The notes under the pieces were generated by a model, which saw nothing but the letters and a program-made list of their open reading frames with translations, was not told the DNA's origin and did no database searches. DNA of 64,000 nt from Verrucomicrobium spinosum DSM 4136 = JCM 18804 (GTDB taxonomy: Bacteria; Verrucomicrobiota; Verrucomicrobiia; Verrucomicrobiales; Verrucomicrobiaceae), in NCBI RefSeq assembly GCF_000172155.1, contig NZ_ABIZ01000001.1:1426001-1490000 (forward strand), read 5' to 3'. The position numbers and the translations under genes are program-made. Below, one piece after another: positions 1-64,000 of the stretch. How positions within the stretch are numbered: the first letter of the stretch is position 1; every line of letters begins with the position of its first letter.

Positions 1-16
1 GCACCCTTTTCACTCC

Positions 17-1582
17 ATGGCTTCTTTTGTAACCTCCTGCGGATCTTTGCTTTGGCTTTCGACAGCGCTGGCTGCTGCGGAGTGGAACCAGTGGCGCGGT
101 GCGGCGCGCAACGGCATCAGTGACGACCGGACCCCGTTGGTGCGATCCATGCCTGATGCAGGGCTGCCTGTGCTCTGGCAGAGCGATGCCATCCCCAGTG
201 ATCATGATGGCGGTCACGGCAGTCCCGTGGTGGCGGGAGGCCGTATCTATCTGAGCCTGGTGTGGCATGTGCATGTGCCATCCACCCAGCGCGTGATAGA
301 GGACGAGCATCTGGTTTCATTGGGCTATCGCGATACCAAGCTCCTGGGGCCGACGTTGACGGCGGAGCTGGAGCAAGTGCGCAAGACGCTGCCGGCCGGT
401 CTGCGGGGAGAGGCCTTGAACACGAAGGTCCGGCAGTGGGTGCAGGAGCACTTCAATGACGAACAGCGGCTCATCCTCGGCTCGTGGGCGGAGTGGCGGC
501 TCGGGCAAAAATCCGCAGCGGTGGATCTGGAGGTCCTGGGCAGGATTCGGCCCAAGGTGGATCAACCCTTTGCTTCTCACGAAGAGATGGTGCAATGGCT
601 GACGGATGCCGGGATCACGCCGGAGGTTCAGGAAAAACTCTTGAAGCTCGTTCCGGCCACCGTCAAGGAGGCGCAGGATGTGATCCTCTGTCTGGATCTC
701 GCCACTGGCAGGACCCTGTGGAAATACGCGGCCCCCGGCAAGCCGGTGGATCGGGCTGCATCCTCCACCTGCACGGTGGTGGACGGCACGGTGTACGCGC
801 TAGGCAGCACGCATCTACATGCGGTGGACGCACAAAGCGGAGCGGTGTGCTGGAGGCGGGAGGTGGGGAAGAGCCAGGGCAGCTCGCCTCTGGTGGTGGG
901 AGACCGGCTCTGGTACGTGGCCGAGGGATTGCACTGCCTCTCCACGCGGGATGGGGCCGTGCTCTGGCAGAAGCCCAAGCTCAAGGGCGGGCACTCCAGC
1001 CCGGTGTTGTGGAATGGGGGAGCTCCGGGAGAGGTGCTGCTCTGCGCATCGGGAGACAAGCTGGCCGGAGTGGATCCCAACACTGGGGACGTGCGTTGGG
1101 AGTTACCCGGCGGTGGACCGTCCACACCAGTGGTCGAGGGGGAGTGGTTGGTGTTTTTGAGTGATGACAAAGAGGCCGGGCTGCAGGCTTTCCGTGCCCA
1201 GGTGGGAGGTCCGCCGCAGCGGCAGTGGAGCCAGTTTTGGCTCGCCTCGCGCTATTCGTCATCCCCCGTGATCCAAGACGGACACGTCTATCTCATGGAA
1301 GGCGGACGCCACCTCTGCGCCAGTCTGGCAGATGGAGCGCTGCGCTGGGACGAGAAAGTGGAAAGCACCATCTCCTCTCCCGTGCTGGCAGACGGCCGCC
1401 TCTGGAGCCTGGAGCAAAACGGGATGTTCCTGCGCGGGATCCGGGCTGACCCTGCTGCCTACAGCCTTTCGGCGCGCACGAAGGTGGAAGCCCTCTGGTG
1501 CCCCACTCCCTTGATCGCGGAAGGCAGGCTCATTCTGCGCCGGAAGGACCGCGTTGTCTGTCTGGATCTTCGTCAGAGGTGA
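17..1582 (+). CDS. Exported PQQ-like beta-propeller protein, possibly N-terminally cut by the window edge
   Basis: Predicted periplasmic or surface protein of the pyrrolo-quinoline-quinone-like (BamB/quinoprotein-fold) repeat superfamily; no catalytic role can be assigned. From the ATG at 17 the protein has 521 residues, a hydrophobic leader ending near LAAA at residue 20 and then EWNQWRGAARNGIS, the W-x-Q-W-R-G entry motif usual in verrucomicrobial and planctomycetal members. Repeated blades of the type VV-G-VYALGSTHLHAVDAQSG-V-WR follow from about residue 220. Residues about 95-215 form a charged, probably helical insertion between first and second blades. The ATG has no ribosome binding site and the frame stays open to base 2, so the real start, with a basic n-region, may lie upstream of the window. 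High confidence in the fold, low in the start. Confidence 0.8.
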   Translation: MASFVTSCGSLLWLSTALAAAEWNQWRGAARNGISDDRTPLVRSMPDAGLPVLWQSDAIPSDHDGGHGSPVVAGGRIYLSLVWHVHVPSTQRVIEDEHLVSLGYRDTKLLGPTLTAELEQVRKTLPAGLRGEALNTKVRQWVQEHFNDEQRLILGSWAEWRLGQKSAAVDLEVLGRIRPKVDQPFASHEEMVQWLTDAGITPEVQEKLLKLVPATVKEAQDVILCLDLATGRTLWKYAAPGKPVDRAASSTCTVVDGTVYALGSTHLHAVDAQSGAVCWRREVGKSQGSSPLVVGDRLWYVAEGLHCLSTRDGAVLWQKPKLKGGHSSPVLWNGGAPGEVLLCASGDKLAGVDPNTGDVRWELPGGGPSTPVVEGEWLVFLSDDKEAGLQAFRAQVGGPPQRQWSQFWLASRYSSSPVIQDGHVYLMEGGRHLCASLADGALRWDEKVESTISSPVLADGRLWSLEQNGMFLRGIRADPAAYSLSARTKVEALWCPTPLIAEGRLILRRKDRVVCLDLRQR

Positions 1583-1599
1583 CCGCTTGTTCAAGCGGT
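1582..1599. other. Perfect 8-bp inverted repeat at the stop codon
   Basis: ACCGCTTG (1582-1589), TT, CAAGCGGT (1592-1599). It begins inside the stop codon of the propeller gene. No T-run follows on either strand, so a classical terminator is not supported; it could be a 3'-end stabilising hairpin or chance. Confidence 0.3.
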
Positions 1600-1636
1600 G
1601 AGGGGCTGCTTATAATGGACCAGAAGGAGGAGGGGT

Positions 1637-1687
1637 AAATGGCGTCCCAATTGGGATTTGCTGGCAATTTGTCGTGGCATGCCATTT
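1637..1687. promoter_or_regulatory. Palindrome-rich leader upstream of the first PAS-AraC gene
   Basis: This stretch holds the 12-bp palindrome TCCCAATTGGGA (1645-1656), the 10-bp palindrome TGGCATGCCA (1675-1684) and an outer inverted pair AAATGGC (1637-1643) / GCCATTT (1681-1687). The density of symmetry 70-120 bp before the start at 1760 suggests operator sites. The motif differs from the AGAACAT palindrome seen near the sensor kinase, so a different protein would bind it. Confidence 0.35.
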
Positions 1688-1759
1688 AATTGCGGAAGGG
1701 GCGTCTCACGGTGGGACAACGAATGTCGTTGTCGTGCTGGAGACTGTCCGCTCATTGTC

Positions 1760-2569
1760 ATGAAAGCCAATCCAAGTGCCGCAGAACCTGCCAAGAAACC
1801 CAGCCATCCGGGAAACGGTCTTACTCCCCGCTCTTTCCAAGCGCGCTTTTTCAAGCGCATGGGCTCCACTCAGCAGTTCCGCGCCATGCTGGAGTTTCTG
1901 CCTGAGGTGGAGTACTTCGCCAAGGATGCTGATGGCCGTTTTGTCGCCATCAGTGCTGGGATGTTGAAGCGGTTTGGCGGGGAGAGGGAGGAGGATTATC
2001 TCGGAGTGTTGGACTCCACCATCCACCCGCCTTACATCGCCCAGGCAATCCGCGAAGATGATCTGCAGGTGATGCGTACGGGCAAGCCCATCGTGGACCG
2101 GGTGGAGGCGCTCTTTGCCCGTACTCGGGCCAAGGACTGGTTTCTTACCACCAAGCTCCCGGTCTATGACGAGCGTGGCCATATCATCGGGGTGATGGGC
2201 TTTGTGCGGCCCTATCGCGGTGGAGCCCGCCGCGGGGTGGAGGATCAGCAGCTTCAGCGTGTGGTGGAGCACATTCACGAGAACTACCGGGAGCGGCTGC
2301 CCGTCTCCACCCTGGCCAGGATCGCCCACCTCTCCGACCGCCAGCTCAACCGGAGGTTTCAGGAAACTTTCCGCATGAGCGTCCAGGAGTTTGTCATGCG
2401 CACCCGCATCCAGGCGGCCAGTGATGAGCTGGTGGTGTCGGACAAGTCCGTGGCCCAGATCGCGGGTGAATACGGATTCTGTGACCAGAGCGCCTTCACC
2501 CGCCAGTTCCGCCAGCACACCGGTGAGACGCCCCTGGCGTTTCGGCGGCGGCGGCGGATCACGGGGTAG
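1760..2569 (+). CDS. PAS-domain AraC-family transcriptional regulator (paralogue 1)
   Basis: One-component regulator of 269 residues: an N-terminal PAS fold (about residues 30-155, containing VEYFAKDADGRFVAIS and EALFARTRAKDWFLTTKLPV) joined to a C-terminal AraC/XylS double helix-turn-helix (about 165-269, LSDRQLNRRFQETF and IAGEYGFCDQSAFTRQFRQH). The PAS ligand is unknown. The longest frame starts at 1658 but its first 34 residues are cysteine/arginine-rich and have no counterpart in the paralogues at 2705 and 7516, so the ATG at 1760 is chosen; no strong ribosome binding site distinguishes them. It is followed 135 bp later by paralogue 2 in the same direction. The PAS core is nearly identical between the copies, indicating local duplication. 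Confidence 0.85.
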   Translation: MKANPSAAEPAKKPSHPGNGLTPRSFQARFFKRMGSTQQFRAMLEFLPEVEYFAKDADGRFVAISAGMLKRFGGEREEDYLGVLDSTIHPPYIAQAIREDDLQVMRTGKPIVDRVEALFARTRAKDWFLTTKLPVYDERGHIIGVMGFVRPYRGGARRGVEDQQLQRVVEHIHENYRERLPVSTLARIAHLSDRQLNRRFQETFRMSVQEFVMRTRIQAASDELVVSDKSVAQIAGEYGFCDQSAFTRQFRQHTGETPLAFRRRRRITG

Positions 2570-2704
2570 GTACTGGCCAAAGCTTCTTCAGGCCCGCTCC
2601 CGCCTTTCGTTCGCAATTCCCTCCAACCGCAATGTGTCTGACTTAGCCAACGACTTGTCGGAATTCGCCAAGAAACGGGTCTGCTTTCCCCTCAAGGTGG
2701 TGAC

Positions 2705-3625
2705 ATGCCCGGGCTGTTTGTTCAGCAGGTTCGCGGCAGAAAGCCCCAGATGAAGAGACTGCCTGATGAAACCATTGTAGGTAGGAACCCTCGCCGCGTT
2801 TCTCCGGAGGAGGACGGGCTGGCGTTCCAGTCCCGCTTTTTCAAGAGGCTGGGCAACCCCCGGCAGCTTCTCGATCTTCTCGAGTACCTGCCTGATGTGG
2901 AGTACTTTGCCAAGGACCGCGAGGGCCGCTTCGTCGCCATCAGCCGGGGCATGTTGAGGCGCATCGGAGCCTCGGCGGAGGAGGAGTATCTGGGCATTGC
3001 GGACTCCGTCATTCACCCGCCCTCCGTGGCTCGGAGCATCCGGGAGGACGACCTTCACGTCATGCGCACCGGCAAGCCGATCGTGGACCGCGTGGAGGCC
3101 CTCTTTGCGCGGACGCGGGCCAAGGACTGGTTCCTCACCACCAAGCTCCCTGTCTATGATGCCGCGGGGGAGGTCATCGGGGTGATGGGCTTTGTGCGGC
3201 CGTATCGGCCCGGGACCAGCAGCGGCGTGCAGGATGTGCAGGTGCAGCGGGTGGTGGCCCACATCCATGAGCACTATCGCGAGCGCATCCCTGTGTCTGA
3301 ATATGCGCGCATTGCCCATCTCTCAGAGCGGCAGCTCAACCGGAGGTTTCAGGAAACCTTCCGGATGAGCCTGCAGGAGTTCATCATGCGCACCCGGATC
3401 CAGGCAGCCAGTGACGATCTGCTGGTGACGGACAAGGCGGTGGCGGAAATCGCGCATGAGCACGGCTTCTACGACCAGAGCTCCTTCACCAAGCACTTCC
3501 GCAACCACACAGGGGAGACCCCGCTGGCCTTTCGGCAGTACCGCCGGCTTTCCCGGGAACTGAAGCGCGGGCGGATGGCGGAGGCGATGGCATCCAGTGC
3601 CGCTACCGGTGGCCCAGGTACTTGA
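2705..3625 (+). CDS. PAS-domain AraC-family transcriptional regulator (paralogue 2)
   Basis: 306 residues, same PAS plus AraC helix-turn-helix architecture as the genes at 1760 and 7516; the segments VDRVEALFARTRAKDWFLTT and GVMGFVRPYR are shared almost letter for letter with paralogue 1. AAGGTGG lies about 7 nt before the ATG at 2705, the best ribosome binding site among the three paralogues and the reason for keeping this start; Met16 (2750) is the alternative. The C terminus carries an extra basic, Ala/Gly-rich tail beyond the AraC domain. Its last 23 bp overlap, tail to tail, the end of the response regulator gene on the other strand. Effector and targets cannot be read from sequence. Confidence 0.85.
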   Translation: MPGLFVQQVRGRKPQMKRLPDETIVGRNPRRVSPEEDGLAFQSRFFKRLGNPRQLLDLLEYLPDVEYFAKDREGRFVAISRGMLRRIGASAEEEYLGIADSVIHPPSVARSIREDDLHVMRTGKPIVDRVEALFARTRAKDWFLTTKLPVYDAAGEVIGVMGFVRPYRPGTSSGVQDVQVQRVVAHIHEHYRERIPVSEYARIAHLSERQLNRRFQETFRMSLQEFIMRTRIQAASDDLLVTDKAVAEIAHEHGFYDQSSFTKHFRNHTGETPLAFRQYRRLSRELKRGRMAEAMASSAATGGPGT

Positions 3626-4271
3626 TGACCGCCTCCGTACGGGTCTGCACGTGCAGCTTGCCGTAGATGACATGCAGGTGCCCGCGCACCGTGCTGGTGC
3701 TGATGCCGAGCTGGTCGGCTATTTCCTTGTACTGGAGCCCCTTGGCCAGCTGGGTGAGGATCTCAAACTCCCGCGGGGTGAGCCCGGAGAACTCAGGGCG
3801 GTCCCGTACATCGCGTCGGCTCTCGTTGTGAAAGTGGGAGACCACCTTCCGGGCGATGGGGACGGACATCGGCGCGCCGCCATTGTGGATCTCCATCACG
3901 GCCTCTACGATGCCCGCCGCCGGCGTGCGCTTCAGGATGTAGCCGCTGGCCCCGGCGCGCAGGGCTTCGAAGATCATCTTCGTGTCATCATAGGTGGTCA
4001 CCATCAGCACCTGGAGCTTGGGCAGCGTGGACTTGAGCACGGCGGTGCACTCAATGCCGGAGCGTCCCCCCAGATTGATGTCCACCAGCAGCACGTCGGG
4101 CGGGTCGTCGGGGACCTCACGGATGGCATCCTCAGCGGAGTTGTAGGCACGGGCGCACACGAGTCCCTCGCCGCGGTTGATGATGGACATCAAGTGTTCC
4201 CGGGTGGTTTTGTCGTCCTCAACGATGGATACTTGGATGGGCATGACAGTGACAGGTCGGGGGTGGCTCAT
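3603..4271 (-). CDS. NarL/FixJ-family response regulator
   Basis: 222 residues. N-terminal receiver domain with the acidic pair in SIVEDD, phospho-acceptor Asp in LLVDINLGG, and the conserved Lys in ILKRTPA; C-terminal LuxR-type helix-turn-helix (LTPREFEILTQLAKGLQYKEIADQ and ISTSTVRGHLHVIYGKL). The start codon overlaps the stop of the sensor kinase gene by 4 bp (ATGA), so the two are translationally coupled and surely a cognate pair. Met10 (MPIQVSIVEDD) is an alternative start that removes a non-domain leader. Regulators of this class bind short inverted repeats as dimers, which makes the AGAAC-N4-GTTCT palindromes near 7290, 7330 and 8508 natural candidates for its sites (inference). Confidence 0.92.
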   Translation of the reverse strand: MSHPRPVTVMPIQVSIVEDDKTTREHLMSIINRGEGLVCARAYNSAEDAIREVPDDPPDVLLVDINLGGRSGIECTAVLKSTLPKLQVLMVTTYDDTKMIFEALRAGASGYILKRTPAAGIVEAVMEIHNGGAPMSVPIARKVVSHFHNESRRDVRDRPEFSGLTPREFEILTQLAKGLQYKEIADQLGISTSTVRGHLHVIYGKLHVQTRTEAVIKYLGHR

Positions 4272-7267
4272 GTGAGTGATGGTCGTTGTGGCCAGGGCAG
4301 TTCGAGCTGGATGGCGGTGCCGCCATGCGTGGCGCTGGAGATCTTCAAAGTGCCGCCAAGGGCCGCAGTACGGGAGGTCATGTTCTTGAGCCCGTTGCCC
4401 GGTGCCGCCAGAGGTTGAGAGGGCGTGCCCCGCCCGTCGTCTGTGATGGAAAGGGTGAGTGACCGCCCCCCCAGAGCGGCCTGAATACGGATCTCCGTGG
4501 CCTGGGCATGCTTGATGGCATTGTTCACGGCTTCCCTGACAATAAGCAGGGTATGATGGCGAAAATCCGCTGTGAGAGGCCGGTTGGGGGCGGCTTCTGG
4601 AATGTCCAGCCGGCAGCGCAGCCCGGCAGGGCCGGTCTGGTCCAGTGCCTGCTGGGCGATGTAGTCCAACAGGCTGGCCAGATCATCGTGCTCAGGATTC
4701 ACCGCCCAGACGATCTCATCCATGTCCGCCACTGCCTTGCGTGCAGTGCGAGCCAGGCGGTCCAGATGGGTGGGATTGTTCCGGTCCTCCTGGGCCAGAT
4801 CAGACAGCATGCAGAGCTCCGTGAGACTGGCACCCACCTGGTCATGCATGTCGCGCGCGATACGGGCCCGTTCTTCCCGCAGGCCGACCTCATGCCTGAG
4901 AAGTTCATTCTGCCGACGGATGCGCCAGGTGCTGATCGCATTGGCCACGAGTGCCAGCATCGCTGCCGCCACCGTCCCGGCCAGAAGCTGGATCCATGTC
5001 CGCTCCCACAGCGCGGGCGCGATGATGACGCTCATGACGGCGTTCTGCCGGCTCCAGACACCGTCGTTGTTCATTGCCCGGGCTTCAAAAGTGTAGTTTC
5101 CTGCGCCCAACCTGCGGTACACGGCGACCCGGTTGCGAGGGGTGCTGACCCAGTCCGCGTCCACCCCAGACAGGCGGTGCTGGAGCAGCACATTGTCCGG
5201 GGCGGTGAAGCTCTTTGCGCTCAGCTGCACCCGCAGACTCTGGATGTTCGGGCCGATGTGCACCGCCTGACCGGCGGCATGGCCGTTCTCCCACGCCAGG
5301 GCGCCGTTGGCGGCTATTTCCTCGATGCCAACCGGTGGAGGAGCCGTGTTGCCACCCGGGATGGAGGGGTCGGCAATGACCACGCCGCTGCGGGAGGCGA
5401 ACCAGATGCGCCCGTCGGCATCCGTCAGGGTGTTGGGATGATAACCACTGTTGGCCTGCATGCTGGGGATGCCATCGTCCGTGCCAAACGCCAGACAGCG
5501 CACCGTGGGTTTCACACCATCAGCGACGGCGTTGAGGTCCTCCATCGACAGGAGGAAAATCCCCCGGTCTCCCGCCGCCCAGAGACGGTCCCTGTCATCC
5601 AGCACCATCTGGGAGACGACTTCGTGGCGCAGCCCCTGGTCGGGGCCGATCACAGAGAGCCGGCCGCCCTTCCACCGGCAGATGCCGCTGCCGTCCGTCC
5701 CCATCCACAGCGCGCCATCCTGAGCGCTCAACAAGGTGCGCAGGGAGTTGCCAGCCAGGCCGGGAGGGGTGGCATCTGCCACCCCGGTGGGCGTGAGCTT
5801 GAGCAGCCGCCCTTTGTTCGTGCCGCCCCAGAGAGCCTCACCCCCCGCCTCGACCAGGGAGGTGACATCCCCACAACCGCCGGGGGTGAGGAACTGCTGC
5901 CATCGTCCCGGCCAGCCTGTGACCAGGGCATCGATGCGGAGGATCCAGAGCCGGCCGGAGGCAGAAGCGTGGATGGCACGAATGCGCGACTTCCCCGGCA
6001 AGGCCGGGGGAAGTTGCTCCACGTGATACTGGCCATTGTTCCATCGAACCAGTCTGTCCTGGCTGGAGGCGATCCAGACATTGCCTGCTGCGTCCGCAGT
6101 GACGCAGGTGGCCAGGGGCCCGGGCCAGTCCTGGGGTGCGGTCAGATGATTCCACCGCCCTGCCTGCCGGGTGTAGAGCTCTCCCGTCTGCATGGCCATC
6201 CAGATGTTGCCCTGGCGGTCCAGGCACATGCTCCGCGCGGTCTGGGAGATGGGAGAACCTGGCTCATTCAGCAGTTCCAGCAGCCGCTGGTGCACCAGGC
6301 ACACGCCTCCACCGCCGGTGCCCACCCAGATGTTTCCTTCGTGATCCTCTTTCAAGGCCCACACGTCCGAGTTGGAGATGGGAACCTTCTGGAGTTTGGC
6401 GTCTGCCCAGCAGGAAAGTCCTCCCACATAGCTGCCAATCCATACCCGGTGCCGTGCATCTTCCAGCAGGGCAAACGGGCGGTAACCGGGAGGCTGGGAT
6501 GTCAGCCGGGTGACCGGGGTGAGGCCCTGCTTTTCTGTGAACCGAAGCAAGTCTCTCCGGTTGACGATCCACGCGCCTCCCTCCCTCGCTCCGGCGATGG
6601 CGCTGGGCCCCGCAGGCAGAGTCGCGACCTGCACGAACCTGTCCCCGGCCCACTTCGATACGGCCTGCGGCCCGATGGCCCAGATGGTGCCGTCCTGCCC
6701 CTCGGCCACCATGGATACGGGCGGCTGAGGTTGGGGCTGGGTGTAGCCAAGCGCGATGGCGGCCACGTGGAGCTGCCCTTCCTCCACCCGGAAGACCCAA
6801 CCATTCTCGTAGCTTATCCAGATCGTGCCGTCCGCGGCCTCGAAGAAGGCGTTTGGCCCCCGCGCGGAGCCCACATCCTGCTTGCCGATGATGATGGTCT
6901 TCCCATCCTGATGACGGCTCAAATCCCGCCGAATGATCCACAAGGCGCCATCTCTGGCCGTGAGCAGGCCTTTCACCCCGGATCTGGGGATGTCCTCCAG
7001 CAGGCTGGTCTTGTCCTGCATGCGCCAGCCATCGTAGCGGGCCAGGCCGTTGGGCGTGGCAAAGAGCATGGCTCCGTCCGCCGCCTGGGCCACGGCCGTC
7101 ACATCATTGTTTGGCAGGCCGTCATCCACCTTCCACACACGGGAAAGCCATGGCGAGTCCCCGGCCATGGGGAGCTGTGCCTGCATGGCACCGGGCAGCC
7201 CTCCCATCACCCATGCCACTCCCAACAGCATCAAGAAGGAAGGGCGGTGGAAAAGATTTTCCGGCAT
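4268..7267 (-). CDS. Sensor histidine kinase with periplasmic two-component-regulator propeller and Y_Y_Y domain
   Basis: About 999 residues from the ATG at 7267, chosen because it opens a normal signal peptide (MPENLFHRPSFLMLLG to MQAQ); the longer frame uses a TTG at 7294. The periplasmic part is a chain of Reg_prop-type propeller repeats (DGLPNNDVTAVAQAADGAMLF, DHEGNIWVGTGGGGVCLVH) followed by a Y_Y_Y domain (YTFEARAMNNDGVWS), one transmembrane helix near residues 755-778, a HisKA_3 box (RARIARDMHDQVGAS, phospho-His about 808) and a HATPase module (REAVNNAIKHA, TDDGRG). The same layout occurs in Bacteroidetes glycan sensors, where the propeller senses sugars, but the signal here is unknown. 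It heads the kinase-regulator operon and is divergent from the third PAS-AraC gene across a region with two matching palindromes. Confidence 0.92.
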   Translation of the reverse strand: MPENLFHRPSFLMLLGVAWVMGGLPGAMQAQLPMAGDSPWLSRVWKVDDGLPNNDVTAVAQAADGAMLFATPNGLARYDGWRMQDKTSLLEDIPRSGVKGLLTARDGALWIIRRDLSRHQDGKTIIIGKQDVGSARGPNAFFEAADGTIWISYENGWVFRVEEGQLHVAAIALGYTQPQPQPPVSMVAEGQDGTIWAIGPQAVSKWAGDRFVQVATLPAGPSAIAGAREGGAWIVNRRDLLRFTEKQGLTPVTRLTSQPPGYRPFALLEDARHRVWIGSYVGGLSCWADAKLQKVPISNSDVWALKEDHEGNIWVGTGGGGVCLVHQRLLELLNEPGSPISQTARSMCLDRQGNIWMAMQTGELYTRQAGRWNHLTAPQDWPGPLATCVTADAAGNVWIASSQDRLVRWNNGQYHVEQLPPALPGKSRIRAIHASASGRLWILRIDALVTGWPGRWQQFLTPGGCGDVTSLVEAGGEALWGGTNKGRLLKLTPTGVADATPPGLAGNSLRTLLSAQDGALWMGTDGSGICRWKGGRLSVIGPDQGLRHEVVSQMVLDDRDRLWAAGDRGIFLLSMEDLNAVADGVKPTVRCLAFGTDDGIPSMQANSGYHPNTLTDADGRIWFASRSGVVIADPSIPGGNTAPPPVGIEEIAANGALAWENGHAAGQAVHIGPNIQSLRVQLSAKSFTAPDNVLLQHRLSGVDADWVSTPRNRVAVYRRLGAGNYTFEARAMNNDGVWSRQNAVMSVIIAPALWERTWIQLLAGTVAAAMLALVANAISTWRIRRQNELLRHEVGLREERARIARDMHDQVGASLTELCMLSDLAQEDRNNPTHLDRLARTARKAVADMDEIVWAVNPEHDDLASLLDYIAQQALDQTGPAGLRCRLDIPEAAPNRPLTADFRHHTLLIVREAVNNAIKHAQATEIRIQAALGGRSLTLSITDDGRGTPSQPLAAPGNGLKNMTSRTAALGGTLKISSATHGGTAIQLELPWPQRPSLT

Positions 7268-7284
7268 GGCGGCTGGGCAAATAA

Positions 7285-7298
7285 AGAACATCAATTCT
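7285..7298. promoter_or_regulatory. Putative operator AGAAC-ATCA-ATTCT
   Basis: Imperfect inverted repeat just 18 bp upstream of the kinase ATG. It shares AGAACAT and the right half TTCT with the palindromes at 7324-7337 and 8502-8515. Its centre is 39 bp from the next site. Placement so close to the start codon fits repression or autoregulation. Confidence 0.5.
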
Positions 7299-7321
7299 GC
7301 ATCATATCAGACTTCGAAAAA

Positions 7322-7339
7322 ACAGAACATTCGTTCTGT
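7322..7339. promoter_or_regulatory. Putative operator, perfect palindrome ACAGAAC-ATTC-GTTCTGT
   Basis: Seven-base perfect arms around a 4-base centre in the divergent region between the sensor kinase and the third PAS-AraC gene. Core AGAAC-N4-GTTCT (7324-7337) recurs before the giant surface-protein gene at 8502. The most likely binder is the response regulator at 3603 or one of the AraC proteins (inference). Confidence 0.6.
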
Positions 7340-7356
7340 AGAGTCCCGCAGCAGGT

Positions 7357-7368
7357 CAGCGTACGCTG
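7357..7368. promoter_or_regulatory. 12-bp palindrome CAGCGTACGCTG
   Basis: Perfect palindrome downstream of the AGAAC sites and upstream of the PAS-AraC gene at 7516. Only one copy was noticed, so its role as a second operator or a leader hairpin is open. Confidence 0.3.
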
Positions 7369-7515
7369 GTGACCGGACCTGTCGGGCGCGGGTTGGAAGG
7401 GAGGGCCCGAAGGCACCCAAGTCGCCCCGCACCCAGCAGTCGCATGCGCATCAGCCTGACTTCTCCTCCCTTCCGCAGCCATGAAGCCTGCGCCGACTCA
7501 CGCAGGTCAGCCAAG

Positions 7516-8265
7516 ATGTCGCCTCGCGATTTTCAGGCGCGATTCCTGGCCCAGCCCGGGGTGGCACGGCAGTTGGGCAACCTGTTTGAATACCTGCCGC
7601 ACACGGACTTCTTTGCCAAAGACCGCGAGAGCCGTTTCATCGCCGTAAGCCGGGGCACGTTGGACCGCATCGGAGTGCGGGATGAGGAGGAGCTCCTGGG
7701 GGCCAGGGATGAGCGCATCCATCCCGTCACCGTGGCCCGTGTCATTCGTGAGGATGATCTTCGCGTGATGCGCACCGGGCAGCCCATCATCAACAAGGTG
7801 GAGGCCTTGTACGCCCGCACCAGGGCCAAAGACTGGTTCCTCACCACGAAGCTGCCCATCTATGATGCGGCTGGGGCAGTGGTGGGGGGCATGGGGATCG
7901 TTCGTCCCTACTTTGGCGCACCGGGAAGCGCGGCGACTGACTTGCAGGTCCAGAGGGTGGTGGCCTATGTGCATTCGCACTACCGGAATCGCATCCCCGT
8001 GGAGGAGATGGCCCGTCTTGCCAGCATGTCCGAGAGGCAGCTGAACCGGAGGTTTCAGGAGGTCTTTCGCATGAGCGTCCAGGAATTCATCATTCGCACC
8101 CGCATCCAGGCGGCCACTGATGAACTGCTGGCCTCTGACAAGACCGTGGCAGAGGTGGCCCAGGACAACGGGTTCTACGACCAGAGCGCCTTCACGCGGC
8201 AGTTTCGCATCCATACGGGCGAGACACCGATGGCCTTCCGCAAGCGCCGGTGTCTGGCGTCTTAG
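7516..8265 (+). CDS. PAS-domain AraC-family transcriptional regulator (paralogue 3)
   Basis: 249 residues from the ATG at 7516, which begins exactly where similarity to the two other paralogues begins (SPRDFQARF); AGG lies 9 nt upstream. Longer in-frame starts at 7369 and 7444 add an Arg/Pro/Ser-rich leader without domain content. PAS core (FFAKDRESRFIAVSRGTLDR, YARTRAKDWFLTTKLPIYD) and AraC double helix-turn-helix (MSERQLNRRFQEVF, DNGFYDQSAFTRQF) are intact. It is transcribed away from the sensor kinase and toward the giant PEP-CTERM gene, 366 bp upstream of the latter, so it is a good candidate regulator of that gene (inference from position). Confidence 0.85.
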   Translation: MSPRDFQARFLAQPGVARQLGNLFEYLPHTDFFAKDRESRFIAVSRGTLDRIGVRDEEELLGARDERIHPVTVARVIREDDLRVMRTGQPIINKVEALYARTRAKDWFLTTKLPIYDAAGAVVGGMGIVRPYFGAPGSAATDLQVQRVVAYVHSHYRNRIPVEEMARLASMSERQLNRRFQEVFRMSVQEFIIRTRIQAATDELLASDKTVAEVAQDNGFYDQSAFTRQFRIHTGETPMAFRKRRCLAS

Positions 8266-8631
8266 ATCCTATGATGCAGAGGGGGGCGGCATGTGCGGGC
8301 GCGTGAGTTAAAGGAAACAATATGCTGGTATGCTTTGGGCGGGCTGTCTGTCGGAGGAGGCGGATCCATACCAAAAGTGGACTGACGGGTCCAAGCCATT
8401 TCGAAACGGGGCCGCGATGATCGTGTTATGCAAGCATTCACATCCTTACAGGGCGTTCGCCATCTGGGTGCGGTGTGGTGCCTGCCGCTCCCGAGCCCGG
8501 TAGAACATATGTTCTAGAGACGGACCGGGCCTGGTTTCCCTATGATCCAGGTCACTTCACTGAATCTTCAAGGAACGACTCCAACCTGCCCTTCAATGCT
8601 CTTCCGCAGTTGCCAATGTAATGATGATGCC
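8266..8631 (+). promoter_or_regulatory. Long leader upstream of the giant PEP-CTERM gene
   Basis: 366 bp without a convincing gene. The clear signal in it is the nested inverted repeat at 8495-8530. A short direct repeat (TATGCTGG TATGCT near 8322-8335) and a TTTCGAAA palindrome near 8399 are also present. In-frame codons from 8542 to 8631 are open, so part of this leader could be translated if an upstream ATG is used. Confidence 0.5.
8495..8530. promoter_or_regulatory. Nested operator: 16-bp palindrome inside a 7-bp inverted repeat
   Basis: TAGAACATATGTTCTA (8501-8516) is a perfect palindrome sharing the AGAAC-N4-GTTCT core with the sites at 7285 and 7324. It is bracketed by GCCCGGT (8495-8501) and ACCGGGC (8524-8530). 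The arrangement sits 102-137 bp before the chosen start codon of the giant gene and is the strongest candidate control site in the window. Confidence 0.6.
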
Positions 8632-11600
8632 ATGACGAGCCTGACAACGGTCGGGAATCGCGATTGGCGAAATGATACCACGCGGCGTCCTCTGCGCACA
8701 GCGTTGGCGATTCTTCTCGCGACGACGCTGGGCGCTGCGGAGCTCGCCCAGGCGGCAACAGGTGTGTGGGACGGTACTCAGGACAACACCTGGGCAGGCG
8801 TTGCGAACTGGGATATCAATGCCGCCCCAGGAGCAGGAGATGTCGCCACCTTCAATGGTGCGGGCAGCGGCAATACTGTCATTGATCTCGGTGCGGGCGC
8901 GACGATCCTGTCGGTGCTCTTCGATACGAATCAGGCTTCCGCCTATGTGCTGGGGTCAGGCGCAGTGGGCAGTCAAACCCTCACGCTGGGCAACGGCGGC
9001 AGCATCACGATGAATGCCGCCCTCATCAACAACCAGCTCATCAATGCCTCCCTCCTGCTTGGCACGGATGCCACCCCCCAGAGCTACACCTTCACCAACA
9101 ACAGCACGACGAACCTGCTCAACTTTTCAGGGGCGATCAGCGGCGGTACGGGCGGCACAGCCGGGGTGAAGACCCTCACGTTGACCGGGGCGGGTGGCGG
9201 TACTTTGAGTGGAGTTATTTCCAATGGCGGCACCACCTCCGTAGCGGTGACAAAGACCGGCGCGGGCACTTGGGTGCTGGCTGGCGCGAATACTTACACA
9301 GGAGCCACCACCATCTCCGCAGGTGTGCTCCGGCTCGCGAATGCCAATGCTGTGCAGAACAGCACCCTGACCAACAACGTGGCCAACGGCGTGATCTTTG
9401 GCGGGGGCGTGCTGAACTTTAACGCGGGGGGTCTGGCAGGAAGTGGCGCTCTTGCGCTGACGGATGTGAACGCCGCCAACGTGAATCTGACGGTCGGGGC
9501 CAACAACGCCTCCACGACCTTCACGGGGGTGATCAGTGGAGCGGGAAATCTGATCAAGACGGGCTCAGGCACCTTGACGCTCAACGCTCTTAGCACGTTC
9601 ACCGGCAACATTGTGGTGGATGGGGGCACCCTCACCACCACGCTGAACCGCAATGCTGGAAATCCCACCAACACGGCCCTCGGCAATACTCAGGCCGCTG
9701 GACGTATCTTAACCGTCAACAGCGGAGGCACCTTGATCCTCGCCAACGGCAACACCATGGGCAACGCGACCTCTACCCCGCAAATGCGGATCGTGATCAA
9801 TCAGGGGGGCGTGGTGCGAACGGCTGTGACCACGGTTGGCGGGGGCGTGAGTGGCGGGGATGCCAATTCCCTCGGGCCCATCACGATGAACGGAGGCACG
9901 CTGACGACGGGCAATGGATTCAGCAATCTGTATCAGGGCATCATCCTGTCCAGCACCGTCACGGTGGGAGGCAGCGTGGTTTCCACCATCAACACCGACG
10001 TGGCTGACACGACCGCCAATGGAGTGATGCTGAACGGAACCATCACGTTCGATGTCGCAGACGCAACGGGGAATGCCAACACTCACCTTCTCGTCTCGGC
10101 CAGGCTGGTGTGGGCACCGGGCGTCACGACGGGTGGATCGCTTAACAAAACCGGTGCAGGGACCATGCAGCTAACCGGGGCAAATGCCTACACCGGCGCC
10201 ACCACCATCCGGGGTGGACTGCTGAAAGTGGGCAATGGTTCGACGGGATCCCTGAACGGGACCACTGGTACGGCCCTGACATTTGCAGGAACCGGCGGGA
10301 TTGAGTTCAATGAAACTGCGGGCAGCAGCCAGGGCATGGGAGCGCTGGCTTTCACCGTGGGTGAGGGGACGGTCACTTCCACCTATGGCGGGAGTGGCAA
10401 CACCACCCTCACGTTCGCTTCCTTCACCCGAACGGCCGGGGCCACGGCCAATTTTGTGACCTCTGGAGGTGCCAATGGCACGACCAACAAGATTGTCCTT
10501 TCCAGCGGCGTCACCGCCGGGGCGTTCATCGACCAGGGCACGTTCTTTGGCGGCAGCGCATACGCCTTCTATGACGCCTCGGGCTATGTTCGTGATCTTC
10601 AATATGGCGTTGACTCTGGGGCATCCACCTTTGCGGGCGGCACCACCCTGACCGGAACGCATGTGCAGACGACGGGAGCCGTGACGGCCCAGGACACGGC
10701 CACGTTCACCACCCTGAACCTCAGCGGGAACACCAACTTCGCCCTCAATACCGGTGCCACCCTGACGGTCAATGGCATCCTGAAGTCAGGCAATGTCGCC
10801 GGTGGAGCCACGATCTCTGGCGGCACAGGCATCCAGGCCGCCAGTGGTGCAGAGCTCGTGATTCGCGCTGACCAGCTCAATGACAGTCTCGCCATCACCG
10901 CGAACATTCTGGCCAACGGGGCCAGCTCGCTGACCAAGAGCGGGCTCGGCACACTGACGCTTTCAGGAGTCAACACCTACTCGGGGGGCACCACGGTGAA
11001 CGCCGGCGTGTTGCGCGCGACCACCAACGCTTCTGCACTGGGAGCAGGCGTTCTGACGCTGGCAGGCGGGGAGCTGCAACTTGCCAACGACACCCTCTTG
11101 AACTTCGGCCGCAACACGACGGTGACCGGCGATGCCAGGGTCACCTCGGATCGCCTCACCGCCGGTGCCGGGGTGACTCACACGCTCGGCACCCTTTCCA
11201 TCGGGGCGCAGCGCCTCGTGGTGGCGGGCGGCGCGAATGTCAGCAGCGGCACGGCGGGCATCACCTTCGGCACCACCACCTTCACGGCGGCTCCCACCTT
11301 TCACATCGTGAATCCCACCACGGGCGGTACCACGTTGCTGACCCTGGGAGCGGTGACCAATGGAGGCTTCGGCGTGACCTTCACGGGCAACGGGAATGTG
11401 GCGCAGACCGGAATTATCAGCGGTGCGGGCGGTGTAACTTTTGGCGTGGCCGGTGGGGATGCCTTCAGCGGCGTGGCTACGTTCAACCAGATCAACACCT
11501 TCACCGGAAACACGGTGGTGAACTCCGGCACGCTGGTACTCTCAGCCGGCGGTGCGGCCGGTGGGGTTCGAGGAACTATTACGGTGAACTCCGGTGCCCG

Positions 11601-14600
11601 GCTCAACCTCTCCGCAACAGATTCTCTGGGGTACAACAATGATTCAACCCGGGTGGGCACGGTCAATGTGGTGGGCGGAATGGTGAACAACACGGTGGCG
11701 GGCAACCAGGCGTACCGGACGAACTTTAACCTCACCGGGGCCACGATGTCCTCCACCGGTGGGGGATCCTACAACTTCACCACGGGCTTCGGCATCACCA
11801 GCCTGGCCAGCACTCTCACCTCCACCGTCAGCGGGAACGTGGTGGCGCGTGACGCCGGCCCTATGATTTTCACCACGGCGCAGGGCGCGACCGCGTCAGG
11901 CGTCGATCTTCTGGTCTCCGGTGTCCTGAGCGGGAACGGCATCACCAAGGCCGGCGCGGGAACCCTTCATCTCAGCAACACCAACACTTTCACGGGTGTC
12001 ATTAATCTCAATGGTGGCATCCTGCGCGCCGCCACCGCCGGGATCAACGGCGGGAACACCACCAACGGCATCGTCTTCAACGGCGGCACGCTACAGGCCG
12101 CGACGGGAGGCATCACCACCGCCAAGGCCATCACCCTCACCGGGGCTGGCACTTTTGACACGAATGGCAATGCCTCCACGCTCTCTGGGAACATCACTGG
12201 TGCAGGGCTCTTCACCAAGACCGGTGCGGGCACGCTCACGCTTAGTGGCGCGGCGAACACGTACAGCGGCGGCCTTGCCATCACCGGCGGCAGCGTGATC
12301 GTGAACAACGCGAACTCCGGGGTACTGGGCACCGGTACGGTGGCCATGGGGGCGGGTACCACGATGGATCTCAACGGAAACAGTCAGACCACGGGCCTGC
12401 TGAAGACCTATGACGACGCCTCGGCCATCACCATCACCTCCAACGCGGCTGGCGGCACGCCAGTGTTGACGCTCTCCGGCACGGGCACCGAGACCTTTGG
12501 CGGGGTGATCAGCAACGGACTGGCGACGTCCATCGGCATCATCAAGGCAGGCACGGGCGTCCAGACCTTCTCAGGAAACAACACGTACACTGGTGCCACC
12601 CAGGTCAACGGGGGCCTGCTGCGCATCACCGGCCGTCTCGGCAACACGGCCGTCACTGTGGCCACCACCGGGGCGCTGGGGGGCAATGGAAGCATTGGCG
12701 GCCTCGTGTCCCTGACCGGGGCCGGATCTGCCATCAATTTGCAGGACGGCCAGTCGGGAACACTCACCCTTGCGGCGGGATTGTCGCTGAGCGGGGGAAG
12801 TGTGCTTTCCTTTGACCTTGGCACCACGGGTGATCAGGTCGCGCTCACCGGCGGGACCTACACTTTCACCAGTGGGGTCGCCACCATCAACCTGGTGAAC
12901 ATTGCCGGCTACGGAGCGGGCAGTTACCAGCTCATCACCGGCGCCTCTGGCATCAGTGCGTCCAACTTCGAGCTCTCGGCCGCCTCCCTGGGGGGATTCA
13001 ACCTGTCTCTCAGTGTGACAGGCGGGAATACGCTGACGCTGAATGTCTTCACCAGCACCTCTCCGGCGGCGGCCTACTGGAAGGGGGATGTGAGCGGTGT
13101 CTGGACCGTCCTCAGCGGCGGCAACTCCAACTTCACCAGTGACGCGGCCGGGACCACGGATCCTGGTCAGGCGCTCGATGGCACCTCGGCAGTGATCTTC
13201 TCCGCAACCGGGGCGGCCAATGAGAGCAGCACCACGCTCGGGGCAGACATCTCCATCAAGTCACTCACCATCAATTCCGCGAGTGCTGTCGGCATCGGCG
13301 GGGCGAATGTGCTCACGATCGTTGATCCTGCCGGTATCACGATCAACTCAGGGGCGGGTGCCCTGACGCTCTCTGCCCAGGGCGTCGCGCTGGGGGCGAA
13401 CCAGACGTGGACCAACAACTCGGCCAATGCGGCGGTGATATCCTCGATCATCAGCGGGGCTCGCACCCTCACCCTGGCTGGCACGGGGACCTTCACTCTG
13501 TCCGGGAGCAGCACCTTCTCCGGCGGTCTCACCCTCTCAGCCGGCACCACCTTGAACATCAACCAGGGAGGCACGGGCGCAGGCAGTTCCGCTCTGGGTA
13601 CCGGCACCTTTACCATTAATGGCGGCACGATCAACAACACCAGTGGCGGCGCGGTGACGGTGGGCACGGACAACGCCATGGTGTGGAATGCCAACTTCGC
13701 CTATGGCGGCACCAATGACCTGAACTTGGGCACGGGCAGCGTCACGCTGTCCGCCACCCGCACGGTCACCACCAACGGCTCTGGTACCCTGAACGTGGGC
13801 GGGGCGATCAACGGCGTGGGTTTCGGTCTGGTGAAGAACGGGACGGGAACCCTCAGCCTCTCCGGGCAGAGCACCTTCACCGGTACCCTCAGTGTCAGCG
13901 AGGGGACGCTCCGCCTGCTGGGCGCGGTCAATGCCCTCAACACGGCCAACATCGGCCAGGTCACCGTCGGTGATACCGCGAACCTCAATGCCATCCTGAA
14001 TATTGAAGGTGGCACACTGAACGCCACAAAGAACACAAGCCCAAGCATAGCGGTGGGCTCCGTGGCCAACAGCCGCGGCTTTGTGAAGATGTCCTCGGGC
14101 AGCATCACCACCACGAGTGAGATTCATCTGGGGCGTGGTGCCGGAGCCTTTGCCGCCATGTCCATGAGCGGCGGCACCGTCACCTCCGGCAGCTGGATGG
14201 TGGTTGGGTTCAACAACGACCGCGCCATCTTCAACCAGACCGCTGGTGATGTCTTTGTGAATTCAAATCGCATGACGATCGGGGCAGGGGGCACGGGCTC
14301 CATCGGCGTGTACAATCTCAGCGGCTCCGCCACTTTCTCCGCTTTGAGCGGGTCCGGAGGAATGTTCGTGGGTGAGAACGGCGTTGGCGTCTTGAACCTC
14401 TCCGGCTCCGCTGCCGTTAATCTGGCGACCAATGGTCTTGCCCTGGGGCAGACCGGGGCGGCATCCAACGGCACGGTCAACCTCCTTGGAGGAACCCTCA
14501 CGACCAACCGGGTGACCAAAGGTGCAGGCACAGGCCTTTTCAACTTCAATGGCGGCACACTCAAGGCCAATGCTGCCAACACCACTTTCATGACCGGGCT

Positions 14601-15957
14601 GACCAACGCCTTCGTCTATGCGGGCGGGGCGAAGATCGACACCGCAGGTTTTGACATCACGATTGGCCAGGCTCTGCTCGCGCCCAACGGCAGCGGCGTC
14701 AGCAGCATCGCCGTCAGCAGCGGCGGCACCGGCTATGTGGACACCCCGGTGGTGGTCATCAGCGGAGGTTCCGGCACTGGAGCCACCGCAGTGGCCACGG
14801 TCGTGAACGGTGTGGTCACGGGTTTCACCATCACGAATCCCGGTACCGGCTATGTGGATGGGGATGTGCTCACCGTTACGTTGCACGGGGGTGGTGCCAC
14901 CACGACCGCCAGCGCGGGCACGGTGGCTCTCAGCAGCAATACCAGCGGCGGGCTGACCAAGAGCGGGGCGGGCGTACTGACGCTTTCAGGAGCCAACACC
15001 TACACGGGTGGCACCACCATTCTGGATGGCACGCTGGCGTTGGGGGCGGCCGGAGTGCTCGCCGATGCCGGGGCCGTGACGGTCGATGGAATCGGTGCGG
15101 TTTTCAGCCTGGGGGCCAACAACGAGACCGTTGCCGAGGTGACACTGGCAGATGGCCGCATCGAAAGCTCCACAGGCGTACTGACCGCCACTTCCTATGA
15201 TCTGCGCAACGGGAGTGTAACCGCCATCCTGGATGGCAGTGCGGCGGTTGCGAAAAGCACCTCTGGGTCGGTGACGGTTTCCGCCGCCAGCACCTATACC
15301 GGTGGCACGACTGTCACTGGTGGGACTTACCTGGTGCAGAACACTACGGGAAGCGGCACCGGCACGGGGCATGTCACGGTCCAGTCAGGGGCACGATTTG
15401 GTGGTGTCGGTTCGGTCGTGACCGCTGCCGACCGCAACATCTCCATCAACAACGGTGCCAGCCTGCAGGTGGGCAAGCTGGGTGAATTGGGCGACAGCAC
15501 CGGCCAGTCTTTCTCGCTGCAGAACAGCGGCACGGGGATCATCAGCCTTCAGGGAACACTGGAGTTCGACATCATGGAAAACTTTGGAGGGGACGCCAAC
15601 CTGGCCTCACCGCTGGCCACCAACGATGTGCTCGTGCTCAAGAGTGACAACGCCATCGTGCTGGGCGGCGCGTTGAAGGTGACGGACATCAACGAAACCT
15701 CCGAGTTCTGGATGGAGCTGGACAAGTGGCAGCTCATTGACTGGAGCAATGTGGTTGTGGGTGGGAACCCGAACAACGCCAAATTCAGTGGCTCCCTTGG
15801 GCTGCTGGACATGCCGGATCTCGGCGAGGACTTGAAGTGGGAGATCTCCACCGACCTCAACGGCCTCTACATCCAGGTGGTGGTGGTGCCAGAGCCCGCC
15901 CGCATGTTGCTGCTCCTTGTGGGCTTGGCCGGCCTTTGCCTCCGCCGTCGCCGTTGA
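8632..15957 (+). CDS. Giant surface protein: autotransporter-associated beta-strand repeats, PEP-CTERM anchor
   Basis: About 2441 residues from the ATG at 8632, chosen because it gives a classic signal peptide (basic region RNDTTRRPLR, hydrophobic ALAILLATTLGAA, AQA cleavage); the frame is open from 8542. The body is Gly/Thr/Asn-rich and carries about ten recognisable beta-strand repeats of the form TKxGAGTLTLSGxNTYTGGTT (for example near 9250, 9550, 10140, 10930, 11945, 12220, 13825, 14950). Residues about 2020-2085 hold a different GTGYVDTPVVVISGGSGTGA-type module. The last 25 residues are a PEP-CTERM signal (VPEPARM, hydrophobic helix, RRRR), which is known to direct exosortase processing. 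No C-terminal translocator barrel is present, so export must be by Sec plus another system. The Verru_Chthon cassette follows after 28 bp. Confidence 0.9.
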   Translation: MTSLTTVGNRDWRNDTTRRPLRTALAILLATTLGAAELAQAATGVWDGTQDNTWAGVANWDINAAPGAGDVATFNGAGSGNTVIDLGAGATILSVLFDTNQASAYVLGSGAVGSQTLTLGNGGSITMNAALINNQLINASLLLGTDATPQSYTFTNNSTTNLLNFSGAISGGTGGTAGVKTLTLTGAGGGTLSGVISNGGTTSVAVTKTGAGTWVLAGANTYTGATTISAGVLRLANANAVQNSTLTNNVANGVIFGGGVLNFNAGGLAGSGALALTDVNAANVNLTVGANNASTTFTGVISGAGNLIKTGSGTLTLNALSTFTGNIVVDGGTLTTTLNRNAGNPTNTALGNTQAAGRILTVNSGGTLILANGNTMGNATSTPQMRIVINQGGVVRTAVTTVGGGVSGGDANSLGPITMNGGTLTTGNGFSNLYQGIILSSTVTVGGSVVSTINTDVADTTANGVMLNGTITFDVADATGNANTHLLVSARLVWAPGVTTGGSLNKTGAGTMQLTGANAYTGATTIRGGLLKVGNGSTGSLNGTTGTALTFAGTGGIEFNETAGSSQGMGALAFTVGEGTVTSTYGGSGNTTLTFASFTRTAGATANFVTSGGANGTTNKIVLSSGVTAGAFIDQGTFFGGSAYAFYDASGYVRDLQYGVDSGASTFAGGTTLTGTHVQTTGAVTAQDTATFTTLNLSGNTNFALNTGATLTVNGILKSGNVAGGATISGGTGIQAASGAELVIRADQLNDSLAITANILANGASSLTKSGLGTLTLSGVNTYSGGTTVNAGVLRATTNASALGAGVLTLAGGELQLANDTLLNFGRNTTVTGDARVTSDRLTAGAGVTHTLGTLSIGAQRLVVAGGANVSSGTAGITFGTTTFTAAPTFHIVNPTTGGTTLLTLGAVTNGGFGVTFTGNGNVAQTGIISGAGGVTFGVAGGDAFSGVATFNQINTFTGNTVVNSGTLVLSAGGAAGGVRGTITVNSGARLNLSATDSLGYNNDSTRVGTVNVVGGMVNNTVAGNQAYRTNFNLTGATMSSTGGGSYNFTTGFGITSLASTLTSTVSGNVVARDAGPMIFTTAQGATASGVDLLVSGVLSGNGITKAGAGTLHLSNTNTFTGVINLNGGILRAATAGINGGNTTNGIVFNGGTLQAATGGITTAKAITLTGAGTFDTNGNASTLSGNITGAGLFTKTGAGTLTLSGAANTYSGGLAITGGSVIVNNANSGVLGTGTVAMGAGTTMDLNGNSQTTGLLKTYDDASAITITSNAAGGTPVLTLSGTGTETFGGVISNGLATSIGIIKAGTGVQTFSGNNTYTGATQVNGGLLRITGRLGNTAVTVATTGALGGNGSIGGLVSLTGAGSAINLQDGQSGTLTLAAGLSLSGGSVLSFDLGTTGDQVALTGGTYTFTSGVATINLVNIAGYGAGSYQLITGASGISASNFELSAASLGGFNLSLSVTGGNTLTLNVFTSTSPAAAYWKGDVSGVWTVLSGGNSNFTSDAAGTTDPGQALDGTSAVIFSATGAANESSTTLGADISIKSLTINSASAVGIGGANVLTIVDPAGITINSGAGALTLSAQGVALGANQTWTNNSANAAVISSIISGARTLTLAGTGTFTLSGSSTFSGGLTLSAGTTLNINQGGTGAGSSALGTGTFTINGGTINNTSGGAVTVGTDNAMVWNANFAYGGTNDLNLGTGSVTLSATRTVTTNGSGTLNVGGAINGVGFGLVKNGTGTLSLSGQSTFTGTLSVSEGTLRLLGAVNALNTANIGQVTVGDTANLNAILNIEGGTLNATKNTSPSIAVGSVANSRGFVKMSSGSITTTSEIHLGRGAGAFAAMSMSGGTVTSGSWMVVGFNNDRAIFNQTAGDVFVNSNRMTIGAGGTGSIGVYNLSGSATFSALSGSGGMFVGENGVGVLNLSGSAAVNLATNGLALGQTGAASNGTVNLLGGTLTTNRVTKGAGTGLFNFNGGTLKANAANTTFMTGLTNAFVYAGGAKIDTAGFDITIGQALLAPNGSGVSSIAVSSGGTGYVDTPVVVISGGSGTGATAVATVVNGVVTGFTITNPGTGYVDGDVLTVTLHGGGATTTASAGTVALSSNTSGGLTKSGAGVLTLSGANTYTGGTTILDGTLALGAAGVLADAGAVTVDGIGAVFSLGANNETVAEVTLADGRIESSTGVLTATSYDLRNGSVTAILDGSAAVAKSTSGSVTVSAASTYTGGTTVTGGTYLVQNTTGSGTGTGHVTVQSGARFGGVGSVVTAADRNISINNGASLQVGKLGELGDSTGQSFSLQNSGTGIISLQGTLEFDIMENFGGDANLASPLATNDVLVLKSDNAIVLGGALKVTDINETSEFWMELDKWQLIDWSNVVVGGNPNNAKFSGSLGLLDMPDLGEDLKWEISTDLNGLYIQVVVVPEPARMLLLLVGLAGLCLRRRR
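15880..15954 (+). other. PEP-CTERM sorting signal of the giant protein
   Basis: Encodes VVVPEPARM, an 11-residue Leu/Gly/Ala helix and a terminal Arg cluster. This three-part signal is the established substrate tag of exosortases. No exosortase gene lies in the window. Confidence 0.85.
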
Positions 15958-15985
15958 TCAAAAGCAAACCAAACAGGTCAATCGC

Positions 15986-18900
15986 ATGAACAAAAGACGC
16001 AACATGAACAGGGGGAGTCAGCAGGCCGGGATGGCTCTGGTGATGGTGCTCGCCATTGTGGCTCTTCTCATGGGTCTGGTGCTGGCGCTGCTCTCCATGG
16101 GCTCGTCAGAAGCCCGTTCCTCTTCCGCATTCAGCCAGACCTCGCAAGTGCGCAGCCTCACCGACATGCCGGTGAGCATTGTCATGGGTCAGATCCGCGA
16201 GGCCACCTCCGGCTTGGGGATGAGCAAGACCTGGGCCTCCCAGCCGGGCATGATTCGGGTGTATGGCACCACCGCAGGCACGGTCGCGGGGCGGGCCAAA
16301 CTTGAGACTGCCTGGAGACTCTACTCCTCAGACAAGATGTCCGAGGCAGGGGCGGACTTCAATGCCAGCAACGAGGTCGGCACGCTGACGGACTGGAAGC
16401 AAAACACTGCCCAGTTCACCGACTTGAATGAACCCGTGGCCAGGCTGGATGCGAATGGGAACATTCGTCGCGTGTATCCGGTGCTGGACTCCAGTGCCTT
16501 GTCCGCGTCTGGCGGCACTACGGCGGGCAAGGTGGCGGGGTTCGGCCTTTCCTCCACCGTCGCTGCCCCCGGAGCGACGGCTGAGCAGCCCATGCCCATG
16601 CCGTTGCGCTGGCTCTATGTGCTACAGGACGGCACGGTGGTGGCTCCGGATGGCGGTGAAGGCGGGCGTGCCACTTTCAAGAAAGATGTGGTCATTGGAA
16701 ACAACCCCATCGTGGGACGCATTGCCTTCTGGACCGATGACGAGAGCTGCAAGGTCAACATCAACACCGCGGGTGAAGGCACGGGCTGGGACGTGCCGAA
16801 GGCTGTGGGCTGGTCTGACCGGAACTTCGCCTACTTTGTTCCGGCCCAGAACGAGTTCCAGCGGTTTCCCGGTCACCCGGCCATGACCTGCTTGAGCGCC
16901 GTGCTCCAGGGTTTTGATGCCAAATACGCCTACCAGTTTCCGCAAGTGCAGAGCGATGGCACGGTGACCAACAAGACATCCTATCAGACCTGGCTTCGTA
17001 ACATCTATGACCTGCTGCCCCGCGTCCAGTTGGGCACCACCGGCGAGAGCACGATGGGCGGCACGGAGACTGTCACCGGTGCCACCGGCATTCCGCTCAA
17101 GAGGGACCGTCTCTTCACCTCGGTGGATGAGTTCTTCTACGGCTCTTCTTTTGACGCCGCCACCGGGCATCGGCTTCCCAATGGGACCGGCGGATCCGTG
17201 GATGCCGCGGATCTGGAGGCGGGGCGCTTCTTCCTCACTGCGCACAGCCGTGCACCGGAGGTTAACCTCTTTAACCGTCCTCGCATCTCCCTCTGGCCCA
17301 TTCAGGCAGAGACTTCCAAGCGCACGGCCAAGGACAAGCTGCTGGCCTTCTGTGCCACGTCTGGAGGGCAGTTGGGGGCCTTCCAGCGCGCCTCGACGTG
17401 GGAGAATGACTCCACCAGACAGGGGTCCTCCCAGAGCCCCTCGGAGGATTTTCAGCTCGCGGGGAATCAGGCCTTGTTCAGCTACATGCAGAAGCTCACG
17501 AAGGCGGGCATCCCAGGATTTGGCACCTCCACCTTCGATGACAAGTATGGTTCGATGAATCGAAACCAGGTGCTGCTGGAGATGTTTGACCTGGTGAGGT
17601 GGGGCGTGAACGCCAGCAATCCCTATGAAGCCCCCAAGTATCACTACCTCCCACCGCGGGCCTACACTGGGCTGAACAATGAGTATCTTGCGGAAGCCTC
17701 CGCCGTGCCGGTTGTGTCGCAGGGGACTTCCGCAGAATCGTTTGGATCCAAGCTCAAGGCCTTTGGCCGGTTCCCCACGGTGGTTGAGGCGTCGCTCATC
17801 TTCATGGCGACGGAAGTGGACAGCAACCCGGACGGCAGTCCCAAAGATGTGGCACCTGCGGACAGCAAGGCCGACAAGACGAAGCGCATGCGCGCCTATC
17901 TGGTGCTGCAGCCATTCACCCCGGTGGTGGGCATGCCGCCTTACTCGCCCAACGTGCGCTATCGCATCAAAGGCATGGAGAATTGGAAAGTGAACAGTCA
18001 ACCTCTGGGCTTTCCCGCGGCCGGAGTCAATCGTGTCTGGGTGCCCGCCGGTTCGGCCAAAGATGGTGGTCACTCTACCGCCTACACTTCGTTTCATGCT
18101 CAGTTTTACCGGGCTCGCAACGGTCTGATGAAGTCCGTCGCCATCGGAGGCGTGGGTGCGGATGAGACCAATTCGTTCCCGTTTGTAAGTGTGGACGTGG
18201 ATGTCTCCACACAGAACACCTTCCAGTTCACGGGCGGCCCCATCACCATCGAGACCCATGTGGGCAATGGTGCGGCCGGGCAATTGGATGACACCACCTT
18301 GATCCAGTCTGCGACATTCAATTTCTCCTCCCCTACAGGGGCCTGGCCGGTGCCGACGGTGCGCGTCAACTCGAGCATGCCCTCCAATGCGAACTGGACG
18401 GTGGCCAAAGAGTGCATGGATCTTCAAGCTCGCTTCAACAAGAACGATCCGCAAAACTATCTCATCGTCTTTGGCGACACAGTGCGGTCGGTGATCACCA
18501 ATGCCAAGAACGCCAGCATGAAAGGCGACTTCCGCCTTATGTGCGGCCTGCGGGACATCCCGGCGGACTACTACGTGACTCATCCTGACTACAGCAGCAC
18601 CACGAAGGAGGAGGCACAAACGCTGCGTCACGCCGGCACCACCTTCACTGGTCACTACGGCCGCATTCACGGCAATGCCAACGTTTACAACACGGTGGGC
18701 AAGCAGCACATCTGGCAGCTCGCGGGTTACACCATCGGCAATGACAAGAAGGTGACCAAGCCCTACGGTTTGCTCAGGGACGTGGCCTACTGGCAGGACT
18801 GTCAGCCAGCTGCTCCGTACCAGCTCGACGGAGCTTACAATGCCACGAACCGCCCCGGTGACTGGGACAGTGGCATGGGCCGTATCGAAGACGGACCGTA

Positions 18901-20017
18901 CATCAACAAGCCGGACGACACGGGGGCCACCGCTGATGTGGTGAGTGTGCGCACCGGCTACTTTGCCCGTGACGGGTTCAGTCAGGAAACCAATGGGAGA
19001 ACTTACTCGCCCAATCGTCAGATCTGCTCCGGAGTGGCCTTTGGCTCGCTGCCCACCGGTATGCACCCCACCCCGGCGAACAGCAATCGCGTGGGGCCCT
19101 GGCAGACGCTGCTCTTCTGCCCGAATCCGCCATCGCGCGTACGTGCGGCCAGTCTGGAGCCCATTCAGACGGATCACTGGGGATTCCGCCCACCGAGGGA
19201 TCACCTGCTCCTGGACATGTTCTGGATGCCGGTGGTGGAGCCCTATGCCATCAGCGAGCCCTTTTCCACCGCCGGTAAAATCAACCTCAACACCCAGATC
19301 ATGCCTTTCTCCTACATCCAACGGGATACGGGGATCCATGCCGCTCTCCGCAGTGTGAAGATCACGGCGCTGCCCGCGGAATCCGCCTGGCCCAAGGACA
19401 CCACGACGAACACTGTCACCGCGGACCAGATGGAGCAGTGCTACAAGAGCTGGGAGAACTGGTATCGCTACGAGAACACCTACGACGTCAACGCGGATGA
19501 GACGATGAAGGGCTTCCGACAACGGTTCGACCAGGGGGACATCTTCCGCAGCGCCTCGGAGATCTGCGATATCTTCCTCGTACCGAAGCCGATGTCGGGC
19601 CGCACCTACTACCCCCGGGCTGATGGCCTGCCGAGCTCCTCACCGACCTATGAGAGCATGGTCACCTGGTGGAACGGCAGCCTTTCCAGCCAGAAAGACG
19701 GGTTTGAACTGACTGGCGACAACGTGCGCGAGTCCCCCTACAACCAGCTCTATCCCCGCCTCACCACCAAGTCGAACATCTTCACCGTGCACTATCGGGT
19801 GCAGGTGCTCAAGAAGGCGCGCTCCTCCGCTGCGGACGAGTGGGATGAGAGCAAGGATGCCGTCACTGCGGAGCAGCGCGGCTCCTCCATCATCGAGCGC
19901 TACATCGATCCCAACGACCCGGAACTTCCCAACTACTTCGCCAACCCCTCCCAGAGCGGAGCTTTGGACGACTATTATCGCTTCCGCGTCATCACCCGCA
20001 AAACGTTCATGCCATGA
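15986..20017 (+). CDS. Verru_Chthon cassette protein A (GspK/PilX-like giant pseudopilin)
   Basis: 1343 residues from the ATG at 15986 (AGG 8 nt upstream); a longer frame begins at 15917 inside the preceding gene. The N terminus is a type IV prepilin-like leader: basic MNKRRNMNRGSQQAG, then MALVMVLAIVALLMGLVLAL. Position +5 after the probable Gly15 cleavage site is Met, not Glu, a hallmark of GspK, the tip minor pseudopilin of type II secretion. The exported part has two KINLNT-like segments (KVNINTAG about 256, GKINLNTQ about 1097), also a GspK feature, although the protein is about four times longer than GspK. It is coupled to cassette B by an ATGA overlap. Name follows the known Verrucomicrobium/Chthoniobacter cassette; the GspK relation is my inference. 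Confidence 0.85.
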   Translation: MNKRRNMNRGSQQAGMALVMVLAIVALLMGLVLALLSMGSSEARSSSAFSQTSQVRSLTDMPVSIVMGQIREATSGLGMSKTWASQPGMIRVYGTTAGTVAGRAKLETAWRLYSSDKMSEAGADFNASNEVGTLTDWKQNTAQFTDLNEPVARLDANGNIRRVYPVLDSSALSASGGTTAGKVAGFGLSSTVAAPGATAEQPMPMPLRWLYVLQDGTVVAPDGGEGGRATFKKDVVIGNNPIVGRIAFWTDDESCKVNINTAGEGTGWDVPKAVGWSDRNFAYFVPAQNEFQRFPGHPAMTCLSAVLQGFDAKYAYQFPQVQSDGTVTNKTSYQTWLRNIYDLLPRVQLGTTGESTMGGTETVTGATGIPLKRDRLFTSVDEFFYGSSFDAATGHRLPNGTGGSVDAADLEAGRFFLTAHSRAPEVNLFNRPRISLWPIQAETSKRTAKDKLLAFCATSGGQLGAFQRASTWENDSTRQGSSQSPSEDFQLAGNQALFSYMQKLTKAGIPGFGTSTFDDKYGSMNRNQVLLEMFDLVRWGVNASNPYEAPKYHYLPPRAYTGLNNEYLAEASAVPVVSQGTSAESFGSKLKAFGRFPTVVEASLIFMATEVDSNPDGSPKDVAPADSKADKTKRMRAYLVLQPFTPVVGMPPYSPNVRYRIKGMENWKVNSQPLGFPAAGVNRVWVPAGSAKDGGHSTAYTSFHAQFYRARNGLMKSVAIGGVGADETNSFPFVSVDVDVSTQNTFQFTGGPITIETHVGNGAAGQLDDTTLIQSATFNFSSPTGAWPVPTVRVNSSMPSNANWTVAKECMDLQARFNKNDPQNYLIVFGDTVRSVITNAKNASMKGDFRLMCGLRDIPADYYVTHPDYSSTTKEEAQTLRHAGTTFTGHYGRIHGNANVYNTVGKQHIWQLAGYTIGNDKKVTKPYGLLRDVAYWQDCQPAAPYQLDGAYNATNRPGDWDSGMGRIEDGPYINKPDDTGATADVVSVRTGYFARDGFSQETNGRTYSPNRQICSGVAFGSLPTGMHPTPANSNRVGPWQTLLFCPNPPSRVRAASLEPIQTDHWGFRPPRDHLLLDMFWMPVVEPYAISEPFSTAGKINLNTQIMPFSYIQRDTGIHAALRSVKITALPAESAWPKDTTTNTVTADQMEQCYKSWENWYRYENTYDVNADETMKGFRQRFDQGDIFRSASEICDIFLVPKPMSGRTYYPRADGLPSSSPTYESMVTWWNGSLSSQKDGFELTGDNVRESPYNQLYPRLTTKSNIFTVHYRVQVLKKARSSAADEWDESKDAVTAEQRGSSIIERYIDPNDPELPNYFANPSQSGALDDYYRFRVITRKTFMP

Positions 20018-20532
20018 AACTGATCCTGCCACCCTCCAAGAAAAAACTACATTGTCGCGGCTTCTCCCTGGTGGAGACCACCATCGCCGTAGGCATCGCC
20101 GCCACCGTGCTTGTCGCCCTGGTGGGACTGATCCCCGTGTCCCTGGACACGCTGCGTGAGGCCTCCAACACCACCGCTTCCGCCAGGATCGTGCAGTCTA
20201 TTTCCTCGGACTACCGCATGCGGGACTGGAGTGATGTGCTCCAGCAGCAGCAGCAGGGGGGGCAGCAGGACTACACCTTCGATGCACAAGGCACGCGGGT
20301 GAGGTCGGGTGACACCAGCGCCATCTTCACCGCACGCGTGTCAGTGACGGATGCGAAACCGCTGCCTGGCATGGCTTCCTCGAACCCAAGGTTGAAGGCT
20401 TTGCAGATCCTGGTCACCAGCAGCCCAGATCCTGACCTGGCCTTTCAAAAACCCGCCACCTGCATGCGTGCGCAGACCCTCCTTGCCCAGACCGGCAAGA
20501 CGGCCAGTGCTGCGGCTGTGGCTTCCAACTAA
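20014..20532 (+). CDS. Verru_Chthon cassette protein B (type IV pilin-like, GspI-like)
   Basis: 172 residues. Prepilin signal: basic leader with KKK, cleavage Gly16|Phe17, then FSLVETTIAVGIAATVLVAL with the conserved Glu at +5. The small exported domain has no recognisable motif; a poly-Gln run (residues about 74-80) precedes GGQQDYTF. The start codon overlaps the stop of cassette A (ATGA) and the next gene starts 12 bp after its stop, so A-D is one operon. The FSLVET N terminus and size resemble the minor pseudopilin GspI/PilV class. A prepilin peptidase must be supplied from elsewhere. Confidence 0.85.
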   Translation: MKLILPPSKKKLHCRGFSLVETTIAVGIAATVLVALVGLIPVSLDTLREASNTTASARIVQSISSDYRMRDWSDVLQQQQQGGQQDYTFDAQGTRVRSGDTSAIFTARVSVTDAKPLPGMASSNPRLKALQILVTSSPDPDLAFQKPATCMRAQTLLAQTGKTASAAAVASN

Positions 20533-20544
20533 CCAACCTTCCCT

Positions 20545-21663
20545 ATGTCCGGCCACTGCCCACTCCGCAAGACGGCGGCATTCACCTTGATCGAGCTCCT
20601 GGTATCCGTGGCAGTGCTCTCGGTGCTCATGATGGTGTTGTCCCAGGTGTTGTCAGACACCCAGGCCACCTGGGGCCGTGCCAAGGCCCGGACTGAGGAG
20701 TTCCGGGAGGCACGGGCCGCCTTTGAAGCCATCGCCGCGCGTCTTTCCCAGGCCACGCTGAATTCGTACTGGGGCTACAAACTGGATGCAAACGGCAATC
20801 CCCTGATCTACCAGCGCCAGTCCGAGCTGCACTATGTGAACGGTCCGGTCACGACCCTGCTGGGCAGTGCGGTGCCAGCCGCAGGGCACGCCGTCTTCTT
20901 CCAGGCTCCGCTGGGGGAGAATCTCGACCCCGGAAGTCCCAACCCTGCCTCCACAGAGCCCTATGGGCTGGAGTCCATGATTAATGCCTGGGGCTGGTAT
21001 GTCACCTATGATAGTGACCTGCCACGCCGTCCCGCCTTTCTGGGAGACACCCCGGCGCATCCCGAGCGCAAGCGGTTTCGCCTGATGGAATTCCGCCAGC
21101 CGACAGAGAAGCTCTCCCTTTACCGCCTGGTCACTCCGCCCAATGGTGATGCCACCTCCACAAAGATCCCGTGGTTGGAGGCGCAGAACTCACAAAACGG
21201 CCTCTATGACTGGTTCCGCTCGGATCTGGCGGCCGACTCCCAGCCGGTGGCGGAGAACATCCTTGCCATCTTTGTCCAGCCTGTTTGGCCCATGCCTGGC
21301 AAAGACACAGGGGCGGACACCTCGGCAGCTCCCAACTACCTCTATGACACCCGCCGGCATCAATGGCCAGACACCACCACCATGGCGGAGCGCAGCCGGC
21401 ATCAACTCCCACCTATGATCCGGCTCACGCTCGTAGCCCTGGATGAGCGCGACTGGTCGAAGCTGGACAGTACGGCCACAGATGCGCTTGCCACCCAGTT
21501 GCGCACACTGGCCAATACCAAGGTCTTCATCACGGCGGCGGAGTATGAGAACGACGTGAAGAAGCTGGAGTCCGAACTGGTCAATCTCAACCTCGGCTTC
21601 CGTGTCTTCTCTACTGCGGTGCAGATCCCCGCCGCCAAACTGATGTCATCCCGTGAGAACTGA
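20545..21663 (+). CDS. Verru_Chthon cassette protein C (type IV pilin-like, GspJ/PilW-like)
   Basis: 372 residues. Prepilin signal with cleavage at Ala12|Phe13 and AFTLIELLVSVAVLSVLMMV, Glu at +5. The helix continues into SQVLSDTQATWGRAKARTEEFREAR, as in GspJ/PilW proteins, and the globular part is large for a pilin (about 330 residues). Contains one KKLESELVNLNLGFRVFSTAV C-terminal segment conserved in cassette C proteins (recalled from the family, not searched). The last 11 bp overlap the start of cassette D. Likely a structural pseudopilus component, not an enzyme. Confidence 0.85.
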   Translation: MSGHCPLRKTAAFTLIELLVSVAVLSVLMMVLSQVLSDTQATWGRAKARTEEFREARAAFEAIAARLSQATLNSYWGYKLDANGNPLIYQRQSELHYVNGPVTTLLGSAVPAAGHAVFFQAPLGENLDPGSPNPASTEPYGLESMINAWGWYVTYDSDLPRRPAFLGDTPAHPERKRFRLMEFRQPTEKLSLYRLVTPPNGDATSTKIPWLEAQNSQNGLYDWFRSDLAADSQPVAENILAIFVQPVWPMPGKDTGADTSAAPNYLYDTRRHQWPDTTTMAERSRHQLPPMIRLTLVALDERDWSKLDSTATDALATQLRTLANTKVFITAAEYENDVKKLESELVNLNLGFRVFSTAVQIPAAKLMSSREN

Positions 21664-22276
21664 ACATCCCTCCTCTGCGGCCTCGCGCGGCGAAGCCTTC
21701 ACCTTGATCGAGATGATGGTCGTCATCGCCATGGTGGCAATGTTGGTGGCGCTCTCTTCCTTCTCCATCGGCTCAGCACTCTCGGCGCAGCAGCTCACAT
21801 CATCGTCAGCGCGCTTCACGAATGAGCTCGCTTATGCCGCGCAACTGGCGGCCCGGGAGAACCGCATGGTCGGCGTCCGCTTCCTCCGCCGGGAGCAGGA
21901 GGTCGGCGGCGGCAAGAGCTATTTCCAAGGCTGGCAGCTTATGGTGCCGGACCGCACCACTGGAAAGTGGAGGCCGTTCGGTGAGGTGAATCTGCTGGAG
22001 AAGTCCACCATCATGCTCGGTCAGGAGGCCTGGTCCACCTTGCTGGCCCGCTCACCCCTCGTGAACGCCTCCGCCGTGGATGATGTGGACACCACCCCGC
22101 CCGTGTTTGCCTTCAAACCCGAGGGAGGCACGACTCTGCCGCGTGGCGCTTCTGTTCCAAAGTGGTGCGTCACCCTCGCCCTCGCCACCGACTGGGAGCG
22201 CTCGCCAGATGCCCTGCCGTCGAACTACCGCACCCTTGTGCTGAATGCCAGCACGGGGGCGGTTGTACTTTATTGA
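21653..22276 (+). CDS. Verru_Chthon cassette protein D (type IV pilin-like, GspH/FimT-like)
   Basis: 207 residues, GTG start at 21653 inside the end of cassette C, giving translational coupling. Prepilin signal SRGEA|FTLIEMMVVIAMVAMLVALSS with Glu at +5, followed by RFTNELAYAAQLAARENRMVGVRF, a pattern typical of GspH/FimT minor pilins (long N-terminal helix leading into a beta domain that starts GVRF). It ends the cassette; its stop is 1 bp from the stop of the convergent zinc-ribbon gene, and no terminator hairpin fits between them. Confidence 0.85.
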   Translation: MRTEHPSSAASRGEAFTLIEMMVVIAMVAMLVALSSFSIGSALSAQQLTSSSARFTNELAYAAQLAARENRMVGVRFLRREQEVGGGKSYFQGWQLMVPDRTTGKWRPFGEVNLLEKSTIMLGQEAWSTLLARSPLVNASAVDDVDTTPPVFAFKPEGGTTLPRGASVPKWCVTLALATDWERSPDALPSNYRTLVLNASTGAVVLY

Positions 22277-22277
22277 A

Positions 22278-22961
22278 CTACTCCACCGCCCACTTGCGCT
22301 CCACGCGGTTCACGATGTCGATCACTGCGTCGCGCGCCTGTTCCTTCTTGTAGCCTCTCTCGAAGAGTTTGTCGTAAGGCGTCTCGGTGTGGCGGATATG
22401 GGCTCGAACCGCGAGCTTCAGGGACTCGTCATCAAGTTCTTCACGGGCGGCTTCGCGCCGGCCCACGCGGCCAGAGTGTTTCTCACACGCATGCATGGCG
22501 ATCTCCGATTCCAACCCCTCAGGGCAGGAGGGGTAGAGCTGACGGATGCGCATCGCAAACACCGCGATGTACTCCTGGTCCAGCTTCTCCCGTCGCACGG
22601 CGTCCTTGGCGCGTTTCACCTCACGATCCGCCGCATCGGCCTCGCATTCCGCCTCAGCGAGCTGGAGAGCATAGGCTTCCACGAGCGTGCCGCGTCGCTC
22701 ATACCGATTGCGCCGCTTTTCAGGTGAATAGACCGGATGCGCGACGTTGGAGTGTTTGGTGGCCCGGCGGGTCAGTGCCACATCCCCCGCGGGCAGCAGC
22801 AGGTGGTCTCCCAGTCCCTCGCAACCGGTGCAAGTCAGTTTTTGATTCCGGTACACGCATAGCAGGGCCCCCTGCATGATGGGGCGGCTGCAGCGGGAGC
22901 ATTTTTCGTTTTGTTTACTGAAGAAGACAATGAAGAGGCTTTCTGACTCGGTATCGGGCAT
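22278..22961 (-). CDS. DUF2293-like protein with N-terminal zinc ribbon
   Basis: 227 residues. N-terminal CxxC pairs (CSRCSRPI at about 21-24 and CTGCEG at about 44-47) suggest a zinc ribbon. The middle (residues 85-140) is a charged helix with an EAECEADAADREVKRAKDA stretch. The C terminus RAHIRHTETPYDKLFERG and ARDAVIDIVNRVERKW match the short motif I associate with DUF2293 proteins, which have no established function. It is convergent with cassette D and its coding sequence ends 1 bp from it, but nothing suggests a functional link. The gene is likely monocistronic, with its promoter in 22962-23077. Confidence 0.7.
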   Translation of the reverse strand: MPDTESESLFIVFFSKQNEKCSRCSRPIMQGALLCVYRNQKLTCTGCEGLGDHLLLPAGDVALTRRATKHSNVAHPVYSPEKRRNRYERRGTLVEAYALQLAEAECEADAADREVKRAKDAVRREKLDQEYIAVFAMRIRQLYPSCPEGLESEIAMHACEKHSGRVGRREAAREELDDESLKLAVRAHIRHTETPYDKLFERGYKKEQARDAVIDIVNRVERKWAVE

Positions 22962-23077
22962 GGAAAGAGGGCGTTTGTTTCAGATTAGACAGCGAAGCCC
23001 CGCTGACAAATGATGGCTGGTGCGAATGCGCCGGACCTTGCCAGAGCGGTGCGCCGCGATTAGGGAACCGCTGACCT

Positions 23078-23656
23078 GTGACCAACGCTTTTGATATCCT
23101 CGCCCTTCCCGCCCGTCTGTCTCTGGACGAGGGCACTCTGCAACAGGCTTATCTGAGCCGGAGCAGACTGGCGCATCCGGATCACGGGGGCAGTGACCGC
23201 GAAGCCTCAGAAGTCAACGCGGCTTATGAAGTGCTGAAGGCCCCGGACAAGCGGGTGAAGCATCTTCTTGAGTTCGCCGCCCCGGAGGCCGCCCGGAGCT
23301 GGCGCACCGTGCCGCTGGATGAGCGGATGATGAGCCTGTTCTCCAGCATCGGCCAGACGCTGGATGTCTCCGCCAAGTTCGTGGAGCGGAAGGTTCGCGC
23401 CCAGAGTGCGCTGGCCAAGGCGCTCCTGGCCAACGAGGAGATGCAACAGCGCGAGCGGCTTGAGAAACTGGGCATCGCCATCTCTTCCCGTCTGAGTGAG
23501 ATGGAATCCGCGCTGCCTGAGCTGGACACCCGGCTGGAGTCGGATCCCGCCAGTCTGGAGACGTGGAAGGAAATCGCCGCCCTCCAGGCCCGAATGGCCT
23601 ACCTGACCAAGTGGCAGGCGCAGATCCGCGAACGGCTGCTGCAACTGATGATGTAG
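23078..23656 (+). CDS. hscB: Fe-S cluster co-chaperone HscB (J-domain protein)
   Basis: 192 residues, GTG start with AGGG about 12 nt upstream. N-terminal J domain with the HPD tripeptide at 33-35 (RLAHPDHGG) and the following EVNAAYEVLKAP helix; C-terminal three-helix HscB domain with an LxxLxxR-type amphipathic pattern. HscB delivers the IscU scaffold to HscA and stimulates its ATPase in the cytoplasm. The HscA gene follows 58 bp downstream. HscB order before HscA is conserved, but no iscS, iscU, iscA or fdx is adjacent in this window, so the assembly scaffold must be encoded elsewhere. Confidence 0.88.
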   Translation: MTNAFDILALPARLSLDEGTLQQAYLSRSRLAHPDHGGSDREASEVNAAYEVLKAPDKRVKHLLEFAAPEAARSWRTVPLDERMMSLFSSIGQTLDVSAKFVERKVRAQSALAKALLANEEMQQRERLEKLGIAISSRLSEMESALPELDTRLESDPASLETWKEIAALQARMAYLTKWQAQIRERLLQLMM

Positions 23657-23714
23657 AGGCATTCAGTGCATTGGTGCTGGATGCGACTGCGCCCCGCGCT
23701 ACCGTGCCCGTGCT

Positions 23715-25508
23715 ATGGCCTCAGACTACATCCTCGGCATCGATCTCGGCACCACCAATTCCCTTGTGGGGGTGGTGGACAGCGGGTTTCCCATCCTCCT
23801 GGCGGATGGTGAGGGCTCCCGGATGACTCCGTCTGCGGTTCATTATGGGCCAGAGGGGGAGGGGGTGGTGGGCAGTGCGGCCGTGCGTCAGCGGGCGGTG
23901 GATGTGCAGCACACGGTCACCTCAGTGAAGCGCCTCATGGGGCGTCGGGCAGGGGAGTCGGCCTGGCAACCGCCCTATGATCTCGCTGGCCTGGGCAAAA
24001 CAGCCGTGCAGGTGAGTGCAGACATCCTCAGGCACCTCAAAGCGGTGGCGGAACGTGCCCTGGAAGTACCGGTCACGCGGGCGGTCATCACAGTGCCCGC
24101 ATTCTTCAATGATGCCCAGCGCAATGCCACCAAGCTGGCGGGAGAGCAGGCCGGGCTCACAGTAGAGCGTATCTTGGCAGAGCCCACCGCGGCGGCGCTG
24201 GCCTATGGGCTGGACAAGCTGGAGGAGCATCGGCGCATCGCCGTGTATGACCTGGGCGGAGGCACCTTTGACGTCTCTGTGCTGGAGATGCGGGACGGTG
24301 TGTTCCAGGTGCTCTCCACAGCAGGGGATACGCAGTTGGGCGGTGATGACATTGATCGCTCCTTGGCCGAGTGGATCTGGGACAATTGCGGGCTTGATCC
24401 AGCGATGGCCTACGAAGACCTTCAGTCCCTTCAGCGCATGCGGTTGATCGCCGCTGCGGAGGAGGCCAAAAAGCATCTCTCCTCCGTCTCTGCGACAGAG
24501 GTGCTGCTGCCGTTTTTCCTCGAACAACAAAGTGTGCAGGTCACTGTGTCCCGCAGCGACCTCGAGGGGCTGACGCAGCCCCTGATGGAGCGCACGCGCA
24601 AACATTGCCTGAGAGCCTTGGCAGATGCCCGGTGCGAGGTGACCGATCTGCATGACGTGATCCTCGTGGGAGGGAGCACCCGCATGCCGCTGGTGCGCGA
24701 GACCGTGCGATCCATCTTCCAGCGGGAGCCGGATGTTTCCCAGAACCCTGATGAGGCCATTGCGATGGGGGCCGTCATCCAGGCCGGCATTCTGGCAGGC
24801 TCGCTGCGTCAGGTGGTGCTGCTGGATGTGACGCCGCTCTCCCTGGGCATCGAAACCTTCGGGGGTCTCATGAATGTGATCATTCCGCGCAACTCGACCC
24901 TTCCCTGCAAGGCCGGGGAGATGTTCACCAATGCGGTGGCCAACCAGTCAGAGATGCTCATCCGCGTGCTGCAGGGGGAACGGGAGCTGGCCAAGGACAA
25001 CTGGGAACTCGGGCGGGTGGCGGTGCCGTTCCCGGCCGGGCCCAAGGGCAGTGCCCGGGTGGGGGTGCAGTTTGCCATCGACGCCAACGGCATCCTTCAG
25101 GTGCTGGCCCGCGACACCGTCACGCAGGTGGACACGGTGCTGGAGATCCAGAACTCGGCCGTGGATGTGGAAGACGCGCGAGTGGAGCAGATGATCGCAG
25201 AGAGCGTGGACTTCGCCTTTGAGGACATGAACGAGCGCATCTGGACTGAAGCCCGTCTCAAGAGCGAGGAGCTAACTGCTGCGGTGGACGAGGCGCTGAT
25301 CCAGTGTGAAGGGCTGCTTGAACCGGCGGAAACCGTAAAGATCCGCGAGTGCAATGCGGAGGTAAGACGCCTGCTGGGCGTGGAGCCTCACGATGCGCGG
25401 GCTCTGAAGGCGGCCAATCAGGCTCTGGATGATGCCACGCAGACCCTGGCCGTGCTCCTTGTGGAGCGGGCCATGGAGGCGGCGCTGGAACGGAAGCTCG
25501 GGATTTGA
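23715..25508 (+). CDS. hscA: Hsp70-type chaperone HscA
   Basis: 597 residues. ATPase domain with [14 protein letters not shown] (phosphate 1), [41 protein letters not shown] (phosphate 2) and [14 protein letters not shown] (adenosine site); substrate-binding domain with [13 protein letters not shown] and the C-terminal helical lid. Length and absence of the DnaK EEVD-type tail fit HscA rather than DnaK, and the upstream hscB supports the assignment. Works in maturation of iron-sulfur proteins, which this region encodes in the shape of NuoB. Ends 12 bp before the stop of the convergent arsC. Confidence 0.88.
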
Positions 25509-25520
25509 ATCAGCCCCGTC

Positions 25521-25991
25521 TTATGAGTTCGCGGGCTCAGGGCTGCCGTGTTCCAGCATCTCGGCCAGTTCCTGGGCTTTCCAGACCTCGACCGCAGCTT
25601 TGATCTGGTCTCGTACCTTGCGCACCTCAGCGAGCTTCTCCTCGTCTGTGCCGGTGAAAAGAGACGGGTCATGGAAGCTCCAGTGCAACCGGGTGAGCAG
25701 GCCGGGGAAAAGAGGGCACTTCTCCGCAGTCTCATCATCGCAGACTGTGACGACCACGTCATACCGATGTCCGGAACTGAAGAGGTCCAGCACGTGCTTG
25801 GAATGCTGGTGTGAGATATCGACACCCACTTCCTGCATCGCTTTGACCGCCAGTGGGTTCAGGTCTCCGGCTTCGATGCCGGCGCTCTCCGCCACGGCAA
25901 AGTCACCGCAGAGATAGTTGAGCCATGCCTCTGCCATCTGGCTGCGGGCGCTGTTGTGGGTGCAGACGAAGAGAACCTTTTTCTTGCGCAT
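25521..25991 (-). CDS. arsC: Arsenate reductase, low-molecular-weight phosphatase fold
   Basis: 156 residues. P-loop C10-THNSA-R16-S at the N terminus, catalytic Asp in HDPSLFTG near residue 129, and candidate relay cysteines C84 and C92 in [17 protein letters not shown]; this C-x5-R loop plus two downstream Cys is the layout of thioredoxin-coupled ArsC, which reduces arsenate to arsenite for efflux. No arsR, arsB or acr3 lies next to it, so expression is not obviously arsenic-controlled. The alternative is a protein-tyrosine phosphatase of the same fold, less likely given the extra cysteines. Cytoplasmic. Confidence 0.85.
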
Positions 25992-26084
25992 GGGATGGGC
26001 AGGAGGATTGGAGTATGGCCAAATATGGCACTGCGGTCATTCCAGCTGCAAACCACACGGCGTGGCGATTTCGTCACCCGGTAA

Positions 26085-26125
26085 AATAAAACACCCACGT
26101 CCAGGCAATGGCCCTGACGTGGGTG
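26085..26125 (-). terminator. Rho-independent terminator of the RG-rich protein gene
   Basis: CACCCACGTC (26092-26101) pairs with GACGTGGGTG (26116-26125); inner CAGG/CCTG can extend the stem. On the minus strand it is followed by TTTTATTTTA and lies 28 bp past the stop of the gene ending at 26153. Confidence 0.75.
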
Positions 26126-26152
26126 AGTCTGACAAACAAATCAGAGTGGATC

Positions 26153-28144
26153 TCAGGCGCTGGCCTTGTCTGTTGCCTCCTCAGAAGGGGCACTGGGGGC
26201 TTCCTGAGTCTCTTCTTGAGGGGTGGAAACTTCGGCGGGTACCTCTTCGATGTTCTCCGCGGAGGCCACTTCGGCCGCTGCTTCCACCACGGGATCGGAG
26301 GTGCCTTCCAAGGCACCCACATCCACGTGAGGCGCAGGTTCAGCCTCCACTGCATCGGACACCTCTTCAGGAACTTCAGCAGGTGCTTCGACTTCTGCGG
26401 CTGACTCGGTCACCTCTTCTTCAACAGGCGCGGATTCCTCAACTGGGGCTTCGGTGGAAGCCGCAGCTTGGGCGGGTTGAGCTTTGACGGGCTTGGGCTT
26501 GGCAGGCGGGGGTTCCGTCACACCGGGGAAGACCACGCCGTCAGCGTACTCGATCACGTAACCTTCGCTGTTGAGCCAGTGAAGGTCTTTTAGCAACTGC
26601 ACATGTTCAGGAGAGGGCTGGTGAGCAGGCTCTTCAACTGGGGCAGCGGCTGCGACGGCAGCAGGAGCCTCAGCCGTGGCTTCGGTCGTGTCGGTCACCA
26701 CTTCAACAGTGCCTTCTTCAGCGGGGGCGGCCTCGCTGGCGGATTCGACGGCCTGAGTTTCCTCCCCTGCAGGAGCTTCTGCCGCAGTCTCCAATACAGG
26801 AGCGGTGGCTTCGGCTGGGGCCACGAGATCAAGCAGCTCTTTGGTGGAGACGCCGGGCTTGGTCTTGATCAGTTCCACCAGTTTGGCGATGCGATCGGAA
26901 AGCACTACGCTGGAATCCAGGGAGCGGGGGCGCACGCGGCTCACCCAGAGCTTGCCGCCGCGGCGTTTGAAGAGCTTCAGGCCATGGTGCTCAAAGCCGC
27001 TGCAAAGCTGCTGGGCCGTTGCCAGGAGATGCTTCCGGGCTTCGTCCACTGCGCGGCGCAGGTGATTGTAGAGTGCGGGGGCCAGCAGGCGCTTGGGAAT
27101 GTTGCCGGACACTGTCGCTTCGCTCACTTCGCCCACCAGGGTGTCAGCATGCGCTTTGCGGAAGTGCGTCTCCATGTCGGCGCGGGACTTGAACCGCAGC
27201 GGCTCCGCTCCCTCTGCGACCTCGCCCTTCTGCCACACCCACTGGGTGCCGTGCTTCTGTGATTCCTTCCACTTCGCGACCGCCTCGGGCGTGTTGTCGG
27301 TACGAACCCGGCGCTTGTACTCCTCGAAGGGGAGATGATTGAACCGCTCGCGATGCAGGCGGTGGAGATTCGTCTGGTAGCTGTGGTGGCTGGGCGGGCC
27401 CAGAGGCTCACCACTCATGCCGCAAACCGCCACGCTGGCGAAGTTGCCCTTGGGCTCCTCCAGCTCAATCTGCTCTGAGACGTAGAATTCCTTGAGCGCT
27501 TCACTGTGGAGGAAGTGAGCCAGCGCATCTTCGCGGCTCAGCCAGAGCGAGCCATCCTGAGGGACGGTGTACAGTTTGCCGGGGGCGTCTGCTGCGAGGC
27601 TGAACTTCACATGGAAACGTTCGCCATTGGCGAGGACGAGGCGGGCTGCGTCGAAGACGCTGTAGGCCTTGCCAGCGGTGCGGATCATGGCGGCCATGGC
27701 TTCCGTGGCGCGTGCTTCTGGCTCCACTCCCACGGTCAGGCCGGGCACAGGACGCGGGGCTTGGTCAAAGCTGGGACGTCCACCACGGTCATCTTGACCA
27801 TGCTGCCTGCCCCCGCGATCACGATCTCCGCGGAAGCCGCCACCACGACGGTCATCCCGACGATCGCCACCTGGGCCACTGCGTGGCTTGTCAAATGAGC
27901 GTCTGTCTCCGCCACTGGCACCAGGACCACCAGGGCCGCGGCGATCGCCGAAGCCGCCGCGGCTCATGCCGCCACGACCTCCGTCGCGTCCACGGTCTTT
28001 GAAGTCACGACGTTGGCGGGTGTCTTCCTCGGGGAAGTCGGCGCCGGTAGAGGGCTTGGATTTGCCGAAGTCCGCCACCCAGCTGGGCGCGAGGCGAAGA
28101 CTGGAAAGATCGAGCGGCGGCGTTGTCTCTTGTGAATCAGACAT
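26153..28144 (-). CDS. Conserved hypothetical protein: RG-rich head, conserved core, winged-helix-like segments, acidic Pro/Ala tail
   Basis: 663 residues from the ATG at 28144 (MSDSQETTPPLDLSSL); the longer frame to 28306 runs back into the terminator of the transaldolase gene. Residues about 35-140 are RGG-rich and disordered, as in RNA-binding proteins. Residues about 145-360 form a conserved-looking globular core (VFDAARLVLANGERFHVKF, RLHRERFNHLPFEEYKRRV). RIAKLVELIKTKPGVSTKEL and LLKDLHWLNSEGYVIEYADG look like two halves of winged-helix domains. The rest is acidic Glu/Ala/Pro low complexity, ending in ATDKASA. I recognise no named family; a nucleic-acid-binding role is a guess from composition. 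Confidence 0.7.
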   Translation of the reverse strand: MSDSQETTPPLDLSSLRLAPSWVADFGKSKPSTGADFPEEDTRQRRDFKDRGRDGGRGGMSRGGFGDRRGPGGPGASGGDRRSFDKPRSGPGGDRRDDRRGGGFRGDRDRGGRQHGQDDRGGRPSFDQAPRPVPGLTVGVEPEARATEAMAAMIRTAGKAYSVFDAARLVLANGERFHVKFSLAADAPGKLYTVPQDGSLWLSREDALAHFLHSEALKEFYVSEQIELEEPKGNFASVAVCGMSGEPLGPPSHHSYQTNLHRLHRERFNHLPFEEYKRRVRTDNTPEAVAKWKESQKHGTQWVWQKGEVAEGAEPLRFKSRADMETHFRKAHADTLVGEVSEATVSGNIPKRLLAPALYNHLRRAVDEARKHLLATAQQLCSGFEHHGLKLFKRRGGKLWVSRVRPRSLDSSVVLSDRIAKLVELIKTKPGVSTKELLDLVAPAEATAPVLETAAEAPAGEETQAVESASEAAPAEEGTVEVVTDTTEATAEAPAAVAAAAPVEEPAHQPSPEHVQLLKDLHWLNSEGYVIEYADGVVFPGVTEPPPAKPKPVKAQPAQAAASTEAPVEESAPVEEEVTESAAEVEAPAEVPEEVSDAVEAEPAPHVDVGALEGTSDPVVEAAAEVASAENIEEVPAEVSTPQEETQEAPSAPSEEATDKASA

Positions 28145-28263
28145 TGGGAGCGGAGGCGTGAAGGACGTCCATTGTGACTGTTTAAGTGACGATGGCAATG
28201 GGATTGTGCACGGCTTGTCCTTCATCGCATGCCGCGCCTGTTGTGATCTTCCCCACAGTGATG

Positions 28264-28301
28264 AAAAAACAAGGCCGCGTCCGGGTGAGGACGCGGCCTT
28301 G
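28264..28301 (-). terminator. Rho-independent terminator of the transaldolase gene
   Basis: Perfect 13-bp stem: CAAGGCCGCGTCC (28270-28282), loop GGGTGA, GGACGCGGCCTTG (28289-28301). Read on the minus strand it is followed by TTTTTT (28269-28264) and begins 36 bp after the tal stop. Confidence 0.9.
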
Positions 28302-28336
28302 CTCATACCAAATCAAGGGAGGGGCATGAGTGGGCC

Positions 28337-29290
28337 TTACAGGGCAGCCTGCACCAGCTTCTCAAGCTTCACGATGTCCTCAGCGAACTTGCGGATGCCC
28401 TCGGAGGTCTTCTCCGTGGCCATTGCATCTTCGTTGAAGAGCCAGCGGAAGCTCTTTTCATCGAGGTTCAGGCGCTCAATGGAAAGGGACTTGGCGTGCT
28501 CGGTGTTCAGCTTCGGTGAGATGGGCTCGCTGGCGGCCTGCAGTTCACCCAGCAGCGAGGGACTGATGGTGAGAAGGTCGCAGCCGCACAGTTCGGTGAT
28601 TTCACCCTTGTTGCGGAAGCTGGCCCCCATCACTTCGGTCTTGTAGTCGAAGTGCTTGTAGTAGTTGTAGATCTGGGTCACGGACACCACGCCCGGATCT
28701 TCCGTTGGGCCGTAGTCCTTGCCGGTGCTCTTTTTGTGCCAGTCGAGGATGCGGCCTACGAAGGGGGAGATCAGCTTGATTCCGCCTTCAGCGCAGGCAA
28801 CGGCCTGGGCGAGGCTGAAAAGGAGCGTCAGGTTGCAGTTGATGCCTTCCTTCTGAAGCACTTCGGCGGCCTTGATGCCCTCCCAGGTGGAGGCGATTTT
28901 GATCAGGATGCGCTCACGAGAGGCACCGGACTTCTCATAAAGGTCAATGATGTGGCGGGCCTTGTCGATCGTGCCCTGGGTGTCGAAGGAAAGGCGGGCG
29001 TCCACTTCAGTGGAGACGCGACCCGGCACGATCTTCAGAATTTCCTGGCCGAAGTTCACGAGGATGCTGTCAATGACGGACTCCACGAGGGCACCGCCGC
29101 TCAGGGTCGATCCTTTGTGATCGGTGACCGCCTTGTCCACCAGAGGCTTGTACTCGGCCTTCTGGGAGGCTGCGAGGATCAAGGAAGGATTCGTGGTGGC
29201 ATCCTGGGGCTGATAGGCGCGCATCGCCTCAAAGTCGCCCGTGTCGGCCACGACCACGGTGTGTTTCTTCAGTTGGTCAAGTTGGTTCAT
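28337..29290 (-). CDS. tal: Transaldolase
   Basis: 317 residues, the length of classical TalA/TalB. Catalyses transfer of dihydroxyacetone between sedoheptulose-7-phosphate and glyceraldehyde-3-phosphate in the non-oxidative pentose phosphate pathway. Seen motifs: ATTNPSLIL near residue 32, the Schiff-base Lys in [11 protein letters not shown] (about 132), [12 protein letters not shown] and [13 protein letters not shown]. Monocistronic: divergent from nuoB across 202 bp and followed by a strong hairpin terminator. The start [19 protein letters not shown] matches the family N terminus. Cytoplasmic. Confidence 0.95.
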
Positions 29291-29492
29291 GATGATTTAG
29301 AGGGGTGGTAGAATAAGGGGAATGCCGGGGGATGCAAGGGGGGAGTCTGGGGCAAAGAATTCATGATTGGGATGAATGACAACGGGGAGTGGATGCCGGA
29401 AAGGCGAGGCGCGTGCTTGTGAAAATTTTCACAAAGCGGTTGCCCGGTTGAACCGGGCGTTTAGGTTGGCCATTGTTCCACCCGGCCTTGCC

Positions 29493-30026
29493 ATGACTGA
29501 AGCCACCAGCACCACTCCCTTTGCCTACGACTCCAAGATCGAGAGCAATGTGGTCATCACCCGGCTTGATGCCGCGATCAACTGGATGCGGAAGAACTCC
29601 CTCTGGCCCATGCCCATGGGTCTCGCCTGCTGCGCTATTGAGCTCATGGCGACCGCTTCCTCCCGGTATGACATCTCCCGCTTCGGGGCGGAGGTGTTCC
29701 GCTTCTCCCCTCGCCAGAGCGATGTGATGGTGGTCGCTGGGACCGTTACTTACAAGATGGCCCTCGCCGTGAAGCGCATCTGGGACCAGATGCCGGAGCC
29801 CAAGTGGTGCATCGCCATGGGTGCCTGCGCCAGCAGCGGCGGCATGTATCGCAGCTATGCGGTACTCCAGGGGATCGACCGCCTGATCCCGGTGGATGTC
29901 TATATTTCCGGTTGCCCGCCCCGGCCCGAGGCGCTTCTGGAAGGATTCTTCCGCCTCCAGCAGAAGATCGAGAAGGAGCATTCGCTTCTGGATCAGAAAA
30001 AGGAGCTCGTCGAACAGCTCTCCTAA
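29493..30026 (+). CDS. nuoB: NADH-quinone oxidoreductase subunit B
   Basis: 177 residues from the ATG at 29493; the longer frame from 29376 has a basic leader without family similarity. The four N2-cluster cysteines are in place: C46-C47 in [12 protein letters not shown]112 in MGACASSGG and C141 in SGCPPRPE. This subunit passes electrons from N2 to quinone at the membrane face of complex I. nuoC follows after 33 bp, but nuoA is not upstream (tal is divergent there) and nuoD is not downstream, so the complex I operon is split in this genome. Confidence 0.95.
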
Positions 30027-30059
30027 GCCGTCTCCGCCTTTCCCCGCCGCCTTCCTGCC

Positions 30060-30635
30060 ATGGATGTGTCCCAGATCGTCAAAGCCCTTGTGGAGAAGTT
30101 TGGCTCCCAAGTCACCGGAAACACCGAGTTTCGTGGAGAAACCTCCCTCACGGTCACCTTGGAGTCGCTCAAGCCCTTCCTGCGGTACTGCCGGGATGAG
30201 ATGGGTTTCGACTATCTGATCGATGTCTCCAGCGTGGACCATTTCGAGACGGATCCCCGTTTTGAGATGGTGTATGAGCTTTACAGCCTGTCCCATCACC
30301 ATCATCTGCGGGTGAAGTCCCTGCTGACCGAGGAGCAGGAAGCTCCCACGGTGAGCGATCTGTGGGCGACCGCGGAATGGCATGAGCGCGAGGTGTTTGA
30401 CATGATGGGCATCCGTTTCGACGGCCATCCGGACCTGCGCCGCATTCTGATGTGGGAGGGGTACCCCTTCTACCCGCTCCGCAAGGAGTTCCCCCTGGCT
30501 GGCAAGCCCAGTGAAATGCCGGAGATTGCCTTCACCGGCATCGCACCGTTGGAGGGGGGGCCCTTCGTCACGGCTCCGAGCGATGCTGACACCATTGAGC
30601 GTGAGCCTCGCGCCAAGACGTTCGAAGACGCCTGA
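30060..30635 (+). CDS. nuoC: NADH-quinone oxidoreductase subunit C (30 kDa subunit)
   Basis: 191 residues. Contains the conserved 30-kDa signature around WHEREVFDMMGIRFDGHPDLRRIL and YPLRKEFPL, preceded by LIDVSSVDHFETD. Peripheral-arm subunit that sits with NuoB and NuoD on the cytoplasmic side of complex I. It is not fused to NuoD. Same transcript as nuoB; downstream come 223 bp without a recognisable gene and then an unrelated propeller gene. Confidence is high because both sequence motif and partner agree. Confidence 0.94.
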   Translation: MDVSQIVKALVEKFGSQVTGNTEFRGETSLTVTLESLKPFLRYCRDEMGFDYLIDVSSVDHFETDPRFEMVYELYSLSHHHHLRVKSLLTEEQEAPTVSDLWATAEWHEREVFDMMGIRFDGHPDLRRILMWEGYPFYPLRKEFPLAGKPSEMPEIAFTGIAPLEGGPFVTAPSDADTIEREPRAKTFEDA

Positions 30636-30858
30636 TTCGTCGAGACTATTCCGGTTAGTGGAATCAACGGCAGCAGGGGCGTGGGCCCGGCAGGAAGTGT
30701 GACAGTCTTGCCACAATTGCCCATGACTTCGTTACTGGGCGAGAACCCCTTTTCTCTGAGATAGACAAAGCGGGGCAAATGCGTTTTGCTCTCCCTGCTC
30801 GGGCAGTTGGAGAAGTTTCCAGCTATGCCTTCATGCTCATCTTCCGTTGTTAACCTGT

Positions 30859-32181
30859 ATGATGACCCGATTTATTGCCCCCGTGGTGCTTGGCGGCCTG
30901 GCCGTTTCAGCAGTCGTTTCCCAAGCTGCGCCGCCTCTGCTGCCGGCCCGCGCCACCTCGGCAGCGGCGAGTTCCGGTCCTGCGGAATGGCCCAGCTTCC
31001 GGGGCCCCAAGACAGATGGCACTGCTCCCGTGTTGCCAGTGGCGGATGCCAGCAAGGTCAAGCTCAACAAGCGCTGGAAGGTGGAGACGCCCAAAGGGTT
31101 CGGTTCCTTTGCTGTGGCAGGGGCGAAGGCCTACACCATCATCACCCGTGATGTGGAAGGCAACAACAGCGAGGTGTTGTTGGCTCTCGACGTCAAGTCC
31201 GGCAAGGAACTCTGGGCCCAGCCACTGACCATCGTCAAATATGACGGCGGCGGTGACTCCGGCACTCCCAGCAACAAGGGTGGCGATGGCCCGCGCTCCA
31301 CGCCCATCGTGAATGACGGGAAGGTGTATGTCATCGATGCCAACCTGGGCGTGTACGCTTTTGACGCCACCACTGGCAAGGAAGTCTGGAAGCGTGACGT
31401 AATGAAGGACAACTCGGGGGTTCAGATCAAGTGGCAGAACGCGGCTTCCCCTGTAATTGACGGCGAAATCCTGCTGATGTGCGGCGGTGGTCCTGGGCAG
31501 GCCTTCCTGGGCCTGAACAAGAAAACTGGCGATATTGTGTGGAAGGGCGAGGACGATCGCATGACTCACGCCACTCCGGTAATCACCAATATCCTGGGCG
31601 TGCACCAGTGCATCTTCTTCACGCAGAAAGGTCTCGTGGCAGTGGATCCCCAGAAGGGCACGGTCCTCTGGCGTGGTGACTTTCCTTTCAAAGTGAGCAC
31701 GGCCGCATCGCCGGTGGTGTATGAAGACGTGGTGTACTGCTCCGCTGGCTATGGTGTGGGTGCGGGTGCCTTCAAGATCTCCAAGTCAGGCTCCGGACTG
31801 GAGGCCGCCCCTCTTTGGCGGCGTGAGAATGAGTGCTTTAACCACTGGAGTACGCCGGTGGTGAAGGATGGCTATCTCTATGGCATGTTCAGCTTCAAGG
31901 AATATGGCAATGGTCCTGTGGCATGCGTGGATATTCGCACTGGCAAGGATGTCTGGAGCGAGGCGGGATTTGGCCCCGGGCAGGTGATTCTGAGCGGGGA
32001 CACGGTGATCGCCCTCAGCGACAAGGGAGAAGTCGTTTTTATTAAGGCCGACCCGACCAAGTACAGCGAATTGAAACGTGAATCCATTGTCGAAGGCAAA
32101 GTGTGGAGCTACCCGGTTCTCGCCTACAACCATCTTTTCGCCCGTAGCACGGTGGAAGGTGGTTGCTGGGAGATCAAGTAA
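30859..32181 (+). CDS. Exported PQQ-like beta-propeller protein
   Basis: About 440 residues from the ATG at 30859 (or 30862); the longer frame uses a TTG at 30847. Signal peptide RFIAPVVLGGLAVSAVVSQAA, a short Ala/Ser linker, then EWPSFRGPKTDGTAP, the same family of entry motif as the gene at 17. Repeating blades (LLALDVKSGKELWAQ, VYAFDATTGKEVWKRD, LVAVDPQKGTVLWRGD) indicate a propeller of about eight blades. Periplasmic role unknown; such proteins are often generic scaffolds in this phylum. The two propeller genes in the window are only distantly alike. A hairpin with a T-run follows the stop. Confidence 0.85.
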   Translation: MMTRFIAPVVLGGLAVSAVVSQAAPPLLPARATSAAASSGPAEWPSFRGPKTDGTAPVLPVADASKVKLNKRWKVETPKGFGSFAVAGAKAYTIITRDVEGNNSEVLLALDVKSGKELWAQPLTIVKYDGGGDSGTPSNKGGDGPRSTPIVNDGKVYVIDANLGVYAFDATTGKEVWKRDVMKDNSGVQIKWQNAASPVIDGEILLMCGGGPGQAFLGLNKKTGDIVWKGEDDRMTHATPVITNILGVHQCIFFTQKGLVAVDPQKGTVLWRGDFPFKVSTAASPVVYEDVVYCSAGYGVGAGAFKISKSGSGLEAAPLWRRENECFNHWSTPVVKDGYLYGMFSFKEYGNGPVACVDIRTGKDVWSEAGFGPGQVILSGDTVIALSDKGEVVFIKADPTKYSELKRESIVEGKVWSYPVLAYNHLFARSTVEGGCWEIK

Positions 32182-32193
32182 CCCACTTGCGCG

Positions 32194-32217
32194 GTTGAGT
32201 GAAGGAGTTCACTCAAC
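32194..32217 (+). other. Hairpin GTTGAGTGAA-GGAG-TTCACTCAAC
   Basis: Perfect 10-bp stem 12 bp after the propeller stop, followed by TTTGCTTTG. It is A/T-rich and has a weak T-run, so it is perhaps an accessory hairpin before the stronger terminator at 32237. Confidence 0.45.
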
Positions 32218-32236
32218 TTTGCTTTGAACTTTGGGG

Positions 32237-32268
32237 GCCCGGAAGTTGATTCCGGGCTCTTTGTTTTT
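32237..32268 (+). terminator. Rho-independent terminator of the propeller gene
   Basis: GCCCGGAA (32237-32244), loop GTTGA, TTCCGGGC (32250-32257), then TCTTTGTTTTT. It ends 35 bp before the ATG of the next gene. Confidence 0.8.
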
Positions 32269-32302
32269 GAATAGCTGCATCAATCCTGTCCTCCCTTCCC
32301 TT

Positions 32303-33175
32303 ATGAAGTTTGTCGCCTCCTTATTTACCGTTCTCGGACTCGCACTGGCGGGTGGTCTCCGTGCCCAATCTCTGGAACTGAATCCAGATGGGGCGCGTAT
32401 GGCGAGGTTCGACACCTGGTACGAACCCTCGGCTGATGTCGAAAAAGGCGGCGAAGTGGAGTTTTTCCAGATTCGGCTGGGGTCACCGCTCTATGCTCAC
32501 CGGGCGGGAGAGTACATTTGGGGCATTCGGGCCAGCTATGAGTTCACGTCGCTGGATCTCTCCAATGATATGCTGGCAGAGAGTGCCTTCCATCGTATGG
32601 ATATTGGTCCTGCTCTGGTTTATCTGCCGGAGGGCTCGCCTTGGCGAGCTTTTGCATTCGGTGGGGTGGGGCTCGCCACAGATTTCACGGAGGTGAACAG
32701 CGAGGACGTCATCTTTTCTCTGTTGGCGGCCGTGGGGTACAAGTTTTCTGATTCCTTCACCCTGCTGGCGGGGGGCTACTATTCCCAGGACTTTGGCGAT
32801 GCCCAAATCTACCCTGGCCTCGGTTTCATGTGGAAGATCTCAGAGCGCTGGACCATGTCCCTGCTGCCGCCTCGTGCCCGGCTATCCTATGCACCCAATG
32901 ATACCTGGCGCTTTGCTCTTGAAGGGTATCCCGATGGCGGCGGTTGGAGTGTTGAGGCAGCCAATGGCAAGCAGTCCAGCCTGGAGCGTAAAGCATGGCG
33001 GGCCGGTGCACGCATCGAGCGCAAGATCGCGGACGACGGCTGGGCCTATGTGGGGGGAGGCTGGGCGTTTGGCAGGGAACTGCGCCTGGAGGAAGAGGAC
33101 AGCGGTCGGCTGCTCTTTGAGTCCGACGTGGATGGCGGGGCCTACTTTGCCATCGGACTCAGCTTTGGATTCTAA
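32303..33175 (+). CDS. Putative outer-membrane beta-barrel protein (DUF6268-like)
   Basis: About 290 residues from the ATG at 32303, which opens a clear signal peptide (MKFVASLFTVLGLALAGGLRAQ); the frame from 32231 would run through the preceding terminator. Alternating hydrophobic/polar strands (YIWGIRASYEFTSLDL, LLAAVGYKFSDSFTLLAGGYY, AGARIERKIADDGWAYVGGGW) and a C-terminal phenylalanine (AYFAIGLSFGF) are the marks of a barrel inserted by the BAM complex. The pattern reminds me of DUF6268 barrels, but that is recollection, not a search. Convergent with the DD-peptidase gene (11 bp gap). Confidence 0.65.
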   Translation: MKFVASLFTVLGLALAGGLRAQSLELNPDGARMARFDTWYEPSADVEKGGEVEFFQIRLGSPLYAHRAGEYIWGIRASYEFTSLDLSNDMLAESAFHRMDIGPALVYLPEGSPWRAFAFGGVGLATDFTEVNSEDVIFSLLAAVGYKFSDSFTLLAGGYYSQDFGDAQIYPGLGFMWKISERWTMSLLPPRARLSYAPNDTWRFALEGYPDGGGWSVEAANGKQSSLERKAWRAGARIERKIADDGWAYVGGGWAFGRELRLEEEDSGRLLFESDVDGGAYFAIGLSFGF

Positions 33176-33186
33176 AATCAAAAGGG

Positions 33187-34308
33187 CTACCCCTTGAGCG
33201 ACCACTCAAGGAGGGACTGGGAGTCCTTCCAGACGGCTTGGGAGGTATCAGAAAGCACGACGACGATGCGTCGGTGGTTGTCCTTCTCTCCACTGGAGAT
33301 GAGGCAATAACCGGCGGCCTGCGCGTAGCCCGTCTTCATGCCATCGCAGAAGGCGTAGTTTCGCAAGACCCGGTTGGTATTTTCCAGGTTGATCCAGCTT
33401 CCATCGTTCTTTTTGAAGACAAAGGATTTGGTGCTGATCATTCGCCGGATGTCTGGCACGGCATCTACGGTCAGGGCCACTCGGGCCATGTCTCTTGCAG
33501 TGGAGTATTGCCCATCTGCGGGCAAGCCGTGGGGATTGAGGAAGCGGGTGTCTTTCATTCCCAGCTCGGCAGCACGGGCGTTCATCTTTTTGACGAACTC
33601 GTCCATGGTGCCCGCGTTATCCCGCGCCAGGGCTTGTGCAATATCATTGGAGCTTTTCACTAAGAGGGCAGTCAGCAACTGACGGCGCGGATACTGTTCA
33701 CCCGCCTTGATGCCGAGGCGGACGGGCGCGCACTTGGTGTCATCAGGCTCCACAGTGAGGATCTGGTCCAGGTTTCCGTCTTCCGTCAGCAGCAGAGCGG
33801 TGAGCAGCTTTTGGGTGCTGGCCACTGGGGCTTTGCGATCAGCGTTCTTTTCAAAAAGCACCTCGCCAGTGCCTGCGTCCACGACGATGACGCGTTCCGC
33901 CTGCACCTTGGGAGCGGGGCCCCGGCGTTCCTTGCGCAACGCGGCCTCTTGCTGTTGCCGGGCTTTTGAGATCTCAGCATCCAGGCTCAGCCGGAGTTGA
34001 TGAATTTCCTCACGCTGCTTCGCCAGATCTGCGGCGGTGTCGGCTAACTGGCGTTCCTTGTCTGCCAGGGCCCGATCATGGGCGAGGCTGGCTTCCTCGC
34101 GGGCCTGGAGCTGTTTTTCCCGGGATTTGAGCGCATCAACGGCAGTGTCCAGATGTCCGGCATCATTACAGGCTGGCAGGGAAAGCGCCAGCAGGAGGGC
34201 GGTGAGCCGGGCTGCCCGCCAGGCCGTCCAGGAACTGTTTTGCGCACCTGCGGCATGCGGATGGGCAGAGGAATAGGGGGGCTGGCTCGCGGAGGCTGTG
34301 CGGGGCAT
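33187..34308 (-). CDS. Lipoprotein D-alanyl-D-alanine carboxypeptidase with coiled-coil stalk
   Basis: 373 residues from the ATG at 34308. A lipobox LSLPAC ends at Cys47 after a hydrophobic stretch, so the enzyme is probably lipid-anchored. Residues about 55-130 are a heptad-rich coiled coil (SREKQLQAREEASLAHDRAL, LAKQREEIHQLRLSLDAEIS). The catalytic domain has the S-x-x-K serine S164-TQ-K167, the S-x-N motif S219-S-N221 and K325-T-G327, hence a class C penicillin-binding protein of the DacA type that trims the terminal D-Ala of peptidoglycan stems. It lacks the usual C-terminal amphipathic membrane anchor, which the lipid replaces. The aroD gene lies 20 bp upstream on the same strand. Confidence 0.88.
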   Translation of the reverse strand: MPRTASASQPPYSSAHPHAAGAQNSSWTAWRAARLTALLLALSLPACNDAGHLDTAVDALKSREKQLQAREEASLAHDRALADKERQLADTAADLAKQREEIHQLRLSLDAEISKARQQQEAALRKERRGPAPKVQAERVIVVDAGTGEVLFEKNADRKAPVASTQKLLTALLLTEDGNLDQILTVEPDDTKCAPVRLGIKAGEQYPRRQLLTALLVKSSNDIAQALARDNAGTMDEFVKKMNARAAELGMKDTRFLNPHGLPADGQYSTARDMARVALTVDAVPDIRRMISTKSFVFKKNDGSWINLENTNRVLRNYAFCDGMKTGYAQAAGYCLISSGEKDNHRRIVVVLSDTSQAVWKDSQSLLEWSLKG

Positions 34309-34328
34309 CAATGACAGAAAGGGGAATT

Positions 34329-35033
34329 TTAGAGTTCCTGCAACAGTTCTTTCAATCTCCGGGCAGGCCACTGACCGGGGGCATTCGGACTGCCCAGATA
34401 ACCGTAATTGAGCACGCTACCACATTTCGCAAGCACAAGCCGCGATGTCCGCCCCAGGGGCCCCATGCCCATGATGCTGATGGGCAGGCGCTTCTCCGTG
34501 GCTGCCAGGGTGACCAGCCGTCCCAAGTCTGCCGGACTTTGAAGCATGGTGGCGATCTTTACGGCATCGAACCGAAATTGCAGCGCTACATCGACCGCGC
34601 CACGCAACACCTCATCCATCGGCGTGGACTGGAAATCGTGGAAGGAACCAATGACGCCCACTCCCTTGGACTGTGCCTTGCGAATGAGGGGCTGGAAATC
34701 CATGGCACTGCGGAGCTCCACATCCATCAATGTCGCCACATCCAAATGAGACTCGAGGAGCGCACATCTTGCATTCGCACTCAGTTCTTGCTCCCCCCCC
34801 TCAAATGGATGTCTCGCCGTAATGAGAAGGGGCAGTGTAAGGTGGGTTGCGTGACTGTGAAGTTCTTCCAGCGGTAGCCGTATGGAATCCAAACGGAGTT
34901 CCAATACATCACACTCCTCAGAAATGAGACTGATCTGCGAAATCCCTTCCAGCGTACTGGCAGAGCTGACTGCCCCCACAACGAGTGGGCGGGAGTTGGT
35001 GAACAGGTTCTTACTGGAGGCCAGTTGCGCCAT
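34329..35033 (-). CDS. aroD: 3-dehydroquinate dehydratase, type I
   Basis: 234 residues, the usual length of the type I enzyme, which converts 3-dehydroquinate to 3-dehydroshikimate through a Schiff base. Seen residues: E45-L-R47 (substrate binding), R74 in ITARHPFEGG, catalytic H132 in IGSFHDF and Schiff-base K159 in FDAVKIAT; the C-terminal GPLGRTSRLVLAKCGS loop is also typical. Divergent from the sugar-phosphate transferase gene, with a 60-bp A/T-rich region (including TATAAAAT near 35055) that may hold both promoters. Followed by the DD-peptidase gene in the same direction. Confidence 0.92.
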   Translation of the reverse strand: MAQLASSKNLFTNSRPLVVGAVSSASTLEGISQISLISEECDVLELRLDSIRLPLEELHSHATHLTLPLLITARHPFEGGEQELSANARCALLESHLDVATLMDVELRSAMDFQPLIRKAQSKGVGVIGSFHDFQSTPMDEVLRGAVDVALQFRFDAVKIATMLQSPADLGRLVTLAATEKRLPISIMGMGPLGRTSRLVLAKCGSVLNYGYLGSPNAPGQWPARRLKELLQEL

Positions 35034-35093
35034 TATGGAAATTATTTAAATTGCTATAAAATAGAATTCGGACAAAAATGTCGTCTTAAACCT

Positions 35094-36491
35094 ATGCTTG
35101 GTCGCCGTCAGGAAATCAATCTTCAGCTCCATGAAGTTCTGGACTGCATCCTGCTGGCCTTCTGTCTCTGGCTGGGGCACTGGCTGCGGGGTACTGTGGC
35201 ACTCCAGATCTGGCCGACCTTGGACAAGATTCCGCCGTTCTCGGAGTTTTTCTGGCTGATGGCGGTTATCGCCCCTTTTTTCCCGCTCATTTTGGAGTCA
35301 CGAGGTTTTTATGACAACGTCCTCAACAAATCGCTCGGCACAAGCCTCAAGCAGCTGTTAGGGGCGGGGATTCGCATCGGGGTCATGGTGGGTTTTTGCG
35401 AAATCTTCCTGAAGTGGGAGGTGCGCAGTCGTGCGGTCATGGCGCTGGGAGCCTTGCTGGGGGTGGCGGCTTTGCTCATCCGCGAGGCGATGGTGCGCCG
35501 CACTTTGCGAAAGAAGCTGGCTACCGGACATGCGGACAAGGAGCGGGTGCTTTTGGCTGGTTCTCCGGCCCAGGTGGACGGGATTTTGAAGAGCCTGACC
35601 GATGACCAGCGGGCTGAACTGGAGGTGGTGGGGTCCTATGAAGTGGCCCTGGAGCCCGTGTCGAAGCTGGTGGAATTGCTGCACACCAAGTCAGTGTCAC
35701 GCGTGATCTTCAGCGTGGATCATGTGTATTTCAGCAAGCTTGAGGAGGCGGTGCAGGCCTGCGAGACGGAGGGGGTGGAGGCATGGCTCAGTGCCGACTT
35801 CCTTCAAACAACGATCGCCCGCCCGACATTCGACATCCTCGGCGGCAAGCTGATGCTCGTTTTCCACACCACACCGAAGATCTCCTGGTCGCTCTTCATG
35901 AAGGACGTGATCGATCGGGTCTGCGCTTTGCTGCTCCTGGTGGCCACTTCCCCCCTGTGGTTGATCGCCATGGCAGGCATCAGGCTTTCTTCACGTGGCC
36001 CAATCTTTTTCCTGCAGGACCGCGCGGGGAGGCACGGCCAGCCTTTCCGTATGATGAAGTTTCGCACCATGATGTCCAATGCTGAAGCCGCTCAAGAAGA
36101 GCTGGCCAGGCAGAACGAGATGTCCGGACCGGTTTTCAAACTCAAAGATGATCCTCGCGTGTTTCCATTTGGCCGCTGGCTGCGCCGGCTGAGCATTGAT
36201 GAACTGCCTCAGCTCATCAACATATTAAGAGGGGAGATGAGCCTCGTCGGCCCCAGGCCCTTGCCGGTATATGAGATCGAAAAGATCGAGAAGCATGCCC
36301 AGCGCCGTCGGTTGAGTGTGAAGCCCGGGCTCACCTGCCTGTGGCAGGTGATGGGCAGGAATCGGATCACCAGCTTTGAGGACTGGGTGGATCTTGACCT
36401 GAAGTACATCGACAACTGGTCGTTGTGGCTGGACTTGAAGATTATGTTCAAGACTATACCGGCTGTTCTCCGTGGATCTGGCGCTCATTGA
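35094..36491 (+). CDS. Polyprenyl-phosphate sugar-1-phosphate transferase (WcaJ/WbaP-type, EPS initiation)
   Basis: About 465 residues from the ATG at 35094; the longer frame starts with a TTG overlapping aroD. Four N-terminal transmembrane helices, a Rossmann-like middle (ERVLLAGSPAQVDGILKSL) and a C-terminal bacterial sugar transferase domain: KDVIDRVCALLLLV helix, then RAGRHGQPFRMMKFRTM, DDPRVFPFGRWLRRLSIDE and LVGPRPLP, with the catalytic DE-type dyad region in SIDELPQL. Transfers a hexose-1-phosphate to undecaprenyl phosphate as first step of a polysaccharide repeat unit. It is on the opposite strand and about 13 kb from the main glycan cluster, which has its own MraY-like starter. Confidence 0.9.
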   Translation: MLGRRQEINLQLHEVLDCILLAFCLWLGHWLRGTVALQIWPTLDKIPPFSEFFWLMAVIAPFFPLILESRGFYDNVLNKSLGTSLKQLLGAGIRIGVMVGFCEIFLKWEVRSRAVMALGALLGVAALLIREAMVRRTLRKKLATGHADKERVLLAGSPAQVDGILKSLTDDQRAELEVVGSYEVALEPVSKLVELLHTKSVSRVIFSVDHVYFSKLEEAVQACETEGVEAWLSADFLQTTIARPTFDILGGKLMLVFHTTPKISWSLFMKDVIDRVCALLLLVATSPLWLIAMAGIRLSSRGPIFFLQDRAGRHGQPFRMMKFRTMMSNAEAAQEELARQNEMSGPVFKLKDDPRVFPFGRWLRRLSIDELPQLINILRGEMSLVGPRPLPVYEIEKIEKHAQRRRLSVKPGLTCLWQVMGRNRITSFEDWVDLDLKYIDNWSLWLDLKIMFKTIPAVLRGSGAH

Positions 36492-36494
36492 GGC

Positions 36495-36516
36495 GGGGGG
36501 GGAGTGTCGGGGGGGG
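36495..36516 (+). other. Twin G8 tracts, possible G-quadruplex
   Basis: GGGGGGGG (36495-36502), AGTGTC, GGGGGGGG (36509-36516), flanked by GAGGC and CCTC. It lies directly after the stop of the sugar-phosphate transferase and 145 bp before the decarboxylase gene. Each tract can supply two G-runs. Confidence 0.45.
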
Positions 36517-36661
36517 CCTCATGGACAGGGTTTGTCCGACCGAATTGGAGGCAGAGCAGGCCCCAAAGGGCGGGCACCATGTGTTTTGCCCACATATCAC
36601 TTGCAACCGGGGGGATTTGTCCCCTTACTCGCGCCCAATTTCTGCGTAGCCAGACCTTTCT

Positions 36662-37615
36662 ATGAGCATTAAGAAAACCGCCGTCGTCACCGGAGCCGCA
36701 GGCTTTTTGGGCTCCCACCTTTCGGATCGTCTCCTTGCCGAAGGCTACAAGGTGGTGGGATTGGACAACCTCCTGACGGGGAACTTGCGAAATATCGCTC
36801 ACCTGGGCAGCAATCCTGATTTTGACTTTATCCAGCATGATGTGACGAAGTTCATCGATCTGCCGGGCCCGGTGAATCTGATTTTCCATTTCGCATCCCC
36901 GGCCAGCCCGATCGATTACCTGCAACTCCCCATTCAGACGCTCAAGGTGGGCTCATTGGGCACGCACAATGCCTTGGGGCTGGCTAAAGCGAAGCAGGCG
37001 ACCTGCCTCCTGGCCTCGACTTCGGAGACCTACGGCGATCCGCTGGTGCATCCCCAAAAGGAAACCTACTGGGGGAACGTCAACCCGGTCGGCCCTCGCG
37101 GTGTGTATGACGAGGCCAAGCGTTTCGCCGAGGCCATGACAATGGGCTACCATCGTGCTCACGGTCTGGACACCAAGATCGTCCGCATCTTCAACACCTA
37201 TGGCCCGCGGATGCGTCTGGAAGATGGTCGCGTGGTCCCAGCCTTCATTGGCCAGGCGCTCCAGGGGCAGCCGCTGACGGTTTTCGGAGACGGCTCCCAG
37301 ACCCGCAGCTTCTGTTATGTCAGCGATCTGATCGATGGCATCTTCCGCCTTTCGCAGAGCGACTACCACGAACCCGTCAACATCGGTAATCCTGCCGAAA
37401 TGACCGTGATTGAGTTCGCGGAAAAGATCCTTCGCATCACCGGCAGCGATTCAAAAATCGATTTCCGTCCGCTGCCCGTTGATGACCCGAAAGTCCGCCA
37501 GCCTGATATCACGCTTGCCCGGAAAATCCTTGGTTGGGAGCCCAAAGTGAGCTTCGAAGAAGGCATCGTAAATACCGTCGCCTATTTTAAGGACTTTCTT
37601 GCACTCAACGCTTGA
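36662..37615 (+). CDS. UDP-glucuronate decarboxylase-like SDR (UDP-xylose synthase family)
   Basis: 317 residues. NAD-binding [15 protein letters not shown] at the N terminus, catalytic Y-x-x-x-K in [12 protein letters not shown], and the signatures [39 protein letters not shown] that separate UDP-glucuronate decarboxylase (UDP-xylose forming) from UDP-glucose 4-epimerases. Makes a pentose donor for exopolysaccharide in the cytoplasm. Weaker alternatives are UDP-galactose epimerase-like or dTDP-glucose dehydratase activity. Preceded by 170 bp with the twin G8 tracts, and downstream of the polyprenyl sugar-phosphate transferase, which suggests a shared glycan pathway. Confidence 0.85.
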
Positions 37616-37738
37616 TGTCCTCAGCGGGAACCTGCTAGAAATGAGTAAATCTGCGATTAATCAGCCCTCCCTGACCAGCGGTTAACTGGCATGTGGAGGG
37701 TGATTCCGTGGACTCATTTCAAACCTTCCCGATCCTTC

Positions 37739-38359
37739 ATGAGACTACTTTCCGGACTTCTGGCTCTCTCTGCCATTTTGGCACTTCAGGTGACTGGCGC
37801 ACAGGCGCAGGATGCGCCCACGGTGAAGGTGGACGTGAAGGACATGAAGGTGCAGCAGCAACAGTCTCCCCAGATTTCTGCCAGCAATGTGACAGACAAG
37901 CGGTGGCGGCCTAAGAACTGGCTGGAGGTGGATCTGGCGTTTGAGGCCAAGAAGGCGAACTTGCCGGGCGATCGCAACCCCTTCATTGAGAGCTTGGAAG
38001 TAAAGTTCTACGTGGCGCTCAACAAGACGGACGCTGCTGGCAAATACATCCTCCTGACCGCGACGACCACCTTCCTAAATGTGATGTCCAAGGAAGTCAG
38101 CCATGGCATGATGTTTGCCCCGCCGCAGGCACTCAGCCGCCTCCTTGACAAGTCGGAGTTTTCCACCGCTGACGCCAAGGCTTGGGGCGTGGAAATCAAC
38201 CACAATGGCCAGCTCGTGGGTGGCTATTCCTCCCAGGGGGGCAAGTTCTGGGAAACCTCGGCACAGAACTTTGCTGTGACTGACGGCGTTCTGCTCCCCA
38301 AGGCGAAGACTCCTTTCTCTGTTCTTTGGGGTGACTACGACCTCGAAAGCAAGCAGTAA
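37739..38359 (+). CDS. Amuc_1102-family pilus-associated protein
   Basis: About 206 residues from the ATG at 37739, which opens a signal peptide (MRLLSGLLALSAILALQVTG, AQA cleavage). The exported part (KVDVKDMKVQQQQSPQISAS, WLEVDLAFEAKK) has no catalytic motif. Position and order, directly before the PilM-like gene and ahead of Amuc_1100-like and secretin genes, match the Akkermansia muciniphila locus Amuc_1102 to Amuc_1098. Function unknown; a periplasmic accessory of a pilus or secretion complex is the sensible guess. The next gene starts 93 bp on, after an imperfect hairpin. Confidence 0.8.
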   Translation: MRLLSGLLALSAILALQVTGAQAQDAPTVKVDVKDMKVQQQQSPQISASNVTDKRWRPKNWLEVDLAFEAKKANLPGDRNPFIESLEVKFYVALNKTDAAGKYILLTATTTFLNVMSKEVSHGMMFAPPQALSRLLDKSEFSTADAKAWGVEINHNGQLVGGYSSQGGKFWETSAQNFAVTDGVLLPKAKTPFSVLWGDYDLESKQ

Positions 38360-38384
38360 TCTTTTTTCACAAGGTGCAGTGATC

Positions 38385-38418
38385 GATTGTCCCGGACCAA
38401 ACAGGGTGCCGGGCAATC
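38385..38418 (+). other. Imperfect hairpin between the first two pilus-locus genes
   Basis: GATTGTCCCGG (38385-38395) pairs with CCGGGCAATC (38409-38418) with one bulged base. No T-run follows, so partial attenuation or mRNA stability rather than termination would be its role, if any. Confidence 0.3.
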
Positions 38419-38451
38419 TCAAGCGGCTCAACCCGGTCTAAATACAAAGCA

Positions 38452-40206
38452 ATGGCGGATAGCAGTTTTGCAGTTCTCAATCTGGGCTCTCAACGCGTCG
38501 GAGGCGCAGTTTTTAGCAAGGCGCGAAACGGTGACTTGGTTCTCAAGGCCTTCGATTTCGCAGAAATGCATGGTGATCCCAGTGTCGAGGCCACCCGCCT
38601 TCCACAACTGAGAGTCGCCATCCTGGAACTTGCTGACAAACTCAAATTGAAGGGCAAAACGGTCTGGTATGCTATTCCTGGGCATTCCGTTTTCACACGG
38701 TTTGTAAAGCTTCCTCCGTTCGACACGGAAAAGGCGGATCAGATCGTTGAGTTTGAGGCCCGTCAGAACGTGCCTTTCCCTATCAACGAAGTCATCTGGG
38801 ACTACGAATTCATCGGTGATGAAGGGGGCTCTGAGCGTGAAGTGGCGTTGGTGGCCATCAAGGCCGATGCGCTGAATGACGTGAATGACCAGGTGGAATC
38901 TGTAGGCATCAAGGTGGCGGGAGTGGATCTCGCTCCGCTCGCTGCCTTCAACGCCTTCCGCTATGCCTATCCAGATGTTGAAGAGTCTGCCTTGATCATC
39001 GATCTGGGCGCTCGCTCCACCAACCTGGTGTTTGTCGAAGGTTCTCGCGTTTTCACCCGCAATATCCTGGTCGGCGGCAGCACTTTGACCGGGAATATTG
39101 GCAAAGAACTAGGAATGAACTTCAGTGAAGCCGAGGAGCAGAAACGTTCCCGCGGCTACGTTGCTCCCGGTGGTGCCTATGAGCCCAACGAGGATGAGGT
39201 GGTGGATGCGATGGCGAAAATCATGCGCAACACGATGACCCGGCTTCATGGCGAAATCGTGCGTACCATCAATTATTACCGTGGTCAGCAGGGCGGTTCA
39301 CCACCCCGACGCTTCTTCCTCTGTGGTGGCGGTGCGCAAGCGGCATTGGCCGTGGAGTTCTTCCATGAGAAGTTTAATCTCCCGGTTGAGATCTTTAATC
39401 CACTGCGGGGCGTGCAGCTGGACTCCCGGGTGAACCGGGCGCTGGCTGAGGACAATGCCGCAGGGATGGCAGAACTGGTGGGATTGGGGCTGCGTCAAGC
39501 TGGGGCCTGCCCCGTGGAAGTGGAGCTTTTGCCGGATTCGGTATCCAGCGCCCTCGATTCCGCCCGTCGAGCCCCGTTCCTCCTCATGGCGACCGCGTGT
39601 CTGTTCGCTGCGCTTGGGGTTGGGGTGTTTTACTTCAACCGTGCCAAGCAGGCTGTGGACAGCCGTCTCACTTCTGCCGATGCGGAATACGCCGAACTGG
39701 ACAGGGACGACAAGCTGATCAAGGACTACGACAAGCAGCTCAACCTTCTTCAGGGACAGAGTGGCCAGCTTGAACAAGCGGTGAACGACCGTAGCTATTG
39801 GACCCACCTGCTCAACGTGCTGAACAGCAAGTTCGAGAATGACTTCATCTGGTTGACCCAGATTGAAGTGCTGAAAAACGGTGGAGCGATGACACCCTCA
39901 CTCGGTGGCGCTACCGCCGCTGCTGCGACGCCTCCGCCCGCGACACTCGCTTCCAATGCGACCGCCACTCTGCCAGGTGCTGAGCCCCAGTACCAGCTGC
40001 GCCTTCAGGGGCTCTACCGGAAGAACGACAGTGGTCAAGAGGTGGTTTACAAGTACTACAACGACCTGAAAACCGCCACTGACCTGTTTTCAGCTCCACC
40101 CGCGGAAGAGAAGCCCGAGGTTGAGGCCGGTCTAGAAGAGGACCGTTACGCCTACACCTTCAAGTTTCGCCTGCCTCTCGTAAAAGGAATGAAATTCGAC
40201 AAGTAA
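38452..40206 (+). CDS. PilM-PilN fusion protein (Amuc_1101 family)
   Basis: 584 residues. Residues 1-350 are an actin-like PilM ATPase fold (VLNLGSQRVGGAVFS, LIIDLGARSTNLVFVEGSRV, FFLCGGGAQAAL). At the junction lies VEVELLPDSV (355-364), the counterpart of the PilN N-terminal INLLP motif that PilM grips, then one transmembrane helix (about 375-396), a coiled coil (NRAKQAVDSRLTSADAEYAE) and a PilN-like periplasmic domain (YWTHLLNVLNSKFENDFIWL). Thus cytoplasmic PilM and inner-membrane PilN are one chain. It couples the cytoplasmic motor side to the periplasmic alignment complex. The next gene starts immediately after its stop. Confidence 0.85.
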   Translation: MADSSFAVLNLGSQRVGGAVFSKARNGDLVLKAFDFAEMHGDPSVEATRLPQLRVAILELADKLKLKGKTVWYAIPGHSVFTRFVKLPPFDTEKADQIVEFEARQNVPFPINEVIWDYEFIGDEGGSEREVALVAIKADALNDVNDQVESVGIKVAGVDLAPLAAFNAFRYAYPDVEESALIIDLGARSTNLVFVEGSRVFTRNILVGGSTLTGNIGKELGMNFSEAEEQKRSRGYVAPGGAYEPNEDEVVDAMAKIMRNTMTRLHGEIVRTINYYRGQQGGSPPRRFFLCGGGAQAALAVEFFHEKFNLPVEIFNPLRGVQLDSRVNRALAEDNAAGMAELVGLGLRQAGACPVEVELLPDSVSSALDSARRAPFLLMATACLFAALGVGVFYFNRAKQAVDSRLTSADAEYAELDRDDKLIKDYDKQLNLLQGQSGQLEQAVNDRSYWTHLLNVLNSKFENDFIWLTQIEVLKNGGAMTPSLGGATAAAATPPPATLASNATATLPGAEPQYQLRLQGLYRKNDSGQEVVYKYYNDLKTATDLFSAPPAEEKPEVEAGLEEDRYAYTFKFRLPLVKGMKFDK

Positions 40207-41265
40207 ATGAATTGGATCAAAGAAAACAAATCACTGGCGGCCATTTTGGGCGTGATGATAGCCGGGGCTGTAGCCTTGGCGGCACTGCTCTTCATGTCCT
40301 ATACGGCCTACAACGAATCCGTTGAAAAGTGGAAGACCACCAGCGAGAACGTCAAACGCCTCAAGTCGGCCAAACTTTACCCGGATACCACCAATGTGGC
40401 CGCGAAGGAGAAGATGGTGTCTGAGTATGCGGACAAGGTGAACTTGCTGCGCGCGACTCTGCTGGATCCAAAGGTCCAACAACCGGTGAAGCCCATCTCT
40501 GAAACGGAGTTCCAGGCCAAGCTTAAAGACCGCGCCAACACCGTGAAACGTCTGGCAGAAGGGTCGCAGGTGCTTCTGCCGGCGGACTTCGCGCTAGGAT
40601 TCGATGAGTACACCGGTTCTCTTCCCCGGACCCCGGAAGTGGCAGCAGATCTTAACGTCCATCTGGATGTGATGGAAAAGCTTGTCACTGCCCTGATCCA
40701 GTCGGGAGTGAAGTCCGTGGATTTGCTGGAGCGCACCAAGCTGCCCAATGAGAAAGCTGCCGTGGCCGCCCCTGTGATTGCACCGAGAGCTACCAAGGCA
40801 AAGCCCAACTCCAAGGGGAAGAACAAGACCATCATCACTGCTGCCGCCGCCGCGGAACCTGTGCTGGACCGCTATCCGATCAAGCTCATGCTGACCACGG
40901 ACCAGGGGCCCTTCCAGAATCTGATGAACACTTTGGCCAATCCCAGCAAGCTGCCCCATTTCCTGGTGGTTCGCCAGTTGCGGGTGGAGAATGAAAAGCT
41001 CGACGGTCCACTGAAATCAGAGATTCGCATTTCTCGGGATGCAGTTTCGCCTGAGACCTCAAATGCTCCAGCCGCCGCTCCGAGTGGTGCTCCTGCTGGA
41101 ACTCAGGTGATCGTGCCCCCCAAGGCCGCACCCAAAGATGCCATCACCATCATGGGTGAGGAGAAACTGAAGCTGTATCTGGAAGTTGACTATGTCCGCT
41201 TCCGTCCGGCCGCAGAGGTGGAGGAAGTCGCCACTCCTGCTGCAACCGCCGCTGTCACCAATTGA
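40207..41265 (+). CDS. Amuc_1100-family PilO-like protein
   Basis: 352 residues, starting the base after the PilM-PilN stop. One N-terminal transmembrane helix (residues about 9-31), a coiled coil (YNESVEKWKTTSENVKRL) and a periplasmic region with a KAKPNSKGKNKTI basic linker and a C-terminal ferredoxin-like segment, the layout of PilO. The Akkermansia homologue Amuc_1100 is known as a TLR2-interacting outer-membrane/pilus-associated protein of 317 residues; this one is about 35 residues longer, mainly by Ala/Pro-rich linkers. Predicted to dimerise with the PilN part inside the periplasm as an alignment subcomplex. Confidence 0.82.
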   Translation: MNWIKENKSLAAILGVMIAGAVALAALLFMSYTAYNESVEKWKTTSENVKRLKSAKLYPDTTNVAAKEKMVSEYADKVNLLRATLLDPKVQQPVKPISETEFQAKLKDRANTVKRLAEGSQVLLPADFALGFDEYTGSLPRTPEVAADLNVHLDVMEKLVTALIQSGVKSVDLLERTKLPNEKAAVAAPVIAPRATKAKPNSKGKNKTIITAAAAAEPVLDRYPIKLMLTTDQGPFQNLMNTLANPSKLPHFLVVRQLRVENEKLDGPLKSEIRISRDAVSPETSNAPAAAPSGAPAGTQVIVPPKAAPKDAITIMGEEKLKLYLEVDYVRFRPAAEVEEVATPAATAAVTN

Positions 41266-41313
41266 TCGGAGCTATCCGGCTGCTACTGAATCATCTGCCA
41301 ATTTTCCGCCATC

Positions 41314-42321
41314 ATGCAAAAGGGAAAAAGCAACTACGAACGCGTCATCCTGATCCTCTCGGCCTTGGTTGCCGTGGGATTGAGCGCCTGGCTCATTTTT
41401 ATGAGCCTCGGATTCTCTTCCTCTGTTGAAACGTCCACGCCCAAAAAAGGTGCGGAACTGGGGACAGCCCCTATCAAGAGTGTAGAAGACGCGATTACTC
41501 GCGCCATCACCGATCCAAAGCCTTGGGTGGCAGTGGTCCGGGCCAACAAGCCAGTGCCGCTGAACAAGTCGGTGCTGCTGGTTCTGAAAGATGAGCAGCC
41601 CTACGACCTCTTCCTGGATGACCCTCAGCTTCGTCCGCCGATGTCGAACTCGTTCCTCCGGAACAATGAACTGGAATTCCTCTCGCCGAACGTCGGGGAT
41701 CTGGATCCCGACAACGATGGGTTCTCCAATCTGGAGGAATTCTCTGCCAAGCCGGCGTCCACCAACCCCAAGGATGCCCAGTCCCATCCGCCCATCACTG
41801 ACAAACTGTTCATGGTGCAGCGGATCTCCAATGACTACCGGATCACGCTTCGTTCCCCCTCGACTCCTCACCAGGTGGCGACCCCGGACGACAAGCGCAA
41901 GAACTGGTTTGTTGACCCGAACGCCATGGATGCGAGCGGTCAGCCTGACATGAAGGCGCGCAGCTTTGGCAAAGATGGAAGCCGTTTCAAGGCTGTAAAG
42001 TTCGAGCGGAAGGCAATTCCTGACCCGACCGTGGGTGAGCGCGACGTGTCAGAACTGACCGTGGAAGACATCGTACGTGGCAACACCCTTGTGCTGGTGA
42101 TGGGCAAGGAACAGAATCTGGCGGACTACGAAGTGAAGTTCCAGTTCCGGCTCAAAGTGGTTGCCGACATCCCACCTGTGAAGAAGGGGGGCACGTTCCG
42201 GATTCCCGGACACGAAAGCACCACCTACAAAGTCATAGACATCTTGGAAGACAGCGCTGTGATATCACCCCTCAAAGCCGATGGCACCCCCGATGGCGAG
42301 TTGGTGGTCAAAAAGGGCTGA
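41314..42321 (+). CDS. Amuc_1099-family PilP-like protein
   Basis: 335 residues. One N-terminal transmembrane helix (YERVILILSALVAVGLSAWL), a long polar linker with DLDPDNDGFSNLEEF, a calcium-binding dockerin/thrombospondin-type-3-like loop, and a C-terminal beta domain (GGTFRIPGHESTTYKVIDIL) that occupies the place of PilP, the inner-membrane lipoprotein that links PilNO to the secretin. No lipobox is present, so anchoring is by the helix. Gene order PilMN-O-P-Q supports the role; sequence alone would be insufficient. Follows the PilO-like gene by 48 bp. Confidence 0.75.
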   Translation: MQKGKSNYERVILILSALVAVGLSAWLIFMSLGFSSSVETSTPKKGAELGTAPIKSVEDAITRAITDPKPWVAVVRANKPVPLNKSVLLVLKDEQPYDLFLDDPQLRPPMSNSFLRNNELEFLSPNVGDLDPDNDGFSNLEEFSAKPASTNPKDAQSHPPITDKLFMVQRISNDYRITLRSPSTPHQVATPDDKRKNWFVDPNAMDASGQPDMKARSFGKDGSRFKAVKFERKAIPDPTVGERDVSELTVEDIVRGNTLVLVMGKEQNLADYEVKFQFRLKVVADIPPVKKGGTFRIPGHESTTYKVIDILEDSAVISPLKADGTPDGELVVKKG

Positions 42322-42430
42322 TGCAACAGGGGTTCTCTTTCAACGATTTTTTAAAAATTGAACTCGCCAACGAACGCCCGATTTGAATAAACTCCGCCGA
42401 ACACAATTATACGGCTCTCAACACTCCCTA

Positions 42431-44932
42431 ATGACACGCATCAACCGATCACAGCCTATGAAGCAAACCGCGTATGTATGTATGACCCTTGCACTTTGCT
42501 CCGGCGCGGGATTTGCCGGCAGCCAAGGTGGCCCCAGTGGCTCCGCGTCTGGCATTGCCCAGCGTGAGCTGGCCCGTCGTGAGGCCCGGGTCCAAGAGGC
42601 GCAAGCGGCCATGGAGCGCGGGGACAAGCTGTTCGCAGAAGGCGACTACGAGGGCGCGCTCAACGAATACAAAGCTGCTCTGGACTTGCTGCCTGATGCG
42701 CCCATGACGGCGTCCTTGCGGGATGCTGCGACCGCCCGGTATTGCGATGCCGCTGTCGAACTCGCTCGCGAACGGGCCAAGAATGGCCGTTATGCTGAAG
42801 CCAAGGCTCTTCTCAACGACGCTTTGGCCCGCAACCCTGATCATGTGAAAGCCAAGAAGTTGCTGGTAGAGCTGGACGATCCGGTCCGCTATGAGCCGGC
42901 TCTGACGCCCGAGCACGTGAAAAACGTGGGGGAAGTGGAGCGCCATCTACAGATGGGCTACAGCTACTACAACATCGGCGACTACGACGCGGCGATTCGC
43001 ACGTTTCAAGACGCTCTCCGCATCGACAAGTACAACGGCGCTGCCCGTCGTGGTATGGAGCGCGCTGAGCAGAAGCGCTCGGAGTACTTTGACACCGCAC
43101 GGGATCACCAGCGCGCCAAGATGCTGAATGCGGTGAACGCAGGCTGGGAAGACCAAGTGCCTGTCGTGCTCACGCAGTCCGCTGTAGATCCCTTCGTCGG
43201 TGGTGCTGACGGTTCCCGCTATTACACGGAAAAGATGCAGCGCATCATTTTCCCTGCGGTGCAGTTCCAGGGTGCGAGCATTGATGAGGCCATCGAATTC
43301 ATGCGCATCAAGAGCCGTGACTTTGACACGGTTGAGCGTGATCCGAGCCGGAAGGGTGTGAACCTGATTCTGAAGGCCGGTTCGACCCCTTCCACAGCAC
43401 AGATCAGCCTTGACCTCAAGGATGTGCCCATGGTGGAAGCCCTCCGCTACATTACGGAACTGGCCGGGATGAAGTACAAGATCGAGCCCTTTGCCGTGGT
43501 GGTGGTGCCGCTCTCGGACGTGGGTACCGAGCAGTACACCAGAAACTACAAAGTGCCCCCGTCGTTCCTGAGCCTGGGCCAGGAAGGTGCTGGTGGTGGT
43601 GCCGCAGCTGCCCCAGCTGATCCCTTCGCGGCAGGTGGTGGTGCCGCTCCGGCGCTCAATCGCAAGGCAACGGCCTTGGAGATTCTCAAGGCTCAGGGCA
43701 TTCAGTTCCCTGATGGTTCCTCCGCTGTGTTTGTCGCTGCCACATCGCAGCTCATCGTTCGCAACACTCAGCCAAACCTCGACCAGGTTGAAGCTTTCGT
43801 GGAAGGTCTGACCAAGCAGGTTCCGCAGCAGATTTACATCACTACGAAGTTTGTGGAAGTCAGCCAGAAGAACACCGACGAACTGGGCTTTGACTGGCTC
43901 ATCGGCGGCTTCGACATCGGTGGCCGAGCCTTCGGTTCCGGTGGCACGACAGGCAATTCCTCAAACGGCCCAGTGAGCTCTTCGAACTATCCGTTCAGCC
44001 AGAGCGGCGTCCCCATCGGACAGAACCCGGTGACCGCTGGTCTCCGCTCAGGTACCTCTGCCATTGCGGCAGACTCGATCGACGGCCTGATCTCCGGCCA
44101 GAGTTTGGTTTCCAGTGCTGCTCCTGGTGTGTTCGCCCTCGCTGGTGTCTTCACCGACCCGCAGTTCCAGGTAGTCATTCGCGCTCTTAGCCAGAAAAAG
44201 GGTGTGGACCTCATGAGCGCCCCCAGCGTGACGACCCGTTCTGGTCAGCGTGCTACGGTGGAAGTGATTCGTGAATTCATCTACCCGACGGAGTTCGATC
44301 CGCCGCAAATTCCGCAGAGCGTCGGTGCCACAACGACCACTGGAGGCGTCGGCTTGGGTTCCTCCACTGCGGCTTTCCCCGTCACTCCTACGACCCCGAC
44401 CGCGTTTGAAATGCGCCCCGTCGGTGTCCGTATGGAAGTGGATCCCGTGATCGGCCCCGATGGCTACACCATCGACCTCAACCTCGCTCCTGAAGTGACC
44501 GAGTTCGAAGGTTTCATCAACTACGGCAGCCCGATCAACACGGCTTCTACTGACGCCCTTGGCAATCCTACCACGGTGACGCTGACGGAAAACCGTATTG
44601 AGCAGCCGGTCTTCTCCACCCGCAAAGTCACGACGGCTGTGACGGTGTGGGACGGCCAGACCGTCGCCATGGGTGGTTTGATCCGCGAAGACGTTCAAGA
44701 TGTGGAAGACAAGGTGCCAATTCTTGGTGACATCCCGATCCTCGGTCGTTTGTTCCAGAGCAAGGCTGAAGATCACTTCAAGCGTAACCTCATGATCTTC
44801 GTGACGGCCAAGCTGATTGATCCTTCGGGCGAACCGATCCGCAAACCTGCCCCTACTCCTGTCGCTCCCACGGCTCCGCCTCCCGTGAGCATGGATGGTG
44901 GTCCAGGACTGGTGCCGGCCATCAACCCTTAA
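42431..44932 (+). CDS. Type IV pilus-type secretin with N-terminal TPR (Amuc_1098 family)
   Basis: About 833 residues from the ATG at 42431 (alternative ATG 42458, MKQTAYVCMTLALCSGAGFA); the TTG frame at 42383 is disfavoured. After the signal peptide come tetratricopeptide-like helices (AMERGDKLFAEGDYEGALNE, GYSYYNIGDYDAAIRTFQDA), an STN/N0-type domain (VPMVEALRYITELAGMKYKI), a secretin N1 domain and the C-terminal secretin (LMSAPSVTTRSGQRATVEV, DGQTVAMGGLIREDVQD, VPILGDIPILGRLFQS). Forms the outer-membrane ring through which the pilus or pseudopilus passes. A weak TTGAAT/TATACG promoter near 42383-42413 could give separate transcription. Confidence 0.9.
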   Translation: MTRINRSQPMKQTAYVCMTLALCSGAGFAGSQGGPSGSASGIAQRELARREARVQEAQAAMERGDKLFAEGDYEGALNEYKAALDLLPDAPMTASLRDAATARYCDAAVELARERAKNGRYAEAKALLNDALARNPDHVKAKKLLVELDDPVRYEPALTPEHVKNVGEVERHLQMGYSYYNIGDYDAAIRTFQDALRIDKYNGAARRGMERAEQKRSEYFDTARDHQRAKMLNAVNAGWEDQVPVVLTQSAVDPFVGGADGSRYYTEKMQRIIFPAVQFQGASIDEAIEFMRIKSRDFDTVERDPSRKGVNLILKAGSTPSTAQISLDLKDVPMVEALRYITELAGMKYKIEPFAVVVVPLSDVGTEQYTRNYKVPPSFLSLGQEGAGGGAAAAPADPFAAGGGAAPALNRKATALEILKAQGIQFPDGSSAVFVAATSQLIVRNTQPNLDQVEAFVEGLTKQVPQQIYITTKFVEVSQKNTDELGFDWLIGGFDIGGRAFGSGGTTGNSSNGPVSSSNYPFSQSGVPIGQNPVTAGLRSGTSAIAADSIDGLISGQSLVSSAAPGVFALAGVFTDPQFQVVIRALSQKKGVDLMSAPSVTTRSGQRATVEVIREFIYPTEFDPPQIPQSVGATTTTGGVGLGSSTAAFPVTPTTPTAFEMRPVGVRMEVDPVIGPDGYTIDLNLAPEVTEFEGFINYGSPINTASTDALGNPTTVTLTENRIEQPVFSTRKVTTAVTVWDGQTVAMGGLIREDVQDVEDKVPILGDIPILGRLFQSKAEDHFKRNLMIFVTAKLIDPSGEPIRKPAPTPVAPTAPPPVSMDGGPGLVPAINP

Positions 44933-44967
44933 TCGGGTAAGGGTCAGTTAGACCGCAATATCTTTGC

Positions 44968-44999
44968 AGGGCGGGCTGGGAAACCAGTCCGCCCTTGCT
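44968..44999 (+). terminator. Terminator of the pilus locus, GAAA tetraloop
   Basis: GGGCGGGCTGG (44969-44979), GAAA, CCAGTCCGCCC (44984-44994), one G-U pair, then TTGCTATTTTG. It separates the secretin gene from coaE, whose start is only 15 bp further. Confidence 0.75.
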
Positions 45000-45009
45000 A
45001 TTTTGTAGA

Positions 45010-45606
45010 ATGAAAATCTGGATCGTAACGGGTGGTGCCGCTTCCGGGAAATCAACGTTCTGTCGTTTGCTTGCCGAGCTGTCGTCTCAGGTGGTGCTGT
45101 TTTCGAGCGATGAGGCGGTGCATCAGATCTACCAGACGCCAGAGTTGGCAGCTGTGCTGGCAGGGGTGCTGGACCCATCCGTCGTCGGGGAAGACGGTCT
45201 GGTGTCGCGGGGGGCGTTGCGGGATCTGGCGTTCAACGATCCCACAGTGCGACGGAAACTTGAGGATTTCCTTCATCCTCAGGTATTTAAAAAGCTTTCT
45301 GATTTGGTTCAGCAGACCCGGGAAGCCGGAAAGGCACAACTTTTGATTGCGGAAGTGCCTTTGTTCTACGAGGCTGCTTCAGACTTTCCTGCTGATGCGG
45401 TCATCGTCGTCGCCTCTGAAGCCAGGGTGCAGCACGACCGAATGACGGGAGAACGTGGACTGAACGCTGACACCGCTCAACGCATTCTCGACATCCAGTG
45501 GCCGCTTCGGCGCAAACTGGAGCTCGCGGACAAAGTCGTCTGGAACGAGGGTTCGACTGAACTCCTGCGTTCTCAGGCCCAGCTACTCTTGCAACAAATC
45601 GTATAG
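45010..45606 (+). CDS. coaE: Dephospho-CoA kinase
   Basis: 198 residues from the ATG at 45010; the frame from 44995 uses TTG within the terminator. Phosphorylates the 3'-hydroxyl of the ribose in dephospho-CoA, the last step of CoA synthesis. P-loop GGAASGKST (8-16), SDEAVHQIYQ in place of the usual DADxxxH motif, LEDFLHPQVFKKL with the conserved HP, and EVPLFYE. Note the Asp-Ala-Asp motif is read as SSDEAVH. Followed 4 bp later by rho, and coaE-rho adjacency is seen in other verrucomicrobia by recollection. Confidence 0.88.
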   Translation: MKIWIVTGGAASGKSTFCRLLAELSSQVVLFSSDEAVHQIYQTPELAAVLAGVLDPSVVGEDGLVSRGALRDLAFNDPTVRRKLEDFLHPQVFKKLSDLVQQTREAGKAQLLIAEVPLFYEAASDFPADAVIVVASEARVQHDRMTGERGLNADTAQRILDIQWPLRRKLELADKVVWNEGSTELLRSQAQLLLQQIV

Positions 45607-45610
45607 CCAG

Positions 45611-47050
45611 ATGCATAGTGAAGAAAACCCGGTCTCTGTCCCTGCGGACGCTCCAGAGGGAGCGCTCGTGAATGAGACGGTGATCGCTGAAGCCAGCGCA
45701 CCCGAAACGACAACTCCTCCGCCTGTTGGAGCGAGCCCTGCCCCTGACCATACCGGGGCACCAGTTGAGGAGAAGGTGCCAGGTCCTTTCCCAGAAGTCG
45801 TAACGATCAACGACTTGCAATCCAGCACCCTGGGGGCACTACAGGCCTTGGCTGCTACGCTGGGATGGCGCGTCAACGGCAGCCGTACCAAGCACCAGCT
45901 TGTGGTGGAGTTGGTGAGTTGGATGATGCAACACGGCACCCGGGCTGAGGTGGAAGGTTTCCTTGAGATGCAGCAGGAGAGCTTCGGTCTCATCCGATAT
46001 CCTTTGTACAATTTCGCCCCGTTGCCAGAGGACATCTTCGTGCCTATTTTTGTGATCCGGAAGTTCAATCTCCGGCCCGGCCAGAAGATCAAAGCCAGCA
46101 TCAAAGTGCCGCGCGAGAAGGAGAAGTATCTCGCCATGGACCGGATTCTTGAGGTCGAAGGCAGGAGTGTTGATGAATGGCAACTGCCTGTGGATTTTGA
46201 CAAGCTGACGGCGACCTTCCCTTCCCAGCGGATCATCCTGGAGACTCCGAAGAATCCTGCGGTGAGTGCCCGCATGGTGGACATCATCGCTCCGCTTGGC
46301 AAAGGTCAGCGGGCTTTGATCTGCGCTTCGCCCCGCTCAGGCAAGACGATGTTGTTGAAGGACATCGCCAGATCCATCACTGTGAACCATCCTGAGGTTA
46401 CCCTCATCATCCTTTTATTGGATGAGCGGCCGGAGGAGGTCACAGATTTCGAAGAGAGCGTGCAGACGGAGATCTACAGTTCTACTTTTGATGAAAGTCC
46501 CAAGAGGCATTCCCAAGTTGCAGAGCTGGTGCTCGAACGTGCTAAGCGCCTGGTGGAGCTCGGTAAAGATGTGGTGATCTTGTTGGATAGCATCACCCGA
46601 CTGGCGAGAGGTTACAATGCCCTGCAGGGCGGCAAGGGCCGCACCATGTCTGGCGGGATTGACGCCAAGGCATTGATGAAGCCCAAGAAGTTCTTCGGCG
46701 CGGCTAGAAAGGTCGAAGAAGGCGGCAGCCTTACAATTGTGGCGACGGCCCTCGTCGAAACAGAGAGCCGGATGGACGAAGTGATCTTTGAGGAGTTCAA
46801 GGGGACGGGCAACATGGAGGTGAATCTCGACCGCGAGATCGCCGAGCGCCGCATTTTCCCGGCGATCCATGTGCTCAAGTCAGGCACCCGTCGCGATGAG
46901 TTGTTGTATCACCCCGATGAGTTCAAGCGGATCTCCGTGATCCGCAAGCAGCTCGCCAGCGTTCCTGCCTATGAGGCAGTTGAATTCCTCCTCAAAAACA
47001 TCGAGCGAAGCAAGAGCAATGCTGAGCTGTTGCTGTCTGGATTGCGTTGA
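45611..47050 (+). CDS. rho: Transcription termination factor Rho
   Basis: 479 residues. An acidic, Pro/Ala-rich N-terminal extension (about 1-55) precedes the Rho N-terminal helix bundle ([20 protein letters not shown]) and the RNA-binding cold-shock fold. The ATPase has a P-loop [12 protein letters not shown], Walker [14 protein letters not shown]-loop [10 protein letters not shown] and the R-loop [16 protein letters not shown], all at canonical spacing. The P-loop reads SPRSGKT where most Rho have PPKAGKT, a mild variant. Homohexameric RNA helicase that releases paused transcripts. rnd overlaps its end region (ATG 3 bp after the stop). Confidence 0.94.
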
Positions 47051-47052
47051 AC

Positions 47053-48198
47053 ATGATTTCCTCATCCGCTGAGCCATCCATTGGTCGGGACTACTATTGG
47101 ATCGACACCGAAGAGCAATTGAGGGGGCTTGCCGCGGATCTCAATAGCTTGATCACCCGTGGTGAGCTGACTCGCGTCTATCTGGACACGGAGGCAGACA
47201 GCCTGCATCACTTTCAGGAGAAGCTGTGTCTCATTCAGCTTGCTGCCAATGGCATTTATGCCCTGATTGATCCGCTGGTTCTTTCCGACCTCGGCCCGTT
47301 GTTGGAAGTGGTGGACAATGCGGAGGTGTGGTTTCACAGCGCAGACTACGATCTGACGCTGCTGAAGCGGACCTGCAACTGGACCCCCACACACCTCAAG
47401 GACACCCAAGTGGCCGCCAGGCTGACCGGGCATCGTACTTTTGGATTGGCGGCTCTGGTGGAGCAGCACTGTGGTGTCACGCTTTGCAAGAGCTCTCAAA
47501 AAGAAGACTGGAGCCTCCGCCCTCTGCCTGCCAAAATGCAGGCTTACGCGGTTGACGATGTCCGTTATCTGGGGCGGCTCGTGGATATTTTCATGACGGA
47601 TCTGGTGGCGAAGGATCGTGTGACCTGGTTTGAGCAGAGTTGTGAATCTCTGCGCCGAGATGTTCTTTCGAGGCAGGAGAAAGACCGCGATGAGGCTTGG
47701 CGCATCAGTGGCTCCGGGCGGCTGCGGCCTGCAGGGCTCGCCATCTTGAGAGAGGTCTGGAATTGGCGTGATGGTATCGCACGTGAAAAGGATGTGCCTC
47801 CGTTCCGCGTTTTGAACAATCAGCAGATGCTGACGATGGCAACGGAGTTCGAAACTTCGGGTACTGCCCACCCTCCGCCCAGATGGCGCGGCCGGTGGAA
47901 GGAAACCTTCGAGGCGGCTGTGACCCGGGTTAAGAAAGCAGACCCCGCGAGCTGGCCGGAACGGCCCAAAAAGCATGCCCGCCGAATGACTGACCAAGAT
48001 CGGGCGAAGATCGACCGGCTCTGTCAAGCTCGAGACCTCAAGGCAGAGGGGCTTGGACTTGAGACGTCTCTGTTGGGTTCGCGGGGGCTGATGGAAGATC
48101 TGGTCCTGAATCCGGATGGAGAAGTTAGAAACAAGCTCATGGCATGGCAGCGCGAGGTGCTGCAAGACGTGCTTTCCAAAGAAGAACTGGTGTTCTGA
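47053..48198 (+). CDS. rnd: Ribonuclease D
   Basis: 381 residues from the ATG at 47053, 2 bp after the rho stop; an in-frame TTG at 47047 overlaps rho. The DEDDy exonuclease domain has VYLDTEAD (first two acids), FHSADYDLTLL (third) and YAVDDVRYL (Tyr and last Asp), followed by an HRDC-like C-terminal region (about 210-290: LREVWNWRDGIAREKDVPPFRVL) that binds RNA. Trims tRNA 3' ends in the cytoplasm. Its transcript stops at the long hairpin at 48229-48278. Confidence 0.93.
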   Translation: MISSSAEPSIGRDYYWIDTEEQLRGLAADLNSLITRGELTRVYLDTEADSLHHFQEKLCLIQLAANGIYALIDPLVLSDLGPLLEVVDNAEVWFHSADYDLTLLKRTCNWTPTHLKDTQVAARLTGHRTFGLAALVEQHCGVTLCKSSQKEDWSLRPLPAKMQAYAVDDVRYLGRLVDIFMTDLVAKDRVTWFEQSCESLRRDVLSRQEKDRDEAWRISGSGRLRPAGLAILREVWNWRDGIAREKDVPPFRVLNNQQMLTMATEFETSGTAHPPPRWRGRWKETFEAAVTRVKKADPASWPERPKKHARRMTDQDRAKIDRLCQARDLKAEGLGLETSLLGSRGLMEDLVLNPDGEVRNKLMAWQREVLQDVLSKEELVF

Positions 48199-48228
48199 CC
48201 CCCCGGCAGTGCCATGCGCGCGGCATGA

Positions 48229-48278
48229 TCAAGACACAAAAAAGCGCCTCTGAAAAGAGGCGCTTTTTTGTGTCTTGA
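48229..48278. terminator. Bidirectional terminator with 23-bp perfect stem
   Basis: Arms 48229-48251 and 48256-48278 are perfectly complementary, with a GAAA loop at 48252-48255. A-runs on the 5' arm and T-runs on the 3' arm (six each) let it terminate both rnd (plus) and the regulator gene (minus), which converge here. Confidence 0.92.
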
Positions 48279-48314
48279 AGGTGACAATTCAGCCTGCGTC
48301 AGAAGCAAACGGTC

Positions 48315-49679
48315 CTATGACGTGGTTTTACGCTCCACATTGAGCTCCATTTTCCGGTAAAGGGTGGCGATACTCACGCCGAGCATGCTGGCCGTCTTCT
48401 CACGACTGCCGTTGTTGAACTTGAGGGTCTCGGCAATAAAGAGCTTCTCCTGGCCGCGGATGAATTCATCCAGCGTGCCACCGATGGGCAGGCGCTGTTT
48501 GCCTTCACCGCTGGCAGGGTCGAGTGGTGCCTCCACCTTTTGGGTGACCTTGGCAGGCAGGTCGCTGGGTTTGATGGAATCTCCTTCCGCGAGGGCGCAC
48601 GCACGCTCGACCGCGTTGCGCAGTTCGCTGATGTTTCCCGGCCAGGGATATTTCTCAAGAAACTCCTCGGCAAAGGCTTCCATCCTCTTCATCCCCCGCC
48701 CGGAGCGCAGGGCTTGTTCTCTAAGAAAATGCTCCACGAGCAGGGCTATGTCTTCCCGGCGCTCACGCAGCGGCGGCACAATGATGGGCACCACTGAGAG
48801 CTTATAATAGAGATCTTCGCGGAATTTCCCATCCCGAATGGAATCTTCGAGGTGGGCTGTGGTGGAGGTGATGAGGCGGAAGTTAAATCCTGAACCATTG
48901 TACATGGTCTGGGAGGAGACTTGGGCCTGCTCCAAAAACCCGTTCAATTGCGCCTGGATGCGCATCGGCATCTGGTGGATCTCCGCAATGTGGATGGTGC
49001 CACCACGTGTGCGGGCAAAGATGCTGTTCTGTGGAGAGCCGTGACCGAAGAGCTCAGACTCAAGAAGATCTGGCGGCAGCGCGCTGCATTGGATGGCTTT
49101 GAAAGGACCGGAGCTGCGCCGGCTGCTCTCATGCAGGGCGCGAGCGATCAATTGCTTGCCGACGCCGAATTCCCCTTCAAGCAGGACAGGGCTGTCATTA
49201 TCGGCGACGCGCTGGACAATGCTGAGGATTTTTTGAATTGGCGCGCTGCCGCCTACCAGACGGGAACTGTTGGCTGCTGAGGGCGGGGCGGCTTGATAGC
49301 TGCTGGCGGCCGTTACGCTCTTCTGTCCCAGTGCTTGTTCGATCGTGCGCTTGAGGTCGGCAAGGTCGAAGGGTTTTGTGAGATAATCATAGGCGCCCAG
49401 CCGCATGGCCTCTACGGCAGTCTCTACGCTGCCGTGGCCTGTCACCATGATGATGGCGGTGCTGGCGGATTCGGCACGGGTGTGTTTGATGATTTCCAAC
49501 CCGTCAATATCACCGATGCGGAGATCCACAATCACCAGATCGGGGCGACTGTCCCTGATGCTGCTCAATCCAGCCATCCCGGTCTGGCACTGCACGACCT
49601 CGTGTCCCAAGCCACGGCAAAACTTGGCCATAAGCTCCAAGATGGACGCCTCGTCATCAATGATTACCACTTTTGCCAT
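48315..49679 (-). CDS. NtrC-like response regulator with degenerate AAA+ domain
   Basis: 454 residues. Receiver domain intact (Asp8-Asp9, phospho-acceptor D52 in VIVDLRIG, T80, K102). The central AAA+ domain keeps Walker A (GEFGVGKQ, K175) and the Arg-finger segment FREDLYYKL, but (i) the GAFTGA loop that contacts sigma-54 is missing, ELFGH being followed only by GSPQNSIFARTRGG; (ii) Walker B reads IHIAEI, with Ala at 232 in place of Asp; (iii) the sensor II Arg is Ser351 (PWPGNISELRN). The C-terminal Fis-type helix-turn-helix (REKTASMLGVSIATLYRKMEL) is intact. It probably binds DNA without activating sigma-54 polymerase. No kinase gene is adjacent. A palindrome precedes its start. Confidence 0.9.
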   Translation of the reverse strand: MAKVVIIDDEASILELMAKFCRGLGHEVVQCQTGMAGLSSIRDSRPDLVIVDLRIGDIDGLEIIKHTRAESASTAIIMVTGHGSVETAVEAMRLGAYDYLTKPFDLADLKRTIEQALGQKSVTAASSYQAAPPSAANSSRLVGGSAPIQKILSIVQRVADNDSPVLLEGEFGVGKQLIARALHESSRRSSGPFKAIQCSALPPDLLESELFGHGSPQNSIFARTRGGTIHIAEIHQMPMRIQAQLNGFLEQAQVSSQTMYNGSGFNFRLITSTTAHLEDSIRDGKFREDLYYKLSVVPIIVPPLRERREDIALLVEHFLREQALRSGRGMKRMEAFAEEFLEKYPWPGNISELRNAVERACALAEGDSIKPSDLPAKVTQKVEAPLDPASGEGKQRLPIGGTLDEFIRGQEKLFIAETLKFNNGSREKTASMLGVSIATLYRKMELNVERKTTS

Positions 49680-49716
49680 GTTAGGAAGAATGATTGGGTA
49701 TGGGAGTTTACAGAAA

Positions 49717-49732
49717 TTTAACCGAGGTTAAA
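49717..49732. promoter_or_regulatory. Putative operator TTTAACC-GA-GGTTAAA
   Basis: Perfect 7-bp inverted repeat 38 bp upstream of the degenerate NtrC-like regulator. Fis-type dimers bind such symmetry, so autoregulation is plausible. No second copy was noticed by eye. Confidence 0.45.
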
Positions 49733-49790
49733 CAGAGTACTCCTTTGGGTCAATCGTTTACTTCTCGAAAATGAGAATATATGGTTGTAC

Positions 49791-52241
49791 TCAGGGCTCG
49801 GCAGAGCGAGTTCGATAGGCTAGAAGAGAGTCCCAAGCACGGGAATAATCTCCCTTCTCAGCGAGGCGTACGGCATATTCGTAAAGGGTGCCTACTGGGG
49901 TATTAGGGATTCTTGTTACATCTCTCAGGGTGGTGAAGGCCTCTGCATCTAGCCCTTGTTGCCGCTGCACTTGGTACAGCCCCAAGCCGCGTACCGCGTC
50001 CATGGGATTCTGTAGAAAGCTCCGGGTCAACTGCCCAAGATCCCGGACTTCACCTGTGGCGGGAAGGGATGGCTGTCGCATGTGTTTGAACGCCAGCTCA
50101 CAAGCGTCGCGAAACTTCCCTTCGCCAGCCCAGTGTCGGCCCAGCACGATCCATCCGCTGGTGCTCCAGTTGGGATTGTTCTGAAGTTCACGGATGAGCT
50201 GATTCTTGTCACCCCTGCTGTACCAAAGCTCAAAGAGGGACAGCTTCTGGGATGGTGTGAAGTTGTCGAGACTGGGATGGCTGTCGAGCAGCTCCCGCAG
50301 GGCTGTCTGGAAGTCGCTTCCAGAGACCCGTTCCAAATAGAGGAGACGGAGCTTGGGATCCTCCGCCATGGATCGCAGCGGCTCCCGCAGATCGGGAAAG
50401 CGATGGATGTTGTCGGCGATCTGTCTGTAGTAATCGGCGGCATTGCGAGGATCCCGGCGAATGGCCTCCCGCAGAGCCGGGAGGGCCTGAAGGGGGGCGT
50501 GATCCAACCAGAGGGCGGCCTCCTGCATGCAGAAGGTGGGGGTGTTCGGTTCCAGTGCGCGAGCCCGGGAAAAGTCGTCCATCACCTGCTGATGGGGGCG
50601 GCCGAGCTGGAGGGAGATGGCGGCGCGAATGTAGTAGGCATCCCATCTCATCGGTTGAGTGGCGATGACTTTGTTCAAGGCCTCGAGCGCGTCAGCTTGA
50701 TTGCCAGAGGAGGAGAGCGCCCTGGCAGACTCCAGCTGCATCCTGGCGCTGAATGCCCCGGGCAGAACAGCCTCCCCTGAACCTACGGCCATCCACGCGA
50801 AGCCGCTGAACAAACAGATCCCGCTGGCGGTGTAGCGCAGGATGGGGACGGAGAGGTTCGCCGCAAGACGTTTGGCCGGGTGCCAGGCCAGCCCGGCGAG
50901 CAGTGCGCCGAAGGTGGCCAGCCCCAGCGTGTGGAGGGGGGTATCCACAAAAGCCTGGAGAAACAGCAGGGCGACCCCAATCCCCGCAGCAGCGCGAAGC
51001 CGCCGGTCGCGACGTCCGCTGCCGTCGGATTTCTTCCACCTTCCAAAGCCTTTCCAGATGAAATAACCTGCGGTGAATGCCGCCGCGAGGGCCAGCAGTC
51101 CGCCTTCGATGCCCAGCCAGAGCCAGTCGCTTTCCGGGTGGGCGGTGCGGGTGATCATTCCATCACCGGAGGCGGTCTTGTGCAGGGCGTACACGGGCTC
51201 GAAATTGCCGAGCCCCACCCCGATGAATGGTGCCTGAGGGATGAGCGCCAGGGATTGCTGGAAGATCTTGATCCGGCCATCACTGCTCAACGTGGAGACG
51301 ATGCCCTCCGAACCTGTGAACCGTTCCAGAATGCGCTGGCCGTAGATGAGGGAGACCGTGGCGAGAATCAACAGCAGGGAGGTGGATACGGCAAAACGCT
51401 TCGCCGAACGCGCGGCATGGCTGCCTGACATCATCCACATGCCCAGACCGACGAAGAACAACACGACCCCTGTGCGTGAGGTGTTGGCGAGGATGGCACC
51501 GAACATGGGGAGAATAGAGAGGGCAAAAACGGGCCAAGACCAGCGCTTACGGTGGTAGGCATCATATGTGCAGGCGAAGGCCAGCACCGCCCCGGAGGCC
51601 AGCAAGCCCGAGAAGTTGTTCCGGTTGGTAAAGGGGCCGTAGTAGTCAATGCGCTCGGTGCCCTGCCAGAAAATCACTTCATAGTCCCCGTAGTGCACGA
51701 CGAGGCTGGCAATGGCGATGCCAGCGATGCCCAGCACCAGCAACTGCAGCAGGGTCCGCCTTTCGGGTTCATCGAACCCCCGGGTGATGCAGACGCTGAG
51801 CCACAGGGTGCCCACGGTGAGTAATAGCACCCCCTGAAGGGTGATCCAGGGCTGGGGAGACTGGGTGCCTGGCATGATGATGCCAAAGGCGTCCCGCAAG
51901 GTGGTGCGCCACGCCGGAAGGTCAGAGTCTCCAACGGGCAGCAACCCGCACAAGGAAAAACCCAGCATCAGCAACAAGGGGGCACCGACCCATGCCGGCA
52001 CTCTGAAGCGCGGGGGCGCAGCGAAGATGGCGGCACCCATGAGCACCGTAGAGAGCCCTATCGCGAAGGGCGACCGATTCCCGCAGATGGAGATGGCCAG
52101 CAGCGGCACCGCCACCAGGAGCAAGAGAGCCCACCAAGGGGTGGGCGCGACTGGAGGGATGCTTCGGGAAGGCGGCGGGTCTTCCTCATCCTCTACGAGG
52201 GGGCGACGTGGGGACTTGGAGTTGCGTTGTCTTTTGAGCAC
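49791..52241 (-). CDS. O-antigen ligase/polymerase family membrane protein with TPR tail
   Basis: 816 residues, GTG start. A disordered basic and acidic head (about 1-32) is followed by about eleven transmembrane helices (from WWALLLLVAVPLLAISI) with the Wzy_C-type loop YYGPFTNRNNFSGLLASG and NTSRTGVVLFFVGLG near residues 200-265. From about 480 the chain is soluble and made of tetratricopeptide-like repeats (QADALEALNKVIATQPMRWD, GRPHQQVMDDFSRARALEPN). Ligase-fold enzymes join completed glycan to an acceptor or polymerise repeat units on the periplasmic side. Last gene of the glycan cluster; its start lies 8 bp from the stop of the MraY-like gene. Whether ligase or polymerase cannot be decided. 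Confidence 0.82.
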   Translation of the reverse strand: MLKRQRNSKSPRRPLVEDEEDPPPSRSIPPVAPTPWWALLLLVAVPLLAISICGNRSPFAIGLSTVLMGAAIFAAPPRFRVPAWVGAPLLLMLGFSLCGLLPVGDSDLPAWRTTLRDAFGIIMPGTQSPQPWITLQGVLLLTVGTLWLSVCITRGFDEPERRTLLQLLVLGIAGIAIASLVVHYGDYEVIFWQGTERIDYYGPFTNRNNFSGLLASGAVLAFACTYDAYHRKRWSWPVFALSILPMFGAILANTSRTGVVLFFVGLGMWMMSGSHAARSAKRFAVSTSLLLILATVSLIYGQRILERFTGSEGIVSTLSSDGRIKIFQQSLALIPQAPFIGVGLGNFEPVYALHKTASGDGMITRTAHPESDWLWLGIEGGLLALAAAFTAGYFIWKGFGRWKKSDGSGRRDRRLRAAAGIGVALLFLQAFVDTPLHTLGLATFGALLAGLAWHPAKRLAANLSVPILRYTASGICLFSGFAWMAVGSGEAVLPGAFSARMQLESARALSSSGNQADALEALNKVIATQPMRWDAYYIRAAISLQLGRPHQQVMDDFSRARALEPNTPTFCMQEAALWLDHAPLQALPALREAIRRDPRNAADYYRQIADNIHRFPDLREPLRSMAEDPKLRLLYLERVSGSDFQTALRELLDSHPSLDNFTPSQKLSLFELWYSRGDKNQLIRELQNNPNWSTSGWIVLGRHWAGEGKFRDACELAFKHMRQPSLPATGEVRDLGQLTRSFLQNPMDAVRGLGLYQVQRQQGLDAEAFTTLRDVTRIPNTPVGTLYEYAVRLAEKGDYSRAWDSLLAYRTRSAEP

Positions 52242-52249
52242 CTAGGGTA

Positions 52250-53734
52250 CTAGGGGGTGAGGTTTGCTTTTGGCGTAGCGATGGGTCTGGAATCAAGGGA
52301 ACCTGCCGCAGGTGTGAATTCAATGTCCGACAGACGGCCCCATCTTTCTGTGGCGAGATTGAGGGCGGGAATGAGCTGGTCCGCCTTGGCCACCCAACGA
52401 TCTGCCATGTCAGCGTCGTCCGGCACGTAGAGACGGCAGGTCAGGTCTGTGATGAGTGAGAAATCCAGCGGGCGGAACCCGGCCGCTGGGGCAAGCTTGA
52501 CCCCAATGCGCTCCGTACCCAGGCGGAAGAGCATGAGAAACTCATCGGCCTCCAGCGATCTTTCTGCCTCCCACTCCAGCACCTTGCCATAGGCGGCAGT
52601 GTAGAGCATGTCCCGGCGTCGGTTGAGCGCTTCTCTGAACTGGGCCCGTACTTCCCGCCAACTGCGGACATACCCCAGATAGCGCGCTGCGCCCAGCCCC
52701 AGCAGGAACAGGGCTGCGGTGGCAATCGGCAAAGAAAGACCGCGATTCCAGAAGAGACTGATGCCGAAGAGGCTGAGCACCAGGCACACCGTATAGAGGG
52801 CAATGAGCGCCTTGGCCTTGCTGAAGCCCAGCAACATCAGGCGATGATGGATATGCTGGGCATCGGCGCGGAAGATGGGTACTCCGCGCAAGAGCCGGCG
52901 AATGATGGCAAAGAGGGTGTCAAGAATCGGCACGCCCAGAGCGATGATGACCACCAGCAATGAGGCGATGATCGTCCCCTTGTTGGAGGAAAGGAGGGAG
53001 ACAGAGGCGACAAAGAAGCCAATGAGGTAGGCTCCTCCATCCCCAAGGAAGATGCGCGCCGGTGGCAGGTTGAAGACGAGAAAGCCAATGAGGGCACCGC
53101 TCATGACCACAGAGATGAGCACCACGTCCGGCATCCTGGCAAAGTGGCCAACAAATGCGAGGGTGAGGCTGAGGAACAGGCCAAATCCCGTGGCCAGCCC
53201 ATCCATACCGTCGATGAGATTGATGATGTTGGGGATGGAGATGAGCCAAAGGAGGGTGATCGGGAGCCCCCACCATCCCAACACGATCTGCCCCTCGCCA
53301 AAGGGGTTGGACAAGCTGTCGATCGAGATGCCCAACGCGTAGAGGATGCAGGCGGCACCTATCTGACCGACAAGCTTGACCCGCGCCCCCAGCGGACGCA
53401 GATCGTCCGCGAAGCCCACGGAAAAGATGAGCAGATTGGTGAGGATGATCGGCCACCATTGAGCGAAGAAATCTGGAAGCCACCAGGTAGCGAATGCAAA
53501 GCCCAGGCAGAGCGCCACGAAGACCGGAAGCCCGCCCAATCTTGGCACTGGTGTTGTGTGCAGTTTCCGATGTTGATCCGGATGGTCCATGCCCAGCCCG
53601 GAATTTTGGCGAATGATGAGCCAGGTGCCGAGCGCACTGACCAAGATGGCCCCCGTAAAGAGGAGCCACATCATCGGGGAGGGCACCCGCGGCAGGGGGA
53701 GATCCAATGCCAATAGACTGTGTAAATGGGACAT
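52250..53734 (-). CDS. Undecaprenyl-phosphate N-acetylhexosamine-1-phosphate transferase, MraY/WecA family
   Basis: 494 residues, about eleven transmembrane helices. Diagnostic motifs: DHPDQHRKLHTTPVPRLGG (substrate loop), IPNIINLIDGMDGLATG (catalytic Asp pair), FLGDGGAYLIGF and HIHHRLMLLGFSKAKA. This set is typical of WecA/TagO rather than MraY. It loads a sugar phosphate on the lipid carrier to start a glycan. The soluble C-terminal tail of about 130 residues (from about 360) is longer than in WecA and unassigned. It gives the window a second starter enzyme besides the gene at 35094. Starts 3 bp past the next glycosyltransferase stop. Confidence 0.9.
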   Translation of the reverse strand: MSHLHSLLALDLPLPRVPSPMMWLLFTGAILVSALGTWLIIRQNSGLGMDHPDQHRKLHTTPVPRLGGLPVFVALCLGFAFATWWLPDFFAQWWPIILTNLLIFSVGFADDLRPLGARVKLVGQIGAACILYALGISIDSLSNPFGEGQIVLGWWGLPITLLWLISIPNIINLIDGMDGLATGFGLFLSLTLAFVGHFARMPDVVLISVVMSGALIGFLVFNLPPARIFLGDGGAYLIGFFVASVSLLSSNKGTIIASLLVVIIALGVPILDTLFAIIRRLLRGVPIFRADAQHIHHRLMLLGFSKAKALIALYTVCLVLSLFGISLFWNRGLSLPIATAALFLLGLGAARYLGYVRSWREVRAQFREALNRRRDMLYTAAYGKVLEWEAERSLEADEFLMLFRLGTERIGVKLAPAAGFRPLDFSLITDLTCRLYVPDDADMADRWVAKADQLIPALNLATERWGRLSDIEFTPAAGSLDSRPIATPKANLTP

Positions 53735-53737
53735 CCG

Positions 53738-54889
53738 TCAGGAGATTATGCGGGGCGACCGGACCAGTTGGACAAGGCGCTGGTGCCAATCATCCACGGC
53801 GAGAGTCTGGATGGACGCAAGTTTTCCATGCCATTCCGGGCAAGAGACAACCGCAGCAGGCACGGAGCCGCCTGACATCTGATTGCGCAGCCAGTCGGTC
53901 ACTCCTTGGCAATCACCCGGTGCAAAGAGACCTGCTCCGGGATGGTTCTTTTGGAGCATTCGAGCGATGCCGCCTTCGGTGGGGCCTATCCAGAGGATCG
54001 GCCGGTTCAGGTGCTTCAGAACGGCGAGTTTGGACGGCCAGAGCAGACCCTGGGTTTCGACTTTTTGAGTGGCGACGAGCACATCTGCCCTAAGCAAGGA
54101 GGAGACCAGTTGCTCGTCTGGTGCGTAGTCCAGCCAGCGGCACCGTCGCAGTCCAAGTTCCGCTGCCCGATGTTTTGCCCATGGAATCTGCGGGCCGCGC
54201 CCTTGGAATACGAGGTCCGCTTCCAGTCCCGCTGCCTCCAGCTGATGCTGAGTTTGAAGGAGGGTTTCAACATCGTGCGCCCGGCCCAAATTGCCCGAGT
54301 AGAGCCAGGTGAAACTGGATGGGGATTGCGAAACTATCGGCTGGCTAACTATTGAGGCCGCAGTGATTGTCGAAGGAGGCCACGGGGGGCAGAGATGAAG
54401 CCGGGGGTCGGTTTTGAGCTGGAGAGCGTCTGCCATGTCCTCGTCCAGACACCCGATCAGCTCACAGCGTCGAAGGCCGAGCTGCACCGCCTTGTCAAGC
54501 CAACGGTAGGGAGGGCTTTTCGGGGATACCTCCCCCAGGGCGGCTGCGATTTGGGGGTAAACATCCATGACCCAGTGGGCGAGAGGAATGCGCCGGATGC
54601 GGGAGATGAGCGAGGCGGTGAAGACGAGGCCCGGTGGGTCGGACAGGCAGAAAATCACGTCAGGTCGCGGAGCAAGACAGCCTGCGACGAAGAGTCTCCC
54701 ATGTGCCCAGCCTTCACGCATCCACCGCTTGAAGCCGCCCGAGCCCGTGCCTTGTCGGTAACTGCCCCCTGCGGATCTGCTGAAGACCTCCCAACCACGC
54801 GCCTGAAGTCCAGTGCCCAACTCGGCCAGCAACCGGGCCGTGGGGGCTGGATCCGGGGAGGTGAACTTGTTGAGGAGAAGGATGCGCAT
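53738..54889 (-). CDS. Glycosyltransferase family 4 (WcaI/WbuB-like)
   Basis: About 383 residues from the ATG at 54889 (MRILLLNKFTSPDPAPTARL), the normal opening of this family; the longer frame from 54991 overlaps the next gene and lacks similarity. GT-B fold with FTWLYSGNLGRAHDVETLL and LVFQGRGPQIPWAKHRAAE as the donor-side strands; the usual E-x7-E is replaced by LWPSKLAVLKHLNRPILWIG, as in WcaI proteins. Transfers a sugar from a nucleotide donor to the growing lipid-linked unit at the cytoplasmic face. Acceptor and donor unknown. Confidence 0.82.
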   Translation of the reverse strand: MRILLLNKFTSPDPAPTARLLAELGTGLQARGWEVFSRSAGGSYRQGTGSGGFKRWMREGWAHGRLFVAGCLAPRPDVIFCLSDPPGLVFTASLISRIRRIPLAHWVMDVYPQIAAALGEVSPKSPPYRWLDKAVQLGLRRCELIGCLDEDMADALQLKTDPRLHLCPPWPPSTITAASIVSQPIVSQSPSSFTWLYSGNLGRAHDVETLLQTQHQLEAAGLEADLVFQGRGPQIPWAKHRAAELGLRRCRWLDYAPDEQLVSSLLRADVLVATQKVETQGLLWPSKLAVLKHLNRPILWIGPTEGGIARMLQKNHPGAGLFAPGDCQGVTDWLRNQMSGGSVPAAVVSCPEWHGKLASIQTLAVDDWHQRLVQLVRSPRIIS

Positions 54890-54912
54890 GAGCTGGCAGA
54901 TGCCAGTATCTT

Positions 54913-55674
54913 TTACTCCACCCCGTAAAGGGAGCCTGGATCCGCGTGCCACTTCTTCCGGAGCAGGTACACGTCCCGGAACATCCGCCATGAATCCCGA
55001 AAGAGGTGAATCTTGCCGCCGGGGATTTCACTCCAGTCCACAGGGAACTCTGAGATGTCACAGCCTGCGTGCCGGAGGGCCATCATCAGATCGACGTCAA
55101 AGGCGAAGCCCATAAGCGTGAGCCGGTCCCGGACGGATTCAAATACCCGGCGCGGGACCACTTTGCAGCCGCACTGGGTGTCATAGACGGGTACGTGGAG
55201 CAGCTCGGAAACGAGCGTTGCATAGATGCGCCCGACGAGATGCCGGTGAAAGAGGCGATGAACATTGCGTCCCAGCATCTTGACCCTGGAGGCGAACCAG
55301 GCGTGGGGGGCAACGTCCTGGCGGGCGGATCGGACAGCAGTCACCAGCCGGGCAATCTCGGAGGCGGACACCGCCCCATCGGCGTCGGCGAACGCCAGCC
55401 ATTGCTCACCCTGATGGGCGGACCAGCCAGCATACACCGTGCCCCCCTTCCCAACGTTCTGCGGCAGAGCCAGCATCGGCCGCACAAAGGGGTGGGCGGA
55501 GCGGTATTCATCGACCAGGGCGCGAAGCTTTCCGGCTTCCTCCTCACCGCTCCCGTCATCCACCACCAGGATGGAGACACCGCCAACATCTCCCAGCACC
55601 CTGCAAAGGTCGGAGAGAAAGGGGCGGAGACGGGTGCTCTCGCGAAAACAAGGAATGACGAGCAACAAATTCAA
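54913..55674 (-). CDS. Glycosyltransferase family 2 (dolichyl-phosphate-glucose synthase-like)
   Basis: 253 residues, TTG start at 55674 in LLLVIPCFRESTRLRPFLSD, which is the very first beta strand of the GT-A fold; the nearest in-frame stop upstream is only 12 bp before it and no ATG is available, so a non-standard start is forced. Motifs: ILVVDDGSGEEE, FADADGAVSASEI and DTQCGCKVVPRRVF, which place it with DPM1/ALG5-type polyprenyl-phosphate sugar synthases. The tandem heptamer array begins immediately upstream (55681), so the original 5' end may have been replaced by repeat expansion. Confidence 0.82.
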   Translation of the reverse strand: MNLLLVIPCFRESTRLRPFLSDLCRVLGDVGGVSILVVDDGSGEEEAGKLRALVDEYRSAHPFVRPMLALPQNVGKGGTVYAGWSAHQGEQWLAFADADGAVSASEIARLVTAVRSARQDVAPHAWFASRVKMLGRNVHRLFHRHLVGRIYATLVSELLHVPVYDTQCGCKVVPRRVFESVRDRLTLMGFAFDVDLMMALRHAGCDISEFPVDWSEIPGGKIHLFRDSWRMFRDVYLLRKKWHADPGSLYGVE

Positions 55675-55680
55675 AATGAT

Positions 55681-55813
55681 GAATTATGAATTATGAATTA
55701 TGAATGCGGAATGCGGAATGCGGAATGCGGAATGCGGAATGCGGAATGCGGAATGCGGAATGCGGAATGCGGAATGCGGAATGCGGAATGCGGAATGCGG
55801 AATGCGGAATGAT
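55681..55813. repeat. Heptamer tandem array: 3 x GAATTAT, 15 x GAATGCG, 1 x GAATGAT
   Basis: Nineteen consecutive 7-bp units without interruption (55681-55701, 55702-55806, 55807-55813). The array fills the gap between two glycosyltransferase genes of the same strand, starting 7 bp before the TTG of one and ending at the stop codon of the other. Unit number can change by slippage; being seven bases long, each change shifts spacing between the genes, not a reading frame. Confidence 0.98.
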
Positions 55814-56596
55814 TCAGGTTCGAGGAAGTTTTTTCTGGAGGCGGTGGTCGAGGAGGTGAAGGGCTAGTATGACCTCTGCGAGGACCCGCTGCAATGTGTA
55901 GAACCACCCGCGCCAACCATCGAAGAGGAGCCCTTTTGCGAAGAGGCAGTAGATCAGAGTCGCGAAGGGGGCGAGGACCATGGACTTGCGAAGCCGGTCC
56001 TGGAGGGACAGGCTGGCATCGAGGGCTGTAGCGAGTTTTTCGGCCTCCAACAAGGCGTACCTGTCCTGGGACTGAATCCACCGCGTGAGGGATTTGCGGT
56101 CATCATGATTGATGAAGCTTTGGATCAGGCCAGTCGTCCCGTTGATATCTAGCAGTTGGGTGTGTCCGTCCTGCCGGTAGGTGCAGGCTTCCTTGCGGAA
56201 AAGCACGGCACGCGGCGGGTAGAGCGTGGCCCGGAGAGGCCGGCCGGCGATGCAGTAGCGGAAGCGTGCATGATAAGCGACCACGCTGGGAACTGGGGCG
56301 AGAGATGCCAGTTCGGAAACAAATCCCGGATCGAGGACATAATCAGCGTCCAGTGCCAGGATCCATGGGGAATCCGCCAAGGCCACGCCGTGGTTCCACT
56401 GTGAGGTGTGATCGTCAAAGGCACGCTGCTGGAAGGTGACGTTGGGGAAGGCCCTGGCAATCGCCGCTGTCCCGTCCGTGCTGTGGCTGTCCAACACCAC
56501 AACCCTGGGGAACGCTGTGAGTGGTTCCAGGCAGCGGGCCAGGTTGGGTGCCTCGTTCCAGGTGAGGATGAGGGGGGTGATGTGGGCCAGATTCAC
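55814..56596 (-). CDS. Glycosyltransferase family 2 (WaaE/KdtX-like)
   Basis: 260 residues, GTG start overlapping the stop of the neighbouring glycosyltransferase (GTGA). GT-A fold: ILTWNEAPNLARCL, VVVLDSHSTDGTAAIARAF and the metal-binding LALDADYVLDPG. The sequence QRAFDDHTSQWNHGVALAD between them is the pattern of WaaE-like transferases. A C-terminal amphipathic or transmembrane segment (LLFDGWRGWFYTLQRVLAEVILALHLLDH) suggests membrane association. Donor and acceptor unknown; its stop abuts the heptamer array. Confidence 0.85.
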   Translation of the reverse strand: MNLAHITPLILTWNEAPNLARCLEPLTAFPRVVVLDSHSTDGTAAIARAFPNVTFQQRAFDDHTSQWNHGVALADSPWILALDADYVLDPGFVSELASLAPVPSVVAYHARFRYCIAGRPLRATLYPPRAVLFRKEACTYRQDGHTQLLDINGTTGLIQSFINHDDRKSLTRWIQSQDRYALLEAEKLATALDASLSLQDRLRKSMVLAPFATLIYCLFAKGLLFDGWRGWFYTLQRVLAEVILALHLLDHRLQKKLPRT

Positions 56597-57771
56597 GATG
56601 TCATTTTGCCTGTGCCTACCACTTCGCCGTAGAGTTTTACAAGCCGGGCTCCCACAGCCTCCAGTGAATAGCGGGACGCCACGAAAGATGCAGCATCTTC
56701 ACCGAGGCGCATCCGTTCAACTGGGCTTGATGCTAGTAAAGCGATAGCGTCTGCCAGTGCGTCCTCCTTGGCTTCGCTTCGGACAACGGCGGACGCTGCT
56801 TCATGGGCTAGCGCCACTCCAGGGGTGGCGACACAGGCCCGGCCAGATGCCATCGCTTCGAGGAGTGCAATTCCGAAATTCTCGGAATGGGAGGGCAGCA
56901 CAAATACATCTGCAGCAGCCAGGGCGGACAGCTTGAATTGATTATCCAGAAAGCCGGTCCATATGACCTTGTGATCAACTCGAAGGTTTGAAGCCAGAGT
57001 TTTGAGTTCGGCCTCGTATTTGGCAGGGGCATTGCCCGCGAGTACTAGCACAGCGTCTGGATGACGTTGTTGGATTAGGGCGAAGCTCTTTAGCAACAAC
57101 TCCACTCCTTTTTTTGGATCTATCCGGGAGAGGAACAAAATTAAAGGGGAGGACTGCGCGGCTGGAAAGCGCTCGAAGAACAGTGACGTTGAAGGCAGAT
57201 TAGAGAACGGTCTCAGATCAATTCCCAAAGGCAGAATCGCCGTTTGCGAGGTTAGTTGCAACGGGGCAGCTTCATCAGCCTCAGCCTGACTGGTGAAGTG
57301 AATTTTTGCAGCATGTTGTAGAAGAGGTCTTTCAAGTAGCCGAAACGAAATGGACTTGAGCCAGGGGCGCCTGTGGGTCATGCCCCAGTTATTGAGCAGG
57401 CCTAAGGGGCGAACTACGTAGGGGATGCGATGGCGACGGGCAGCATGTGCAGCTGCCCAAGGTGCGTAGGAAAAAAGTGCGTGAATGTGAACGAGATCGA
57501 ACTTGGTAATGTTCTCCTTCAGCCAGCGGCCTAGAGGTCGGGATGCCTTGTAAAATTGGGTTTGCCTTGGAAATTCATGAAGGGTAAATCGTGCATCGTT
57601 GGGGAAAGAGCTGCGGCCCACAACTTCGACTTCGCTTGAGCTGGGCCAGCGTGTGGTCGCGACCGTCACTTCCACGTCATGCTTGATAAGGCCATGGGCC
57701 ATCGCTACCATTGCGAAACTCGGCCCACCATCGCTCCGATCAAGCGAAGGAATGATATGGAGGACCTTCAT
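56593..57771 (-). CDS. Glycosyltransferase family 4
   Basis: 392 residues. Opens MKVLHIIPSLDRSDGGPSF, typical of GT4. Donor domain has LFLSRIDPKKGVELLLKSF, LAGNAPAKYEAELKTLAS and the E-x7-E motif in SENFGIALLEAMASGRACVA (catalytic acid pair). The N-terminal acceptor domain contains VHIHALFSYAPWAAAHAAR. Sugar specificity cannot be read. Its start codon overlaps the asparagine-synthase stop and its stop overlaps the start of the GT2 gene (ATGA and GTGA), so these three genes are translationally coupled. Confidence 0.9.
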   Translation of the reverse strand: MKVLHIIPSLDRSDGGPSFAMVAMAHGLIKHDVEVTVATTRWPSSSEVEVVGRSSFPNDARFTLHEFPRQTQFYKASRPLGRWLKENITKFDLVHIHALFSYAPWAAAHAARRHRIPYVVRPLGLLNNWGMTHRRPWLKSISFRLLERPLLQHAAKIHFTSQAEADEAAPLQLTSQTAILPLGIDLRPFSNLPSTSLFFERFPAAQSSPLILFLSRIDPKKGVELLLKSFALIQQRHPDAVLVLAGNAPAKYEAELKTLASNLRVDHKVIWTGFLDNQFKLSALAAADVFVLPSHSENFGIALLEAMASGRACVATPGVALAHEAASAVVRSEAKEDALADAIALLASSPVERMRLGEDAASFVASRYSLEAVGARLVKLYGEVVGTGKMTS

Positions 57772-59588
57772 CGAAAAGTGCTTGGAGTGATCCGGTGTTT
57801 TTCAAGCCAATGCACCAGCATGAACAAGCTCCAGCGCTCATACCATGTCGGATGTTTCATCGGGAAGGACTTGGTCAGTGAATCAAACTGTTGTTTCCAC
57901 TCTGGGGTTGCCAACCATTTTTGGTAAGGAAATAAGAAGCCCCGTTTCGGCTGATTTTTTATCCATGGTGGAATCTCCGGCACTGCATCCACCAGAAGCA
58001 TTTTGCCCATGCGAAGGCGCAAGCTGGCAGGCACTTTCGCGACGGATTCGAATAGAGTCTTGTCGACCAAGGGTACCCGCAGTTCCAGCCCGTGGGCCAT
58101 GCTCATGACATCACTGTCGCGAAGCAATTGGTTTCGCATATAGTGGGTCAGCTCGAGTGCGCTTACCGCATCGGGCCCGTCTTGTGGAATGGACCAACTC
58201 GACGAGCTTTGCTTCATCGAGACCTGTGGACGGTTGAGAACGAGACTTGCCAGGGCCTTGGCTTCTTCATGAGTTCTAATGCTGCGAAAACTGCTGTAGG
58301 CATCGGCGATTGTCGCTGGGGCGGGAGAGGTCAGAAGACTTCCCAAACGACGCAGGCGCGAACTCCGCCCGTGTAGTTGAAGAGATCGACCTGCCAACCC
58401 GTTCAACTTCGCGAAAGCGAGAGTTTTGTGCAGGCGCTGCAGGCGGGGCACCTGCCTGAAGCTGGGATATCCTCCGAAAACTTCATCGCCACCCAAGCCG
58501 CTGAGTACCACCTTCATGCCGTGATGACGGGCAAGGGATGCGACGCAATAGGTGTTGAACCCGTCGATCGTCGGCTGATCCACAGAGTCGAGAAATTTTG
58601 CGAAGAGTTCTGCGCCTGTTTCTGCGCTGAGGTGCATTTCGTGATGGATGGCACCGAAGTGTTTGGCTGTGCGTGCTGCTGGGCCGGTTTCATCAGCGAC
58701 TGAATCGTCGACCCCGATGCTGAAGGTCTGAAGACGGTCTCGCCCAGTCGCATTGGCCAATGCTAGCAGCGCGGTGGAATCAATGCCGCCGCTCAAAAAC
58801 AGGCCCACTGGTACGTCACTCACAAAGTGGTGCTCAATGCTGTCAAGGAGTGCCAATCTTGCGAGTTGCACGCTCTCCGCAAGATCGGAGCAGTTTGAGA
58901 CTGGAAATCCGACTTCCCACCAGCGTGTGATCGTCGTGTGCCCGGCTCGCCAAGTGAGGTGACAACCCGCCTCAAGCATGGACACGCCTTCGAGCAGCGT
59001 GCGAGGTTCCGGAACCGAACCACTTTGGAGAAAAAGGCAGACACTTTCTTCATCTGGCCTGAGGGGCACAAAACCGGATGCGATCATGCTGCGCAACTCC
59101 GAAGCAAATACTATATTTCCGTTCTGGTCAGCATAATAGAGCGGCTTGATGCCAAAAGGATCCCGCGCAAGAAAGCAAGTTTCTTCTTGGTGATCCCAGA
59201 TTGCGAAAGCAAACATGCCTCGCAAACTCTGCAGACAGGCTGCTCCCTGTCGGGCATAAAGCTGGAGCACGACCTCAGTGTCCGTTCCTGTGGAAAACGG
59301 CACACCACTATCCTCTAGTTCTTGCCGGAGCGCCCCGAAGTTGAAGATCTCACCGTTGAATGTGATGGTAAAGCGACCATCTGGGCTGCTCATCGGCTGG
59401 ATGCCAGCCGGGGAAAGATCCAGGATGGCCAAGCGGGCGTGTGCGAACGCTGCGGTGTGACACGGCGACTGCCAAGAAGAGCTCCCGTCAGGCCCACGGT
59501 GACGCAATGCATCAAGCATGGCCTGTAGCTGGTCTGTCCGGATGGTTCCGGAGGGGTTGCTTTCGACGATGCCTGCGATGCCGCACAT
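57768..59588 (-). CDS. asnB: Asparagine synthase (glutamine-hydrolysing) family, glycan-cluster type
   Basis: 606 residues. N-terminal glutaminase with catalytic Cys2 (MCGIAGIVE), the ATP-PPase with FLSGGIDSTALLALANATG and GGDEVFGGYPSFR, and LARDPFGIKPLYYA in between; all needed residues are present. Family members in polysaccharide clusters often amidate sugar acids or other carboxylates rather than make free asparagine, so the substrate here may be a uronic acid on the glycan (inference). It lies inside a run of glycosyltransferase genes: 2 bp after the GT4 gene at 59591 and overlapping the next by 4 bp. Confidence 0.9.
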   Translation of the reverse strand: MCGIAGIVESNPSGTIRTDQLQAMLDALRHRGPDGSSSWQSPCHTAAFAHARLAILDLSPAGIQPMSSPDGRFTITFNGEIFNFGALRQELEDSGVPFSTGTDTEVVLQLYARQGAACLQSLRGMFAFAIWDHQEETCFLARDPFGIKPLYYADQNGNIVFASELRSMIASGFVPLRPDEESVCLFLQSGSVPEPRTLLEGVSMLEAGCHLTWRAGHTTITRWWEVGFPVSNCSDLAESVQLARLALLDSIEHHFVSDVPVGLFLSGGIDSTALLALANATGRDRLQTFSIGVDDSVADETGPAARTAKHFGAIHHEMHLSAETGAELFAKFLDSVDQPTIDGFNTYCVASLARHHGMKVVLSGLGGDEVFGGYPSFRQVPRLQRLHKTLAFAKLNGLAGRSLQLHGRSSRLRRLGSLLTSPAPATIADAYSSFRSIRTHEEAKALASLVLNRPQVSMKQSSSSWSIPQDGPDAVSALELTHYMRNQLLRDSDVMSMAHGLELRVPLVDKTLFESVAKVPASLRLRMGKMLLVDAVPEIPPWIKNQPKRGFLFPYQKWLATPEWKQQFDSLTKSFPMKHPTWYERWSLFMLVHWLEKHRITPSTFR

Positions 59589-59590
59589 GA

Positions 59591-60757
59591 TCAGGCGTAG
59601 GGTGGACGGTTTTTCGGCATCAACTTTTGCAGAGGTGCTGCCAGTCGGGCCTTAAATGCTTCAAAGCCAAATGCCGCTTTCACCGCGGCACTGAGTGCCA
59701 TTGGCTGAAAGAGCAACTTGTTGGGGTACTTTTGATCGAGGATTGACAATACTGCGTCCGCCAAGGCGACTTTGTCGTCCGGATCGACAAGCACGCCAAG
59801 ACGCCCCTGATCCAGGGCATCTGTTGATCCGTCTTGGTTTCCTGCAATGACAGGCCGACCGCTTGCCATGGCTTCCAAGAACACGATGCCAAATCCTTCA
59901 GCTTTGCTGGGCATCACAAAGATGTCGCAAAGCCGGTAGAGATCGGGAAGTTCTTCCGTGGGTATGAACCCAGTAAAGATCACTGAATCTGCCACGCCTA
60001 GGCGTAAGGCCTCCGATTTAAGGTAGCCAAGATCATCCCCTGTGCCTGCGACAATATAGCGCATGTTCGGGCATCGGTTCAGGATGCCCGGCATTGCGGC
60101 GAGCATGGTTTCATGTCCCTTGTAACGCTCTGACCGGTCGACTCTGGCAACTGTCAGGGCGATTGGTTGATCAATGTGGAGACCATAGCGGGAAAGGAGG
60201 TTGTCGGGCTTTGGCCCGGGGGAGAACCTGCTCTCATCGAATGAACAGGGAAGCAGCGATGCTTTCGCCAGATCGAGACCATGTCGAGCCGCGGAGCTGC
60301 GCAATGTGAATCTACTTACGGCATACAACCAGTCTGCAGAAGCCAGAGCCCGGCGTCGGGAAGCCGGAAGCGGGTTCCACGCTTCGATGCCGTGGAGGAC
60401 TCCCACATACGGGCTGCGAAGGAGGCGTGCCAACGGAAGTACTGCCGGCATGAAGTTCAGATGAAAGCAAATGATGCAGTCAGGGCGTTCACGAAGCGCA
60501 TGGTACCATCCGATCAACACCATGGCGGCGGTTCGCAATCTCAATGGCATCCGGGCTGCCGAAGAGCACCTTACATTTTGTGCAAGTATTGGGTCAGATG
60601 AGGGCAGGCAATCGTTCTTCGCAATCACACGAATGGCCGCATTGGGAAACAGATGGCGCACTGCCTGGGTTGCTTGCCGGGAGAATGCCTGGATGCCTCC
60701 TGCGCCTGGGGAAAGGCCCGGTGCCCAAAGGTGGATGACCTGCTGAGGGGGAGACAC
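59591..60757 (-). CDS. Glycosyltransferase family 4
   Basis: 388 residues, GTG start. N-terminal region GLSPGAGGIQAFSRQATQAV, donor domain with ALTVARVDRSERYKGHETML, IVAGTGDDLGYLKSEALRLG and the E-x7-E stretch AEGFGIVFLEAMASGRPVIA followed by GNQDGSTDAL, a pattern of WbdB/PimB-type retaining transferases. The middle contains IICFHLNFMPAVLPLARLLR. Cytoplasmic or peripheral membrane. The preceding gene in the operon direction is the methyltransferase, whose stop is 71 bp away. Confidence 0.9.
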   Translation of the reverse strand: MSPPQQVIHLWAPGLSPGAGGIQAFSRQATQAVRHLFPNAAIRVIAKNDCLPSSDPILAQNVRCSSAARMPLRLRTAAMVLIGWYHALRERPDCIICFHLNFMPAVLPLARLLRSPYVGVLHGIEAWNPLPASRRRALASADWLYAVSRFTLRSSAARHGLDLAKASLLPCSFDESRFSPGPKPDNLLSRYGLHIDQPIALTVARVDRSERYKGHETMLAAMPGILNRCPNMRYIVAGTGDDLGYLKSEALRLGVADSVIFTGFIPTEELPDLYRLCDIFVMPSKAEGFGIVFLEAMASGRPVIAGNQDGSTDALDQGRLGVLVDPDDKVALADAVLSILDQKYPNKLLFQPMALSAAVKAAFGFEAFKARLAAPLQKLMPKNRPPYA

Positions 60758-60827
60758 TAAATGGGAGATGGTTTTTTGATGCAGGTGAGCGAACTGGTTG
60801 CAGCGGAAGGGACAATTTTGGCCCTGC

Positions 60828-61550
60828 TCAACTCTTTGACGAGTTCCATTCTCTCAGAGTCTTGCATTTCCGGAGGCCCTCCATGAGACGTTCACTTGTC
60901 GCCATCACGATCGTGCCTCTTTTTGCACCAGTCTCTGAATGTCCGGCAAGGCTAGGGAAAAACCAAGGGCGCTGGGAAAATGGTGTTCCACGCAAGTACA
61001 ACACGTTAAGAGCCCGGCCCTCGCCATAGTTGTCGTATGAATAGCTGGGATCATCAGGTACTTCAAAGTCATCGATCATGATGACGGCAGGCACATTGCT
61101 GGAGTGGATGATTTCCAGTTCCTCCTTTAACGGCAGGTCTTCGTGCCAGTGGGCATCGAGATAGATAAACGTCCAGGTGGTTTTGACTTTGTCAGAATTC
61201 AGATGGTGCTGCAGAAACGGCCGGCTGTCTCCTTGGTTCAGCCGTACCATGGGGTTCCTCGCAAATTTGGCCGAAGAGAAACCGAAGAACCTTGGATTGT
61301 ACTCCACCGAAGTCACTGGCAATCCTGAGACGGACTGCATGAATTCTGTAGAGATGCCGCGGAACGATCCAGTTTCAACAATCTGCTGAAATTTGAATTG
61401 CTGCAGGAGCTCTTTAAAAATCTCCTGGCGAAAGTTCTGTCCATTGAACGGACCGCCGCCGCCCCAGCTGTTGTTCTTTCGCGGATACAGGTAGTACTCC
61501 AGAGTGCCGAACAGTCTGGAGTTTTTCAGGAACCCTGGGATGATCGTCAT
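60828..61550 (-). CDS. Class I SAM-dependent methyltransferase-like protein
   Basis: 240 residues. Seen motifs are IVETGSFRGISTEFMQ (SAM-binding motif I variant), VTSVEYNPRFF (acidic end of strand 2), NQGDSRPFLQHHL and FIYLDAHWHEDLPLKEELEI. The last resembles cephalosporin-hydroxylase/TylF-like sugar O-methyltransferases, where the DAHW site binds metal. Suggested to methylate a sugar or lipid-linked intermediate of the glycan. The family assignment is from motif shape only. Confidence 0.75.
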   Translation of the reverse strand: MTIIPGFLKNSRLFGTLEYYLYPRKNNSWGGGGPFNGQNFRQEIFKELLQQFKFQQIVETGSFRGISTEFMQSVSGLPVTSVEYNPRFFGFSSAKFARNPMVRLNQGDSRPFLQHHLNSDKVKTTWTFIYLDAHWHEDLPLKEELEIIHSSNVPAVIMIDDFEVPDDPSYSYDNYGEGRALNVLYLRGTPFSQRPWFFPSLAGHSETGAKRGTIVMATSERLMEGLRKCKTLREWNSSKS

Positions 61551-61633
61551 AGGTTAGGGGGGCTTGTGTGACGATGAGTCTTCGAGTGGTTCTGCATAGT
61601 CGAGTCGCGTAAGTTTCTTTCGTTGTGCGATAG

Positions 61634-62533
61634 TTAAGTGGAGCGTCGCCTTTCCAATTTCCTGAGGCGATGCCAGCCGAGAACCGCAGAGGCACTGGCA
61701 GGTTGACGAAATCGCCTAAGGGCAAAAAGGCGGCAGGGCAACAGCAACATGCCCAGAAGTGCCGCAGCGAGCGTGCCATGGGAAATTTCCCAGCGCATAC
61801 GGGTGGCGACATGCCAGAACATCAAGGGTGTCAGCCAGCAAGGATATCGGAGGAAAGGCAGGAGTCCTGCGTTGACAACCATTTCAGCCCGTTCCTGACA
61901 GCTGTGCCGATCCGGTGACGCTGACAGGTGGATCACTGGCAACTTTGAATCGTAAAGGATGATGCCTCCGTGTTGGTAGAGTTGCAGACTCAAGTCCAGT
62001 TCTTCCATGCCATAGGCAACACGACGGGGGACGTAGCCAGGAAGCTTCTGATAGGCGGACTTTCGATAGACGCAGCCACAGCCCTCAAACTCTGCCACTC
62101 TAATAGGGCAGTCAGATGGGGGGGTGCCCTTCGCCGGAGAAGTCGCGGCTGCCAGCATGGTCGCCTCTGGGTGGAACCGGAAAACCCATTCGACTCTTGA
62201 AAAGAACGACGGATCGGCGGGGAAGGAATCGTCATCGAAGGAGACAACAATCTCATGAAGAGCGGCATTGATGAGAAGGTGACGTGCGCCGCCGGGACCC
62301 AGCCTCTCAGGTGAGGAAAAAATCCGCACCTCCGGCCAAAACCGCTCAATAGACTCAAGGATGCCTGGATCGGCACCGTCTACATGAACACAAACGTCGT
62401 CCGGAGCTGGGGTGCACGCGTGGATGACTGACAGTGTATGCAGCAACCCTTCGCGCCTAGTGCTGGCGGGAATGACTACGGATACTTGAATTTTGGTGCA
62501 AGCTCCGCAGGTCAACAACGAAGGATCATCCAT
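61634..62533 (-). CDS. Glycosyltransferase family 2
   Basis: 299 residues. GT-A fold: VSVVIPASTRREGLLHTLSV, VCVHVDGADP, GGARHLLINAALHEIVVSFD and the metal site FDDDSFPADPSFF; C-terminal LWHRLRKLERR tail. Two hydrophobic segments near residues 235-270 (LTPLMFWHVATRMRWE, AALLGMLLLPCRLFAL) suggest membrane anchoring. Donor and acceptor unknown. It starts 3 bp from the stop of the polymerase gene. Confidence 0.87.
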   Translation of the reverse strand: MDDPSLLTCGACTKIQVSVVIPASTRREGLLHTLSVIHACTPAPDDVCVHVDGADPGILESIERFWPEVRIFSSPERLGPGGARHLLINAALHEIVVSFDDDSFPADPSFFSRVEWVFRFHPEATMLAAATSPAKGTPPSDCPIRVAEFEGCGCVYRKSAYQKLPGYVPRRVAYGMEELDLSLQLYQHGGIILYDSKLPVIHLSASPDRHSCQERAEMVVNAGLLPFLRYPCWLTPLMFWHVATRMRWEISHGTLAAALLGMLLLPCRLFALRRFRQPASASAVLGWHRLRKLERRRST

Positions 62534-62536
62534 GCG

Positions 62537-63925
62537 CTATGGGCGGTGCTTTTCAGCCCGTGGCTGCCTGGCATAGACAGGTTGCAAGGTAACTGCAAGT
62601 GCCAGACCCAAAGTGCCAAAAACAAGGAATCCAGCGGTGTGGTTGAACACGATCTGTGCAAAAAGGTGAATAACCTGAATTAGAGCCGCAGCCAACGCCA
62701 AGCCTTTGCCCATTCCAGGCTGGCACCGGCGGAACAGCTTCCAAGCGAGGGCTATCAAATAGAACCGCAATCCATACCAGATGCCAAAGCCAAGTGGTCC
62801 AACCTCCGCCATGATCTGCGCCGGTTCGGATTCAAACAGCGCCTGCTTTTTGGGAGGAGGAATGCTCAAAGCGTTGCGAAGGGCAAAAGAGGCAGGGTTG
62901 GTAACGCCGATGCCAAGGCCAATGCCTTCACTTTGTTCCATCCCTGCACTCAAGTCCAAGATTGGACTGAGAAGCCGATCCTTAACGGTATCGCTAGAGG
63001 CGGCCCTTTGGTAGAAGGCATTCGCGGCTTGTTTGAAAAGGAAAATTGAACTGAACAAGGCGAGTGTCAGGGCCAGCCCAATTTTGAGCGTCGCGAACTT
63101 GATGGAACTCAGTCGCAATGCTGCGGTTCCCACAACAAATCCCGAAGTGATGATAATCTGGCCAAATACTGCAGAGCGGGAGCCTGACATGTAACCCGCG
63201 GCGAGCAGCAACGGGAGGCAGATAAACGAATTGATGGATTGGAATCGAGCTCCCGGCGAAGTGATGACCACCAGACAATATGCGGTGAAGCAGTGAAGAA
63301 AAGTCGTGAGACCGGTCAAATAAGAGAAGGTGCCGGTAATTCTAGTAAACTTCAGTTCACCAACAACAGCAGCAGTCGCGCTTGGAGCGGTTGCCTCATG
63401 GGCATAGACGTTTAAGAAAGAGTCTGCCGGGGCAAAGAATTGAAAGATCCCGAGCACGCAAACTGGGATGGCCAGCAGGGAATACCAGGAGAGATTGTGA
63501 AGAAGTTGGCGCTGGTTGGCAAACAGGTGAGGGACGATAAAAAGAAGGGGTAAATAGAAGAAGTAGGTTTTAAGCCCAAACAGAGCAACAATTGGAGAAT
63601 CCAGATTCGGGTTGAGGGCGGAGAGACCGACGATCGCGAAAGCTGTTAGAACAGGGACAGCTGGTGCCGCGGATTTTAAAGCGCGAGTTTGGGGGTCAGA
63701 AAACAGGAAGAACTTCGCGTAGGCTCCTGCCAGAAACACGTCCTTCAAGAAGTACACCAAGTCTTGAGCCTGCGGCAATGCCCATTTTCGGATGGCACCC
63801 TCGAAAATGACGGCAATGAACGCCATTTTTACAGCTGTCCTCCAATGGACGAATGAAAGGAGGAAGATGATGACGGCACCTATGGCGCCGATGAGATAGA
63901 TCGTTTCTTTAGGAAGTCCGCCCAT
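62537..63925 (-). CDS. Polysaccharide polymerase-like integral membrane protein (Wzy-like)
   Basis: 462 residues, about eleven transmembrane helices, N-terminal ETIYLIGAIGAVIIFLLSF. A large periplasmic loop contains TRITGTFSYLTGLTTFLHCF, followed by YMSGSRSAVFGQIIITSGF, the short pattern that characterises O-antigen/exopolysaccharide polymerases. Such proteins link repeat units on the outer side of the inner membrane. First gene of the cluster as transcribed in this window; the remaining 75 bp to the edge show no promoter that I can support. Confidence 0.78.
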   Translation of the reverse strand: MGGLPKETIYLIGAIGAVIIFLLSFVHWRTAVKMAFIAVIFEGAIRKWALPQAQDLVYFLKDVFLAGAYAKFFLFSDPQTRALKSAAPAVPVLTAFAIVGLSALNPNLDSPIVALFGLKTYFFYLPLLFIVPHLFANQRQLLHNLSWYSLLAIPVCVLGIFQFFAPADSFLNVYAHEATAPSATAAVVGELKFTRITGTFSYLTGLTTFLHCFTAYCLVVITSPGARFQSINSFICLPLLLAAGYMSGSRSAVFGQIIITSGFVVGTAALRLSSIKFATLKIGLALTLALFSSIFLFKQAANAFYQRAASSDTVKDRLLSPILDLSAGMEQSEGIGLGIGVTNPASFALRNALSIPPPKKQALFESEPAQIMAEVGPLGFGIWYGLRFYLIALAWKLFRRCQPGMGKGLALAAALIQVIHLFAQIVFNHTAGFLVFGTLGLALAVTLQPVYARQPRAEKHRP

Positions 63926-64000
63926 GGGGATCGTGGGGAGTGAGATTATGTAACCGGGCTAAGCCGTGTCAGGAAGCCGGCGTGGCGTTGTTCAAACAGT

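Follow-up and report, generated by a model that had tools for sequence, protein, structure and literature searches.

The window, a stretch of 64,000 nucleotides (G000:C1:1426001-1490000) in a host genome that consists of a single 8.22-Mb contig, carries on its minus strand a gene for a 454-residue regulator. Pfam finds a receiver (Response_reg, residues 4-113), a PF00158-type AAA+ domain (Sigma54_activat, 142-299, 2e-38), AAA_lid_14 (305-383) and a Fis-type HTH (HTH_8, 411-445), the architecture of an NtrC-type EBP. We aligned the protein with nine canonical proteins and verified the place of each stretch below by translation. The switch, sensor and Arg-finger positions are those that we take to correspond from general knowledge of PspF and NtrC.

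48315-49679, minus strand: regulator gene, 454 residues, ATG start; receiver, degenerate AAA+ part of the sigma-54 activator type, Fis-type HTH (open reading frame and Pfam)
49341-49670, minus strand: receiver domain, residues 4-113 (Pfam, alignment, translation)
49524-49526, minus strand: phospho-acceptor Asp52 (alignment)
49152-49175, minus strand: Walker A, GEFGVGKQ, residues 169-176, Lys175 retained; canonical GESGTGKE (alignment, translation)
49089-49091, minus strand: Gln197 in place of the glutamate-switch Asn (alignment, translation)
49023-49043, minus strand: shortened L1 loop, HGSPQNS, residues 213-219, without GAFTGA and 8 residues shorter than canonical (alignment, translation)
48984-48986, minus strand: Ala232 in place of the Walker B Asp (alignment, translation)
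48981-48983, minus strand: Walker B catalytic Glu233, retained, adjoining Ala232 (alignment, translation)
48858-48860, minus strand: Thr274 in place of the sensor I Asn (alignment, translation)
48801-48821, minus strand: Arg287 (first Arg finger, retained) to Lys293 (second Arg finger; Arg in canonical proteins) (alignment, translation)
48627-48629, minus strand: Ser351 in place of the sensor II Arg (alignment, translation)
48345-48449, minus strand: Fis-type HTH, residues 411-445, the best-conserved part of the loopless family described below (Pfam, alignment, translation)

A preliminary description of this DNA had proposed that the GAFTGA loop is deleted, the Walker B Asp replaced by Ala and the sensor II Arg by Ser, and the alignment bears out all three. 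The interval from FG to F spans 8 residues (HGSPQNSI) in the window protein versus 16, with GAFTGA or GSFTGA, in canonical proteins; the Walker B stretch reads GGTIHIAEIH against canonical GGTLFLDEIG, and the sensor II stretch WPGNISEL against WPGNVREL. Beyond these three changes, the switch Asn, the sensor I Asn and the second Arg finger are lost and Walker A is modified. The receiver and the HTH, described as intact, are so by their Pfam matches and by the retention of Asp52, Thr80 and Lys102.

The host genome encodes seven further strong PF00158 proteins. Six of these paralogues were aligned; all have the loop and an Asp-Glu Walker B, and they are 31-35% identical to the regulator. RpoN was found in all 57 genomes of relatives searched, so sigma-54 is not absent; five of them (G010, G017, G021, G023 and G033) have two RpoN matches each and the remaining 52 have one.

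The losses are shared by a family of orthologues

Orthologues of at least 40% identity occur in 47 of the 57 relatives searched and in 34 of the 36 from the same family. The ten relatives in which none was found are G002 and G016 (76 and 86% complete), G039, G046 and all six members of family f2. Of 239 genomes of the order, 137 have a match with E no higher than 1e-108. Loci from about 122 of these 137 were fetched and yielded 120 distinct loopless sequences once near-identical tails were dropped; the 15 left out include G418 (371 bits, perhaps canonical).

Among 118 distinct orthologues at least 44% identical to the window protein, a count that selects by identity alone and is independent of the loop, none has the GAFTGA loop, the switch Asn or the sensor II Arg. 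Among less similar proteins (below 44%), two are loopless (L062 and L165) and 31 have the loop, the closest of the latter at 43%. Losses shared so widely exclude chance or sequencing error as their source in the window protein. Aligning orthologues had been proposed as a check on the preliminary description, with a normal GAFTGA and Walker B in orthologues as the refuting case; the losses are conserved, and no such protein is present among the order's orthologues examined.

The 120-member set was chosen as loopless and 31 comparison proteins were chosen as loop-bearing, such that loop counts in these two sets hold by definition; their other residues are informative. No loopless member of the 120 has the switch Asn or the sensor II Arg; four have the sensor I Asn, and three (L060, L061 and L062) the Walker B Asp. 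All 120 retain the Walker B Glu and the first Arg finger, and 119 the Walker A Lys, which is Arg in the other; the phospho-Asp is present in all 119 members having letters at that position. At the second Arg finger, 91 members have Lys and 29 have Arg. The 31 loop-bearing proteins all have the Walker B Asp and Glu, the sensor I Asn, the sensor II Arg and both Arg fingers, and 29 have the switch Asn. One strongly diverged loopless member, L165 (G371), belongs to the window's own family; it is 36% identical, sits on a long branch and has a Walker B Cys-Glu and a three-residue loop.

Synonymous and non-synonymous changes were compared in nine pairs of close relatives. The pN/pS ratio is 0.012-0.087 for the AAA+ part and 0-0.056 for the HTH, with synonymous sites near saturation in several pairs. 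The AAA+ values indicate strong purifying selection and a protein that is in use, AAA+ part included. The HTH has a mean majority frequency of 0.87, the highest of the family's parts. Fold prediction returns the expected domains at moderate confidence (mean pLDDT 79.4, pTM 0.54), and the top Protein Data Bank (PDB) matches of the predicted structure are Brucella NtrX structures, with VpsR structures also among the matches.

A probable single origin of the loopless clade

In a tree of 64 proteins (33 loopless and 31 canonical), a single branch, supported at 100/99, separates the loopless proteins from the canonical ones, and the same branch is recovered without the loop and catalytic columns (100/98). 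One change between loopless and canonical suffices in 100% of 200 bootstrap trees, with and without those columns. The placement of the long rows, L165 and the paralogues, is uncertain according to a warning from the tool. The tree neighbours of the loopless clade are canonical proteins of other orders in the class, 36-43% identical and with all catalytic features intact. The nearest relatives outside the order are thus canonical, and this shows that the family descends from a sigma-54 activator.

Other samples of relatives were also surveyed. Among the best 80 relatives listed in named genomes, 13 are loopless, all with Verrucomicrobia titles and 49-100% identity; among the best 80 listed, a string search of the whole locus found a GAFTGA-like string in 60 loci and GAFTSA, GAFTDA or GSFTDA in 7. 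Plasmid records gave 237 matches, every one below 60% identity.

The simplest account is a single change of mechanism, in the ancestry of the families within the order that have the regulator. The loop, the switch Asn and the sensor II Arg were probably lost first and the Walker B Asp later, because L060 and L062 form a separate long branch and still have the Walker B Asp. L061, placed elsewhere in the tree, has either kept or regained it.

A palindrome beside a predicted sigma-70-type promoter

Two predicted elements lie upstream of the regulator gene.

49725-49753, minus strand: predicted sigma-70-type promoter, TTGAC (49749-49753), 18 bp, TAACCT (49725-49730), after the pattern TTGAC-N18-TAnnnT of close relatives
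49762-49777: predicted operator, palindrome TTCTC-ATTTTC-GAGAA as read on the minus strand; the only full motif match in the window

The palindrome TTC[TG]C-N6-G[AC]GAA occurs exactly in 32 of 119 upstream regions of the family, against a mean of 0.18 and a maximum of 2 in 50 first-order Markov shuffles, and the pattern TTGAC-N18-TAnnnT occurs in 52 of 56 promoters of relatives above 58% identity (mean 0.09, maximum 1 in 100 shuffles) and 1 of 63 others; the upstream regions are related by descent, so the shuffles overstate significance. Exact palindromes are concentrated in relatives above 58% identity, nearly all of family f1 (28 of 56, versus 4 of 63 elsewhere), and in 22 of these 56 promoters the best motif match has at least two mismatches. 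At 50 sites with up to one mismatch, TTGAC follows after 7 or 8 bp in 31 and after 16 bp in one, and is absent in 18. Counting sigma-70 mismatches over whole upstream regions gave results only somewhat better than shuffles, and the fixed-spacing pattern is the better test. With TAnnnT taken as the -10 box, the palindrome is centred near -51, upstream of the -35 box. The candidate site and the predicted sigma-70-type promoter beside it are conserved in relatives above 58% identity and hardly outside them. Sequence resembling -24/-12 elements is no commoner at regulator promoters than in shuffles.

The motif is also present, though weaker, on the canonical side of the tree. In a canonical sister clade of 14 genes, it occurs with up to one mismatch within 200 bp in 10 (0.9 in shuffles, maximum 4 in 200 shuffles), and nine of the 14 genes have two copies, allowing up to two mismatches, 17 bp apart. 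Further canonical groups have it in one of eight and none of nine genes, and a strict sigma-54 pattern was not found upstream of canonical genes. That the sister clade shares the motif and that the HTH is best conserved argues that the palindrome belongs to the regulator line and outlived the change of mechanism.

A probable second target

We searched whole genomes for the operator, using genomes picked mostly because their regulator promoter has the site. The operator with TTGAC occurs at seven places in six of eight genomes, of which six are regulator promoters and the seventh is an additional site in the host genome, whereas the reversed control gave two places in the eight genomes. The strict palindrome occurs 15 times in seven genomes: seven times before the regulator, five before an orthologous gene for a P-loop protein and three elsewhere; its reversed control had sites in three of the seven.

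The P-loop gene has a match in 34 of the family's 36 genomes, with open frames of about 750-935 in most; in the host it lies at L324 (G000:C1:5894152-5895318, minus strand), with orthologues at L298-L327. A motif model trained on regulator promoters only was applied to 30 P-loop loci fetched from 40 matches. The best site in the locus falls within -150 to +60 of the opening of the P-loop open reading frame in 28 of the 30, and in 23 of the 25 that remain once the five loci of the discovery are set aside. Position alone would predict about 1.5 of 30, and symmetric permuted models give a mean of 7.3 and a maximum of 17 in 300 trials; the mean top score is 12.0, versus -0.1 for permuted models. 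The 28 sites score from -0.8 to 26.4 bits, some of them weak. Counted by mismatches, the motif occurs with up to one in 21 of the 30 upstream regions versus 2.3 expected. The host site, which scores 12.0, lies within the open frame yet before the likely ATG. The P-loop gene is a probable second target of the regulator.

The middle part of the P-loop protein (about 750-935 residues) is of low complexity. Pfam placed AAA_16 under its cut-off in two versions and returned nothing for a third or for the host version. Searches for a sequence match in the PDB and in PHROGs found none, PADLOC returned only a meaningless score, and the best match in a fold search, RdrA, is not significant (E 0.06). In the leader between operator and gene, at L278, L279, L281, L287 and L289, a short frame reading MIWHKYH and a stop (or close variants) is conserved after GGAG; it could be a leader peptide or merely a conserved promoter stretch.

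A looser motif gives 17 rows in the host genome versus 8 for its control, and further targets or chance sites exist there beyond the regulator and P-loop genes. One operator-like site of 16.3 bits lies between convergent open reading frames (L295, position 1190).

Gene neighbourhood

Upstream of the regulator lies the last gene of a glycan run.

49791-52241, minus strand: O-antigen ligase-like gene (Wzy_C) with a weak TPR match, the last glycan-run gene before the regulator

The run occupies window positions 49791-63925 and L292 on the minus strand and includes, with Wzy_C, a WecA-like gene, several glycosyltransferases and an asparagine-synthase-like amidotransferase; beyond it, minus-strand open reading frames continue for about 18 kb past the window. 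The preliminary description had looked to this cluster for targets, and the glycan cluster as a regulon is not supported, the only exact site in the window being the regulator's own promoter. With one mismatch, the motif has 11 matches in the window against 7.6 expected; the second-best site scores 9.8 bits versus 26.9 for the best and lies inside a coding glycan gene at position 58404, and in the next 19 kb beyond the window the best operator-like site scores 5.6. The cluster may nevertheless contain a weak site, because some accepted sites elsewhere score no higher than 9.8 bits.

Of 41 loci, 16 have the run ending in Wzy_C-regulator and 12 have a convergent RNase D gene; this count missed the regulator in L049, L052, L053 and L084, and L063-L065 in it hold canonical proteins. 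This gene order is a habit of the lineage rather than an order-wide link. A phmmer search with a single kinase query found no kinase beside the regulator, in the order's other scanned loci or in L292; its only matches were in L063 and L064, which hold canonical proteins, and in L144, a canonical sister. Between the RNase D-like gene and the regulator, an inverted repeat with 22-bp arms and runs of A and T (window 48230-48277) is a probable two-way terminator.

Proposed mechanism and alternatives

Given the residues lost, ordinary sigma-54 activation by the regulator is very unlikely, and the 'sigma-54-dependent' label invited by the domain match is very likely wrong for this gene. Evolution has probably redirected the regulator to ordinary promoters, its own included. 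We put at about 65% the probability that it is a self-regulating response regulator that does not hydrolyse ATP, needs no sigma-54 and acts at sigma-70 promoters. On this proposal, an ancestral sigma-54 activator would have lost its mechanism once, in the line to the order's families that carry the regulator, retaining the receiver as input and the HTH as DNA reader. The AAA+ part would persist as a non-hydrolysing fold, likely for oligomerisation and perhaps for nucleotide binding; its remaining elements could hold a nucleotide and reach a neighbour, and those for ATP turnover and sigma-54 contact are gone. Phosphorylation of Asp52 would presumably set the oligomeric state and hence promoter output. 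The regulator would bind TTC[TG]C-N6-G[AC]GAA adjoining sigma-70-type promoters, first its own (autoregulation) and probably also that of the conserved P-loop protein gene; on the site, a phosphorylation-controlled dimer or oligomer would contact or block the sigma-70 polymerase. We infer the binding of the palindrome by the regulator, the binding of ATP without hydrolysis and the partnership with sigma-70 polymerase. The AAA+ part may be a nucleotide-gated or ATP-independent oligomeriser, as the preliminary description proposed; the retention of the Walker A Lys, the Walker B Glu and the first Arg finger would agree with this, as would the strong purifying selection.

Its further suggestion, a repressor or a sigma-70 activator, fits the promoter architecture. 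Of the two we slightly favour activation, because the palindrome stands at a nearly constant distance from the -35 box, on its upstream side, with its centre near -51. Repression is a strong rival, and in its pure form, with an HTH dimer blocking the regulator's own and the P-loop promoters and the AAA+ part as mere dimer scaffold, it has a substantial chance of being correct. In 12 of the 14 canonical sister genes, the last 70 bp or so before the start codon contain motif copies with up to two mismatches, as pairs 17 bp apart in nine of them, and this position is typical of autorepression. In close relatives, however, the site lies 7-8 bp upstream of the -35 box and not over the promoter, where contact activation fits better, and repression by the HTH alone would not readily explain why the AAA+ part is so strongly constrained. 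The palindrome could instead be the site of an unrelated regulator that controls both the regulator gene and the P-loop gene, in which case the finding on the protein would stand. Some genera have lost the site at the regulator promoter while their P-loop gene retains a variant, as this would allow; yet the motif tracks the regulator's lineage on both sides of its divergence from the canonical relatives, and 12 of the 15 strict palindromes in the seven selected genomes lie at the regulator promoter (7) or the P-loop gene (5), and we consider this improbable.

Somewhat more improbable still is an unusual sigma-54 role, in which the protein, for example, is a subunit mixed into the rings of another of the seven sigma-54-activator-type proteins and serves as brake or DNA anchor. 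The presence of RpoN in 57 of 57 genomes, the seven other strong PF00158 proteins in the host and the invariant first Arg finger and Walker B Glu are compatible with such a role, and DNA-binding mutants of the GAFTGA-less Caulobacter NtrC are reported to influence sigma-54 transcripts (PMC12421884). Regulator promoters nevertheless have no excess of -24/-12 sequence, and the six aligned paralogues are only 31-35% identical, with upstream regions that lack the motif at up to one mismatch. The loss of many catalytic residues might also suggest a decaying paralogue without function, a reading that we regard as negligible in view of the AAA+ pN/pS of 0.012-0.087, the highly conserved HTH and the presence of the protein in 47 of 57 relatives.

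Returning to the sigma-70 reading, we would extend it only tentatively, to a switch without a motor, perhaps one that senses ATP, which the order would have made from a sigma-54 motor. It would still use the ancestral operator, now at sigma-70 promoters, its core regulon would be itself and the P-loop protein, and its losses would have begun with the loop, the switch and sensor II, with the Walker B Asp later. If this is true, the clade holds a stepwise natural record of an enhancer-dependent activator becoming a regulator of the housekeeping polymerase.

Relation to known GAFTGA-less regulators

GAFTGA-less relatives have been reported, including Rhodobacter capsulatus NtrC, Caulobacter NtrC, HupR, TyrR, DhaR, VpsR and YplP (PMC10274813, PMC3162934 and PMC12421884), and a genome survey counted about 110 homologues whose motif deviates slightly (PMC3162934). 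Such NtrC-like regulators are thus already known, and the window family is a more degenerate, newly described variant; we found no description of this loopless verrucomicrobial family in the open-access literature. Known examples are single proteins, mostly from Proteobacteria, whereas here a clade extends across several families of an order. Together with its canonical sisters, the shared operator type and the recurrent second target, this clade allows both mechanisms to be compared on similar DNA sites, and it is a test of the purpose for which the AAA+ fold is retained once its motor is dead.

The canonical sisters (22 of the 31 comparison proteins, 36-43% identical) are neighbours of the family in the tree and have a similar HTH, and their 14-gene clade has a similar operator; unlike the window protein, they retain all catalytic and sigma-54-contact features. 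NtrX of Brucella abortus (PDB 5m7n, 5m7o and 5m7p) resembles the window protein in its receiver, AAA+ and HTH domains, its short L1 loop without GAFTGA and its replaced sensor I Asn, but the alignment shows that it retains the Walker B Asp-Glu, the switch Asn, the sensor II Arg and both Arg fingers. By these residues, the window family is more degenerate than NtrX. The window protein scores 303.5 bits, below the 600-bit cut-off of NCBIfam NtrX, and one phmmer query found no kinase gene, the partner to be expected beside an NtrX gene, at the family loci scanned.

Caulobacter NtrC has, like the window protein, an eight-residue L1 deletion (PMC10274813). Both it and R. capsulatus NtrC lack GAFTGA and reportedly regulate sigma-70 promoters (PMC10274813), a link that for the window protein is predicted; the loss in the window family arose in a different phylum. 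The Walker A Lys and the Walker B Asp are reported to be required in Caulobacter NtrC in vivo, whereas the window family has the latter in 3 of 120 members, and R. capsulatus NtrC is reported to require the binding of ATP and not its hydrolysis (PMC10274813). Given that Caulobacter NtrC is reported to need its Walker B Asp without a GAFTGA (PMC10274813) and that its DNA-binding mutants reportedly raise sigma-54-dependent transcripts (PMC12421884), the lost loop alone does not prove independence from sigma-54.

The loss of GAFTGA is common to the window protein and the sigma-70-acting group of R. capsulatus NtrC, HupR, TyrR and VpsR. VpsR of Vibrio cholerae, which is described as lacking GAFTGA, acting at sigma-70 promoters, linked to polysaccharide and reportedly ATP-independent (PMC10274813 and PMC3162934), is likened to the window protein by this description and by the fold match; it binds c-di-GMP according to the title of PDB 7v2b. 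PrsR, the PEP-CTERM response regulator (TIGR02915), shares the window protein's architecture and lies near exopolysaccharide genes. It is described as interacting with sigma-54 and has a kinase gene nearby, whereas the window protein is without GAFTGA and scores 259.5 bits, short of the 502.6 needed for TIGR02915.
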